NCBI RefSeq assembly: GCF_030704535.1
Contig: NC_081821.1
Location: 9,315,001-9,379,000, forward strand
Direction: 5' to 3'
From: Vitis vinifera
Lineage: Eukaryota > Streptophyta > Magnoliopsida > Vitales > Vitaceae
Length of the DNA: 64,000 nt
Both the position numbers and the translations under genes were made by a program. This document shows, in pieces, positions 1 to 64,000 of this stretch (position 1 is the stretch's first letter; each line of letters begins with the position of its first letter). Under the pieces are notes generated by a model. It did not search any database and was not told the origin of the DNA. It was given only the letters and a program-made list of their open reading frames with translations.

Positions 1-937
1 AAATTCCTTTTTTGTAAAGAATATTACATGGAATATTTTCTAAGTTGATATATTAGTGTGATATTAAATTTCCTTATAAAATAAGGAAAGTTAGTTGGAA
101 TATCTCTAAATATTCCAAGTCATAAGGGAAAAAAGTTATGAGATGAAAATGTGTTTGTAGATATTATACAAGCTAGATAGAGATACGAGGAAGAATAGGA
201 GACACCCAATGGAGCGAGGGGCTCGTAGTTCAAGGAGTAGGGAAATAGGATGTTTCAAAAATTCAATAATTGTATCTGGTTCTGTCCTCTGTAATATTCT
301 CTGCAGTATAGTAAAATGATTCTCTTTCATCCATGTTGTAGTCATGGTTAGCCAAACAACGTTAAAACCTCATGTACCGATTGTTTAATCTTCGTGTTCT
401 TTAACTAACATGTTTGCATTAAAGTTTCTGCTGGCACAACCCAATTAAACATGACCGATTGCTAGTTTTGCTATCTTTTGACTTTGTCCTCCAATGACTC
501 TTCTTTCTGTGTCTTGACTATTTAACAAACCCGTTATATCTCTCTGTTATGCTTGCTTCATACCTTTCTTGGCTTGTGGAGTTCTTGCAATCTGCTCTTA
601 ATCTTTTAGTTTTCAGATTGTTGTCTTTTTATTTATTTATAATTTTTCATATTTTTACTTATTTGTTTATTGTAGAAGTTATGTAACATTATTATCTTCT
701 GTAGCATTTCAGCTGTGTCAAACTAATAGATTTGTTTCCTTCTCCTCCTTCCTGTAATAGAAAGCAGTGATCTTGAATTGCATGTAGGGGTTATCTTGTG
801 CTTTGATTACTCTCCTCTTCATAAGAGACTGATATTTCTATTTTTTTTTATTATATTTAGTGAATCAAATTTTTGTTCAGAACTCAATTTCAGTTTCCTT
901 AATGGTCGCAATATTTCAACTACACTTACAAATGCAG
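1..937. other. Unassigned AT-rich spacer
   Basis: No open frame with recognisable domains and no RNA gene could be supported here on either strand. The last part (roughly 780-937) reads like the intron upstream of the HIG1-like fragment that follows: it is pyrimidine-rich and ends in an acceptor-like AG at 936-937. It may be flanking DNA duplicated together with that fragment. Confidence 0.4.
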
Positions 938-1068
938 GTAAGAGTGCTAGCAGCTGGCATAATCAGTTTCAGACAAGGGAATTCTCATTTTCAGATGCTA
1001 ATGAGAGCCCATGTTGATGTCTAAGGCGCTACACTTGCCACTAATGGTTGGCACTGCTTAATATTACA
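938..1068 (+). pseudogene. HIG1-domain (hypoxia-induced protein family) pseudogene fragment
   Basis: Reading from 938 directly after an acceptor-like AG, the frame gives VLAAGIISFRQGNS followed by a run similar to QMLMRAHV. This matches the second half of the HIG1 domain of plant and animal respiratory supercomplex factors of the mitochondrial inner membrane. A stop (TAA at 1022-1024) falls where the family normally has Gln. A one-base shift follows, and the family ending (ALMVGTA) resumes in another frame around 1048-1066. No upstream exon with the first membrane helix was found in 1-937. The stop, the frameshift and the absent start indicate a decayed partial copy. The splice-site-like edge suggests it arose by DNA duplication and not from mRNA. 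The family call rests on one short motif. Confidence 0.55.
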
Positions 1069-1700
1069 GGGAGAAATTCTAATGGCTGCGGGTAGTTGAG
1101 ATAGAGACTGTAAAAATGTTCTCCTGTTTCTTTTTAGTTCTTGGTTTATTATTTGATAAGTGGTTCTTAGAAGGTGAAGGATCATATTCTTTGTCAGCAA
1201 ACTTTGATTTGACTTTTGCAACTTCATTTTAGGCAAATGTTTATTGTGCCTTTTGGAGCTCCAAGCACCTACATATTTATGTGCTTTAATCCCATTATTT
1301 GCTATAGAAGTGAAGACAAAATAAAGCATAGTTTAAAAGGTTCTGCTTACAAGGATTTGTAATGCAAAGGTTTGAGGATTGATTGAAATGGATCAGAGTC
1401 CTCATTGTTATACTCCAACTCCTAGATCTTATTGTTCTTCTGAATAAGTTGCCTGCTTGATATTCTTGATTCTCTTTAGCAGGTTCAAATGTGGATGACT
1501 ACTAAATAGTTGTTTCAAACTCCTGACAATGTTATAGTTACCAGCAGAATGTTTATTTAGAAGGCCATAACTATGTTTGTAATCCCTTGTATAAAGCAGG
1601 GCAATGATGAACAGTATTGGTTGTATTTATGAGATGTAATGGATATTAAGTTCACATTGTGAGATATACTACTTATCACTATCTACACAGACATTTAAAT

Positions 1701-1721
1701 CTCTCTCTCTCTCTCTCTCTC
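1701..1721. repeat. (CT)10 microsatellite
   Basis: Ten perfect CT units lie just before the solo LTR. It is a simple sequence repeat with no other signal. Confidence 0.9.
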
Positions 1722-1738
1722 GGCATTTGAAATGGGTC

Positions 1739-2481
1739 TGTTGAGGCCTCGCGTCCCTAGTGATCCATGTAGTTGTCAAATGGATGGACGCACGATCTCA
1801 ACCAATATAGATTCTTGATTCAATCGTACTACCTGCAAAAGGCGTCAGGACGGGGTGTCCGGACGCACCCTCCGATGGTTTTGTCAACCATGATAAGAGA
1901 GATAAGTCAGTTGACCTTTTACTAGGTGCAGCAAGCTTACCTTCTTCTTTGTGTGAAGGTTCATATATATATATAGTATCAGAAGCTTTGTTTCTCTCTT
2001 TAATGGTAGGGAGATATTTTGTGTTGTCATGATGACACTAGGTGGTGGCAGAGCCATCATCACCCTACGGGCGGCTGACAAAGATCGTGATAGGTGCTGC
2101 AACTGTCAGAAATCGTGATAGGTGATCGTGGGAAGTGATCGTAGGAAGTGACTTGCCGTCACTTCATTCTTGTCCTTTCACCCTGTAGGTGGCGGAACGT
2201 GGGTCATGACAGGCTGTTGTGATAACGTGTAAGACTTGCTTACTTCAGTCAATGATCCAGATAAACATACCCGGATAGTGTATGTCGGTCGTCCGGATGC
2301 GCTGTGGCAGTCGTCCGGATGTTATGTTTGTGAATGTCGTGTGCCTCTCCTTGAGGGAGTCCGGATAGGAGAAGCGCGCCACGTGTACTCTTGGGGAAAT
2401 CCGAATGAGGCTAATCCGGATGAGAATGTGTGTCATGTGTCCTTAGGAGATGTGTGCCACGTGTGGGGAGGGGTCCCTACA
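1739..2481 (-). mobile_element. Solo LTR of a Gypsy element (743 bp)
   Basis: The reverse complement begins TGTAGGGACCCCTCC and ends GGCCTCAACA, the same termini as the LTRs of the complete Gypsy element at 17.6-27.9 kb. The two share internal blocks, including the tandem GTCCGGAC motifs and a TATATATA stretch. No internal retroelement sequence follows on either side. The flanks are GGGTC (1734-1738) and GGGCC (2482-2486), a 5-bp target duplication with one change. This is the footprint left when two LTRs of one element recombine. The copy is clearly diverged from the full element, so it belongs to a related but older insertion. Confidence 0.85.
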
Positions 2482-5400
2482 GGGCCTACTTCGTTTCTTC
2501 CATTTCTTAGGATTTTAAGAAAAGAAGGATTTATGCCTCCCAAGCATTATAGAAAACAAAATCATCATCCCCTCTCCGTGTGATGTCCAAATTAGGAGTG
2601 ACTGGGACTTCCTGAATATTAGATGGTTTTCCAGTTCACAAATATTCCTACAGGGGGCCAGGTTTGGCCTCATTGGGTGCCTTTTTGGTCTGGAAGCGAC
2701 CACCAGATGTCTAGAATTCAAACCTTGCCCTACTGCTTGGTAAATATTAACTTCGTGATTATCTAATGTCATCCAGTTTAAATTTTGATTAGTTTAAATT
2801 CCAATATTTCAATTAACTTTTGATATACATTCAATGATGTTAAAAACGATTCAAATCCCCGATGTTGACATTGTTGGGATATATTCTGTGATGTATCAAC
2901 CAGCACAGTGAGATGATCACAGAAAACTGGGTAACAGTCCATCAGATAATGGAAAATCATGGAGGTTCATGCAGATATGGAGAGAGGGTGATATTTCAAT
3001 GACACGTCAGGATATGGATAATAAAGCAAAGCTAAAGTGAGTCTTGTATTCGAGACTACTGGACTCCACTGTTCTGTGACCCACATGCATAGTTGGAGGA
3101 GACCATGCCATGGTACAAGCACCATTGAATGAGGATTCAGGGCCTTATCTTTGAATAAGAATAGGAGAAGAAAATCATGTGAATGTATAAGTTTGATTCC
3201 CGCCATACAGTTTGCTAATCAATAATGATGGGTTGGATCAATGAACCTGATTTCTGGGTCAGGCAGAAGGAGAATACTACTCAATTCAAATGGCATTGGA
3301 CAATAGAAATTCTAAGCCTCCTGGTTCTAGACAAATACCTCTCGGATATAAATGCATCTCATCTGAACTGCTAGGCTATGACATAGTGGGAAATTCTTTC
3401 TTTGAAAAGAATTGAAATACCAATGTACTGGTTTGACCTGAGAAGACATGGTTTGGATGAAAGTAGAAAAGGACAAGCTCCTAAAAACAGGGGCTACTTA
3501 GTTAGGGATGTAGTGGCCCCAAGAGTCAGAAGCCCTTTATTTTGAAGGTTTTGCTGGGATTTCACTTTCATGTTCTTTAGAGTCCTAATCTGAACTAGGG
3601 AAATCCACTTGTTCAGAGGCCTTGACCACCTTCGTTGGTGCTTGGTTTCAGTTGCATGAGAAATAAACCCCTGCTATGTAATGAGTTTAGTAAAGAGAAG
3701 CCACTAAAGATGACCCTGGCTTCTTATCTTTTTTGGCTTTATTTGAAAAAGAAATGATGGGATTAGGAAAAATGATGCTCTTTCCAAACTAGTTGTCTGA
3801 GTTGCTTCTACAGCATGCACAGCAAGCCCCATAATAAATAACATTTAGATATTATGTGTTGTCAAAGGATATACTTAGAGAAGCTAGCGTTACTCCCCAT
3901 TGTTACTCCACAAGTTCCAGCTGAGCTGCAGGATTCTTGAACGTTTTATTATGTTCTCTCAAGAACTTAAATAATATTCTTGGTAGAACATAGTAAGGAT
4001 TAGTGTGCATAATATGTGCAGTTTCTTTATGTTTTGGTTCTAAATCTTGGTCACTAACAAGAAACTTTCTTGGAATAACTGGTTTGATTTGGTTGCTAGC
4101 TGCAACTCAAACCCTATAACTGAATCTTTTTGCACCGACTGAATACGTGCCTAGAGTGAAAATGTGGTACTCAGGAATTTCTTCCTTTCATACCATTTTT
4201 GGATTATCAATTGGATTCTTGATGGGTTAAAGCACCAAAAAAAAAAACTGTACTTTTTATAATTATGAAGAGATTAAACTAATAAGTACATTTATGCCCA
4301 AAAACAATCTAGGGTTTACCATCTGTCTCATCATTCTACCTTCTCTATCCTTAAATTATTTCCAAAGCTGCCAAAGTTCCAACTGGTGTTATAGGAGACA
4401 AACCTGTTGGCCTAGTCGCTGACACTTCTGATAGATTTCATTCAATGGTTCAGAGAATCTTTTTTGGACCCTATCTTCTCACCTGCTTCCCCTTGTATTG
4501 TGCTTTAGAGTCATGCCATTCAGAACTAACATATATATGTATATATATATATATATATATTTATCAGACATTCAGAACTAACATATAACAAGGTACCTTC
4601 TGCAATTGTGGTATTTGATGTTTACTAGTGAAGGAGGTAAAGGATTATACCACTTATTTTTGCTAAATGGGGTTGATGATTGCATTGGGTGTGACTTGCT
4701 GGTCCATCCCCTAGTTTCCAATGGACATTTACTTCCTTGAGAATGTTAAATCAAAGGCTAGTATAAAGTTCATCACAAATGCATGCAAGCATGGTAAGAA
4801 GTGCTTAAGCTGGGGTTCTGTAGGTACAAAGAATCATTCCCCTCCTTTATCGGGAAACGTGATTCCTTCTCACCTATGTTAGGAAAGAAAGTGCAGGAAG
4901 TCCAGTCCTACTGGTACCAAATTCAATTCTGTTTACCACAAATTTTCTAGTGCCCCATAAGACTGAAATTTATCTTTTATGTTAGATTTCAAATGTATTT
5001 ATTTCAATTTCCCAAAGCTCCACAAGATGCTGAAAGTTATATTGCATGTCATCCTGTTTATAAGCAAATCCCATTCATGGCTCTGTTGGATTTTCAGCAG
5101 AAAAGGAATGGTTTGTATCTTGTTTCCATGTCTCTTGTGACATGTTACATTTGTTCAAGCCTCTCCAGATGCAGTTGCCATGTCGAACAAAATGGACTAG
5201 TTTGACAAAATCTATTGAGGATCTTTTTGGCACATTTCTCAGTATTAGGTATTCCATGTTCTTTTTCTGATTTTGACTTTTGGTATGCTTGATTTGCTAA
5301 ATAGAACTGGTTTCTTCTTTTCTATGTCTCTGTTTTTCTCCAATGTTAGCATGGCAAGCACACTAGAAAGCTTCTTTCAACCAGAAACACCTTTACTTCA

Positions 5401-6386
5401 ATTGTAAAAGGCTAAAAACATAGTACTAAGCCCATCTAGTGCCTCTTTATATAGCAGTAAAAAAAACTAGAGAATCATAATTTTCAAATGCATCTCTGGG
5501 AGAAAGGGGTGAGCCCTTGAACAACCTACTATCTTGACTAAAACTATTGGCATCCTTTTCCCACCTCACCAGCTTGTGTAGTGGGGAAACTGCCCTGCTT
5601 TTAATCCAAGTAAAATGCTTAGGTGGTTACCTCATCAGGACATATGCTCGATCATTTAAAAATCAGTAAGGTTGAGAGCAAATCTCTATGAGCTTTTCTG
5701 ATGTGGCTGCCACTATGTGTGACAGTTTCTATATATCCTGAACATATTCTGGCTCTTCTGCTCCCCCACCACTACCTCCATCAAGATCACTGCCACATCC
5801 ACAGCTCATATAACTGCAGCCCTATACACTTCTGTTTACATCAGCAATTAATACTACAAATCTATGGGGGATTTCAATCTAAGTGAATCAATCACTAATA
5901 GAATATGATCAAGACAAGGAATACAGAAGCATATCCTATCAAACCCGTTCTCTCTCTCAGACGCACATACATGTGCGATTCTTTCTATATTAGGAAGAAG
6001 CCAAAGGGCAAAAATAATGATGATGCAATGCCTGTCACTGTCTCAACATGAAGACAAATGCAAAGTAGAAAAAGAATGGTAAATTTAGTTTAGTAGGGGC
6101 CTTTTACATACAAATTTTACTTTGTCCTATATTTTTCTTGGGGAGGATTTGGTTAAAAGTGAATTGTAACGATCTTTCAACCTATCCTAGTGTCAGGGTA
6201 AAGAAAGCCTACACACCAAGCTCTCTTATAGGCCATCAATCTCACCTCTGAAAGGTCCTCACCATCATGTGTAGAGGTGTGAAAGTGTGGAACTTCCTTC
6301 TTAGTGGCCTCAAAGTAAGTTATTAAATACCGCTTGTCCCTTAATATATCTAAAGATAGAGGCCTGTGTTTTAATCTCATCGACTG
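2482..6386. other. Spacer without a supported gene
   Basis: About 3.9 kb with short open frames only, none with a recognisable domain, codon pattern or convincing splice partner. Frames around 2967-3206 (minus) and 4993-5205 (plus) were inspected and not identified. The last few hundred bases probably include the promoter and 5' leader of the gene that starts at 6387. Confidence 0.4.
4517..4587. repeat. AT microsatellite between 19-bp direct repeats
   Basis: A tract of alternating A and T (about 4531-4561) lies between two identical copies of CATTCAGAACTAACATATA (4517-4535 and 4569-4587). This looks like a local slippage or repair duplication. Confidence 0.7.
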
Positions 6387-8244
6387 ATGGAGGAACACTT
6401 CAACTCAATACCTGCTATTCATCTCCTTCAACATACCTTAAGAAGCTTGTGTATTCATGAAGACTCCCTGTGGGTATATGCAGTTTTTTGGAGAATCTTA
6501 CCTAGAAACTATCCACCACCAAAGTAAGTATGATCATGACCAACAGTGATTGTTTTTGGCTCCAATAAGTAAAGGAGCCCATGATTTTAATTCCAAGTTA
6601 GGCAGATGTTTTCTTTTGCTGTGCTTTTAACTTCCTGAGTTTCTAACAGTTGGGATTTCCAAGGAGCTTTTGACAGGTCAAGAGGAAACAGGAGGAATTG
6701 GTATTCACTAGGAAGTTTCATTTTTCTAGTTTTCTGCACTCCCCAAGCTTTATTTCACTTGAATGGTCTTTCATGGTTAGTATGTCCCAGGATACTGGTA
6801 TGGGAGGATGGCTTCTGCAACTTCATTCCTTCAACCACTGAGATTAATCCTGGAGCAGGATCCTCAGTTCACAGAAACTCTGAAGTTAGACTCCTCGAAC
6901 TGCAACCAGAGCTATTTTTCAAGATGTCACATGAAATCTACAAATATGGAGAGGAGTAAGTAGAAGCTACCAGATGTTATTCATATGACTCGGGACTAAA
7001 ACTGATTTCAAACTTAAACAAATGATTTGGTCTTTGGCAGCTTGATTGGAAAAGTTGCTGCAGATCATAGTCATAAATGGATTTACAAAGAACATAGTGA
7101 TCCAGAAAACAATCTTTTCTCTGCATGGCAAAACTTGGGAGACCTTGTAAGTACTGCATATGCCAACATCATATTTTTTTTCTTTCCATTTGATCTGGTC
7201 TCGCTACTGTCTGCCTGTTTTTCTTTGAATTACTATTTGCAGCATCCAAGGACATGGAGGGCTCAGTTTCAGTCCGGCATAAAGGTTCATTACAAGAATC
7301 ACTGTTTCTTGCTACTTTTCTTTGCTTAAAACTTCCAAGACCTAATTAATTCTTGTTTGAGTGTATAACACAAAGCAATCTTTTGCACCAACTGTTAAGT
7401 GAAGTTTAAACCATTTTTTTGTTAAGTGAAGTACTTTTTATTTTTATTTTGGAGAGGTGTGTTCTAAAATTTCCAGTAATCATCTTCTTGGAACAACAGT
7501 TGCAGGTATTTGATACCTATATGCAATCTGGAGGTTAAAAGCTAAGTGTCTAGTTTAATTTTCACAAAGTGGTCATGGGAAGTTTGATCCTCTTAAGTTT
7601 GTTCCTGAAGCAAGACCTATGGTCCAACAACTAATGGTTCTTTTTTTCAAACAAAATTGCAGACAATAGCTTTGATTGCAGTGAAGGAAGGCGTTCTTCA
7701 ATTGGGATCTGTTAAAAAGGTCCAATGTCTCTTCTCTCCGAACATTGATTATATATAGATGTTTTATCATTTATGCATGTATATGTTGGACCTCTGTTTC
7801 TTCACCCACTAAATACTCTTCATAGTATTTTAGGTGACAGAAGACCTCAATTATGTTACTATCCTACAAAAGAAATTCACTCATCTCCTTAGTATCCCCG
7901 GTTTCCTCCTACCTCATCCAGCATCATGGTCATCGTCATCAATTCCATCCAAGACTAATTGTGGCAGTGACAACATTGTGTCCAACACCTGTCCTTTCCA
8001 AGCAGCTTGCCCTCCCCTGACAGCAATGAATTTCTATGATCATGCCAATCAGCCAATGGTTATCACTCCATCTATGAGCAGCCTTGAGGCACTCCTCTCA
8101 AAGCTCCCATCCGTTGAGCCAACACCGTCCACACCTTTGTCTGGCTACCATGAGACACCACCAAGGCTAATATCCATCCAAAAGCCACTGGAACTGGATA
8201 TCGAGGTGGTAGCAATGGAGATAAATGAAAGGAAAGAACATTAG
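6387..8244 (+). CDS. bHLH-MYC N-terminal-domain protein ('WNK-related' group), complete, 7 exons
   Basis: Exons deduced by eye: 6387-6523, 6650-6700, 6791-6955, 7041-7146, 7243-7284, 7663-7719, 7834-8244. All introns are GT-AG and phases join without a stop, giving 322 aa. Landmarks in order are LRSLC, WVYAVFWRILPRNYPPP, ILVWEDGFCNF, PELFFKMSHEIYKYGE, LIGKVAADHSHKWIYKE, HPRTWRAQFQSGIK and TIALIAVKEGVLQLGS. This is the bHLH-MYC/R2R3-MYB N-terminal (GAF-like) fold of the Arabidopsis AT5G53900/AT1G60060 proteins. Annotations call these 'WNK-related', but no kinase domain is present. The C-terminal third is Ser/Pro-rich and there is no basic helix-loop-helix, so DNA binding is not predicted; a nuclear role through protein contacts is inference from the LHW/MYC relatives. 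The start ATG opens exon 1 in frame. Exon 2 is only 51 bp. The intact frame argues for a functional gene. Confidence 0.88.
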
Positions 8245-9378
8245 TGAGACTAGCAGTTTCATGTACTGGTATCATTACTGCTGGCTATGTAAGATGATAT
8301 AAGATCAGGTGAGGTACCTTCTAACCTGTCAATTTTCAGTATGTCCCATTATTGATTTATCCTGTCACTGGTATATCATATGCAGTTGTCCCAGGTAGAA
8401 TTTGACTGTGTTTGACTATTCTATGTGAAAAATTCTCATCTCTAGTCATTTTTCTACAATTACTTTCCTAGAAAAACAGGGCAAAACAAGTAGGGGTCTG
8501 TATTAAACCAGGAATCTGCTTAATTCCAATTGGGAAAAACAGGGCTGTGTATCCTAGAGGTCCATTTACATATCAAAGGTTTTGTGTATCCTCAATCTTC
8601 CCAGACCCCAGTTGGGTAAAACAAGGTGGAGATTTGTTTGGTAGCCAAAGCTCTACTCATGTAACTCGATGGAAACACGAAGAAAACACAAGAAAGATGC
8701 ACGGTTTGGAGACTGATATATGGTAAAAGGATGTCCATTAAGGTTCCCACTATAGCCATACATCTTCCAGATATTTTGATGGTGAAAACATGTGACTGAA
8801 ACGTGAAAAAAAAAATATGTAGTCCGGAGAGGGCCAGGATGTCTGTATGAGCCCTCTTCCTCCATTAAGGTTCCCAGATTTGTCTTGGAGATATTTTGCC
8901 ACTGATTCGGGTAACAGTAGACAGGTAAATTGAGTGGCTCAAATACTAGAAAGCAAAGCCCCTGACAAGGTAATTACATCAGTCTTAATATTTGATTCCA
9001 TCCGAGATATATTAAAAAGAAGTGACACCGAAGCGGCTGGCTCACTCGGCCCACTTAAGTGAGCCTGGGTCCAACCCTTTAATGGACCATGGCCCAAGGT
9101 CCAAGCCTGTATAGGCCGGACAAGGGTGACCACTGTGCCGGACACTGAATCGAAATAGAAAGAAGCTTGGCTAGAGGAAAGCCCACTACTTCAAAACCCG
9201 AGCACCAATGCCAAACTATGATCCATTTACTAGGCCAAGGCAGGATGCATTCTCTTATGCCATGAATACCTCTTAACATTGCCTAGTTTTGTTGACCTAA
9301 GTAATGAGTCCACCCAAAGGTAACATGAGGGGAATCAAGGAGTTGACTTGTAGGATTAACAAGAGACCCTTTCGATAG
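8245..9378. other. 3' flank and spacer
   Basis: The first few hundred bases should contain the 3' UTR of the preceding gene. Nothing else with coding or repeat character could be assigned. The segment at 9000-9280 is less AT-rich than its surroundings but has no recognisable product. Confidence 0.35.
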
Positions 9379-9868
9379 TTTGTCAATTGCCACATGGTCA
9401 AACTTGACAAGACAATAGCGATCGAATACAGTAGTCATGATGTCATCTAAAAGGGTAAGTTTGACTAGCCAATAACGACTTAACTCTTTTTTCATGAGGC
9501 ATTCCAAACAATAGTTTAAAATGATAGGGTTGACTAATCAATAGTAGCTCGATTCTATTTTTGTACGATCATCCAAGTAATAGCTTGAGCAAGCAAAAGT
9601 GATAGAGGGAATTTGGGAGCTTACTTATACCCCTTGGACACTCTCAATCATTTGTCAATTACCACATGGGTAGATTGATAAGACGGTGGCGACCAAGATA
9701 TATTAGTCATGGTGTTGTTGTCTGGAAGGTTAAGGTTGACCAGTCAATAACGACTCAATTCTATTTTCATAAAACAGTCCAAACAATACTTTAAAAAGCT
9801 AAGGTTGATGAGCCAATTGCAACTTAGTTCTATTTTTGTAAGGTCATCCGAGTAATAGTCAACCAAAA
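9379..9868. repeat. Two diverged tandem copies of a ~270-bp unit
   Basis: The series 'TTGTCAATTGCCACATGG ... CAATAACGACT ... TCCAAACAATA ... GTAATAG' appears at about 9379-9586 and again, diverged, at about 9651-9866. Conserved landmarks keep the same order and spacing, and the period is near 270 bp. No frame is maintained, so it is a non-coding repeat, possibly a transposon remnant. Confidence 0.65.
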
Positions 9869-11040
9869 TTTGGTTGACTATGGGTATACATGGATGACTT
9901 AGTTCCAAAAAAAACAAACTTGTTTTTGCCCATTAGATCCCTAATTCATTTCTCATACTCATCTTGCCAGTTATAGTGTATTTAATGGTGTTTTTAATAG
10001 AAATATTTATTTAAAAATGTTTTTAGGATAATCACTTATCAAGTGTTTCTTTAGAAAATATTATAAATGATTTTTCAAATTTTTATTTCATAAATTTTTT
10101 CAAACATATTTAAAAAAAAAAACACACACACACATATTTTAAGTTAAAAACACTTCATAAAATTACTGTCAAAGTACATTTGATAATAATTATAGAAAAT
10201 ATTTCTAATATTTCTAACACTCGAAAATTATTATTTTTTAAGAATTTAAAAAGTTAAAAATACTTTAAAAAATCACTATAAATACACTTTTAGAACTTGT
10301 TTGATACTAGAAAATTTTTATTACTTAATTATTAAAAATATTTAAAATGCTTTGTAGAATCCCTGGCATGTTTAGTCTTAAAATTGAGCTACTAACTTTG
10401 ACCCAATCATTTGATGCAAACCTTTTTTGTGCAACTTCGCTAGTAACTTTGGACCAATCATTGTGTAAATTTGTACCAACCTGGTCGTTGGAGAGGCACA
10501 CTCGAGAATTCCTTGATTACCCTTGCTAGCTTGTAGGAATTTGTGTTAGTGGAGTACCTGTTACTTGCTCGATCATTCATCAGACAGGGGGGCAAGGTTG
10601 TTTTTGGACTTGCCCATTTACCGACCCGCATTAATTAGAAGCACCTACTCCAACATGTTACAAGAGAAAATCCAGTAAGCATCAGCAATGTTTTGCTTAG
10701 TGAGTTCAAACTGCACCCAGAGGACACGTAAGATAATGCCTTCTACGTAACCTCCATGAATCAATATACAAACAGGGGGATGATGTATATCACAAATATT
10801 GCTATAGAAAATGACTGGTGGTACCATAAATTCCCCCTTGCTTCTCCCCAAAAGGAGGGATAAGGTCTAGTAATAGCAAAGGACGTGAGTAGGCCACCGA
10901 CGCCTTTATATGGTGGTGGTCTGCCTTATCTCCATATCCCCATATGCTTGGTTGCAGGCAGCAGAAAGATATTTTGCTAAAGCGAAGGAAAAGCCAGAAT
11001 ACCTGTGGATGAATTTGTAAAAGCCACATGCGTTAACAGT
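9869..11040. other. AT-rich spacer with MITE-like sequence
   Basis: Positions 9960-10340 are very AT-rich, with phrases such as 'GTTTGATA...' and 'AAAATTTTTATTA' that recur at 12.6-12.9 kb and 16.8-17.3 kb. This suggests small non-autonomous DNA elements, but termini could not be fixed. The remainder to 11040 has no supported gene. Confidence 0.4.
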
Positions 11041-11314
11041 AACTAAGCCCTTCTGAAACACACGGAATCATCACGTGTATACATCCACACCTGGGGCTGG
11101 GGCTCTTGATCTTTTAGGCCAAAAGCATGATTTGTCAGCCACGTACTGCCTTTGCTTTTGGTTTGCCAGCTAACTAACCAAACTAAGCCCTTCTGAAACA
11201 CACGGAATCATCACATGTATACATCCACACCTGGGGCTCTTGATCTTTTAGGCCAAAAGCATGATTTGTCAGCCACGTACTGCCTTTGCTTTTGGTTTGC
11301 CAGCTAACTAACCA
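11041..11314. repeat. Recent 140-bp tandem duplication
   Basis: Unit 1 is 11041-11180 and unit 2 is 11181-11314. Both start AACTAAGCCCTTCTGAAACA. They differ by one substitution (CACG versus CACA) and by a 6-bp GGGGCT that is doubled in unit 1. Such near-identity implies a recent event. The repeat ends about 440 bp upstream of the small HLH gene and so may lie in its promoter region. Confidence 0.9.
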
Positions 11315-11755
11315 GTACTCTTCCCGGCAATGGAAATTAAGATCAGGATCTGACGTGGAGATCAAATAGAGGACGGGAGTTGGACAGCTGTCAGGATTCG
11401 AGGATTACGAGGACAGATATTGTCCAGATGCCAAAACTAGTGGCTAGAATGAGGGTGCGAGAGCTGTCAGGGCTGGTTGAAAGCCATTGGACTGATCATG
11501 AGTCACAGACTCACAGACTCAGAGACTCACAGGACTCACAGCCACCAGTGTTGGATAGCAGCAAATAATGGTACCTGTTCACACAGATTTCTCTCCACAA
11601 GTCTTAAGCCCACAAGGACAAAGCTAGCTAGCTAGCTAGCAAACATCACAACATGCTTACTCTCTTGACTACTCTTCTCATTTATATTATACTCCAAACC
11701 AACACAACCCACTACTCTTATCTCGGCTTTCTCTATTTCTCTCCATTCTTACATC

Positions 11756-11971
11756 ATGGGTTCATACAAAAATGTATGTCTTCAAAAGAATACAAGGAGG
11801 AGGGGAGCGCCAAGAAAGGTTCTAATGAAGTTCCAGAAGCTCCAGAGGCTAGTGCCTGGTGGACATGGGCTGCAGCCGGACCAGCTTTTCCTGCAGACTG
11901 CTGATTACATTCTGCATTTGAAGTTGCAAGTTAATGTACTGGAAGCCATTCTCAAGCTGCATGGGCCATGA
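11756..11971 (+). CDS. Small atypical (non-basic) helix-loop-helix protein, 71 aa
   Basis: A single-exon frame. Residues 1-20 are short and Arg/Lys-rich. They are followed by helix 1 (about 20-34, ending LQRLVPGG), a short loop, and helix 2 (about 42-68, containing FLQTADYILHLKLQVNVLE). The LVPGG turn and the TADYIL-L start of helix 2 are typical of plant atypical HLH regulators of the PAR1/UPBEAT1/IBH1 type. These lack the Glu/Arg DNA-contact residues and act by pairing with bHLH factors in the nucleus. Which subgroup it belongs to cannot be decided from this sequence. The start is the ATG of MGSYKN; an overlapping upstream frame (11653-11904) in another phase lacks any family signal. A TATA-like TTTATATTATA lies about 75 bp upstream, which is close for a TATA box and may be leader sequence. 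Confidence 0.78.
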   Translation: MGSYKNVCLQKNTRRRGAPRKVLMKFQKLQRLVPGGHGLQPDQLFLQTADYILHLKLQVNVLEAILKLHGP

Positions 11972-13053
11972 GTCACTGCATTTTTCCTACATATTATTCT
12001 CTGTGTGTAGTACCACAAATATGAGTTTTTCATGGTTTTTGTGCACTAGATTCAAATCGAAGTTGCCTTCTTGTAAATTGAATGATTTGTGTGTGTTATA
12101 TATATAGCCTGGATATGACTCTTCTCTATGTTTATTTTTCCTCTAATTTTTCAACAATGGGAGGCATATTTTTGTGGCTATGAAGCAGGAATAGTGAAGA
12201 TAAGGCTAGCTAAATGTCACAGTTTGACTAATAATATTACTCAAAAAGAACAAAATCTCAGTCCATTTGCACAGTTGTATGACACCTTATCCTACAGCCA
12301 AGAAACAGGTCATTTATTGAGAGAGTGAGACTAGGTTGAAATTCAACCCATTAGGGGGTGTTGAGCTGTTGAAGAAGAGGATACTGAAAGAGGTTAAGGC
12401 ATGCATGTTCTTCTACCAGGCCATGGCACCTAATTTCATAATTAGTTTTGGTAGATCTGTTGGGGATGAGGAAACAATTAAGTACTGTATCCTGTACATC
12501 ATGGGATTGCTGGCCAGAGTAGAATACGTAGCTACTGTTTCTGTGTGAGAAATGGGAAGCCTCAGCTCTTCACATGATCCCATGGCTTTCATGAAAATCT
12601 GAGGTAAAATCCAAGGCAAGGAAAATATAGAAGAAAATTAAAAAATAAATAAATAATAAAAAATAGATTTAAAGTTAATAAATTATTTTTATATGGTAAT
12701 TCAAATTTATTTAACTCATTTTAACTTTCTGATATAAAAATTAAATAATATGAAAACCTATTAGTTTTTAACTAATTTTAATTATAATTATTATTATTAT
12801 TATTTTTATATTTTTCATAATATAATTAAACATGAAAAAAAATATTTTTTTAATATTTTGTTCTTTACTTAGTACTTTTCGAAAACTAAACATAATCTTA
12901 TGATATTTGAAATTAGTTTTTCATATGTATCTTATACACTTATCTATATTAATCTAAGCTTGAAAACTATCATGCATGTATGTAATATCCCTTACTCAGA
13001 AGGTTAAGGGTGTCAAAGGCAATTCACAGTTGAAAGGCCTAAACCTTCAAATT
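11972..13053. other. 3' flank and AT-rich spacer
   Basis: Contains the probable 3' UTR of the HLH gene, short open frames without identity (12128-12548), and a very AT-rich block at 12620-12900. That block ends in TTTTCGAAAACTAAACATAAT, and a related block occurs at 16.84-17.0 kb. The pair looks like copies of one small transposon family. No gene is supported. Confidence 0.4.
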
Positions 13054-13304
13054 CACTACTACAAAAATAATTTATGATATCACTTTTAAAATAATGACAC
13101 CATATGACTTAAAACTCATAAAGATGACACATCATATAAAAATTTTCAATTAAGATAATTAATATTAATTTTAAGTTTATAGTGTCAGTTTTTGAAAAGT
13201 AACTATATAAAATAAAAATTTTAAAATACTATAACTTAATGGGCCCACTTTGAGAATAATAATAGTATATAAAAAACTTATTGTTTCCACATACCCACTA
13301 TCCA

Positions 13305-13670
13305 AAAAAATCTCATTCCATAACCCTAACCATAATTTTCTTATACCTCTTCTCACACCCATAATTAACACACAACTGCTATTCTCTATTTCGTGGACTC
13401 TGAGGTAACCCAAAATCTCTTAAATCTATCATTTTTTTTTTTATTAATGTCAAAATCTTTATTAGTACAATTGATTTATATTCATTGAAAATCTCATTCC
13501 ATAACCTAACCATAATTTTTTGTCTACCTCTTCTCACACCCATAGTTAACACACAACTGTTCTTCTCTATTTCATGAATTCTCAGGTAACCCAAAATCTC
13601 TTAGATCTATCATTTTCATTTTTTTTTAAATTAATGTCAAAATCTTTATTAACATAATTGATTTATATTC
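13305..13670. repeat. Tandem duplication, ~181-bp unit, inside the CACTA-like element
   Basis: The block beginning TCTCATTCCATAACC at 13311 recurs at 13492 in the same order: CTTCTCACACCCATA, AACACACAACTG, GGTAACCCAAAATCTCTTA. Divergence is modest and no reading frame is shared. Confidence 0.8.
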
Positions 13671-13929
13671 ATTGATTTGGTATATTTGTAATGTGTATTG
13701 TGTAAATAGTGTTTTTTTATTAAGTTATAGGAAAGTAAAAATTAGGTTTAACATTCCACCATATCTTCTGTTTTATTGTTAAACCCATAAACCCCAAAAT
13801 GAATGAAAATAAGATGAAGGAATGATTTTTTTAATATCTTTCACACTCAAAATGAGGGATAAACATTTTATAGTATGGAATTTTCTTTTGATCTTACAAG
13901 AAATTTCCTTTGATGGGACTTTCTGTTTG

Positions 13930-14830
13930 TTTTCTAATAATATTATAGTATATTATGATGAGGATATGTATTGGTGATATTTGAAAAATAATTTTTTAAA
14001 AAGTTATTCTTAATATTGTCATCTCCCACAAAAGGAAAAATGAAACAATTTTCATATCATGTTGGAGTTGGTTTGGAATGTTGGAATTAACAATGAAAAA
14101 TTAATTTGATTTTTTATTTATTAATGTAAATGAATTGTTTTTTTAAATTTAAATAGGAATGAAAATTTTTACAATTATAAAAATGATCAAATCTTATATT
14201 TTGAATTTTTTTTTTTATTCTTTTACATGGTATTATGGTTAATATCTCATCTTATTCTATTCATTTTTTTTTTATTCTTAAAATATGTTTTTTGTTTTTT
14301 GTTTTTTGTTTTTACCTTCTTTTCTTATTGTTTTTATATGCATTGACCAAAATTTAGAATTTCTCTTTCAAGGTTAGAAAATTTCTATAAAATCCTTTTA
14401 TTACATAAATTTTTTCACTTCCTTCCATAAAACTCTTTTTTTTTTCTTTTTTTTTTAAGAAGATGTTTTATAATTTTCTTTTGATTTTCTATGAAATTTC
14501 TTTTAATCAGGCTGTTTGTTTATTTTCTAAGAATATTATAGTATGTTATGATGAAGATATTGGTTAGTCATATTTGAAAAATAATTTTTGAGAAAATTAT
14601 TCTCAATATTGTCATCTCCCACAAAAGGATTCTAAAAATATGTTTTATTTTTGTCTTTCTTTTCTTATTGTTTTTATATGCATTGACCAAACTTTGGAGT
14701 AATTTGAAATTGATGATGAAATTTTCCTTTCAAGGTTAGGAAATTTATATAAAATCCTTTTATTACCAAATTTTTTCCAATTCCTTCCATAAAGCTCTTC
14801 CTTTTTGTCATTTTTTTTATGAAAAAAATG
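13930..14830. repeat. Larger diverged internal duplication in the CACTA-like element
   Basis: Two blocks recur. One is 'AATATTATAGTAT...GTCATCTCCCACAAAAGG' at about 13937-14036 and 14528-14629. The other is 'TTTTTATATGCATTGACCAAA...CCTTCCATAAA' at about 14332-14432 and 14669-14795. The different offsets mean one copy has lost sequence. Confidence 0.7.
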
Positions 14831-15622
14831 TTTGATAATTTATTGATCTAAAGAATATTAAAAGTAAAAAATTTAAAATATTGAATATATTTTCCTTTGA
14901 TGTTTTTAATTTTTTATTATTTTTATTTGAACATATTTTTCTCATCCAAATTTTTTTATTAATTGTTTTAATTAGAAAAAAGAAATATCAATTGGAGTTA
15001 TGGCAAAAAAATCAATAATTTTTATGAAAAGTTCTTTAATTCTTTCTCATACTATTTTTTCTCTTAACATTTGTCAATAATGATTTAGGTTTTTTGTCTC
15101 AATTTCATGCTTGTTATAATATCATGTCCTATCATATTAGTAGTTGAAAACATTTTTATATTTTGTTACTAAAATTTTATTTTATATAATTGAGATGAAA
15201 TTTAATGGACATTGTTATTTCACAAAATGAACATTAAAAGAATATTGAAATTAAGAAAATCCTTCCAAGAAATAAAAAATATATATAAAAAGAATCAAAT
15301 GTTAAAAATGATTTTTAAAAGCATAATGAAATATTAAAAAAATAAATTTAAAAAGTGCAGATTTTAAGTGGAAGAGTAGTATTTTTTAAAATTTTAGATT
15401 TATATTTTGATTTTATACTTTTGATTTATTTTTTTATTTTCTTAAATTGTTTTTATTTGAGTTCAAATGTAACTGCTTTGATATGAGATTCATTAAAGAG
15501 ATAATTATTGATTCTACAGTTATTACATTAAAGGTTTTACTTATTTAATGAATTGTACATAGTTTCATACTTCCAATTATTGTGATATTAATGTTATTCT
15601 CATTTGATTTTAGTTTGATGAT

Positions 15623-15645
15623 AAAAAAAAAAAAAAAAAAAAAAA
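15623..15645. repeat. Poly(A) tract of 23
   Basis: An uninterrupted A run inside the AT-rich CACTA-like interior. It is probably a slippage tract, because no retroposon body precedes it. Confidence 0.8.
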
Positions 15646-16726
15646 CATATTCTTAAGTAAAATTTGACGAAATTAGAGAAGAATTGACTACTTTTGTATT
15701 ATAACGTACTAATCATGAATCATGTTGATGTATTGTGATCATGCATGGTGAGTCCCTTAGTTGTTATATGAATTTTCTATTAGTATTGTATGACATTACT
15801 TATTCTTTACGAACTATTTTTATATCAAAATGAGGAAAAGAAAAAAGAAAACATTAGTACTTAGCTTTGTTTATTTTTTATAACATTAATTAATTTTTAT
15901 TTTCAATAACTCATCAAACTATGAAATGCAGGATACACTATTGGGAGGATAGTATGAAGAATAAAAAGAAAAGAGAAAGAGGCAACAAGATTTTGGGTTT
16001 TTAGATATGACTCTTATGTTATACATTATAGGACATAAACGTTACTTTATTTGGTATTGAGAATTTTTGGTTTTTGGATGCAACTCTTGTATCATTTTAT
16101 GGTTAGCCAGTTTTAAACATATGACATGCAGAGGTATACATGAATGTTGGGATGCTTAACATTTCTAAATTGTGTTTTAGTGTGCATTCACATTTCTTTA
16201 TTAGTTTTGGTGGGTTTGATATACTATCGTTTTGTGAACATTTGATATACAAATATTACTGGATGATGTAATGTTTTACAGGCTAATCCATAAGCATTAC
16301 GAAAATATAAGTTAAATGTGATATGATTATTATATTTATGGACAAAATATGCACAGGTTGATCTTATTTATTAATAGGCTAATCAACCAAAAACAACCAT
16401 ATCTTCCATAATAATTTACAATGGTGCAACACCATAACTCAAAGGTGATGCATTTAACATGACACCATAACTCAAAGGTGATGCATTTAATATGACACCT
16501 TATATATCTCACACAACTCTATATCAAATTAAGCATCACTAAAAATATATGGTGTCGCTTCTAAATGTGTCACCATTTATCTGCTTTGGTGTTACTTCCA
16601 AATACGTTGCCAATTAATTGGTACCCTCTAAGGTGTTAGCGGATAAAGTGACACTATGTTGTAGTGACACCCTATGTTTATAGTGACTCATTATAAATAT
16701 CACCATATATCTTTTTCCTTGTAATG

Positions 16727-17608
16727 TCAGAAAATCTATAATAAAAATTTTTGGATTCTTATGCATAAAAAACAACATACGTTTGTTTGTACCGAAGCCA
16801 TGGTCTCGTGGATAACATTTTGGCTATGTTTGATTCTTGGAAAATTTGAAGAAAAATATGAGGAAAAATAAAATAAAAGAAAAAGTGAAGAAAAATAAAA
16901 AATAAATTAAAAATCGATAAATTATTTTTATATACTCCAAATTCATTTCACTTATTTTCCTCATTTATTTAAAGATTAAATCATTTTAAAATACATAAAA
17001 TTTTAACCAATTTTAATTATTTAATTTCCTTAAGTGAGAATTTATACAACCAATTTCCTATTTGTTTTATTATAAGATAAGACAAAGATTTAAGCCTACC
17101 TACATGTATATGTTAGGAATTCCTTCCTTCAATACTAAGAATTTATTTGACAGTGATTTTAGGAAACATTTATAGTATTTTTATGACTTGAAAGTAATTC
17201 CTTTGATAAACAAAATTAAAGCCTTCTTTTAGAAACACTAACAAATGATGTTTAATTAATTAGAATAGGGGTGTAAATATATAGACTTAAGATTTCTAGT
17301 ATTTTTATTTTTATTATTTATTTATTTGTCTTTCTTTATTTTTATTTTTATTTTTATTTTTAACAAAGTTCTCATTTTAGGTTTGAGATATTAAAATTTT
17401 TGCATTTTTAAGTTTCTATGTAATAAGGGAAATCATGAGAACGATACACAAAATGAAAATAATGGGGGAAGACACATAATGACATAAGAGAATTAAAATA
17501 ATTAAGAAGAAAATGGAATCAAGTATATAATAAAAAGAATTCATTCGGATGGATATTTCTATAAATCATGGACGATCAAATATTAATAATATTGTATTCT
17601 CTTATGTG
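16727..17608. other. AT-rich spacer before the Gypsy element
   Basis: No gene is supported. The block at 16840-17000 resembles 12620-12760. That at 17150-17260 contains 'ATTTGACAGTGATTTTAGGAAACA'-type sequence common in small DNA elements. TTTTTATTTTTA repeats lie near 17340. Confidence 0.4.
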
Positions 17609-17613
17609 GTACT
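17609..17613. repeat. Target-site duplication, left (GTACT)
   Basis: Five bases immediately before the 5' LTR. The right partner at 27905-27909 is ATACT, differing by one transition. Confidence 0.7.
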
Positions 17614-18277
17614 TGTAAGGACCCCTCCCCTACCCCTGATGACACGTGGCGCGCCTCGCTGTCCGGAGCGACTCCATCCGGACTCCCCAAAGAGGGACAC
17701 GTGGCGCGCTCCCCTATCTGGACTTTCTCAGGAAGAGGCACATGGCACTCGCAAGCATCACGTCCGGACGATAGCATATCCTATCCGGATATGATGTCCG
17801 GATTGTTGACTAAAGTAAGTAAGTCTTACTATGTCATTTCGATAGCTTGCTACAGCCCATGTTCCGCCACCTGCAGAATGAAAGGACAGGAATGATGGCA
17901 AGTCACCTCCCACGATCTTTGACAACCGCGATGCCTCCCACAATCTCTAACAGCCGCCCGTAGAGTGATGATGGCCCTGCCACTACCTAGAAGCATCATG
18001 ACGAGCCAAAAAGTCTCCCTATCATTAAAGAGGGAAGTAGAGCTCCTGATACTATATATATGGACCTTCACACAAGGAGAAAGGTAAGATTGTTATACCT
18101 AGTAAAAGGCCAACTGCTTAATCTCTCTAACCATGGCTGACAAAACCATCGGAGGGTGTGTCCGGACACCCTGTCCGGACATCTTTTGCAGGGACAACTA
18201 AACCAGAACTCTATCTTGGTTGAAAGCGTGCATCCATTTGGCAGCTACGTGGATCATCGGGACGCAAGGCCTTAACA
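17614..18277 (+). repeat. 5' LTR of the Tat Gypsy element (664 bp)
   Basis: Begins TGTAAGGACCCC and ends GGCCTTAACA. It contains several TCCGGA-type palindromic motifs and a TATATATATGGACC stretch near 18052 that probably forms the promoter, followed by a GT-rich leader. Confidence 0.93.
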
Positions 18278-18296
18278 TTGGTGCCGTCTGTGGGAA
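18278..18296 (+). other. Primer binding site of the Tat element
   Basis: TTGGTGCCGTCTGTGGGAA directly follows the LTR. The first ten bases resemble the TGGCGCCGT start seen in PBSs complementary to the 3' end of tRNA-Asp/Asn in this lineage, with C to T at the fourth position. The exact tRNA is not decided here. Confidence 0.75.
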
Positions 18297-18322
18297 GTTC
18301 GCTGATTCAGCCACCGGAAAAG

Positions 18323-20083
18323 ATGGCCACACCTTCCAGAAGTCGCTCGTCTGCTAGGGAAGAGGAAGATAATTCTGAATGGCGCCAAGCCATCGAGAGA
18401 AGACAGTTGGCAAGCGAGCGACAAGTGCAAGCTCTCCTCTAGGAGACAGCGAGATTGAGAGAAGAAAACGTTGTGCTGCGCATCCAGGCTTCATCGACGG
18501 GGCCTCCCCGTCGTCAGCCTTCAAGAGGCCAGGTAGCAAACTCAAGGCCTGACCCAGAGTCAATATACCCTGGGACAGTAGGAACAATCCCCGAAACATG
18601 CAACGTTAGACCACATGAGCGACACACGCCCACGCACCAAGCTCCCCATGAGGAAAGCTCATACTCTACTCATTTCTCAGTAAAAAGACAACGCGACAAA
18701 AAACCCCAATTGTCAGACGCAATGTGCGCGAGGCTAGGCCCACACGAGACTGGGAGGCCAAGGTCGCCAATAGTCACAACCTAGGGAGCGCACCTTAACC
18801 CCATGGTCACCCCTATGGTGCAAAACGTTCCCTCGCACCCTGACCCTATGGTTAGACCTATGGTGCAGAACGTTCCCCCGCACCAAGCGGTACGACAAGT
18901 TGGGAGAAACCTCCCAAATGAGCCACCTAGTGGCTCCATCAGCAAAAGGTTGGACGACATGCTCTCCACGTTTTTTTGCTCTCATATTATTCATTACGAG
19001 CCCCCAAGGGGATTCCTCGTGCCTAAATTCTCCACATACGATGAGTCCAGCGACCCCTTCGACCATATCATGCATTATCGACAGCTCATGACTCTTGATA
19101 TAGGAAACGACGCGCTGTTATGCAAAGTATCCCCCGCCAACCTACAAGGGCAGGCCCTCTCATGGTTTCACCGCCTACCTCCCAACTCTGTGGACAATTT
19201 CAAGGACCTGTCGGAAGCCTTCGTAGGACAATACTTATGCTCCGCTCGGCATAAGCAGAACATCAACACTCTGCAAAACATAAAAATGCAGGATAACGAG
19301 TCCTTAAGGGAGTTCGTGAAGTGGTTTGGTCAAGCCGTGCTACAGGTAGAGGCTTACAGCATGGATGTTGTCCTGCAGATCTTCAAGCGAAGCATCTGTC
19401 CAGACACCCCATTTTTTGAATCACTCGTTAAAAAGCCTCCTACGACGATGGACGACTTGTTTCGGTGTGCGAGCAAATACTCAATGCTCAAAGATGACGT
19501 GCGAGCAACCACCCAGCAAATCTTGGTTGCTGGACAAGCATCCAAAAGTGGTGCGGAAAGAAGTGTCAAACTTTCGGACTGGCCAAGGCCGTCCGATCAA
19601 AGGCAGGAAGGGCCAAGTTGCCCAGAAATGCCGCCCCTCACACTCCTCTTCATATCCTACGAGAAGCTCCTCCCTATGATCCAAGACCTGTCCAATTTCA
19701 GGTGGCCCAGACCCATCAGAACGGACCCGGCCCAAAGGGATCATAGTAAGAAGTGTGTCTACCATAAGGAGCACGGCCACACTACGGAGACATGCAGGAG
19801 CCTCCATTACTTCGTTGAAAAGCTCATAAAGGCAGGACATTTGAAGCAATACCTCCGCTCAAAGGCCAGAGGTAGAGACGCCTCCCGAAATCACAACTCT
19901 GGAACCCCCAGGGCTCCAGCCGCCCCCAAAGTCATTATAAACTATATTAACGGAGGCCTATTTGACGAGGAGTACGACTCCAAACGAAAGAGACAGAAGT
20001 TGTTACGGGTAGCATTGGTGCGTGAGCGTGTCAACTCCGTCCGGCCTGGGATAACTGGGGGGGAGCCCTCGCCCCATAGATGA
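18323..20083 (+). pseudogene. gag of the Tat element, disabled by stops
   Basis: The frame opens with ATG at 18323 (MATPSRSRSS) and stays in one phase to TGA at 20081-20083, but is broken by TAG at 18440-18442 and TAG at 18782-18784. The first replaces a likely CAG. The open remainder from 18803 (426 codons) contains the retrotransposon gag core (about 19000-19500). It also has a Cys/His cluster of the form CVYHKEHGHTTETC (about 19757-19798), the nucleic-acid-binding knuckle of Tat gags. The role was to form the cytoplasmic particle that packages the RNA. Confidence 0.85.
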
Positions 20084-20120
20084 GACAATCATTTTTCCAC
20101 CAGTAGACCCCACACGGATA

Positions 20121-23100
20121 TTGCGGCCGTACCGCGACGCCCTCATCCTGTCCCTAAAAATAGGAGACTTCGACGTGAGACGCATCCTAGTTGACCCGGA
20201 CAGCTCGACCGATCTTGTACAAGCATCGATCATTAGCCACATGGGGCGTAGTCTCACAGGCCTCAAAAACCCTAGGCAAATCTTGCCCGGATTTAACGGC
20301 GCATCAACTACTTCCTTGGGAGATATTGTATTGTCGGTCCAAGCTGACCCAGTCACTCTCAACATACAATTTTCGGTGGTACAAGATTTATCACCCTTCA
20401 ATGTCATCTTGGGGCGCACATGGTTGCACTACATGAAAGTCATCCCCTATACGTATCATCAAATGGTAAGCTTTCTTACCAAGGATGGACAAGTCGACCT
20501 ATACGGCAGCCAATTAGTCGCTCGCCAATGTTACCAGATAGCACGAGAAGCAGGGACCAGCCAGGAGGATACACCCCTCCCTGAGTCCAGCCATGCACTT
20601 GACCAATAGCAATTATTGAGTCCGACGGACAAAGATCCCTCGGCAACGGATCCCTTGCAGGTGATCCAAATTTCGGAAGAAGGTACTCACCTTACATATA
20701 TCAGTTCCCTTCTAACACCAGAAGAGACCCAGAACATTCAGAACGCCCTCCGACAAAGCCATGACGTCTTCGCATGGGCACATTCTGATATGAATGGAAT
20801 TCATCCCTCCATCGCCTCTCATAGGCTTAACGTCTTGCCAACAGCAAGACCCGTCTAACAGAAGGTTAGACGTTTTCACCCGGACAGACAAGAGATTATG
20901 TGGGATGAGGTTGACAAGTTGCTAGAAATCGGATTCATCAGAGAAGTGGAGTACCCGGACTGGTTGGCAAATGTAGTGGTGGTACCCAAAAAGGAAGGCA
21001 AATGGCGAGTGTGCGTCGATTACACCAACCTCAATAATGCATGCCTAAAAGACAATTTCCCTTTGTCACGGATAGATCAAATTGTGGATTCCACTACTGG
21101 GTAAGGGATGCTCTCCTTCTTAGACGCCTTTTCCGGATACCACCAAATCCCCATGTCCCCGGCTGACGAAGAAAAGACAGCCTTCATAACGCCACACGGT
21201 CTTTATTGCTACAAAGTCATGTCATTCAGACTCAAAAATGTTGGCGCCTCTTATCAGAGACTGATGACGAAGATCTTCAAACCTCTGGTCGCCCGCACAG
21301 TAGAGGTATATATTGACGATATCGTGGTTAAAAGCAAAACCCGGGAGGAACATGTCCTCCACTTGCAAGAAGTCTTCCACCTTTTAAGGAAGTATGACAT
21401 GAAGTTGAATCCTTCTAAATGCGTCTTTGGCGTAAGTGCTGGCAAATTCCTGGGATTTATGGTCAGCCAAAGAAGGATAGAGGTTAACCCAGATCAAGTG
21501 AAGGCAGTCATAGAAACACCACCCCCTAGGAGCAAAAAGGAATTACAGAGCCTTACAGGCAAGCTCGTCGCGCTAGGACGCTTTATAGCCCGTTTCACTG
21601 ATAAACTGCGACCCTTCTTCTTGGCAATACGAAAAGCTGGAGCGAGCGGATGGATAGACAACTGTCAGAGCGCTTTTGAAAAAATTAAACATTGCCTCAT
21701 GCAACCTCCCATCCTGAGCAGCCCCCTCTCTGAGGAAAAATTGTATATGTATCTGACCATATCGGAGTGGGCAATTAGCGTTGTTCTGTTCCGTTGCCCC
21801 TCACCCAAGGAGCAAAAACCTATTTACTACGTCAGTAGAGCGTTGGCGGACGTAGAAACTAGGTATTCAAAGATGGAGCTAACGACTTTGGCTCTTCGAA
21901 GTGCCGCCCAGAAGCTCCGCCCTTACTTCCAAGCCCACCCGGTGGTCGTGCTAACTGACCAACCCCTTTGCAACATCCTGCACAAATCGGACTTAACCGA
22001 AAGAATGCTTCAATGGGCCATAGAGTTAAGCGAATACGGAATCGAGTTCCAACCCAGGTTGTCCATGAAAGGTCAAGTGATGGCTGACTTCGTGCTAGAA
22101 TACTCCCGAAAGCCTATCCAGCGCAAGGAACCAAGTGAAAAAGAGTGGTGGACTTTGCGGGTCGATGGAGCCTCCCAGTCATCAGGATCCGGAGTAGGGC
22201 TCCTGTTGTAGTCCCCAACAGGACAACATCTGGAGCAAGCCATCCGACTGGGGTTCCCCGCCTCTAACAATGAAGCAGAGTATGAGGCCATCCTATCCGG
22301 ATTGGACCTCGCCCTGGCTCTATCAGTTTCCAGGCTCCGGGTCTATAGTGATTCCCAACTTGTGGTAAGGCACGTCCAGAAGGAATACGAAGCTAAGGAT
22401 GCACGCATGGCGCGATATCTGACTAAAGTAAGGGACACCTTACAACGGTTCACCGAATGGACAATCGAACAAATTAGACGAACTGAAAATGGATGTGCCG
22501 ACGCCCTAACAAGCATAGCTGCTTCCCTCCCCATCAAAGAAGCCATATTATTGTCTATACATGTGCAAGCCAACCCTTCCGTCGCGGAAGCCTCCACTTG
22601 CAATACCATTGAGGCAAGTCAAGCAGACGACCAAGAGTGGACGAAAGACATTATAAGGTACCTCCGGACAGGCACTCTGCCTGAAGAGCCCAAGCAGGCA
22701 CACAAGATCCGGGTGCAAGAAGCCTGTTTCACCCTGATCGGGGGGCACTTGTACAAATGGTCCTTTACAGGTCCCTATCTCAGGTGCCTAAACCACTCAG
22801 AGGCCTTGTATGTTTTAGCTGAGTTGCATGAGGGGGTATGTGGGAACCATTCTAGAGGTCGGTCTCTGGCGCACAGGGCCCATTCGTAAGGATATTACTG
22901 GCCCGTGATGAAAAAGGATGCGGCAACCTATGTCAAAAAATGTTACAAATGTCAAAGGCATGCCCCCATACCACATATGTCGTCGGAGACGTTGAAACCA
23001 ATTTTAGGCCTCTAGCCCTTCTCGTAGTGGGGCATGGACATAGTAGGACCCCTACCAACCGCAGCCGCCCAGAAAAAATTTCTGCTCGTCGCCACGGATT

Positions 23101-23852
23101 ACTTCAGTAAATGGGTGGAAGCTGAAGCATACGCTAGCATCAAAAACAAAGATGTCACCAAGTTCATATGGAAGAACATCATCTGCCACTTCGAAATCCC
23201 CTAAACCATTATAGCTGACAACGGTCCACAGTTTGATAGCATCGCTTTCCGAAATTTTTGTTCGGAACTAAACATCCGGAATTCATACTCCACACCACGT
23301 TATCCTCAAAGTAATGGGCAAGTAGAGGCCACAAACAAGACCCTAATAAACGCCTTAAAGAAGAGGCTAAAGCAAGCCAAAGAGAAGTGAGTGGAGGAGC
23401 TACTCAGCGTCCTATGGGCTTATCGAACTACACCCGGACGTCCGACAGAAAACACTCCCTTCGCCCTCGCATACGGTATGGACGCAGTCATTCTTATTGA
23501 AATAGGGCTACCCACTATCCGGACCGAGGCAGGAAGGCAGGATGATGCAAATGTGGAGTTAGGAAGAAACTTGGACTAGACAGACGAAGTAAGAGAGACA
23601 GCATCCATCCGGATGGCAGACTATCAACAAAGAGCATCTGCTCACTACAATCGCAAGGTAAGACCCAAGAGTTTTAAAAATGGAACGGTGGTTCTTAGAA
23701 AGGTTTTCGAAAACACTGCTGAGACAGGAGCAGGAAAGTTTCATATAGTGTCCAAGACAAGTGAAAGTGAAGTCTATCATCTACAGAAGCTAGATGGAAC
23801 CCCATTGCTCCGACCATGGAATATATCCAATCTAAAGCAGTATTACCAATGA
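20121..23852 (+). pseudogene. pol of the Tat element: protease, RT, RNase H, integrase; many in-frame stops
   Basis: All segments lie in one phase, shifted relative to gag. Protease is at about 20160-20600, with VDPDSSTDLV where the aspartate site is expected (Asp-Pro-Asp in place of the usual Asp-x-Gly). RT is at about 20880-21500, with FLDAFSGYHQI and the catalytic YIDD at 21309-21320. RNase H covers about 21720-22530. In integrase, the zinc module H-x3-H...C-x2-C is near 22820-22960. The DDE core has [15 protein letters not shown] and NGQVEATNK (about 23030-23340). Stops occur at 20607, 20856, 21102, 22209, 22887, at two sites near 23013-23027, near 23202, and at 23388 and 23577. Most sit where CAG, CAA or TGG is expected, so single transitions explain them. 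No frameshift was seen inside pol. Confidence 0.88.
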
Positions 23853-23978
23853 AAGAAAGATACAAGTACAATGTGAATGAGTATGTTTTATTAATACTTG
23901 TGAAATTGTATACAAAAAGGTTCTTCGGACTACTAATACAGAAAGAAATAGCAGTAAAAGTTACAAAAAGAAAAGCTC

Positions 23979-26505
23979 TCATTGGGAGGGCTTGCGGCGC
24001 AAATTTTCTTCTTCGCCCGGGGGAATCGAAGGGACATCCCACTTGATACCATGCTTCTTCATGCAGCAACGGTAGCCAAAGAGATACATCTTGTCTACCT
24101 GCTTCTGGTAGTCCGTCTCGAGTTTCTCCTTTTTAGTAGCAAACTCAGCATCCAACTCTTCTTTTTGTGATGATAAGCGCAACTGCAAATCCTCTTTCTG
24201 TTTTTTCTCAATTGACACCTCTGTCCGGAGTTGCCTCACTTCCCCCCTCAGCTTGGCCGTCTCGTTTTCCACCTCATGCAGGCGGGCATCTGTAGCTTCC
24301 TCCCGGCTCTTTGCTTCTGCTAGCTCTATCCGGAAAGCCTCGTTGTCATCATAGGACTTCTTCAAGGCTTCAGCACTCTCTTCAGAGGCTCTCCGGGCAG
24401 CGGATAAGTTGGCTTCAGCCTGCTCCAATCTCGAGCGCAATTCCTCTTCACCGCTCATGAGTTGGGAGACGAAGGCCTTCATGTGATCATAAATCCGCAA
24501 CAGGTCTATAAAAAGATCGTGTTGTCGAACCATGCCGCGAAAACCGCTCACCAGCTGCAGAAAAACCCACAACAAGAAGTTCAAATTACAAGCCATGTAA
24601 AAAGCACACCAGTATGGCAAGAAAAATCAAAGGAGGATAAGTTATACCATTTCCGTCGCTTCAAACATTTTCACTGAAGGCGCATCAACATCTGAGCCGG
24701 ATGGAATCCTTTTCAACATCTCTCCCAACTCCGCATAGCTGAAAGGGCTAGCGGAAGTGCAAGCTGCATCATCAATGGGACTCCTCCCTGACAAGGCACT
24801 AGGTTGTGACTCCTCCCTCGGCTCCAGGCCCCCATCATTCACGGTCGGCTGGATCTCTCCAGGCGAACCCTCATCCGGGACCAGCACCGGGTCGGTTGGG
24901 TTCTCTTCCGCCATCTCCGTGTCACTCTCCTCCTTATGATCCTCCTAGGCGGATGAGCAGCTAACTTCGATGGTTTCCAGAAGAATATCCTGAACCCGCC
25001 CGCTGATGCCAGACTTTAAATCACGGGCCGGGCGAGACCTCCTCGTGGCTGGCCCTTTCACCGGCACAAAGGCAAGGGAGCTCGACTCACAAGGGGGCAA
25101 ACCCTGCCTCTCAACCCCTGTTTCTTCCATTGGAGGCGTCGTAGGAGGCAACGCTTCAACACAAGAGGCCCCATCTACATCCGCGTCCAGAGGGGAAGAA
25201 CCCGGTTGATATACTGAGGTTGCTTCCTCAGCCAAAAGAGCCAGTTGTTCAGCCGCTGGCATTGAAGGCCCCGATCCGTTTAGACACGCGATATGTCCGG
25301 AACCGTTTGAAACAGAAGGCAAGCCGGAGGGAGCTAGAGATTTTATTATTATTCCCTTCACAGGAGTTGGCGATTTTATTACTACTCCCTTTGTGGGAGT
25401 TGGAGCTTTTATTACTTTTCCATTTGTGGGAACCTTCTTCTTCTTTCCCGTTGGGGCGCCAGCAGGAGGAGAGGGTGCGGAGCATTTACCACTAGGGGCT
25501 CTTCGCAAAGTTCCCTCTTGCTTTTTTTCCTCCTGTTCGTTGAGAAGAGCTTTACGTGCCTGGGCGTCTATCTTACGCGCCTCTGTGTAGAATGGGAGAT
25601 CTTTGAGAACGAAATGCTCCCCAAACACTATCTTTTTTGGCAACTTCCTAGGGAGAATATTGATGACGTACGCCTAGGGCTCCCGGACAACGGCCAGCAA
25701 GTTTCGCGCAATAAGCAGCGTTTGATGATGCCTCTCAGCGGCAGTAATCTCAAATAGCTTATTTAGTCGGTCGAAGGACGCTTTTTCCACCCACTCGACT
25801 ACACGACCCCTCTTGTCCGGACCTGCATTATCAGCAACCAAAGATGTTAGCCATCTGATAACCCCAAAATAAGAAAAGCAAACAGACGAACACCGGACAA
25901 ACCCCACAAGCTGCCTTACCCGGAAGCACCAGCGAACGGTTTGGGGAAAACGGTCTCTCCGAATGCTCCAATAGCCCAGCCCAGACACCCCGGACTAATA
26001 CATGTCTCTTAGCTCCTCCCTTCGTCGAATCTGGAAGCTTAGTCACCAATTGGAGAGAAGGCAGGTGGGCAGCCAGGCTGAAAATGTCATTTTTTCCCTT
26101 CTTGAGAGAATAGATGAAAAGAACCTCCAGCAGCGAAAGGTCCAGGTTGAACAGCATGCTCAGAATGCTGCACCCCATCAATACCCGGACCATGTTGGGA
26201 TGGATGTAGGCTAGGGGGATCTGAGTGAAGTGGAGAAATTCTTTGAATAGCAATGGGAGGGGGAACCGGAGCCTAGCATTAAATTGCTCCTTAGTAAAGT
26301 AGATAGCATTGTCCGCGGATTCCTCAGTTGATACGGCCTCTCCGTCCACAAGCTGAACGGACACGCCATTCAGAATGCAGAAGCATTTGCAAAACTCCCG
26401 CACGTTCAGCTTGTCCACGGATTTTTCCGTAGAAACCTCTTCGAATGCATCTTTGCTGCTCTGTCCGGCCGCGCTAGACGAAGCAGCGTCCTTGTTCGTA
26501 GACAT
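23979..26505 (-). pseudogene. Antisense spliced gene of the Tat element (aORF), two stops
   Basis: On the minus strand an ATG at 26505 (MSTNKDAASSS) starts a frame that reads through three exons I infer: 26505-25920, 25822-24648 and 24554-23979. GT/AG edges and phases are compatible, for about 778 codons. Exon 1 carries an aromatic/Leu-rich block (IPLAYIHPNMVRVLMG) like the plant-specific 'putative gypsy type transposon' domain. Exon 2 is Pro/Ser/Lys-rich, with four imperfect repeats of a VIKSPTPVKG type. Exon 3 is a long coiled coil (EELRSRLEQAEANL onward) ending in FGYRCCMKKHGI. Stops TAG near 25673 and 24945 fit CAG to TAG changes. Antisense ORFs after integrase are known in Tat elements; their function is unknown. 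Confidence 0.8.
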
Positions 26506-27220
26506 TTTTTAGAGTGGGGCTGAAACTGAACCTGCACAGCAGAATGCCAACAATAAAAAACAAGGACCCGACCCCATAACCCTAACGGCAAAAACGCTTA
26601 GAAAACCTAACATCACCAGCATCCCCATCCCAACCCTTGGCTCTACCACAAACAAGAATCGGTAGCCCACAAAAGGCGTAGGGGGGCAACAGAAACCCTA
26701 ACTCACCCAAAACACGATCAAAACCCCCAAAACAGCCCTAAAAACCAAGATCGACCCTCAATCGCAAATAGCTTGCCCAACAAGCAAACACAACGAGAAG
26801 GTAGGAATAGAGAACGTACCGAGTGTAAACTGGCAAAATGGAGATGAAGTCCGCGGTGCAATCACCGTCACTAATTGAGTATTGCTAGCAGAAATTAGTT
26901 CTCACTCACAGACGAAGATACACAGAAGGTTGAAGAAAAAGCACTACCAGTAGAAAATACAGAAGAAAAAATGCAAGTGTGAGGGACTCAGTCTGCTATT
27001 TAAAATGAGAGACAGCCCCTCGGTATTCTAACCGCTCAGTCGCGCCATTATTGAAAAGACACGCTGCTTGAGAAATCCCAGAGACGGCGGCTCATCATAA
27101 ATGTTCTTGTTCCTCTTTGCCTCCGCGCACCACATGGCCCAATGAGCACAAAAAGTAACCTCAGTTTCAAAAAACAATCATTTTTAACCCGCCCATTCTG
27201 CCTAGGCAAAATCGGTAAGT
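26506..27220 (+). other. Tat element 3' internal non-coding region
   Basis: Lies between the start of the antisense gene and the polypurine tract. On the minus strand it would hold the promoter and leader of the antisense gene; a TATA-like TATTTAAAATG reversed at about 26996-27006 is a candidate. No sense-strand gene. Confidence 0.5.
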
Positions 27221-27234
27221 TAAAAGGGGGGCAT
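27221..27234 (+). other. Polypurine tract
   Basis: TAAAAGGGGGGCAT immediately precedes the TG of the 3' LTR. This is the expected plus-strand priming site. Confidence 0.85.
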
Positions 27235-27904
27235 TGTAGGGACCCCTCCCCTCCCCCTGATGACACGTGGCGCGCCTTGCTGTCCGGAGCAACTCCATCC
27301 GGACTCCCTAAAGAGGGACACATGGTGCGCTCCCCTATCCGGACTTCCTCAGGAAGAGACACATGGCACTCGCAAGCATCACGTCCGGACGATAGCATAT
27401 CCTATCTGGATATGATGTCCGGATCGTTGACTAAAGTAAGTAAGTCTTACTACGTCATTCCGACAGCCTGCCACAGCCCACATTCTGCCACCTGCAGAGC
27501 GAAAGGACAGGAATGATGGCAAGTCACCTCCCACGATTTCTGATAGTCGCGGCGCCTCCCACAATCTCTAACAGCCGCCCGTAGAGTGATGATGGCCCTG
27601 CCACCACCTAGAGGCATCATGATGAGCCAAAAAGTCTCCCTACCATTAAAGAGGGAAGCAGAGCTCCTAATACTATATATATATATATGGACCTTCACAC
27701 AAGGAGGAAGGTAAGCTTGCTATACCTAGTAAAATGTCAACTGCTTAATCTCTCTAATCATGGCTAACAAAACCATCAGAGGGTGTGTTCGGACACCCTG
27801 TCCGGACATCTTTTGCAGGGACAACTGAACCAGAACTCTATCTTGGTTGAAAACGTGCGTCCATTTGGCAGCTACGTGGATCATCGGGACGCAAGGCCTC
27901 AACA
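27235..27904 (+). repeat. 3' LTR of the Tat Gypsy element (670 bp)
   Basis: Begins TGTAGGGACCCC and ends GGCCTCAACA. It aligns end to end with the 5' LTR with about 48 substitutions, of which I count only three transversions, and a 6-bp TATATA expansion at about 27676-27688. Confidence 0.93.
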
Positions 27905-29612
27905 ATACTTGTTTTTTTAACTTAATACTAAATGTAATATGCTTTCAAATTTTAAATTATTTGTTTTCAACTTTTTTCTTTTTATTTTTTTTACTTAAAG
28001 CTTTTTTTTTTTAAATATTTTGATTGAATAAAAAATGTCAAAATATTTGATTTTTTAATGAATGCTAAAAATAAATTTTTAAAACAATCAAAACACAACT
28101 TTCACCCTATTAATACTTAATATTTAATATAAAAAAATGAATAACTTAATATTTAATATTATTAAGTTTTATTTAGAGTTAAATTAAATTAAATTCTATT
28201 TAGATTTAAATATAAAAACAAATTACACCTTAATATATAAAATATTTGTTTTTCTTAATTTTAAGATATTTATTATTTCTTTCTTTCTTTCTTTGTATAA
28301 CTCAAATCAAACTCTTGTATAAACTTTTGAAAAGAAATAATAAAACTCGACTATTGAATTTCACTTCCCTTACCTCTTTTAATATTTATACATATTAAAT
28401 ATCACGGTGAAATTCCTTTATTTATTTATTTATTTTTAAATGTTATAATTATTCAGAAGGCCTTTTGATTGATGTTTCCCATTTAGTTTTCTCCTACATG
28501 ACTTAGATGGCATTTGAAATATTGTTAAACCCAAGGGTGGATAAATTAAGTTAGATCTCATAGATATATCTTTGTGAGTTCAATTCAAAATTAGTAATAA
28601 AAAAGTTTAAAATTGAAATTTGATGCAATTTGAATGTTTTACATAATACCCTTTATTATTTTAAAGTCATGAATAGAATGTACCTTACTTGGGATTTTCT
28701 AATTGCATAGTGTCAAATCCTTACCTAGAAAGTTATATATGTCAATTAGAAAAAATTGAAATGTCAAAAATATAGTTAGACAAATATTAAATAGGAAACA
28801 TTATTTATGATTAATTTGCACCCAATCATGTAGATATCATTTTTTTTTTTTACCTGAAATGACCCTTACATCTTTAAAACGTGTTTATGGGGTTAAAGAG
28901 ACTCATATTTATACAATGTCAAAACTTCTCTTATCCGATGTAGGATATTACAAACACCATCATGCAAATACAATGTCCTCATTGTGTCCCATGAAATTGT
29001 GAGGGTCAAATATATAGACACTCCGCCAAACAAACTCTCACATCGGGATTGGGGATTGAGTCTTGATACCATTTACAATAATCTACACTCAATCGTATAG
29101 ATATTGTCTGTTTTTTATTCAAATAAGTCATTGCAGTTTTAAAACATGTTTATAGGGTTAAGAAGAATTCATACTTATATAGCACAAATTTTCCTATCTG
29201 ATGTGAAATATCACGTCATTGAGGTGTAATAATATAACTCTTAAATTTGAAAATTAATTACCCAAATGATGACTTTTAAAATAGGTCTCATATCTTAGAA
29301 TTCGTCTATAAGACATGACATTCAATATCATAAAAGATTTAATTTATCCTTATAAATACTAATTGATTTTCAAATGAAATTGTCAAAATCCAATGCGACA
29401 TGAAATTTGAAAACCACCAAGATTATAGACTTATAAATTAAGATATATTCGTTACATCCTCTAAATTGATAATTATAAAAATCATATTATTTCAATGAAT
29501 TTCTACCACTTTTAATGATAAATATTATTTTCTCATAGGTGTTTATTTGCCACAATTAATGTTGTTACCATGCCACAATCGACACAATACAATAAAAGGA
29601 TGGAGAACATGT
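27905..29612. other. AT-rich spacer with a diverged 250-bp repeat
   Basis: Begins with the right target duplication ATACT (27905-27909). Two related blocks occur at about 28815-28950 and 29085-29215: each has 'GTAGATAT...TTTAAAAC(G/A)(T/A)GTTTAT(G/A)GGGTTA...GATGT(A/G)(G/A)...ATATTAC/ATATCAC'. Motifs of the form CCGATGTAGGATATTACA are widespread in plant repeats. No gene is supported. Confidence 0.45.
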
Positions 29613-29620
29613 CCTCCAAG
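29613..29620. repeat. 8-bp target duplication of the hAT element, left
   Basis: CCTCCAAG, identical to 34858-34865 at the other end. Eight bases is the hAT-superfamily length. Confidence 0.93.
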
Positions 29621-29945
29621 CATGGATTGAAAAATCGGAAAATGTCGCCGATATTTCGGAGAAATATCGGTTATCGGGCGGCATCGAAACGATAATCGGC
29701 ACCGATTATCGATTGACGGAAAAATCGGCCAAAAATCGGCAAAATCGCCGATATATCGACGAAATATCGGTGGAGGACCGAAAAATCGGCGAAACATCGG
29801 CGAGTGGAGCCACGCGCGGCGAAGACGACAGAGGACAGCAAAAAATCGGCGATTAATCGGTAAAATCGGCGATTTTTTGCCGATAAAATCGCGATAAATA
29901 GGCGATTTTTTGAAAAAATCGGCGATTTTTTTGAAGATTCCCTGC
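29621..29945. repeat. Left subterminal ATCGG array of the hAT element
   Basis: I count 13 ATCGG and 4 CCGAT in about 325 bp, often as AAAATCGGCGAT. Subterminal short repeats are known binding sites for plant hAT transposases, so this is the likely transposase landing array. It is GC-richer than the flanks and contains many CpGs. Confidence 0.8.
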
Positions 29946-30205
29946 TTTTGATCTGACGGCCAATTTTGAATTTTTGAGGATCTGATGGCCCAGATTTCAC
30001 CCGTGTATGTAAAGGCCTCCAACGGTCAGATTTGTGATCCAATGGTGGAAAATCAATCTTGACTTTATCCAAGGGCTATGGAGTGTTTCCAACGGTTATA
30101 TGAAGATCTAATGGTGAAATTTGAACCAAATTTTGATCCAACGGTTAAAATTAATTTATAACGGCTAGTTTGACCATCCAACGGCTAGTTTGACCAAAAA
30201 AATTC

Positions 30206-30327
30206 CTATAAATACCCACATTCCATTTCATTTCATACATCAAAATTCTTATATGATCTAGCAAAAATTTTTTATTTTGAAAATTTGGTGGTGAAGGGGA
30301 TTAACTCCAAGTCAAAGGCTAATTAAG
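30206..30327 (+). promoter_or_regulatory. Transposase promoter and leader exon
   Basis: CCTATAAATACCCAC (30206-30220) is a good TATA box. About 30 bp on, a leader exon would start and end at 30327 before GTATGT. The leader intron would run to the AG at 30827-30828, three bases before the ATG at 30832. Inferred from consensus sites only. Confidence 0.65.
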
Positions 30328-30430
30328 GTATGTCTTACCTTTTATAAAATTTATTTTATTATGCATAATTAAATTTTATTTGTTATATATAGTTTAATTG
30401 ATATTTTCTAATTCATATGGAAATGTAATT

Positions 30431-30780
30431 GTAATGTTTATCTATTTCATATATGCATAATTCAATTTTAATTTTTATTAGTAATGATTCTTATCAATTT
30501 CATGAATATGCAAATTTAATTTATTTTAATTTAATTTAATTCTTATCAAAATTTTATTGTAATGTTTATCTATTTCATATATGCATAATTCATTTTTAAT
30601 TTTAATTTTTATTAGTAGTGATTCTTATCAATTTCATGAATATGCAAATTTAATTTATTTTAATTCTTATCAAAATTTTATTGTAATGTTTATCTATTTC
30701 ATATATGCATAATTCAATTTTAATTTCAATTTTTATTAGTTCTTATCAATTTCATGCATATTAAATTTCTTACATGTTTT
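30431..30780. repeat. Three tandem copies (~125 bp) in the transposase leader intron
   Basis: The unit GTAATGTTTATCTATTTCAT...starts at 30431, 30559 and 30683, with periods 128 and 124. The third copy is incomplete. Copies are highly similar, so the duplication is young relative to the element. Confidence 0.85.
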
Positions 30781-30831
30781 ATCTTTAATAATTTTAAATT
30801 TGATATTAGTTTCATAATTCAATTTTAGAAA

Positions 30832-33800
30832 ATGGCTAGTGAAAGCGGTACCATGGGTCGAGATCCTTGTTGGAAATATTGTACACCTATGGAAGGGAAC
30901 AAAAATGGAACAATATGCAATTACTGTGGGTTGGCAATAAAGAGTGGTGGGATTACTCGTTTTAAATTTCACCTATCACATACAGACCCTAATTCAAATA
31001 CAAAAAAGTGTCCTAACGTGCCTCCAGAAGTGAAACAAGAAATAAGACGACTTATAGAGCAAAGAAATAAGGCAAAAGCGAAGAAAGCTGTTGATATAGA
31101 AGAGATTCGAGCAGAACTGCGAGACACAATGGGAAGAAGACATAGGCATTTAATTGATGAGGACGATGAGGAGAACCTTGGTGGTGATGGTGGTGGTGAT
31201 GATGGTGGTGGTGGTGGTGGTGGTGATGATGATGATGATGGAGATGATGATGTGTATATGTATCCGGCTGACATGCACCCTGATGAGCGACATGCTTATA
31301 GAGAGGCAGTTCGAGCATCAAAAGCTGCTGAATGGAATCGACAACAACAAGAACATTTTATAAAAGGCAAAAGAAAAACAGGTATAATATTAATTTGAAT
31401 TATTACTGTTTCTTATCAACTTTATCAATAATATTAAATTAACATATATGTTTAATTTTAATAATTATAATAGGCGAGTCTTCACATCCAACCAATCCAA
31501 CAACAAGGCAAATGCGAAAATCGCAAAGTGTTCGATATTCAGATGCATCACTGCCTGATGCACCCTCATTGTACAAATCTTCAGCAGCAAGACAGAAAAC
31601 TGTAAAAAATCTTTTCAAAGGTGGTGCCATCAAGGAAACCATGGGACGTTTGATCAGTAAGTTCTTCATATATGAGAGTGTTCCGCCAAGTAAAGCAGAC
31701 TCTCACCACTTCAAGAACATGATTGTTGGTGCACAACAAGCAGGTAATTACTATAATTTTAAAAGTTGTATTTATTTGAACAATATCATTACTATTTATA
31801 TAGTATGATTGACACAAATGTTCTTATATGTTTTAATTATATATGGATGGTAGGTATGGGTATAGAACCGCCGTCTCCTTATGAAATCAAACACAAGTAT
31901 TTGGATATGGAGTACAAAGACATGGAAGCTTATGTCAATATTCAAAGAGAAAAGTGGAAGACTTATGGATGCACGATTATGTCTGACGGATGGACTGGGC
32001 CCACGAAATTAAGCATAATTAATTTCATGGTATATTCAAAAGGTAGCACAATCTTCCTCAAATCCGTTGATGCATCAAATAATATAAAGGACAACAAATA
32101 CATATATGGTTTGTTGAAGGATGTGATCAAGGAAGTTGGCAAACAAAATGTGGTCCAAATAGTTACAGATAATGGGTCGGCATTCGTGAAGGCGGGGAAG
32201 TTGTTAATGAAGAAATACAATCTTTATTGGACTCCGTGTGCAGCACATTGCATCGACTTAATGTTCGAAGACATCGGTAAAAGGACGAGTGTTGCAGATC
32301 TGATTACAAAGGCTCGAAAGATAACCAACTTCATTTATAACCATAGTTGGTTGCTTGCACAGATGCGGAAGGTGTGTGGTGGAGACATAGTTCGTCCTGG
32401 AGCAACAAGATTTGCAACCAATTATATAGCCCTTGACAGTCTTTTGAAAAAGAAAGCAAACTTGAAGAAAGTGTTTATCAGTGATGAATGGGCACAACAC
32501 AACTTAAGTCGCACATTAATCGGCAAAGAGGTTGAATCACTTATGTTTGACCATGCGTACTGGGAAAGAGTGGGAAAGTTAGTGTCAATATATGAGGCGC
32601 TATACACAGTTCTTCGCATTGTCGATTCAGAAGTTGTTCCTACAATGCCATTTGTGTACGAATTGATTCGAGTTATGAAAGAGAACCTCATTCGACTTAA
32701 TGCTAAAGAATGGGTGTTAGAAATAATTGCAGATCGTTGGGATAGAACTCTTAAACATCCTCTTCATGCAGCAGGTAAGTATTATTCATCTTTGAAATTT
32801 ATTGGTATTTAATATGTTTCTTTCATAAAATTCTAATTTTACATTTCTACTTTACTATTGTAGCATTCTTTCTTAATCCAAGATTTCAATATAAACGTGG
32901 AGTTGGTACTGATCCTGATCTACTTCAAGCTGTTCATGAAGTCTTTGCGAAATTAGATCCTACATCAGAAGGTCTTAGTCAATTTGGAAATGAGGTAAAT
33001 TATTAGAGTTATAATATAAATTAAATAATTGAATTTCATTTACTCAACTTTTTCACTTTCAATTATTTAATATGTAGATTATACTATTCCGAGATGCAAA
33101 AAGAGGATTCGGTGATCGAGCAGCGATTGCTTCGAGGTCAGAAATGGTTCCCGGTGAGTATTATTTGTGAAATAATAATTCATTTCATTAGCATATTATT
33201 GTAACTTTCCAATATAAGTATTGATATCATTTATTTGGTTGTAGCTGAATGGTGGTTCATGTATGGACATCACGCTCCTACATTAAGAAGGTTGGCCATC
33301 AAGGTTTTATCGCAAACTGCATCATCTTCAGCTTGTGAGAGAAATTGGAGCACGTTTGCCTTAATTCATACAAAACAAAGAAATCGGCTTGCTTACCCGA
33401 TGCTCCAACAATTAGTTTTCTGTTATTATAACATGAAACTAAAGATACGTGACATGGAAGCAGAACAAGACAAAGTTGCAGAGAAAGATTACCTCGATTT
33501 ACTTGACATTGCAACTGAGGTTGGTGAAGAAGAAGATAACCAATTGTTTCAATGGGTTAGACCTCTTCATCTAGATGATGAAGATGGAAATCCCGACCCA
33601 CGAATTGCCGCACATGTCCGAGAAGCAGGTGTTGATGTTGATCGAGTGTTATCCGAAGAAGTTCATACTGATAGTTTCAGCCAAGACACGAGAGATTCAT
33701 TTCAACAAGGAATTTCTCAGCCGGCAGTCACTTCTCGACCTTCTTTTGACTCCACGAGTGTTGAACATAGTAGTAGACCTAGTGCTACTGGTACTTCTGC

Positions 33801-34464
33801 TTCCGGTTATGATGGTTCAAGAGGAGAGGGGACCAATGATGGTAGCGACCCTGGAAATGATGAAGGGGATGTTAGACAACAACAACAAAGTGGACAACCA
33901 TTGGCATTTACTTGTGAAGATGATTTCACACATTGTACTCAAGATGAAGACCACGGCTCTAGAAGAGCCGGTCCAGGTGTTGGAGCCATTGGAAAGCCAT
34001 ATAGAGGAAGACAACGAAGGATGATGCCATACAACGAGGACTCATTGTCGGCCAGTTTTGAGTCGATGAGTGTAGAGACTCAATTCAGTGATTCATCAAA
34101 CGAAGCCAACATTTATGCCCCTTATGCAATGAGTTATGGTCAGCCTCCTCAAAATCTTTCAAGTTCCACTGATGAAGAGTATGAAAGGTATAACTATCCT
34201 TCTTCCACACAAATGCCATACTACCTTCCACATCAGCTGCAACAACAAGGATTTCAAACGAGCACATGGGAAAACCCTGGATTTCCTATCCATGGACAAG
34301 TTGTTGGTAGGACTCAAGAAATTTATGCATGGCATGTTCGTACATACAATCAATACTATCGAAACTCCATGTCCTGGTATGAATATTGTCTTCAACAAGA
34401 TGGGCTCCCTTCATCTAACAATAACAATATGATGGAACCACATCGATCTTCATTTTGGTATTAA
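30832..34464 (+). CDS. hAT transposase, 6 coding exons, 1055 aa, intact
   Basis: Exons: 30832-31381, 31474-31743, 31854-32774, 32864-32994, 33078-33153, 33245-34464. All introns are GT-AG and phases agree; total 1056 codons with stop. Residues ~10-65 form a BED-type zinc finger (CNYC ... TRFKFHLSH). Residues ~115-140 are a Gly/Asp tract. Residues ~274-430 match the DUF659/hAT core, with catalytic candidates Asp318 (SDGW) and Asp379 (VTDNGS). The C-terminal dimerisation block follows (residues ~650-720: WWFMYG, SQTASSSACERNWS), with Glu681 as third catalytic candidate. A ~330-residue hydrophilic, Gln/Ser-rich tail extends beyond the dimer domain. It excises and reinserts the element in the nucleus. 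Residue assignments follow the general hAT pattern and were not aligned to a structure. Confidence 0.92.
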
Positions 34465-34613
34465 GGACCATTGCAATGTCATATGTATTATGTTTATGTG
34501 TAAATTGTTTTCATTTAATGAAATCAAATATTTCTTAACTCAATTCTAACTTTCTAAGTGTACAATTCCAAATTTCATATTTTTTATTCTTCAAATCCAA
34601 GTATCGTAAACTA

Positions 34614-34857
34614 TTTACCGATATTTTTTTCTTTGACCATATTTATGTCAATTACACTTATAAAATAACTTTAACATGCATATTCTTGCTTATTTTATCA
34701 TTCTTTGGCTTTTTTTAAGCATTCCCATCAATTTTGGATAATTTTTGTCTCACCGATATTTGATGAAAAATATCCACCGATATTTCTCCGATATTTCCGA
34801 TATATCCGTAAAATCCAAGTACCGATATATCCGTGTTTACCGATATTTCAATCCTTG
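34614..34857. repeat. Right subterminal CCGAT array of the hAT element
   Basis: Seven CCGAT and no ATCGG, mostly as CCGATATTT or CCGATATAT. The orientation is inverted relative to the left array, as expected for mirrored transposase sites. Confidence 0.8.
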
Positions 34858-34865
34858 CCTCCAAG
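34858..34865. repeat. 8-bp target duplication of the hAT element, right
   Basis: CCTCCAAG, a perfect match to 29613-29620. Confidence 0.93.
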
Positions 34866-35466
34866 GGGTTTTGGGTCTGGCTATGAAGTATGGGCATTTT
34901 ATGATGATAAATGCTAAAAATCTTATCCTATCCATCTCTTTATTACCTCAAAATCAAAGAGGATTTCAAATCCACCAAATTTCAACTAAAAAATCAATTA
35001 TAAAAAATAAAAAATAATGTTAAAACATCTCCATTGAAACATCAAATATTATTATTTTAATATAAAATTTATTAAATAAAATTTACTTGTTAGGTAATCT
35101 AATTGGTCAAGATGAATATTGAGAACAGTGATTTCGCTAAATGACATATCGTCATAGATTTGAATCATATTATTGGTAATACTTTACATTTACCTCCTGA
35201 TTGATGTAGGAGGATCAGCATATCGAGGTTTAGGTCTCCATAAAAAGTCTTAAGAACTTGGCATGAAAGTTTACTCATTTATAAATAAATAAATAGATAA
35301 AAAGAAAAAGAAAATTGTTAAACAAAATTTAAAATTGTGAGATTTTAAACTCATACAAAAGATAATTACTTCAAATAAGAGAAAATAAATTCAAAATATG
35401 TCGTGCCACGTAGCAATACTATCATTTCAACACGTACTCGTAAGAATGTCGACATTATCTCTACCC
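34866..35466. other. AT-rich upstream region of the UBC gene
   Basis: No gene is supported. It contains a CCACGTAG element at 35405-35412, a G-box-like core, shortly before the TATA box. Confidence 0.4.
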
Positions 35467-35650
35467 TATATATATTTCTCTGTGCTGAGATCGCCTTCTC
35501 ATTTTCTTCTCCGCATTTTCTTCTCCTTTCTTTTTCTGTTTGGACATTGGGATTTCCCGATCGGACAAAAAACCAGGGTTTCTTTATAAGATAAAAACAA
35601 GTGAAGCATCGATCTAGGAAATTTGAGTGGCAATTGTGAGATTCCTAGGT
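35467..35650 (+). promoter_or_regulatory. Probable promoter and 5' leader of the UBC gene
   Basis: TATATATA (35467-35474) is followed by a CT-rich segment (about 35490-35545) typical of plant 5' leaders. A coding exon preceded by an acceptor AG appears only at 42744, so the first intron would lie in the leader and span about 7 kb. The leader donor site was not fixed; several GT candidates exist between 35550 and 35700. The link of this promoter to the gene is inference. Confidence 0.5.
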
Positions 35651-37099
35651 TTCAATTGTTTCATTTTCTCGGCGGTCAAACCGGGGTGATTGTTTTATTT
35701 ACTCGTTGATTTTGGTTTGCTTTCTCAAGCTGTAGACTCTGAAATGATTAAATTGATAAAGAAATGCTATGTTTTTTTTTGGAGTTTTTGAAATTGGATG
35801 GTGCTATGATGGATTTTGTATTGGTGCTTCCCCTTCTGTTTTGTTATGTAATGCGATAAGGAAATTGGTGGAAAAGGATAAGAGGACAGAAAAAATTGAA
35901 ATTTTAGACTGTACAACTGATTGGGAATGGAATTGTTGTTGCAAGATTTCACATTTTTTTTTATCTCTTTTGTCGTCGATTGGATGCAATGTGCTGCTTT
36001 TTCTAACATATGATCGAGTACTCATTTGGTGCAATTGCTTTAACAGGAAGATAGAAGATAGTAGTTGTTGAATTTCTTCAATTTAAAATTATTTAGTTTG
36101 AATCGGTGTTCATATATTAATTGGGATTATATTTTGTACTTAGTGCCCTTCTCCGTTTCATTGGAAAATTTAGCATTGAATAAATTTTCTTCCAATTTTA
36201 TGTGACATTTGAGATTTTGACTGCAATCTCCTATCATCCGAAACTTACAAATTGAATAGCTGTTGGTGAAATCATAGTATTATTTACTTCTGCAATATGG
36301 TATGGGAAAAGGTAGATACAATATGAATTGTTGTATTTATATACATGCCAATTTTTACCCAAATCTACAAAGCTATGATTGTAGTGGGTTTTATGCCCAT
36401 GTAGTATTCATAATTTAATTTTGCTTAAGTAATAGGTGAATGAAAAATCAGGTCTAATGTAGATCCAAATTCTTTTGTGGAAACTTTCAGCAGGAATAAG
36501 AAAAGGTGTTTTATCACATCATTTATGGTTAAGTAAACGATATTTCCTGTTAGGATTTAGGATATGATTCCTTTGTAGAAAACAAAAAAAGCACCCCCTA
36601 CATGTTTAGGGAAATAAGTGTTTTGGCTTAACAAGTTTTTTGATGGGAGCACATCTTACTTTAAAAGTGAAGTACTTTTAGTTGAGTCATTGCAGTGAGG
36701 CTAACAAAAACCATCAAAATAAAAGTTTACTCTTACCATTGCTATTATATGTACCATGTTGTGGCCTTACTCTATCTCAATTCTCATTGCTCCCTACACT
36801 TCTTCCGGGATTCACTTTATCTCATGTGGTGATATTGAAGTTTTTCTTTGAGTTGTTAGTTTTCCTATACTTAAGTGGTGACCACTTGAGAATGGTACTA
36901 TGTTAGTTCAATCATTACCATGGGTCATAAATTCACAAATCCTGTAGTTATCATGGAAATATGTGGTAAAGTTAATTGGGATCATATATACATGTTTTGC
37001 AACAAAAAAAAGTTTTTTGTGTCATTATTTGTAAATTTTGTCATATAGGTTTAGATAAAAAATTTCATTTGTTTTTTTTCTTTAACTTCAGGTGCTTTA
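35651..37099. other. Intron sequence, nothing recognised
   Basis: Part of the presumed leader intron. It is T-rich with only short meaningless open frames, as expected for intron DNA. Confidence 0.4.
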
Positions 37100-37265
37100 T
37101 GAGAATGACTTTTTGATTCTCATTACTACAGTATACATAGGATCTACAATCATATTTATAGATACAATGGTTTAAATCTATTTAAGGGAATAAAATATCC
37201 TAATTTCCATCATTGAATCTCCCAATTTTTAGTAGCGAATCTGAACAATCTTTCCACACTCCCCC

Positions 37266-40200
37266 TCAAGCTGGCTTGAAAATGTCTTTCATACTTAGCT
37301 TACAAGTTATGCTATCGAGCTGCCCCTTGTGTAGTCCCTTGGTAAAAACATCTGCAAATTGCTTGATTGTAGGGATATAAAGCATGCAAATCAGTCCACC
37401 ATCTAACTTCTCTTTGATAAAGTGTTGGTCAACTTCTATGTGCTTGGTTCTATGATGTTGGAATGGATTATGTGTTATATTGATCCTTGGTTTATTGTCA
37501 CAATAGAGCTTCATAGGCTGAGGTCTTCAAGTAAATTTTTTCGCCATAAAAGTTCACAAATCCCATGAGCTACTGCTCTAAATTCAGCCTCTGCACTGCT
37601 TCTAGCTACCATGATTTGCTTCTTGCTTCTCCAAGTCACTTGGTTGCCTCTAATAAATGTATAGTAGCTTGATGTGGACCGTCGATCTGTCATGCTTCTT
37701 GCCCAATCAGCATCGATGTGAGCTTCGATTCGTTAGTAGCCATGATTCTCAAATGGTAAATCCACTCCTGGTTTCCCTTTTAAATACTTGAGAATTCGAT
37801 CGATTCCTTTAAAATGTTCTTCCCCTGGTGAGTGCATAAGTTGACTCACAGCACTTACAGCAAACGCTATGTTCGATTGAGTATGAGCTAGATAAATGAA
37901 TCTCCTAACTAACCTTTGAAACTGTTCCTGATTCACCACCTTATTTGCACTTGCTAGTTGTAGCCTAAAATTGGGCTCCATTAGGGGTTTCCACTGGTTT
38001 GCAACCAAGTAAATTGGTCTCTTCAAGTAAGTCAAGTACAAACTTTCTTTGTGTCACAAATATTCCCTTCTTAGACCTTGCAAACTCCATGCCAAGGTCT
38101 TTTACTTCTAATTCTCTTGCATGGAACTTCTTCAAGACCTTTAGTTCCCCTTCATCATCACCGGTAAAGATAATATCATCCACATATACAATGAGTATGA
38201 CTATCTTACCCGTTGTTGAGTGCTTGTGGAACAACGTATGATCAGCTTGACTTTGTCAATATACACCTTTTGATAGCCTTGGTGAATTGATCAAACCAAA
38301 CTCTAGTGATTGTTTTAGTCTATAGAGAGAGTTCTTGAACTTAAATACTTTTCCAGCTCCAAGCACGCTTCCTAAACACGATGGTAGGTCCATGAAAACC
38401 TGCTCCTCTAGCTCTCCATTTAGAAAAACAGTCTTCACATTGAGTTGATGCATCAACCATCTCAAATTTGTAATAAGAGATAGTAGTACTTGAATTGAAT
38501 TAATCTTTGCAATAGGGGCAAAGGTTTCTTGGGAGTCAATTCAATTGCCCTCCACTTACCCTCCACTTACTTGGGGATGTCGTTGGGTGCTCCCTTCAAG
38601 TTTGTGGTAGCTTGGGATGAAGTGGAGGAGAGATTCCCTAAGATATTGGCTATGTGGAAATGTCAATATATTTATAAGGGAGGAAGAATTACCTTGATTA
38701 GAAGCACATTGTCTAACTTGCCTATTTATTTCATGTCTATTCTACAATTGCCAAGAGAGGTCAGATTAAGGATGAAGCAGATTCAAAGAGGTTTCCTGTG
38801 GGGAGGTGAGGCCTTAGGACAGAGAGCTTACTTAGTAAGATGGGCAACAGTGTGTCTTAAGAGCCTTTTTGTGCTCAATAAGGCCCTCCTTTGCACATAG
38901 AGTTGGCGGTTTGCGAATGAGAGAGGGGTTTTATGGAACCAAGTAATTAGGGGGAAATATGGGGAGGAAAAAGGAGGGTGGTGTTCTTGGGATGTTAGAG
39001 AAGGGTATGGTGTAGGGTTGTGGAAAGCAATTAGGAAGCTTGGGCACATCGTTAGCAGTAGACTCCTTTGTGGTGGGGAATGACCAAAGGGTGAGTTTTT
39101 GGAAGGATATTTGGTGTGGGGCTACACCTTTATGTGCTTCTTTCCCTTCCTTATTTGCCTTAGTTGATCCCAAAGAAGCTTGAGTGAAGGATGTTTGGAC
39201 CAGGACAGTAGAGGGGAAGGTCTTCTAATACGCTTGTGTGGTCAGAAGGTGATCGTGGAAAAGGTGGATAGGGTGCAGTGAATGGAAAGAAATGATGGAA
39301 TTTTCTTGACAAAGTCGCTTTACAAGGCCTTAGAGACAAACGCTTTAGTTTTGTTTCCAATGAAGATCATTTGGAAATCATGTGTACATCCAAAAGTAAG
39401 TTTCTTTGCATAGGAAGCATCATAAGGCAAAGTTTTAACCTTGGACCAAGTTAAAAAGAGGGGATGGGCCTTAGCAAATAGATGCTATTTTTGTCAAGCG
39501 GATGAGGAATTCATTGACCACCTCCTTCTCTGTTGTGAAAATACAAGGACATTGTGGGAGATGCATTTCACTCTTTTTGGGGTGTCTTTGGTGTTTCCTT
39601 TTCGGTTAGGGAAACCCTCTTGGGTTGGAATGGATTCTTTGTGGGGAAAAAACGCAAGATAGTTTGGAGAGCGGGTCCTCTTTGCATTTTTTGAACAGTT
39701 TGGAAGACAAGGAATAAAATCGCTTTTGAAGATGTGTGGACATCCAATGGCTAAAAACTTCTTTTTTTAACTCACTTTGATCGGAGACTAAATTGTCTAC
39801 AAAAGATGGTCCATCAACCTTTTTTAAGTTCATTGATTAGGTGGGTTCCCATTGAGGGAGGGGTTGTTTTTTGTATATCTTTGTAGACGGTTTTTTTTTG
39901 TTTCAGATGTTAGGGAGTGAGTGTTTCCCTTTCTGTTCTGTACATCTTGAGTCGCTATTTTAGCACCTCTTCACAATACAATACTTTTTCTTATCAAAAA
40001 AATAATTTTGGGTGAATCCTTTGGCTGCAAGCCTTGCCTTGTACCTATGAATGCTTCCATTTGCCTGGTATTTAATCGTGAACACCTGCTTACAACCCAC
40101 AATCCTTTTATCTTTTGACGATTTAATAATTTCCCTGAGTATCATTCTTCTTAATAGCATTCATCTCTTCCATGATTGTTGTCCTCCATTTAGTGTGACT

Positions 40201-41982
40201 TAAGGCTTCCTGTATAGTTTTAGGCAATGCAACATTAGAGAGAGTAAACGTAAAGGTTCTATAGTTCTGAGAAAGTCTATGGAATGAGACATACTTTGCA
40301 ATAGGATGCATAGTGTAGGAACGTGCGCCCTTTCTAAGTGCAATGGGAACATTAAAGTCATGTGAAGCACCCTCTAAACTACTAGATTTAGGAATTGAAC
40401 ACGGGTTTGGCAAAGAGATACTTGTTTCATCTAAAGGGCCATCATTTGGAGGAGTTTCTTGGCTTATGTTCGACTGTGACTCTCTATTTCGATTATTTTT
40501 ACTTCAAGAGTAGGACACAACTTAGTTTGACTTTGTTTCTATGGTGGTTATGCTAGTGAATTAGAATCTATAATGTTTGGTCCATTGGGTAAAGGCTGGA
40601 CAATGGATAAAGGCTCAATAAGTAACACTTCTAAATGGGATTTTTGTGGGTGACATGATAATGACATGGGTAAGGGTTCCATCACTTCCCAAAAAGGATC
40701 TTTTCTCTCAATACTCTCTCCTTGATGATGATTTTTGGTGAAATAAGGTTGGTTTTCGAAAAATGTCACATCCATAGTCATAACAAGTTTATTTGAAATA
40801 GGATTCTAACATTTGTACTATTTTTGTTTAGGAGAATACCCAACAAATACACACTTTTTTGATTGAGAATCAAGTTTAGAAGGGTTTTGTTTATGGATGT
40901 GGACAAATGCAGTGCAACCAAAGATTTTCAAAGGTAGAGAAGTAAAGATGCAAATATGTGGGAAGATGACCAGTAATCTATTTGGAGGAGTGCCAAATTT
41001 CAAGACTCTAGTGGGCATCCTATTGATTGAGTAAGATGCCATGGGAAAAGCCTCACCCCACAAGTATTTTGGAAAACCCATATAGCGAACATTATAGACA
41101 TAGCCACCTCAAGTAAATGATGGTTTTTCTCTCAACTATATTATTTTCAAAGCATGTGGATTGGTGGGTAATGCCTTTTTCTTTAATGTATCTACCAAGA
41201 ATAGAGTTGAAATATTCCTCTCTATTGTTAGTTCTAGAGACTTGTATTCAAGTGTGGAACTAGGTTTTAATCATGAAATAGAAGTCTTTAAACATTTCCT
41301 CGGCATCAAATTTTTTTTTTTAAGAGATACACCCAATAGACTCTAGTATGACCATCAATGAATGTAATTAATCACTTGGTTTCGCTTATATTTGTGACTC
41401 AAGAAGGTCCCATATATAATTGTGAATTTGGTAAAATGGTTTGGATTCTTGATAAGGATGAGGCGAAAAATGAACATGGTGATATTTAGATAACTGGCAA
41501 ACTTCACATTGAAATATCAAAGGATTCAAATTTTTTAATAGAATTGGACATAATTGTTTCAAATAAGAAAAGTTAGGATGACCTAACCTGTTGTGTTATA
41601 CCATTATTTCATCTTTAACAAGAATAAAAATCACACTACTACTCGCAGCTTGAGCTTTTCCACCTTTGAGGAAGTTGTTATCAAAATAATAGAGTACATT
41701 AGCCTTCCTAGCATTACCAATCATCCTCCTTGAATGTTGGTCGTGGAATTCACAATTAGAGTCACAAAATTTTGCAAAACAGTTAGAATTTTTGGCTATT
41801 TTGCTAACTGACAAAAGATTGTAAGAAAGATTAGGAACATGGAGAACACATTTGAGAAATAGATTTTCTGAAATAAATATAGAACCTTTCCCTGCAACCA
41901 GAGACAAGCTACCATCCGCAATTCTAATTTTTAAGTGACCATAACATGGAGAATAAGTGGTAAATACATAGGATATCTTCAA
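37266..41982 (-). pseudogene. Copia pol remnants, split by a LINE insertion
   Basis: On the minus strand in order: a protease/pre-integrase block (41982-41596, with VLHVPNLSYNLLSVSKI). Then a late integrase segment (41081-40818, WGEAFPMASYSINRMP and FGCTAFVH). RT starts at 40413-39985 (ends GFTQNY) and resumes after the LINE at about 38540-37965, with the catalytic YVDDI near 38190. RNase H with the C-terminus is at 37740-37266 (SRSKKQIMVARSSAEAEF-like, then FIKEKLDGGLI). Stops and frame changes are frequent. The order integrase before RT identifies Copia. Confidence 0.85.
38540..40003 (+). mobile_element. 5'-truncated L1-type LINE inserted in the Copia element
   Basis: Opposite in orientation to the Copia element and interrupting its RT between GFTQNY and ETFAPIAK. 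The coding remnant covers the end of the LINE reverse transcriptase ([27 protein letters not shown]) and the zinc-binding RVT domain (RCYFCQADEEFIDHLLLCC). It contains several frame breaks. It ends with TTTTTCTTATCAAAAAAA, the A-rich LINE tail. A matching LINE at 48294-49957 shares the 3' end. Confidence 0.85.
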
Positions 41983-42265
41983 CTTCAGGTGGTTTCTTTA
42001 TGATATTTGAACACAAAGACAAATTGAGAATGAATTTTTTATTCTCATTACTACAATGTACATAGGATCTACAATCATATTTATAGACACAATGGTCTAA
42101 ATCTATTTAAGGGAATAACCTATTTACAGGACATAATTAAAATTCAAATTCAAATTCAAAGAATAAAATATTCTAAAATATTCAAAGAATAAAATATTGT
42201 AAAATTTCTAAATATGGACAATACTTCGTAATTTTCAGCAGTGAATCTGAACCAGTCTTTCCACA

Positions 42266-42770
42266 ATATCTTTATCATGTATGCTTCTAGTGTGGAAATC
42301 TATCTTACTTGAAAGTTTTAGAAGAGGGACATGCATTAGGTTTGTACAAAAAATCCATTACAGTTTAAAGCTGTTGAAGATTTTTAGATGTGACAATTTT
42401 CTATTCTTTTTATTACATGGCTTGCATAAGCTGAACTTCTGTTTGAAGTTGCAATGTTGTGCATGATCTTGTTATTCAATGTCTTGCTTTTCTGATATTG
42501 TTCTTTCCGACTGATATATGCAATAACCTGTTTCTAGTTTTGGACATTAAAAACTGAGGCTATCTACTTCACCATCTCGGATCATCACATAATCTTGTGG
42601 ATCTCTTTGAGGACAGTATGTTGTTGTTTCTCTAATCCCATATGTTGGTTTCTTTTATGCTCAACCATTATATTTCTAATTTCACATGAAATTTAGGGGA
42701 ATATAGTGTTCTGAAAATTTTGATTTCTTTGATGGATTTGTAGCTGGTTGGGAAAATTTTAAGGATAAAA
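42266..42770. other. End of leader intron and start of first coding exon
   Basis: Intron sequence to the acceptor AG at 42742-42743, then 27 bases of leader (42744-42770) before the UBC start codon. Confidence 0.6.
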
Positions 42771-45700
42771 ATGTCTTCTCCAAGCAAGAGGAGAGAAATG
42801 GATGTCATGAAGTTGTAAGCTTCTTATTGCTGTTTATATCTCCACTTTAAGTCATTTTTCATTGTTGTTACTATTTTAGTTTCTTTTTACATGTTTGATG
42901 ACATTTGGTTGGAAGGAAGTTTGGTGATAACTTTCAATTGTTTTGGACACTTGACTAGGCCCTAATGTGGGGAGGTTCAAATGGATTGCCTTAGTCTTAG
43001 GGCAATAGAAAATTAGTGGGGCAGAGATGCCTAAGTCAAGTGCCTCACTAGCTTTGGAGAAAAAAAGAAAAAAGGCTAGGAAGTGGTCATAAATTGTATA
43101 CATATCGTCTTTTAGTTTCACTAAGTTAGTCTGTCTATGAGTTTTGTAAAAGGAGAACTTATGTCCAAGCACATCTCGTGTATTAAAGGAAGGACCATCA
43201 CTCATGCATCTGTTTTTTCCCCTTAATTGGTTAGGGTTTTGGGCTCCAATGACCAAAGAGAAGGAGGTAGAGGATATGATGAACAAAGAGGAGAAGGGGG
43301 GAGGTGGAGAAGTCTCATCAGTCATTATCCTGTTGATATATATTTTTTATTTTTTGACATGGGTTTGGGTGGTGCAAGTACATGTCTAGGTGTCGAATCC
43401 TTTGCATCCTAAAATCTTAGGACATGAGAATTCAAGTGAAAATGATTTCAACTATGGTTGCAAGTCCTCGGATATGACATTAATGAAAAGTGAATTAACA
43501 CTAAATACAAGTATAGTAAGATAATAATTCATTTGTAATGCTATACCATCAATTGCAATTGGAGAATATATTTATTATGTCTTTTATATTTTAATAAGAT
43601 TTGATGGTACATGAGAAAAATATTTAAGACTAATATAATTTTGATTAGTTTAAAATTTTAAAATTTTATGTTGAGTTTGTAATACAAATTTTCTAACAAA
43701 TTAAATATTAAAAAATATAATCCATATTTAATTTTCTTATTATATGAATTTTTTTTGACTTTTTTTGTATTAATTATTATAATTTATCTATAGATTTTTT
43801 TTAAGATATTAATTTTGATATTTGTCTGTAATGTTATATAATGTTAATTATTACATTTATTTTAAAATTTGAGAAAAAGATAAAGGAACTATTAATTATT
43901 ATATTTATGTTAAAATTTTATCTAGTATAATTTTTAAAAATTAAGAAAGATAAAAAGAGAAATAAATGTATTTGAACCAATACAAACATAATTTTAAAAA
44001 AATTAAAAGAAATAATGCAGTTCAAACTTCTGGTATTAGTTAAAGATGAGATAATGTTATATTATTATCTAGCATAACTTTTAAAAAATTTAGAGAGAAA
44101 ATATAATTTAAAAAAAATTAAAGAGATAATAATGCAGCTGTATCTCCATATCATCTGGCTACATCGTTTGACTTGGGTATTTCAATTGAAATGAAAGTGT
44201 CCGTGTATTATAACCTACTACCATGGAATGACCAAAAGCTTTTTTTCATATCTTTTTTCACAAGAGTTTCTGTTTTGCTCGTCTTTATGTTTTGTCTTTT
44301 TACCTCCTACATCACCGCCCTAACCCCTTACCACTTGAGCTAAGCCTCAAGCGTGCATGTTTCCTTACTTCTTTCACTTCTTTGGCAATGTAACTCTCAT
44401 TTTCTTACTTCTGTCTTTGCCCCTTATTTACCATATTAACCCACATTCTTGTTCAATCAATTGTTATTTTCAGGAACACTTTCTCTTCATAGCCAATTCT
44501 ATGGGGCTTAAATACCATTTATTTTATTGTGCAGTATATTCTATCTTTAGTTTCCAATTACTACAGACTTGTTTTGTTTTAAACAAGTGGATAGGGTGAA
44601 ACTTTTACATGCATATTGAAATAATAATAATAATAATGGAGAGTTAAATATTGGCAGGAAGCCAAAAAATATATTTTTGATTAAACTACAGAAAAAAATA
44701 TCATATGACATGGGACACATTACTTTGTATATTTGGAGTGAAGAGAAACTGGACAATATGAGCCTTTTAAGGAGGAACCACGAGTGAGGCAAGCATAAAA
44801 AGGGATCAAACACTCATATATTGGTCTTCTGGTTTTATCTAGTAGAGATAAGATTTAGTTTTTACATTATAGAGAGCTTTAAAGTGATGATTGAGGCAAT
44901 CAGACAATATGTTTGGTCATGAAGCCTCAATGTTACCATGAATTTGGAGTTCTACTCTGAACTTTGATCATCAATCCACTCCTGCCGGGCAAAATGTGTT
45001 ATGATTTTTGTTTTCTGAACCCTCAGACCTTGTGACCTCCATGTTATAGCATGACACTCCAACCAGGCTATGATGCATTTCAAATATTGAAATTGTTTAA
45101 TTTTATATTTTTGCAAACTATTTTTATAAGTTACCACACTGCTTTACTATGAGTGTCTTGCACATTAGGTAATATGTAACCATTGTGCCTCATTTATAGT
45201 GCCTATTTGCATTTAAATATTCTGAAATTGCATTCCTCCATTTGGTTTGCTAAGAGATTTTTATGGCTCTTAGTGGCACTATCATATCAAACTTATATTA
45301 CTTTGTGTATCATACTTTTTTCCCATTCTTATTTTTGCAGGATATTTAGTTCCTTTAATCTAGATTTTGAGACTTACTTTGAGATATTGAAGCTGCATCA
45401 GTTCAAAATTATCTTCCTTGTGGCTCATATTACCACTTTTGTTATGTTAATTAGGATGATGAGTGATTACAACGTGGAGACGATAAATGATGGACTCAAT
45501 GAATTCAATGTGGAATTCCATGGACCAAAAGAAAGTACTGTCTTTACCCTTCCACTTCTCTAGCATATAGTTTTAGTGTCTTTTTTTCCTTATCTTTGTT
45601 TTTATTAAATACTAAAAGACAATAAAATTCATTAGATTCATCTTGTTAAGTACAATGAATGCAGCGAAGGATGAAATTTTTTTTCAAGATTTACAAAGAA

Positions 45701-48700
45701 ACTGAAAAAGAGCATTTATGTCTATGCCAAAGCAAAGTAAACTAAATATCTTATGAAGAAAACCGAAATAATGTACAAGCTAAGAGAATTATGCATGTCA
45801 AGCAGGTACAAAATCCCTGAGTCACCAAGGATGCCAAGTGTCTAGGCCCTCACTTGGCTAAGTGATCTGTTTCTTAGTAACATGCAGAATCTGTAGTTTT
45901 AGGGCAGCTTTCCATTTGTTTTGATGGATACAATCTGTATTTGAGATTGTACATTTGCACATATGTGTCTGTTAATATATTTGCTTATCCAAGAGTTGGT
46001 GGAATGGTGAGGAATTTGGGATAGATTTATTTGAGGACATCGTTTCACTTTGGCTGATTGAGTTATATTGATTAAGAAATTTGAAATTTTCAAATTTTTA
46101 CCTAGCATACCAACAAAAAAAGAAATGTTATGAACTTTTTTTTTTCATCTTTCTTTTGGGGGGTGGCCTTGGTTGATCTTTTGTTTTTTATTTTTCTTTT
46201 CTTTAGGCTTTGGATGTTAGTCCAGACCAAATTGAGAGCTATGGTTTTGAATCATATGGACCCAATAGATTGTTGGTTTTCCAAATCTTTAGGTTACCTT
46301 TGTCAAGTTGAGTTGGAAAGAGCACAAATAGCTTGTTCTTCCTTCCCCTTCCTTTTCCTGTGGTTCATCATGAAGAGTTTTCAGTTAATTTTCCCCTCGT
46401 CTTCCATTCATTATTGATAGAAATATTTTTTGTGGACAAGTTATTCTAGCTAATCACTTATTTCTCTTAGTCAAATTTATTAGGTCACATTTCCTGAATG
46501 CTTCAGGAAATCAAACGGTAGGTATAAATTATTCCTTTGCCTTTTTATCAAAATTTTCCCTTCGATTGGAGTGGGTGCATTTACTTCTTGTGCGATGTTC
46601 ATATCCTTCAGTTTCTGGTTACATCTCAATATTTTCTGGGCCACTAGATTCATGACTATGATTTTCTACAACTTATTACATTAAATGTTAAACTGCTAGA
46701 TTTAAGGAGAGCCACATTTTGGTTAGTTTTTATCTGTTGTCCTGTGGCTGTGCAGAGATTGTTTGGACCAGCTAGTATCTTCTGGGTCAACCCTCACCCC
46801 TCAAATTCATCACAGACACAAGAAACTCAGATGTTATTATAAATGTGCCAGATTTGAAATTGTTGGGTGGTTTGTGGTTGGTGTCAGCACATTTTCCAAA
46901 TTTCTTTTGATCAGACATTTACCACATATTTGGAGCTATGGTTCTTGAATATCAGGGAAAACATATTCTATGAGAAGCCAAATTTTTATATCTGTTGTGT
47001 TTAATACTCCTACTTGTGGAATAATGTAATTAGGAAAGATTATAAGTATATAATTTTCTAATAAGGAGAGGATCAAGACAATCCCATAATGAAGGGGATT
47101 TGATAGAATTAGGTGAGGAAAATTTCTATTTTTTGTGTTAGGAGTATTTGTATAAATATGTGGGATGTACAAATTGAAATGGAGGAAGAAATTTATTTTC
47201 ATTTACCTTCCGATTCTTCTTATTCTACATGGTATCAAAGCCTTAGGCTCTTAAATTTGGAAAGAATTTTTTTGGCCTTCATTGCTAAATTGAACATCAT
47301 AGTTGGCCTTCATTGTCAACTTGACGGTTTCCTTCTCATTTGAGTCAACCTTCATTGTTGACCTTAAGGTTTCCCTCTCGTCTAAGTTATGCCATTGCTG
47401 CAAACACAATCTCGGTACTCGCACTGCAAACCCAGATCATGAACTCAACAACCGGAGACCTCAGTCGTTGTCCTCATGCCGTTGTCCTCACGCTAACACC
47501 CTTGTTCACAAAATCAAAATCATGCCCTCGACTTCGCACTAGTATAGATCTTCCTTCTTGCAAGCCTCACGCTCCTTGTGATCAAATTTAGTAGCACTCT
47601 TACTAGCCCTATCCACCTCGGCTTTGCTCGTCTTCTTCGGCATCATTGATCTCTCTCACAAGTTTTCTAAGGCTCTGCCAATGATGACAATCCTCCTTGC
47701 ACTACTGGAAACAACAAAGGATAGCGTCTGCTATCATTCACCGTCGAGGAGATCATGCTGCCAGCCCTTGCCATCAGCTTTGTCTTTGCCTTGTGTTGCT
47801 GTCGGCGTTGCCGTTGTCGTTGCCCTAGGATCTAGTTGTTGCCATCAGCTTTGCCTCTACCCCACGACAACACCTCTGATTGCCAATGAGGGCTCTAATA
47901 GGAGTATTTAAAGTTTGGCTATTATACTAGTTAAGTGTTTAGATTAGGTTATTTAAGCCTTATAGTAAAATAACAAAATAATAATAACTAAACAAAAAAC
48001 AAAAAAAAAAAAAAAAGAAGGAAAAAGAGATATGTTAAAGGTATTAGAAACCACTGCTCAATTTGAAAAAATGACAACTGGTTGCAATGGAGGGCAACCA
48101 AAGGATATTGGACAAGCACACTTGTCTTTTGTTCAACCAATTGAAGAAAGATCCTTGAAACAAGGCAAATTCAACCAGGAGGAGATTGAAAAACTAAGAA
48201 CTTTGTTGAGAACTCTTGAGAAACCTTTGCGGACCTCATCACCGATACTTTCAGGTAAGTTTCCTATTTCCATTGGATTAAAAGCTTTAGATGTGGTTTG
48301 AGGCCGCTTCGGGAATGAGAATTAACTTGGATAAGAGTGAACTTATTCCAGTAGGGAGGGTTGTGGATATTGATGATCTTGCCTTGGACTTTGGATGTAA
48401 AGTGGGTAGTCTCCCGTCCACGTATTTGGGTCTTCCTTTGGGCGCTCCGTTTAAGTCAATGGCAATGTGGGATGGAGTGGAAGAGCGGTTCCGCAAAAGA
48501 TTGACTATGTGGAAGAGACAATACTTATCCAAGGGAGGAAGAGCAACCTTGATCCGAAGTACTTTGTCAAACCTTCCCATTTACTATATGTCTGTTCTAA
48601 GTTTACCAAGTTCAGTTAGAAGAAGACTAGAACAAATCCAAAGGGATTTTCTTTGGGGTGGTGGCAGTTTGGAGCGTAAACCACATTTAGTAAGATGGAA

Positions 48701-51700
48701 GGTGGTGTGCTTAAGCAAGAAGAAAGGGGGTTTAGGGATCAAATGCCTTTCCAATCTCAATAAGGCACTCCTTTCTAAATGGAATTGGCGTTTTGCAAAC
48801 GAGAGAGAGGCTTTGTGGAATCAAGTGATTAGAGGGAAGTATGGGGAAGATAGAGGGGGTTGGCGCACGCGGGAAGTGAGGGAGGCGCATGGCATGGGGC
48901 TCTGGAAAGGGATAAGGATGGACTGGGATTTGGTGGGTGCGCGGATATCTTTTAGTGTTGGCAATGGGAGGAGGGTGAGCTTTTGGAGGGATAGATGGTG
49001 TGGGGATGCCCCTCTGTGCGATTCGTTTCCTTCCATTTATGCCTTATCGATTGAAAAGGAAGCTTGGGTGGCGGATGTTTGGGATCCCTTGGTGCAAGGG
49101 GGTAGGGGGGGTTGGAACCCTTGTTTTTCAAGAGCTCTAAACGATTGGGAGGTGGAGGAGGCGGAATTATTTTTGGGGTGTCTTCACGGGAAGAGAGTCA
49201 TTGGAGATGTAGATGATAAGGTAGTTTGGACTGAAACAAAGAGTGGCATTTTCTCGGCTAAGTCTCTATACCTTGCTCTAGAAGCGGACTGCCCTAGTTG
49301 TTTCCCATCTAGCTGCATTTGGAAGGTGTGGGTACAACCCAAAATCAACTTTTTTGCGTGGGAGGCCGCATGGGGTAAGGCGCTTACCCTAGATCTTGTT
49401 CAGAGAAGAGGATGGTCATTGGCTAATAGATGTTACATGTGTATGGAAAAGGAGGAGACCATAGATCATCTGCTTCTCCACTACTCCAAAACAAGGGTCT
49501 TATGGGAGTTGCTTTTTTCTTTGTTTGGGGTGTCTTGGGTGATGCCGTGTTCAGTTAGAGAGACTTTGCTTAGTTGGCAGACTTCTTCTGTGGGCAAGAA
49601 ACACAGGAAAGTGTGGAAGGCGGCGCCCTTGCATATTTTTTGGACGGTTTGGAAGGCGAGAAATCGTTTAGCCTTCAAGGATGATGATATATTAATACAG
49701 TGGTTGAAATATTCCTTTTTATGCTCGCTTTGGTCTGAGGCAAAGCTGTTTATAGTAGAATGCCCTCAAACTTTGGTGAATTTTATAGATTGGGTGAGAT
49801 CATTGTAAGGTTTTGGGCCTTTTGGTTGGTGGGTCTCTTATATGTTTTTGGTCTCTTTTGGTGGCGGGTGTATAGGTTTGTATACCTTCCATAGGCTGTA
49901 TACCTTGAGTCGCTCTTTTGGCGTCTCTTTATAAATGAATTTTCTTTACTTATCAAAAAAAGCCTTAGATGAAACCTTTGTTAATTCATGGGTTATAGAT
50001 TCAGATATCATAGATCATATGACTCATTCGACACACCAATTTCACAATTATAACCCTTGTCCAAGCATTAGGAAAATAACCACAACTGATGGTTCATTAA
50101 CCACCATTGTAGGTGTAGGAGATCTCCACATTAGTTCTACACTCACATTTAGAAAAGTGTTTCATGTTCCAAAGATATCTACTAATCTTGTCTCTATACA
50201 AAAGGTTACAAAAGATATGGGTTGTAATGTGATTTTTTACCATGCTCACTATGTATTTCAAGACTAGAATTTAAGGAAGATAACTAGACTTGCTAAGGAA
50301 CGGAATGGGCTATACTACCTTGAGACACCAAGCAAATCAGAGGTGTTGTGAGTGTAGAACTAATGTGGATATCTTTATGCATATTCACAGTCCAAAAAAG
50401 GGAAAATTGGACCCAGGAGTAGTCAAATATGTTTTTGTGGGATATTCGTAAACTGAAAAGGGATATAAGTGTTACCATCCACCATCCAAATTTTATTTTT
50501 TTTGTCTCAACTGATGTTACTTTCAATGAAAGTGAGTATTATTTTCCCACTTCTTATATTTAGGAAGAGAATTCCATCGAGAAGACAAGGATCAAGACTT
50601 CTGTTTTAGTGATGCCTTTCTCATCGACCTTACTGACCTTCCTAAAGCGTCCGATCCAATATCTATACCATCCTTTGAACCCGAGTCATCCATTGAGCTT
50701 GCTCTTGAGAATCAAATGATTGGCAAAGCGTACTCAAGGAAGAAAGCTACAGTTCCTCGACTTATACGAGTCCAGAAATCTAAACCAACTTTTAGAAATG
50801 AGGTAACAATCTTTCATCCTCCCTTACAAATTAAGTTAGAACTTCAGTCTGAAAAACCCATAGACTAAAACCTCCCTATTGCCATCAGGAAGGGAATGAG
50901 AGAATGTACTAAACATCCTTTGTATCCACGTTCCCATATTGTATCATTCAAAAGGTTGTCTCCTCCCATAAGAGTTTTCTTACAAGTTTGAAAAATATTT
51001 ATATTCTTACCGCTCTGTCTGAGACTTTATTTAATGAAAATTGGAGACAAGTCATGAATGTAGAAATGGAGGCCTTGGAGAAAAATTAAACTTGGGAGTT
51101 GGTAGATTTGCGTGCAAGAAAAAGACCAGTGAGACATAAGTGGGTCTATACTATTAAGTATAGAGCAGATGAGACATTAGAGAGGTGCAAGACAAGATTG
51201 GTGGCTAAAGGATATAGAGATTGGTGGTTAAAGGATATACTCATACATATGGCGTGGATTATCTGAAGACATTTGCCCCAATTGTCAAGATGAACACAGT
51301 TATAGTTTTGTTATCATTGGCAGCAAATTATAACTGGTATCTACAATAGTTCAATGTCAAAAAGGCATTTCTGAATGGAGATATGGAAAAAGAGATTTAT
51401 ATGGAAGTCCTTGTTGGATTTGGAAGTGATCTAGCCACTAAAAAGCTGTGTTAATTGAAGAAAGCTCTATACAGGCTGAAATAGTTTTCAAAGGTCTGGT
51501 TTGAAAGGTTTGCTAAAATAATGAAAAACATGGGATAGAGACAAAGTCAAGGAAATCATATGTTGTTCATCAAACATTCAGATTCAAGGGGAGTTATAGC
51601 TCTTCTAGTATATGTGGACAACATCATTGTGACAAGAAATGATGAAAAAGAGAGATAGACTTTGAGGCAATGCTTGACTAAGGAGTTTGAGATTAAAGAG

Positions 51701-54589
51701 TTAGGAAAGTTGAGATGCTTCTTAGGAATTGAAGTTGCACATTCTAAGTAGGGAATCTTAATTTCTCGATAGAATTATGTAACGGATCTTCTCAAGGAAA
51801 TAGGGAAGTTGACATGTAAACCAACAAGTACACCAATAGATTCTAATCATAAGCTTAGAGAGGCTAAGGAAGATGTTATAGTAGATAGAGAGATGTATCA
51901 ACATCTAGTAGAAAGACTCATTTATTTTTCTTACACAAGACCTAATGTGGTATATGCTATGAGTGTGATTAACTAGTTCACGCACAATCCAAAAGAGGTT
52001 CATCTGCAAGCTGCTAATTAAGTGCTACAGTACCATAAGGGGTCTCCAAGAAAAGGCATTCTATTTAAACAAAACTCAGGACTAGTACTTAAAGCATACA
52101 CAGATGCAGGTTATGTTAGATCTGTTGTTGACAAAAGATCAACAATTGGGTATTGCACCTTTCTTGGTGGGAATCTAGTAACATGGAAAAGTAAGAAATA
52201 GAGTTTGGTGGCGAGGTCTAGTGCAAAAACAGAATTCCATGCAATGGCTCAAGGAGTTTGTGAACTCCTATGGTTAAAGATTACTTTGGAAGATTTGAAG
52301 ATTAAATGGGATGGCCCAATGAGACTTTACTATGATAATAAACCTGAAATTAGTATTGCACATGATCCAGTGCAACATGATCAAACAAAGCACATAGAGA
52401 TAGACAAACATTTTATTAAGGAGAAACTAGATAGTGAGTTGATTTGTACTCCTTATGTATCTACGGGTTGCCAACTTGCAAATATTCTTACCAAAGGTTT
52501 AAGTAGTATAGAGTTTCAAGCAAGTGTATCCAAACTGGGAATGGAAAACATCTATTCACCAGCTTGAGGAGGAGTGTGGAAAAATGTAAGTAGGAAAGAT
52601 TATAGCTGTATATTTTTTGTAATTAAGGCGAGGATTAGGACAATCCTGTAATCAAGGGGATTTGATAGAATTGGTAGGGAAGTTTCTATTATTGTGTTAG
52701 GAGTATTTGTATAAATATGTGGGATGTACAGATTAAAATGGAGGAAGAAATTTATTCCATTTACCTTCCAATTCTTCTTATTTTACACTACTTTATTTAT
52801 TTTTTTATACTTGGCATTTGATATATGACTGAGAAAACCTTGTAGGAAATTTGAATTTCTATGACAGCACTTTTCTTTTCAGAAAGGCCACTTGGCTGTT
52901 TAAGGTTATATTCTTTTGTATTTGATATTTAACTGTGATCTGGCTGTGATGGCTGCAGGCCTCTATGAGGGTGGGGTGTGGAAAATTCGTGTTGAACTCC
53001 CAGATGCTTATCCTTACAAGTCTCCTTCTATTGGGTTTGTCAACAAGATTTTCCATCCAAATGTTGATGAGTTGTGAGCATTCTTGCACCCTTAGAAAGC
53101 AGATTCATCTCTGATTTCAGTATACTAAAATTTTCTGCTTTTGGAACTCCAAGCCATGGAGAATTAATTTCCAGAAATTGATCCCCAAAAAATTGAACTT
53201 TTACTTTGTTTTGTTCTTCAAAATATTGTAATTGGCTCTCTCAGAGAATATTTTTTGTTTGTGATGAGAGTATATAATTGGTTTATTGAAATCTCTTTAC
53301 GCTGTCAGATTTGACGACTTTGTTTCCATTTTTAATTTTTTTTTTGAAGTAGTTGGCAAGTCCCAGCTAAACTGGTTGCATATTTTTTTATGAACTGCAG
53401 GTCAGGTTCTGTATGCTTGGATGTCATTAACCAATCATGGAGTCCAATGTTTGGTCAGTATTGCTTGTTAGTCCTCCATAAAAATTTTGAGTATCATATG
53501 ATTGCAAAATATGTGCACATGTCTTCTTATATTTCCATGTCTTCATGTTCACTTATGCACAATTACAGTCTCAGATCTTTTAATCTGAGTCAGCCAAGAC
53601 TTCTTTTTTTTTAATATTTTTTTTGTTTTATATCTTTCAGTTTCTGGGCATTATTTATCTAATTATGTTTCCTGCTTGTCACAGATCTTTTAAACGTCTT
53701 TGAAGTCTTTCTTCCACAGCTCTTGCTTTATCCAAATGCTTCAGACCCACTTAATGGTGATGCAGCATCAATGATGATGAAGAACAAAGATCAATATGAG
53801 AAAAAAGTAAAAGGTAAAAGTTTTTCACACATATAAATATGGATGCATCTAGGAGAGTATAACAACTTGAATTAGAACTTCACCGAAACTTTCCATTTGA
53901 TTGGAAGTCTATCAGCACATCACTGCTCTTACAGTACTTGGACAAACTGTTTAGCAGGGGACCCATATAACATATAAATATGGAGTACTTTTGATTGGCA
54001 AGATAATTTGGGCCAAGTCTTCATACAAAATCCAATAATTTTGAAACCAAAAGTCTTTTGGGCAAGGCTAATTGGAGACGGGTCCACAAATGAACTTGAG
54101 GTGTTTAACAGTTACTGTGCTCAGGGATCCATGCCCTGCTAAAGGCTCAGATATGAGATGCTTCCCTAGAATTTTAGTTGACCAAACCAGCTCTGCTATG
54201 AAATTATTTGCACTAGAAGTGGATAGCATCTACTTCCTTTTCTTGTTAGTAGGAGCATCTACTTCAGAGGAGCTTTAATATTTTAAAATTTTGGTTATTA
54301 TTGTATGTTATTGAAACCCATTCTTCCATGAGATTGTTTCTCACAATACCCTTAGGCCTTAAAGTCTGAAAGAAGTAGGGAACATGTGTGGATACTGAGC
54401 AAGTTTGGGTTAAGGATACTGAATTTAAGTTTTGCCATTTTATGTGTGGAAACAGAGTACTGCGAGCGATATGCAAAGAAGGAGAACATTACCAATGAAA
54501 GACTTGAAGAGGACAGTGAAGATGAGGACTTCAGTGATGGAAAAAGCGCATCAAGCGACGAAGATATTGCCGGACATGCAGATCCATGA
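42771..54589 (+). CDS. UBC4: Ubiquitin-conjugating enzyme E2, UBC4/5/6 type, 184 aa, 6 coding exons
   Basis: Coding exons: 42771-42814, 45455-45534, 52959-53073, 53401-53453, 53685-53813, 54456-54589. All edges are GT-AG and phases fit, giving 184 aa. The protein opens [16 protein letters not shown], has [21 protein letters not shown], and carries the active-site Cys85 in [17 protein letters not shown]. It ends in an acidic tail (EEDSEDEDF...GHADP), the signature of plant UBC4/5/6. It accepts ubiquitin from E1 as a thioester and passes it with E3 partners. The symbol denotes the subfamily; UBC5 or UBC6 orthology is equally possible. Introns of 2.6 and 7.4 kb follow exons 1 and 2, the second enlarged by a Copia element. 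All splice sites are intact, so the gene should be functional. Confidence 0.92.
42815..45454. other. UBC intron 2 (first intron within the coding region)
   Basis: Contains a 149-codon minus-strand frame (42876-43325) that I could not identify, perhaps a repeat fragment, and long AT-rich sequence at 43.5-44.2 kb. No gene is supported. Confidence 0.4.
45535..47014. other. UBC intron 3, part before the Copia element
   Basis: T-rich intron sequence without recognised content. It ends in CTACT (47010-47014), the target duplication of the Copia element that follows. Confidence 0.5.
47015..47229 (+). repeat. 5' LTR of the sense-strand Copia element
   Basis: A 215-bp LTR with a TATAAATATGTGGGATG promoter-like stretch near 47152. 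It shares nearly its whole length with the 3' LTR, with visible substitutions. Confidence 0.9.
47230..48279 (+). pseudogene. Copia 5' internal region with gag remnant
   Basis: After the PBS there is about 770 bp that encodes nothing I recognise and is CT-rich, then an A-rich stretch. A 90-codon frame from 48032 ([17 protein letters not shown]) follows and runs into the LINE. It occupies the gag position, but gag motifs are not clear. Confidence 0.5.
48294..49957 (+). mobile_element. 5'-truncated L1-type LINE inserted in the Copia element
   Basis: A target duplication of 14 bp with one mismatch (AAAAGCTTTAGATG at 48280-48293 and AAAAGCCTTAGATG at 49958-49971) flanks it. It has an open frame from its left edge to 49808 that encodes the last ~505 residues of LINE ORF2. 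First comes the end of the reverse transcriptase ([29 protein letters not shown]), then the zinc-binding RVT domain ([20 protein letters not shown]). A Tyr replaces the usual Cys in that last motif. The 3' UTR ends ACTTATCAAAAAAA. The absence of stops suggests a fairly young insertion. Confidence 0.9.
49972..52567 (+). pseudogene. Copia pol of the sense-strand element, heavily mutated
   Basis: Protease-like start ([14 protein letters not shown] near 49995, with DSD in place of the usual DSG), then a deletion of most of integrase. RT is at about 51030-51760 (ALEKN...[22 protein letters not shown] with the second catalytic Asp changed to Asn), then RNase H to 52567 ([27 protein letters not shown]). 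Many in-frame TAG/TAA codons occur where CAG/CAA is usual, e.g. in KKxSLVARSS at 52199-52201. A 24-bp local duplication (TTGGTGGCTAAAGGATATA, twice) lies near 51197-51240. Non-functional. Confidence 0.85.
52575..52787 (+). repeat. 3' LTR of the sense-strand Copia element
   Basis: 213 bp, TGTGGAA to TTTTACA, followed by the CTACT duplication. Confidence 0.9.
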
Positions 54590-55391
54590 GAACATTCTTG
54601 GGGGATTTGTCATCTTGGCACAAATACCCCACATGAACACCTGTTTGTCCTTCCCATGATTGTATTACAATTTACAATTTCTCATTTGCCTGTAAAATCA
54701 CAACTGTTTAAGAATTATGCCCTGGTATACTTGGTACAGGGGATCAAATGAAAATTTGAAAGAACAGGAAAATCCATAAGTAATTTCAGTGATAAGTAAA
54801 ATCAATTACTTGTAGTTTTACCTACATGTAAAACTGTAAGAAATTAATGACTAAATTCAGTAATATATGTTGTCTTGTATTTCTAATTTTTCAAATTTTA
54901 TTTAATCTCCTCTAAGCTTGTTTTTCATTTTCTCCATTTGTATGTACTTGTCAGAGAAAAATGCATGCTTGAATTAACTGATGAAGAATTTTGGATGGAA
55001 GATGGACAACCACTTTCCCGGCCGGCCAAATCTTGACCTTCCAATCTATCTTCAAATTTGTATTTTGTGGCCGCCTGTTGGAAAGGTCTGAATCAATCCG
55101 CAAATTCTCAGTATTAGTATAATGTTCTTGGAACCACCAAACACTCAATCTGCTTGGATTTGGTCCTGTTCTATCTGCCGGCGCATAATATTTAAATGCT
55201 GGTTTCTGCCTTTTGGGCCTATTTCTCTATTCACAAGTTACAAACCGTCATTGTAAAATCAGCCAAATGGCATTCAAAACTGATGAAGAAATCATATCAA
55301 CAATGCTGGTTCCTTCTTGTTCCACAGTTCCAATGATTCAAGTCTACCTCATATACAAGAGCTCTGCAGAAACTGATCTCATTTACGGGAA
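54590..55391. other. UBC 3' UTR and receptor-kinase promoter region
   Basis: No frame of interest. The first part should be the UBC 3' UTR. GCATAATATTTAAATGC at 55182-55198 contains a TATTTAA box about 195 bp upstream of the next start codon. Confidence 0.45.
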
Positions 55392-57793
55392 ATGGATCGA
55401 ATTCCCATCTGGGTTCTTTCTGGTTTGGTTTTACTTCTCCTCCCAGTGGGAAACTCAGAAGAAGATGAGGTTAACCGGTCTTTGATTCAATTCATGACAA
55501 ACATTTCACCTGGAAATGCAGGAAGAGGCTCGAATTGGGGTTGGAATATGAACTCAGACCCCTGCACTGACAAATGGGAGGGGGTGACATGTGACTCCCA
55601 GTCGAAATTTGTGAGGAAAGTAATTCTTGATGGACTCAATCTCGATGGAATTCTTGATGCAAAGTCTCTATGCAAAGTGAAAACACTTGCAGTATTGAGC
55701 CTGAACAACAACAGTGTTGTTGGAAAGTTATCCGAAGGGATATCAAGCTGCAAGCGATTGACCCACTTGTATGCAAGTGGAAACCATTTCTCAGGCGAGC
55801 TTCCCCAGAGTCTTTCCCGGTTGAGTAACTTGAAAAGGCTTCACATATCCAACAATAACTTCTCCGGCGTGCTGCCAGATTTGCCACGAATTTCAGGCTT
55901 AATATCATTCCTTGCTCAGAACAATCAACTCAGTGGGGAAATACCAAAATTTGATTTCTCCAACCTCCAGCAATTCAACGTCTCCAACAACAATTTCAGT
56001 GGTCCTATTCCAGATGTCGATGGACGTTTCTCTGCCAGCAGCTTCTCTGGTAATCCAGGATTATGTGGACCACCGCTTTCAAACACATGCCCACCATCTC
56101 TACCTTCTAAAAATGGATCAAAAGGTTTCTCCAGCAAGCAGCTTCTCACCTACTCAGGGTATATAATCCTTGGCCTGATTATTGTGCTCTTCCTTTTCTA
56201 CAAATTGTTCAGAAAAAAGAGGCCGAAAGGTGAAAAGGTTGAGGTTATAAAGAAGGGAGTGAGCATGGAGTCTAGTAGCAACAAGCCCAGCAGTGTTTCC
56301 AGCCAGCTAAAAACCAGTGACAATAGATCGGAGTATTCAATAACATCTGCTGAAGCTGGAATGACTTCATCATCGCTTACAGTTCTTTCAAGTCCGGTGA
56401 TAAATGGGTTGAGATTTGAGGATTTGCTCCGAGCTCCTGCTGAATTGATTGGGAGAGGAAAGCATGGAAGCCTCTACAAGGTTGTGCTGGAGAACAAGAT
56501 GGTCTTGGCTGTGAAGAGGATCAAAGATTGGGGGATTTCTAGTCAGGATTTCAAGAGGAGAATGCAGAAGATAGATCAAGTGAAGCATCCAAATGTATTG
56601 CCTCCCCTCGCTTTTTATTGTTCCAAGCAGGAGAAGCTCCTTGTGTATGAATATCAGCAAAATGGCAGCCTCTTCAAGCTTCTCTATGGTAACTTCATTT
56701 CCACTATGTTCATTGTAGAATTTCATCACAGCTTACTTTCTGGTACTAAAAAGCAATCTTAGGGGGCCTGAGAGAGGGTTCAAACAAAATGGAAATAAAA
56801 GTTGAAAAGGAGAACTAGAAAACAAGGCTTTTCAGAAATCATACTTTTGTGGTTATGTCCACCGTCATGAATGATGCTGAAGCGCTTGTACTAGAAAAAT
56901 GACCCAGTAAGTAATCATGAGCAGAAGCATATACAGTCTAGAACTGAAGTCATTAAACTCAAACCCCACAACTGGCTAGCTGAAAAACCTAATTGATTTC
57001 TATGTTGGGGAAAAACAAATTACCCAACACAAAAATTTGTCCCAGAACTTTGAATATTCCCCATATTTGAGTTATCAGTACTGCTCCACTCCCTTGATCT
57101 GCCCTTTTTCCTTTTTGATTTTTTCCTTCTTCTATCCTTTTTTTTATCCAAGTGTCTAAACATTCGAATGTAAAGGAGATAATAGCACAAGTATCCTAAT
57201 GCATCTTAATTTCAGGAACCCAAAATGGCGAAGTATTTGAATGGGGAAGCAGACTAGGTGTTGCAGCTAGCATTGCTGAGGCATTGGCATTCATGTACAG
57301 TGAGCTCCATGACGATGGAATTGCTCATGGAAACCTAAAATCCACAAACATCTTGCTGGGAAAGGACATGGATCCATGTATCAGCGAATATGGGCTAATG
57401 GTGGTTGAAGACCAAGACCAACAATTCCTTGCCCAAGCTGAGAATCTCAAATCCAATGGTCCAAGTGGATACACTGCATATAGCACCTTCAAGGTAGATG
57501 TTTATGGTTTTGGAGTGATTCTTCTTGAACTGCTGACAGGGAAGCTTGTCCAGAACAGTGGCTTTGATTTAGCTAGATGGGTGCATTCAGTGCTTAGAGA
57601 GGAATGGACAGCGGAAGTTTTTGACAAGGCCCTGATTTTGGAAGGTGCAAGTGAAGAGAGGATGGTGAACTTGTTACAGGTTGCACTGAAGTGCATAAAT
57701 CCTTCTCCCGGAGAGAGGCCAACCATAAATCAAGTTGCTGGAATGATAAACACAATAAAAGAGGAAGAAGAAAGATCCATAGTCTCCATATGA
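55392..57793 (+). CDS. LRR receptor-like kinase (LRR III type), predicted pseudokinase, 624 aa
   Basis: Exons 55392-56688 and 57216-57793, GT-AG, phase 1. A signal peptide (about 1-22) and LRR N-terminal cap with a Trp/Cys signature (DPCTDKWEGVTC) are followed by about five leucine-rich repeats (75-215). A single membrane span (TYSGYIILGLIIVLFLFYKLF, 253-273) and a basic stop-transfer come next, then a Ser-rich linker and a kinase fold (about 340-610). The Gly loop IGRGKHGSLYK and Lys375 (AVKRIK) are kept. The catalytic HRD is HGN (470-472) and DFG is EYG (490-492), so no phosphotransfer is expected. This is common in the LRR III subfamily, where such proteins act as plasma-membrane signalling partners. 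Short LRR number and the single intron in the kinase domain also fit. The ligand is unknown. Confidence 0.9.
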
Positions 57794-59818
57794 TGAAGAC
57801 TTCAGCCATATGCTTTAAAGAAACAGAGAATATGAAAACGCCGGTTATAGAAAATACTTCACCACTGATCCATTTGTATCTGGCAATACAGTTGGTTTAT
57901 CAAACACAATTTTTTTTCCCAAGATTATCATTGAATTATTGTATTTTTCTTTGATGTATCCTACATCTTTCATCTTAGGTATCCTGCACTCTTTTCTTGT
58001 AATCCTACCACATTCCTCATGAATGTGTGGTCGCTCACTCACCTAATTGGGAAAGATATCTGCTCCAAAATTTGTCAAGTTTCTATTAGAAAAGTCTCAT
58101 GAGAACATTTCTAGCAGTGTGTCCACTTGGAAGGGAAAAAAGAGAACAAAAAAAGAGAAGTCACAAAAAAGAAAGGAAAAAAGGTGATAGGAATCACGAA
58201 TATCGTTCCCTACTTTCCTTCAAATTCAAGCAAAATGGACTGGTTTTATTTTCTATGGAAAGTTAAAGCAGGCTCTAAAAGATGTCACTGGATCCAACTC
58301 TGTTCATTTGGAGAAAGGATAAGATGGTTCCAACTTCACTTTTATACAGCTAATGTGCATTTCCACATTGTAATGATCCCTTTTGTGCTCCACAGAGAAC
58401 AGTTAGGAGATTGCACTGTACAGAGAACAGATTCACACTTGCCTCTTTGGAAGTAACCTATTGGGAAGGAATGCATTTTTCACTTGGAGCTTACTGCTGA
58501 TTTCTTGTTATGTAAGTAGACATCAACAACAACATTAGTTCACAATGAAAACAAAAGTGGGGTTGAATTTTGGAGCAGTACATTTTGTTTGATGTGAAGA
58601 AGAGAGAACATCAAAATCCAAAGAAACAGAGGAACTTTCCAACTTCCTTCTTGGTTGGGCATTAACAAACATCACTGCAACCAGGATAAACTGTCAGCCA
58701 CTACAAGCATGAGGCTAAAAGTGGGCACAATCATCGGTTTAATGAGGCGCCATGCGCTGTACAGGGAAAGGAGAATGGGCCTACCATTAGGTTTTGTCTA
58801 CCTCATGGATTTCTCTTCTGTCATCATATCTACGCGTCGGCGTCCACTTCATGTATGATATATGAAGGGAGGCACTAGTGTCTCTAGTGCTCACACTCGA
58901 AACTGCCAAGAGTTTAAACATTTGACAGTCTAGCTAGCTTGACATATACTGCGCCACTGGATTTGTAGACTTTGGTTTCATTTCTCATCCATGGATTTTT
59001 GACTAGCATAAACAATGGAAACTGCCCGTACCCGAGATTGATGGAAAGTTTCAGGGATTATTAGTAGGTAATGTTGTGGAAAGTCATCATGGGTAGACAA
59101 TTATTTTGATAAATCCTGATGAATAAAGAAGTCACAGACACACAACTGTAGACAGTCACACACACACAACTGTAGACAGTCACATTGTCTATGGTGGGGG
59201 GCCTCTTAATCATTTCTCATTTTCTTTGTGGTCTCCTCCCTCTTATTTTTTCTCTTGAGAGGTGTTTGAATTCAAAGCCTATAGATTAAAGGATCCACAT
59301 GAGATACAGCTCAACCACCTTACACCTTTCATACTACATAACAGAAATTGAAAATCCTTTTAAGAAGGCTGCTTTATTTGGGGTGAAGAGAACTTAAAAG
59401 CAGAACCAATCATCATCATCAACCAAACACATTGGGATTCTGTCAATGGTGTCATTGAACTGAGAGGTAGGTAATCTGCAGTTCAGTATCTCTGAATCTC
59501 CTAGCTCATCCTCTTCTTTAGTCTTGCACAATTGATCACCAAGCTTTCATGTCAAAGCAACGAAACTCAGAAGTGAACATTTTCTAGTACAGAATCACCT
59601 TCTTAAAGCAAAGGCTTTTCTCATACATGTAAGGAGAATTTTACATTTATTCAGCTATCAAACTCAATTCCCAAAGAGAAAAAAGACTGATTCTTTCCTC
59701 TTTAAGCCAGCAAGATAGGATGCCTTTCAGAGGGCATGTAGTAACTCCTGAATGAAGGAGTGTTTGATCTCATAAAGCTGATGAAAAGATGTGTTGTTGA
59801 GCATACTCATCTTCTAAA
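57794..59818. other. Spacer and ATL 5' leader
   Basis: No gene is supported between the receptor kinase and the RING gene. A doubled CACACAACTGTAGACAGTCA occurs at about 59139-59183. The last 300 bases contain four short upstream open frames, described separately. Confidence 0.4.
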
Positions 59819-59866
59819 ATGTCTAGAATTCCATCTCAACTCAAGCAAAAAGATGATATATTGATC
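59549..59866 (+). promoter_or_regulatory. Cluster of upstream ORFs before the ATL start
   Basis: Short frames begin at ATG 59549 (13 codons with stop), 59720 (12) and 59752 (8). A further frame begins at 59781 and runs out of frame past the main ATG at 59819. If transcription starts upstream of 59549 these could reduce translation of the RING protein. The transcription start is unknown, so this is a conditional inference. Confidence 0.4.
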
Positions 59867-60913
59867 CACCCACCCCCTCTATCTCCTGTCTCTTCATTCT
59901 CATACCCCTATAGTAGCACTATCTATGAAAAAGGATCAACCCCATCACCATCATCATCTGTTAGCAGAATTAGTCCAACACTTCTTCTGATTATAGTGAT
60001 TCTAGCTATCATATTTTTCATCTCTGGCCTTCTCCATCTCCTTGTTAGATTTCTCATGAAGAGGCCATCTTCATTACTTTATCAATCTGGTAGGTACATA
60101 GAAACCTCTGGGTCTAATGCTTTCCAAAGACAACTGCAGCAACTCTTTCGCTTACATGACAGAGGTCTAGACCAAGCCTTCATAGATGCTCTACCTGTAT
60201 TCACCTACAAGGATATTGTGGGCTTGAAAGAGCCATTTGATTGTGCAGTCTGTCTAAGTGAGTTTTCAGAAAATGATCAGCTGAGATTGCTTGTGATGTG
60301 TAGCCATGCTTTCCACATCAACTGCATAGACACGTGGCTCCTATCAAACTCTACATGTCCTCTATGTAGAGGGACTCTTTTAAGCTCTGGCCTTCCTCTT
60401 GAAAATCCGGTGCAGAATGGAGATGATCCCAGAGAAGCATCAAACACGTTTCCTAGTGAAGGAGATCATGAAGGGTGTTCCTCTAGTCAGAAGCCAGTGA
60501 CTATGGAAGAAACTGGCAGCCAGAGGAGGGTCTTCCCTGTGAGACTTGGTAAGTTTAGAAGCTTGAATAATGAAGGAACACAAAGTGGGGAGAGAGAACA
60601 AGAGGGGACTAGCAGCTCCTATTTGGATGCCAGAAGATGCTACTCAATGGGGCCATGCCAGTATGTGGTTGGCGACTCAAACCTTCAAGTGGCTTTGTCT
60701 CATGACAATGGTGCTAGCAGTGAGGAGAAGCATGCCAAAGCAAGAGACCAACATGGGAATTGTTCAACTGATCATGAGGATGCGGAAGGGAAGAAAATCA
60801 GCAGTAGGATCAGAGGTGAGAGTTTCTCAGTCTCCAAGATCTGGCTCTGGCCCAAGAAGAACAAGGTCCCAAGCTCTTCAGACCCCCATATGAGTCTTCC
60901 ATTTGCCCCATAA
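59819..60913 (+). CDS. RING-H2 E3 ubiquitin ligase, ATL family (ATL13/46/47 type), 364 aa
   Basis: Intronless, as usual for ATLs. Residues 52-78 form a hydrophobic span (TLLLIIVILAIIFFISG). The ATL 'GLD' motif starts at residue 117 (RGLDQAFIDALPVF). The RING-H2 finger spans 142-183: Cys142, Cys145, Cys161, His163, His166, Cys169, Cys180, Cys183, with EPFDCAVCLSEF and CIDTWLLSNSTCPLCR. The Pro before the third Cys pair, common in ATLs, is Val-Met here (LLVMCSHAFH). The C-terminal region has RVFPVRLGKFRSLN, SSSYLDARRCYSMG and DSNLQVALS blocks that point to the ATL13/46/47 subgroup. Membrane-bound, it would recruit an E2 to ubiquitinate unknown targets. The start ATG follows a CATCTTCTAAA leader. 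Confidence 0.93.
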   Translation: MSRIPSQLKQKDDILIHPPPLSPVSSFSYPYSSTIYEKGSTPSPSSSVSRISPTLLLIIVILAIIFFISGLLHLLVRFLMKRPSSLLYQSGRYIETSGSNAFQRQLQQLFRLHDRGLDQAFIDALPVFTYKDIVGLKEPFDCAVCLSEFSENDQLRLLVMCSHAFHINCIDTWLLSNSTCPLCRGTLLSSGLPLENPVQNGDDPREASNTFPSEGDHEGCSSSQKPVTMEETGSQRRVFPVRLGKFRSLNNEGTQSGEREQEGTSSSYLDARRCYSMGPCQYVVGDSNLQVALSHDNGASSEEKHAKARDQHGNCSTDHEDAEGKKISSRIRGESFSVSKIWLWPKKNKVPSSSDPHMSLPFAP

Positions 60914-61422
60914 ATATGGGTTTGCCCATGTGATGAAAACTCTCTGTATTCTTTAGATCAATCAATGCATAAATTAATTACCAAAATCTGTTGATGTTTT
61001 TGATAGTTGAATTCAGGAAATCTGTGTCTTTTAAGTCCCCTGTCAGCACATCCACAAAATGAATTATGTCGAAGAGACTTTCACTATATTCTTAAAATAA
61101 AAGATAAAAAATAAAATAAAATAAAATAAAAATTTTCATTGACACAAACAAATTTTCGAACTTAAGAAAGCTCAAATCTAAATATCTTTTAACCCCATTA
61201 ATTTTAAGAAATTTTTGTTGATGCCCTGTTGAGTTCTATGAATTTATTCCAATTTTAGGTAAATATTAATGTTTAAGATAATCGATAATAAAATAATAAT
61301 AAAAATAAAAATCTCAGGGTAAAAAGGAAAGAAATAAAAAGGCGAAACTTTTCTTTTTCAACTAAACCCTCATACAAAATTTCATGTCCAAATCATAATA
61401 CTCCTTTCTTTTTCCCTCAACA
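60914..61422. other. ATL 3' flank and RDR2 promoter region
   Basis: AT-rich, with an AAAATAAAATAAAATAAAA run near 61105. No TATA box stands out. The last 40 bases are CT-rich, as in plant leaders. Confidence 0.4.
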
Positions 61423-61956
61423 ATGGCCGTAGGGGAGAGACCCACAGTGAAGGTCTCAAACATCCCTAAAACAGCAATAGCCAAGGAGCTCTGGAGCTTC
61501 CTGGAGTCCAAGCTGGGACCCAATACAATCTACGCTTTGGAAATCGCCACTGAGCACAAAAACTGGAAGTCCAGAGGCTTCGGCAGAGTTCAGTTCGAGA
61601 CCCTCCAAGCCAAGCGCGCTGCCGACCTCCTTTCTCTGCAAGGGGACCTCGTTTTCCGGGGCTCAAGCCTCTCCATCTCTGCCACCTTCGATGACATTAT
61701 TGTTCGACCCGTTGAGCCCAGAAACCAAGTCGACTCGGGGGTTCTCCATGTGGGCTTCTTAGTTGAAGACGATTGCATGTTGGTTTTGGAGTCGTGGGAG
61801 GGTGTGAAAACTTTGGTTATGCCTGAGAGGAATAGGGTGGAGTTTTGGGTGGACAAGGATGGGGAGCGGTACAAGTTGGAGGTTCCATTTGACGATGTGT
61901 TGGAGAGCTCTGCATGTTGTTTGGGAGGTGGGAAAGTTAATGCGCTGCTTTTGAAG
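61423..61956 (+). CDS. RDR2: RNA-dependent RNA polymerase 2 (RDR2-like), first coding exon, partial
   Basis: 178 codons from ATG to a donor AAG|GTATAC at 61957. The N-terminal part (VKVSNIPKTAIAKELWSFLE; YALEIATEHKNWKSRGFGRVQFET) is the RRM-like domain of plant RDR2. It is followed by the linker with FDDIIVRPVEPR, VEFWVDKDGE and YKLEVPFDDVLES. The catalytic DbDGD domain lies in later exons outside this window. In plants RDR2 turns Pol IV transcripts into double-stranded RNA for 24-nt siRNAs that direct DNA methylation of transposons. The frame continues 27 bases past the donor before a stop, so a short read-through form is possible but unlikely. The downstream DNA is transposon sequence, so it is not visible whether the rest of the gene follows or the gene is broken. 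Confidence 0.85.
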
Positions 61957-62028
61957 GTATACTTTCTTATCATGGTTGCTTGATTTTGATGGGAAATAGG
62001 AAGTAAAGCCCTGTGTTTTGAACTATTG

Positions 62029-62147
62029 ATCAAAAACCCTTGGTTCGTCCAAGGTAAGCTACTATTGGGTTTCTAGTTATGTGTGGAGGGTTTCTCTCCA
62101 CTTGTACTCCCCAAATCAAAAACCCTTGGTCCGTCCAAGGTAAGCTG
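62029..62147. repeat. Direct repeat of a 31-bp hairpin-forming unit
   Basis: ATCAAAAACCCTTGGTTCGT (continuing CCAAGGTAAGCT) at 62029-62060 recurs with one change at 62116-62147. Each unit contains CCTTGG-5-CCAAGG, an inverted repeat. It marks the edge of the Tat derivative and may be the LTR boundary or a doubled target. Confidence 0.7.
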
Positions 62148-63085
62148 ATGATCCGTCTGAGATCAATCCGTCTAAACCGAAACAAGCTCGGTCTGGCGCA
62201 AGAGAAGAGAGATTTCCTTCTCTCTGAATGCCAAACAGAATGGACAAACCAAACCAACTGGGATTTCGAAACGGACCAATCAACACAGCTGGAGATTCCA
62301 GACATTAAACAAATGGATAATTACACTTAGTGCCTGAACGATGGTTTAGACAACAACATTTGCGCCTAAAAGTCAATGTCTAGTAATTGCTATGTGCAAT
62401 TCGGGACATTGACAAACGTAAATGCATAGTCAACTACATGGTCTAAGACTCTTGCTCGACAACTAGTAAATGGCACTAGTCAACGGATTTTTTTTGTTGT
62501 GATTGCCCAATCCGCGCAGAGATGATGACATTGACTCTCTTGCTAAGACTTGATTTCCGCCCTAATGGCAATCATCATTACAAAAAAGGCATGAATGCAC
62601 CATCAGCGCTATGGCGATGGTGTCATTTGCTCTATAAAAACCCCTCGAGAAGCATGAAAAAGGTACGCTCGTACAGAACCATTCGAAATAATTGGATTCA
62701 TTCTCATTACTTTCTGACTTAAGCTTCGGAGGAGCGTGCCCGGACCACTTGTCCGGACATCCTTTTGTGTAGGGAAGAAGTTTGTCTGACTCTAGGGGAG
62801 CTAGACTAACCCAAATCCGGTTGGCACTACACCAACATTGGCGCCATCTGTGGAAACCGAAGAAACTAAGGATGTCAACACCCTCCAGAAGCCAATCATC
62901 AGCTATGGGTGGCAAGGATTATTTTGTATGGCGTAAAAGGATGGAGAGACGTCAACGAGAAAATGATCGGCAGATATAGACTCTGCTCTGTCAAATGAAA
63001 TGACTCAAAGAAGAGAATGAAGAATTGCGGGCTCAAGTATCAACAGTGGGTCCATCTCAAAGTTGGCACACTCAAAGTCGACAAA

Positions 63086-64000
63086 TTACCTCGAGACAGA
63101 TTGTTGAGGCATCTTACCCCGGGGACACAAAGTTCTCCTCTGGCAATTATTCAAGACAATCCAAGGAGGAAACTTTGCTAGGTCACCAACTGCAATCGGA
63201 GCTTGCCTCAATGTCCCTTCCTGACGTTTTCTCTCCCAATCCTCTAGACGAGCCTGGCGTGCCTCAAAATCTGCTAAACGAGCAATCTCATAGAAAAGCA
63301 AATCCTTCAGCACGAAGTGTTCACTAAGCACTAGAGACGGAGGAGCTAGCCGGGGAAATACGAGGATGATAAACGGTTTAGGATTGTTGATCAGCGCTAG
63401 CAAGTTCTTGTCCGATAAAAAAACCTTGTAAGCTCGTTCGACTGTGTCTATCTCGAATAGCTTGTTGAGTCAAGCGAATGAAGCTTTTTCCACCCACTCT
63501 ACAAGGTGTTCCCGCCTCTTCTTGCCTATATTGGACAAACAGAAAGATCATGAGTAAATTTACAGCAAGGAAGAAATGACAGTAAGATATAAAGAAAGTG
63601 ACAAACTCCTTGCTTATATTACACAAACAAAAAGATCGTGAGTAAATTTACAGCAAAGAAGAAATGATAGCAAGATATAAAGAAAGTGACAGAAACGTGG
63701 CCTACTCGGAATCTCCAACAAACGTTGTGGAGAAAAAACTCCATCCGGTCCCTCGGATGAACCACTCCAAGGACGGGATACTAGAACATGCCCCTTGGCC
63801 CAGCTTTTGCATGAATTTGGAAGACCAATCATCAGTTGGAGGGAAGGAATATAGGTAGATAAGCTGAACCTTTCTTTCTGGCTCATCTTGATAGTATAAA
63901 TGAACAAGACTTCCAGTAGGGAAAGATCCAGCTAGAAGAGCATGTCCAACACATTACACCCCATTAACACCCAGACAACATTTGGATGAAGAAAAGCTAG
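63086..64000 (-). pseudogene. Antisense gene of the deleted Tat element (partial)
   Basis: Minus-strand segments match the antisense gene of the full element: SEHFVLKDLLFYEIARLADF...RKRQEGTLRQAP (63330-63150) and NKLFEI...LSDKNLLALI (63470-63390). Beyond an apparent intron at about 63520-63700 lies LLEVLFIYTIKM...YIPSLQL (63930-63780). The coiled-coil 3' exon is absent because the gag remnant joins directly. The exon 1 part continues past the window end. Preservation here suggests it belonged to this lineage before the deletion. Confidence 0.75.
63540..63690. repeat. ~90-bp tandem duplication in the antisense-gene intron
   Basis: AAAGATCATGAGTAAATTTA...AAGATATAAAGAAAGTGACA at about 63543-63603 recurs at about 63631-63691 with a few changes (AAGATCGTGAG...). 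Confidence 0.8.

Follow-up and report, generated by a model that had tools for sequence, protein, structure and literature searches.

A structurally intact, very probably autonomous hAT transposon of a recently amplified family in Vitis vinifera

The window analysed here is the whole stretch of 64,000 nucleotides taken from Vitis vinifera contig NC_081821.1 (assembly GCF_030704535.1, positions 9,315,001 to 9,379,000, forward strand), and coordinates below are positions within it. It contains a hAT element of 5237 bp spanning 29621-34857. The features of the locus are listed below with the evidence for each in brackets.

29613..29620, no strand: left target-site duplication (TSD), CCTCCAAG (exact match to right copy)
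29621..29638, + strand: left terminal inverted repeat (TIR) (end comparison, genome pattern count)
29621..29950, + strand: 5' subterminal region with abundant ATCGG / TCGGCGA motifs and short palindromes (window motifs, aligned copies)
30207..30214, + strand: TATA-box-like sequence, TATAAATA (aligned copies)
30328..30828, + strand: presumed leader (5' UTR) intron with tandem units of ~124-128 bp (predicted)
30832..31381, + strand: transposase exon 1, BED zinc finger and Gly/Asp repeat (frame, Pfam)
31474..31743, + strand: transposase exon 2 (frame)
31854..32774, + strand: transposase exon 3, DUF659 core with D318 and D379 (frame, Pfam, Hermes alignment, copy comparison)
32864..32994, + strand: transposase exon 4 (frame)
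33078..33153, + strand: transposase exon 5 (frame)
33245..34464, + strand: transposase exon 6, bulk of the hAT dimerisation domain, E681 included (frame, Pfam, Hermes alignment)
34465..34857, + strand: 3' UTR and 3' subterminal region, in which the CCGATAT motif recurs (window motifs, aligned copies)
34840..34857, - strand: right TIR (end comparison, aligned copies, genome pattern count)
34858..34865, no strand: right TSD, CCTCCAAG (exact match to left copy)

The perfect 8-bp target duplication and matching inverted ends described in an earlier, sequence-only reading of this DNA were both borne out, with the TIR pair (CATGGATTGAAAAATCGG / CAAGGATTGAAATATCGG) matching at 16 of 18 positions. The CCTCCAAG 8-mer occurs three times within the window, the third time at 61602, outside the element. 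Every pair of identical 8-mers separated by 0.5-20 kb in the window was scanned for inverted matches inside it; 19 pairs reached 13 of 18 or more, and the element's own ranked second, first place going to the palindrome-flanked pair at 1857/18160 (17 of 18). As ends of similar quality recur in the window, what decides against chance is the set of copies found genome-wide. A search of the genome (495.6 Mb) produced 2223 candidates, out of which 29 relatives were scored. TSDs were perfect in 23 of these, each a different 8-bp sequence, and carried one mismatch in two; four copies had no recognisable end pair. A chance origin of the ends is countered because 23 of 29 related copies show the same end type with perfect, differing duplications. 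The end pattern itself was counted at 193 + 192 sites (385) in the genome compared with 1 + 1 (2) for the reversed control. Among the 25 copies that were aligned, 12 share the element's first 20 bases. In this alignment L022 and L027 have misplaced left ends, so that their first bases, like the last bases of L019, are unreliable; the eight youngest copies are unaffected.

Similar copies of the element therefore exist, and aligning those of the same genome, as the sequence-only reading had proposed, showed eight to be nearly identical. These eight youngest copies, 5.2-5.3 kb in length, differ pairwise by 1-11 substitutions over 5.2 kb (mean 0.00098 per site), or by 1-7 substitutions (0.00063 per site) outside two repeat stretches. 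An open coding frame together with GT..AG boundaries at all five introns was found in 11 of the 29 copies (L010-L016, L018, L019, L023 and L028), and the coding sequence (3168 nt) is identical in five, L010-L014, which include the window copy and lie on five different contigs.

The frame of the six-exon, 1055-aa transposase previously read from the sequence was confirmed, its splicing being predicted: the sole stop is the terminal one, and all five predicted introns are of the GT..AG type. Pfam recognised three domains, zf-BED, DUF659 and the hAT dimerisation domain. The BED finger scored 20.6 bits, which is exactly Pfam's cut-off, with C29, C32, H47 and H50 present, and the dimerisation block (Dimer_Tnp_hAT) scored 50.6 bits against a cut-off of 21.4; both had been proposed earlier. 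A C-terminal extension of ~340 aa in exon 6 has no Pfam match. The catalytic residues of Hermes are D180, D248 and E572. The Glu candidate, E681, aligned to Hermes E572. The two Asp candidates fared unequally, since D379 aligned to Hermes D248, though weakly, the aligned stretch scoring less than zero bits, while D318 is presumed to be the first catalytic Asp by family convention. The candidate catalytic Asp pair is read as D318 (DGWT) and D379 (VTDNGS). D318 and D379 are each kept in 28 of 29 copies and E681 in all 28 copies reaching that position; in this partial check on damage to the active site, the alignable catalytic residues were intact. An alternative second catalytic Asp, D451, located seven residues before the TRFATNY block, was considered less likely because the Hermes stretch preceding the CPTRW block, read by eye, has no Asp. 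A phmmer search of exon 3 alone against the PDB gave chance matches and no hAT structure, and a structure prediction for exon 3 alone was discarded at a mean pLDDT of 39.8.

Outside the coding region, the TATA box and leader intron noted earlier also held up in the copies. Of the 25 aligned copies, 24 have an intact TATAAATA, 23 keep the predicted leader-intron donor GT and all 25 keep the acceptor AG, even with an intron length, measured over 30328-30827, ranging from 156 to 839 bp. The 5' subterminal region (29621..29950) is presumed to be the transposase-binding region. Six different lengths of its palindrome array near 29868 occur in the eight youngest copies despite the few substitutions between them, and so the array changes in length far faster than the remaining element. 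With such rapid change, it could keep a running count of transposition or gap-repair events.

A midpoint-rooted tree of 27 coding sequences, with changes counted by parsimony, had the shape of a ladder. In the tips leading to broken copies 934 changes were counted, 212 of them synonymous and 722 non-synonymous (dN/dS 0.91), with 82 new stops; C>T and G>A account for 673 of the total. Internal branches carry 62 synonymous and 139 non-synonymous changes (dN/dS 0.60, Fisher p 0.018), or 40 and 59 (dN/dS 0.39, p 2e-4) when two root-adjacent branches are left out, the strength of the contrast hinging on these two branches, which were removed after the counts were seen. Judged by these counts, the broken copies decay near-neutrally and the internal branches show constraint. 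The internal branches also carry two new stops, which are unexpected for a strictly functional lineage and could be caused by parallel C>T changes in tips. The tips of intact copies, with 7 synonymous and 27 non-synonymous changes, have a ratio near 1, as expected once copies are no longer selected individually.

The genome also contains short elements of 1.5 kb, a non-autonomous form present in at least 25 copies at 96-100% identity, query included (40 of 2679 candidates scored). Four of the five that were tried could be cut out whole, L046 showing no right end. The TSD was perfect in two of the four, matched at 7 of 8 positions in one and at 6 of 6 in the last, whose sequence was cut off at that point.

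Eight near-undiverged autonomous copies and 25 near-identical short elements indicate that transposition was very recent on any plausible rate. The earlier proposal of a complete element, autonomous in structure and younger in insertion, is supported by the ends, the frame and the small number of substitutions between the eight copies. We are therefore highly confident, from sequence comparison, that this is a structurally intact autonomous plant-type hAT with a DUF659 core whose family amplified very recently. Recent mobility is well supported, and the element may still be active at the present day. However, it might also be intact but permanently silenced, the burst being over, all copies methylated and the window copy young yet immobile. 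This we consider to have nearly an even chance. Of 34 changes in the tips of intact copies, 26 are C>T or G>A, as methylated DNA would be expected to show, and this points to methylation and quiescence in the intact copies as well. In addition, the TIR transcripts covering a transposase frame that are reported in the available part of PMC9097378, for mock-treated grapevine callus, come from three hAT-7 loci only, and the main text, within that part, does not contain the term hAT-1 (a string that also covers hAT-10). Set against permanent silencing is the near absence of divergence in both sets of elements.

If the autonomous element works as its features suggest, a spliced transcript would give a BED-finger/DDE transposase that would bind both the TIRs and the subterminal repeats of ATCGG type, cut the element out and insert it via an 8-bp staggered cut. 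Transposition coupled to replication, together with gap repair, would raise the copy number; most copies, once inserted, would be silenced and undergo C-to-T decay while one lineage stays functional. The same enzyme would mobilise the 1.5-kb elements in trans, in the way that Ds is moved by Ac. The 18-bp ends of the short elements are letter-identical to those of the autonomous element, their first 183 bp are ~92% like it and their last ~430 bp resemble it at 80-81% in BLAST, with an alignment to window 34379-34857, but their middle is unrelated. As the resemblance is confined to the start and the end, it is conceivable, though doubtful, that another, related transposase mobilised them; the identical 18-bp ends and the youth of both sets speak against this. 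That the autonomous 5.2-kb hAT, with its five identical coding copies, currently drives the young 1.5-kb family as an active Ac/Ds-like pair is offered tentatively, as a possibility on the unlikely side. If true, such a pair sits in a clonally propagated crop. Somatic insertions in woody crops give rise to sports and clonal variation, and to our knowledge these crops have few autonomous DNA transposons that are active and whose partner family has been identified. Eight autonomous and 25 short loci are provided for polymorphism and transcription tests.

Coding sequences identical in five places could also result from segmental duplication, gene conversion or assembly error instead of transposition, but this is very improbable since the TSDs differ, the flanks are not equivalent and the sister copy L016 has a precise, related empty site. 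In a comparison of 13 copies with up to 1.4 kb of flank per side, only three matches between different copies were seen (L011/L012 once and L012/L017 twice; 221-382 bp, 76-86%), none at corresponding places, indicating separate insertions and not duplicated segments. L016 is inserted in a LINE, and the sequence formed by joining its flanks has an uninterrupted match at C15:10934801 (100%) and others at no fewer than 10 further places (98-100%; 40 of 598 candidates scored). The empty site of the window copy was not found in the genome, where the only match to its joined flanks is split in two, at the locus of the copy itself. Least probable of all is a domesticated host gene resembling a transposon, which the open frame and internal-branch constraint would fit but which is refuted for practical purposes by copy number, frames, TIRs and TSDs, the element being multicopy on different contigs with exact ends and many decayed copies, whereas the putative domesticated grapevine hATs in the available part of PMC2528002 are single copy without TIR and TSD.

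Within the hAT superfamily the autonomous element is unexceptional and, as a type of system, well known. A literature search found no paper on DUF659 hAT transposons in grapevine or on DUF659 with BED-finger hAT transposases. The element possibly belongs to a catalogued Hatvine family. The available part of PMC2528002 defines families by >80% similarity to a Repbase representative and gives Hatvine-1 (VIHAT1) and Hatvine-10 (hAT-10_VV) a length of about 5.5 kb and an 8-bp TSD (Table 2), TIRs of 18 bp and 11 bp, and potentially functional frames in 7 of 125 and 9 of 67 copies, respectively. Compared by description, the element shares with them the 8-bp TSD, many copies and few potentially functional frames, but its eight youngest copies are slightly shorter. 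A DAYSLEEPER-like frame in the same genome (L001, the name being our reading) also has a hAT dimerisation domain but, as read, lacks the VTDNGS block. Likeness to Hermes (PDB 8edg, 6dww, 4d1q) lies in the hAT dimerisation region, to which significant similarity is confined, with E572/E681, and in D248/D379, which is weak alone. Maize Ac/Ds likewise combines an autonomous element with same-ended short elements, an 8-bp TSD and subterminal repeats; the grapevine element differs from it in its DUF659 core, six coding exons, long C-terminal extension and TIR sequence.

The hAT element lies in the window among the following features:

18785-22889, retrotransposon whose gag and reverse transcriptase/RNase H matches are split among several frames
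29621-34857, hAT element
37733-41997, minus strand, Copia-like fragments, frames read by eye
48291-49808, plus strand, LINE-like frame matching zf-RVT
55377-61983, frames resembling genes: LRR receptor kinase fragments, a RING finger protein and one frame with an RDR2 PH-like match

Elsewhere in the window, the palindromic GTCCGGAC adjoins a 17-of-18 inverted match at 1857 and 18160, 16.3 kb apart. These sites are possibly part of an inverted repeat pair flanking the low-GC stretch at 12-18 kb.

The target duplication that the sequence-only reading had called perfect was found, CCTCCAAG being exact on either side of the element, and its matching inverted ends agree at 16 of 18 bases. The six-exon transposase without stops was likewise recovered, with GT..AG exon borders, 1055 aa and 0 internal stops. 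Pfam matches were obtained for DUF659 at residues 280-430 (E 7e-53) and for the hAT dimerisation region at residues 645-713 (E 1.7e-13). The proposed BED finger is also matched in Pfam, with a score exactly at the cut-off. The catalytic residues of the Hermes transposase are D180, D248 and E572. A phmmer search against PDB aligned residues 646-709 with Hermes, and the 8edg alignment ranges place E681 at Hermes residue 572. D379 falls at index 172 in the 4d1q alignment, which is residue 248 using the offset of 76 that converts this index to Hermes numbering (the same offset as for 8edg), in a stretch with a score below 0 bits, weak when taken alone. By convention, the first catalytic Asp is presumed to be D318 of the DGWT block.

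The whole element was searched against the assembly (495.6 Mb, 21 contigs) and the best 29 of 2223 candidates were scored; all copy counts are therefore lower bounds and biased to the best matches. A perfect 8-bp duplication was present in 23 of the 29, no two alike in sequence, and a one-mismatch duplication in two; four had no recognisable end pair. The coding sequence was uninterrupted with intact splice dinucleotides in 11 copies, a further copy (L017) had one changed splice donor, and the remaining 17 carried stops, frameshifts or truncation. Eight young copies, on eight different contigs, differ by only 1 to 11 substitutions over the whole element. Five of these (L010-L014, L010 being the window copy) have coding sequences identical across 3168 bases. 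L015 has the same coding letters except that 12 bases of the Gly/Asp repeat are missing, in frame; L016 and L018 each carry a single substitution and, within the same repeat, a short length change that preserves the frame. Between the window copy and L014 the differences are a single substitution and 33 bp of the 5' array. Mean pairwise divergence of the eight is 0.00098 over the whole element, which bears out the suggestion of a younger insertion, and 0.00063 outside two repeat stretches. At assumed substitution rates between 5e-9 and 1.3e-8 per site per year, their common age averages about 24,000-63,000 years, with wide error. As a hAT transposon the element is of a known kind and ordinary, but unusually fresh.

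Among the eight young copies the palindrome-rich 5' array near 29868 occurs in six different lengths, the aligned 5' region measuring 307 to 411 bp; their 3' region is constant at 393 bp. The presumed leader intron ranges from 156 to 839 bp over 25 aligned copies. Slippage in gap repair is a reasonable candidate for the cause of this length variation. The corresponding array of L018 contains tandem 20-base near-palindromic units, CGATTTTTTCAAAAAATCGG, in greater number than in the window copy.

Flanks were compared for 13 copies. Three inter-copy matches were observed, 221-382 bp long and 76-86% identical, none of them at corresponding positions, and three copies had repeats common to their own left and right flanks. 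The joined flanks of L016 with one duplication copy gave a 100% match to uninterrupted sequence at C15:10934801-10935037 on another stretch of the assembly, thus showing directly the element limits and the eight-base duplication. Ten more places matched these flanks at 98-100% (best 40 of 598 candidates scored). The L016 host site appears to be a LINE, its flank being read as the same frame type as that at 48291-49808. For the window copy, the joined flanks matched only as two separate halves at the locus itself (2 of 2 candidates scored); no empty site is visible because the insertion site is single-copy.

A tree was built from 27 coding sequences, omitting the incomplete L037 and L038 and the repeat-rich codons 110-150. 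It has the form of a ladder, the eight young copies standing at its tip. Broken-copy tips carried 212 synonymous and 722 non-synonymous changes and 82 new stops, C>T or G>A making up 673 of 934 changes; internal branches carried 62, 139 and 2 respectively, and intact-copy tips 7 synonymous and 27 non-synonymous changes. The contrast between internal branches and broken tips gave p = 0.018 using all internal branches and p = 2e-4 without the two adjoining the uncertain root, a choice made after the counts were seen. This contrast indicates that inserted copies decay close to neutrally and that the copy-producing lineage tends to keep its protein. Pairwise dN/dS against the window copy was 0.27 for each of L017, L019 and L023, 0.59 for L028 and 0.41-0.94 for 15 decayed copies.

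PMC2528002 has already catalogued hAT families of grapevine that have intact frames and ESTs to match, among them Hatvine-1 and Hatvine-10 (~5.5 kb). There, transposon insertions were polymorphic among cultivars for all but one of eleven tested, the exception being Hatvine-7.1. PMC9097378 describes callus reads spanning the frame of hAT-7 loci, hAT-7 being a 3.9-kb family in PMC2528002. In the genome-wide census of the hAT dimerisation region, at least 20 places were listed at an identical 101.7 bits, and several of them belong to a 677-aa frame. Another frame of that length at C14:21998162 (dimerisation match C14:21998162-21998413) lies inside a transcribed hAT-7 interval of PMC9097378, an overlap that may be chance since the coordinates of that paper refer to a different assembly (12X). 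Another DUF659 group, whose open frame is 311 aa long, accounts for at least 26 of the 150 matches listed, 7 of them at 188.5 bits. Because many of its matches score identically, it is possibly a second, larger recent burst.

The 18-base end pattern, allowing at most one mismatch, occurs at 193 + 192 genomic sites compared with 1 + 1 for the reversed control. At least 15 inward end pairs 1.49-1.53 kb apart were found among the matches listed, all on contigs C1 to C9. Whole short elements were recovered at four of five loci tried (1501-1512 bp, 3-21 substitutions apart). A short-element query returned 25 full or near-full copies, itself included, at 96-100%, the next place being a partial match at 85% (best 40 of 2679 candidates scored). 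The short elements retain 183 bp of the autonomous element's 5' end at ~92% identity and a 3' end ~80% identical to it, around an unrelated middle. Direct alignment of one of them, L042, gave a shared 3' part at window 34379-34857 that takes in the final 86 bases of exon 6, where 65 of 79 aligned bases are identical. We infer that the short elements moved in trans; together with the autonomous element they have the same anatomy as the Ac/Ds pair.
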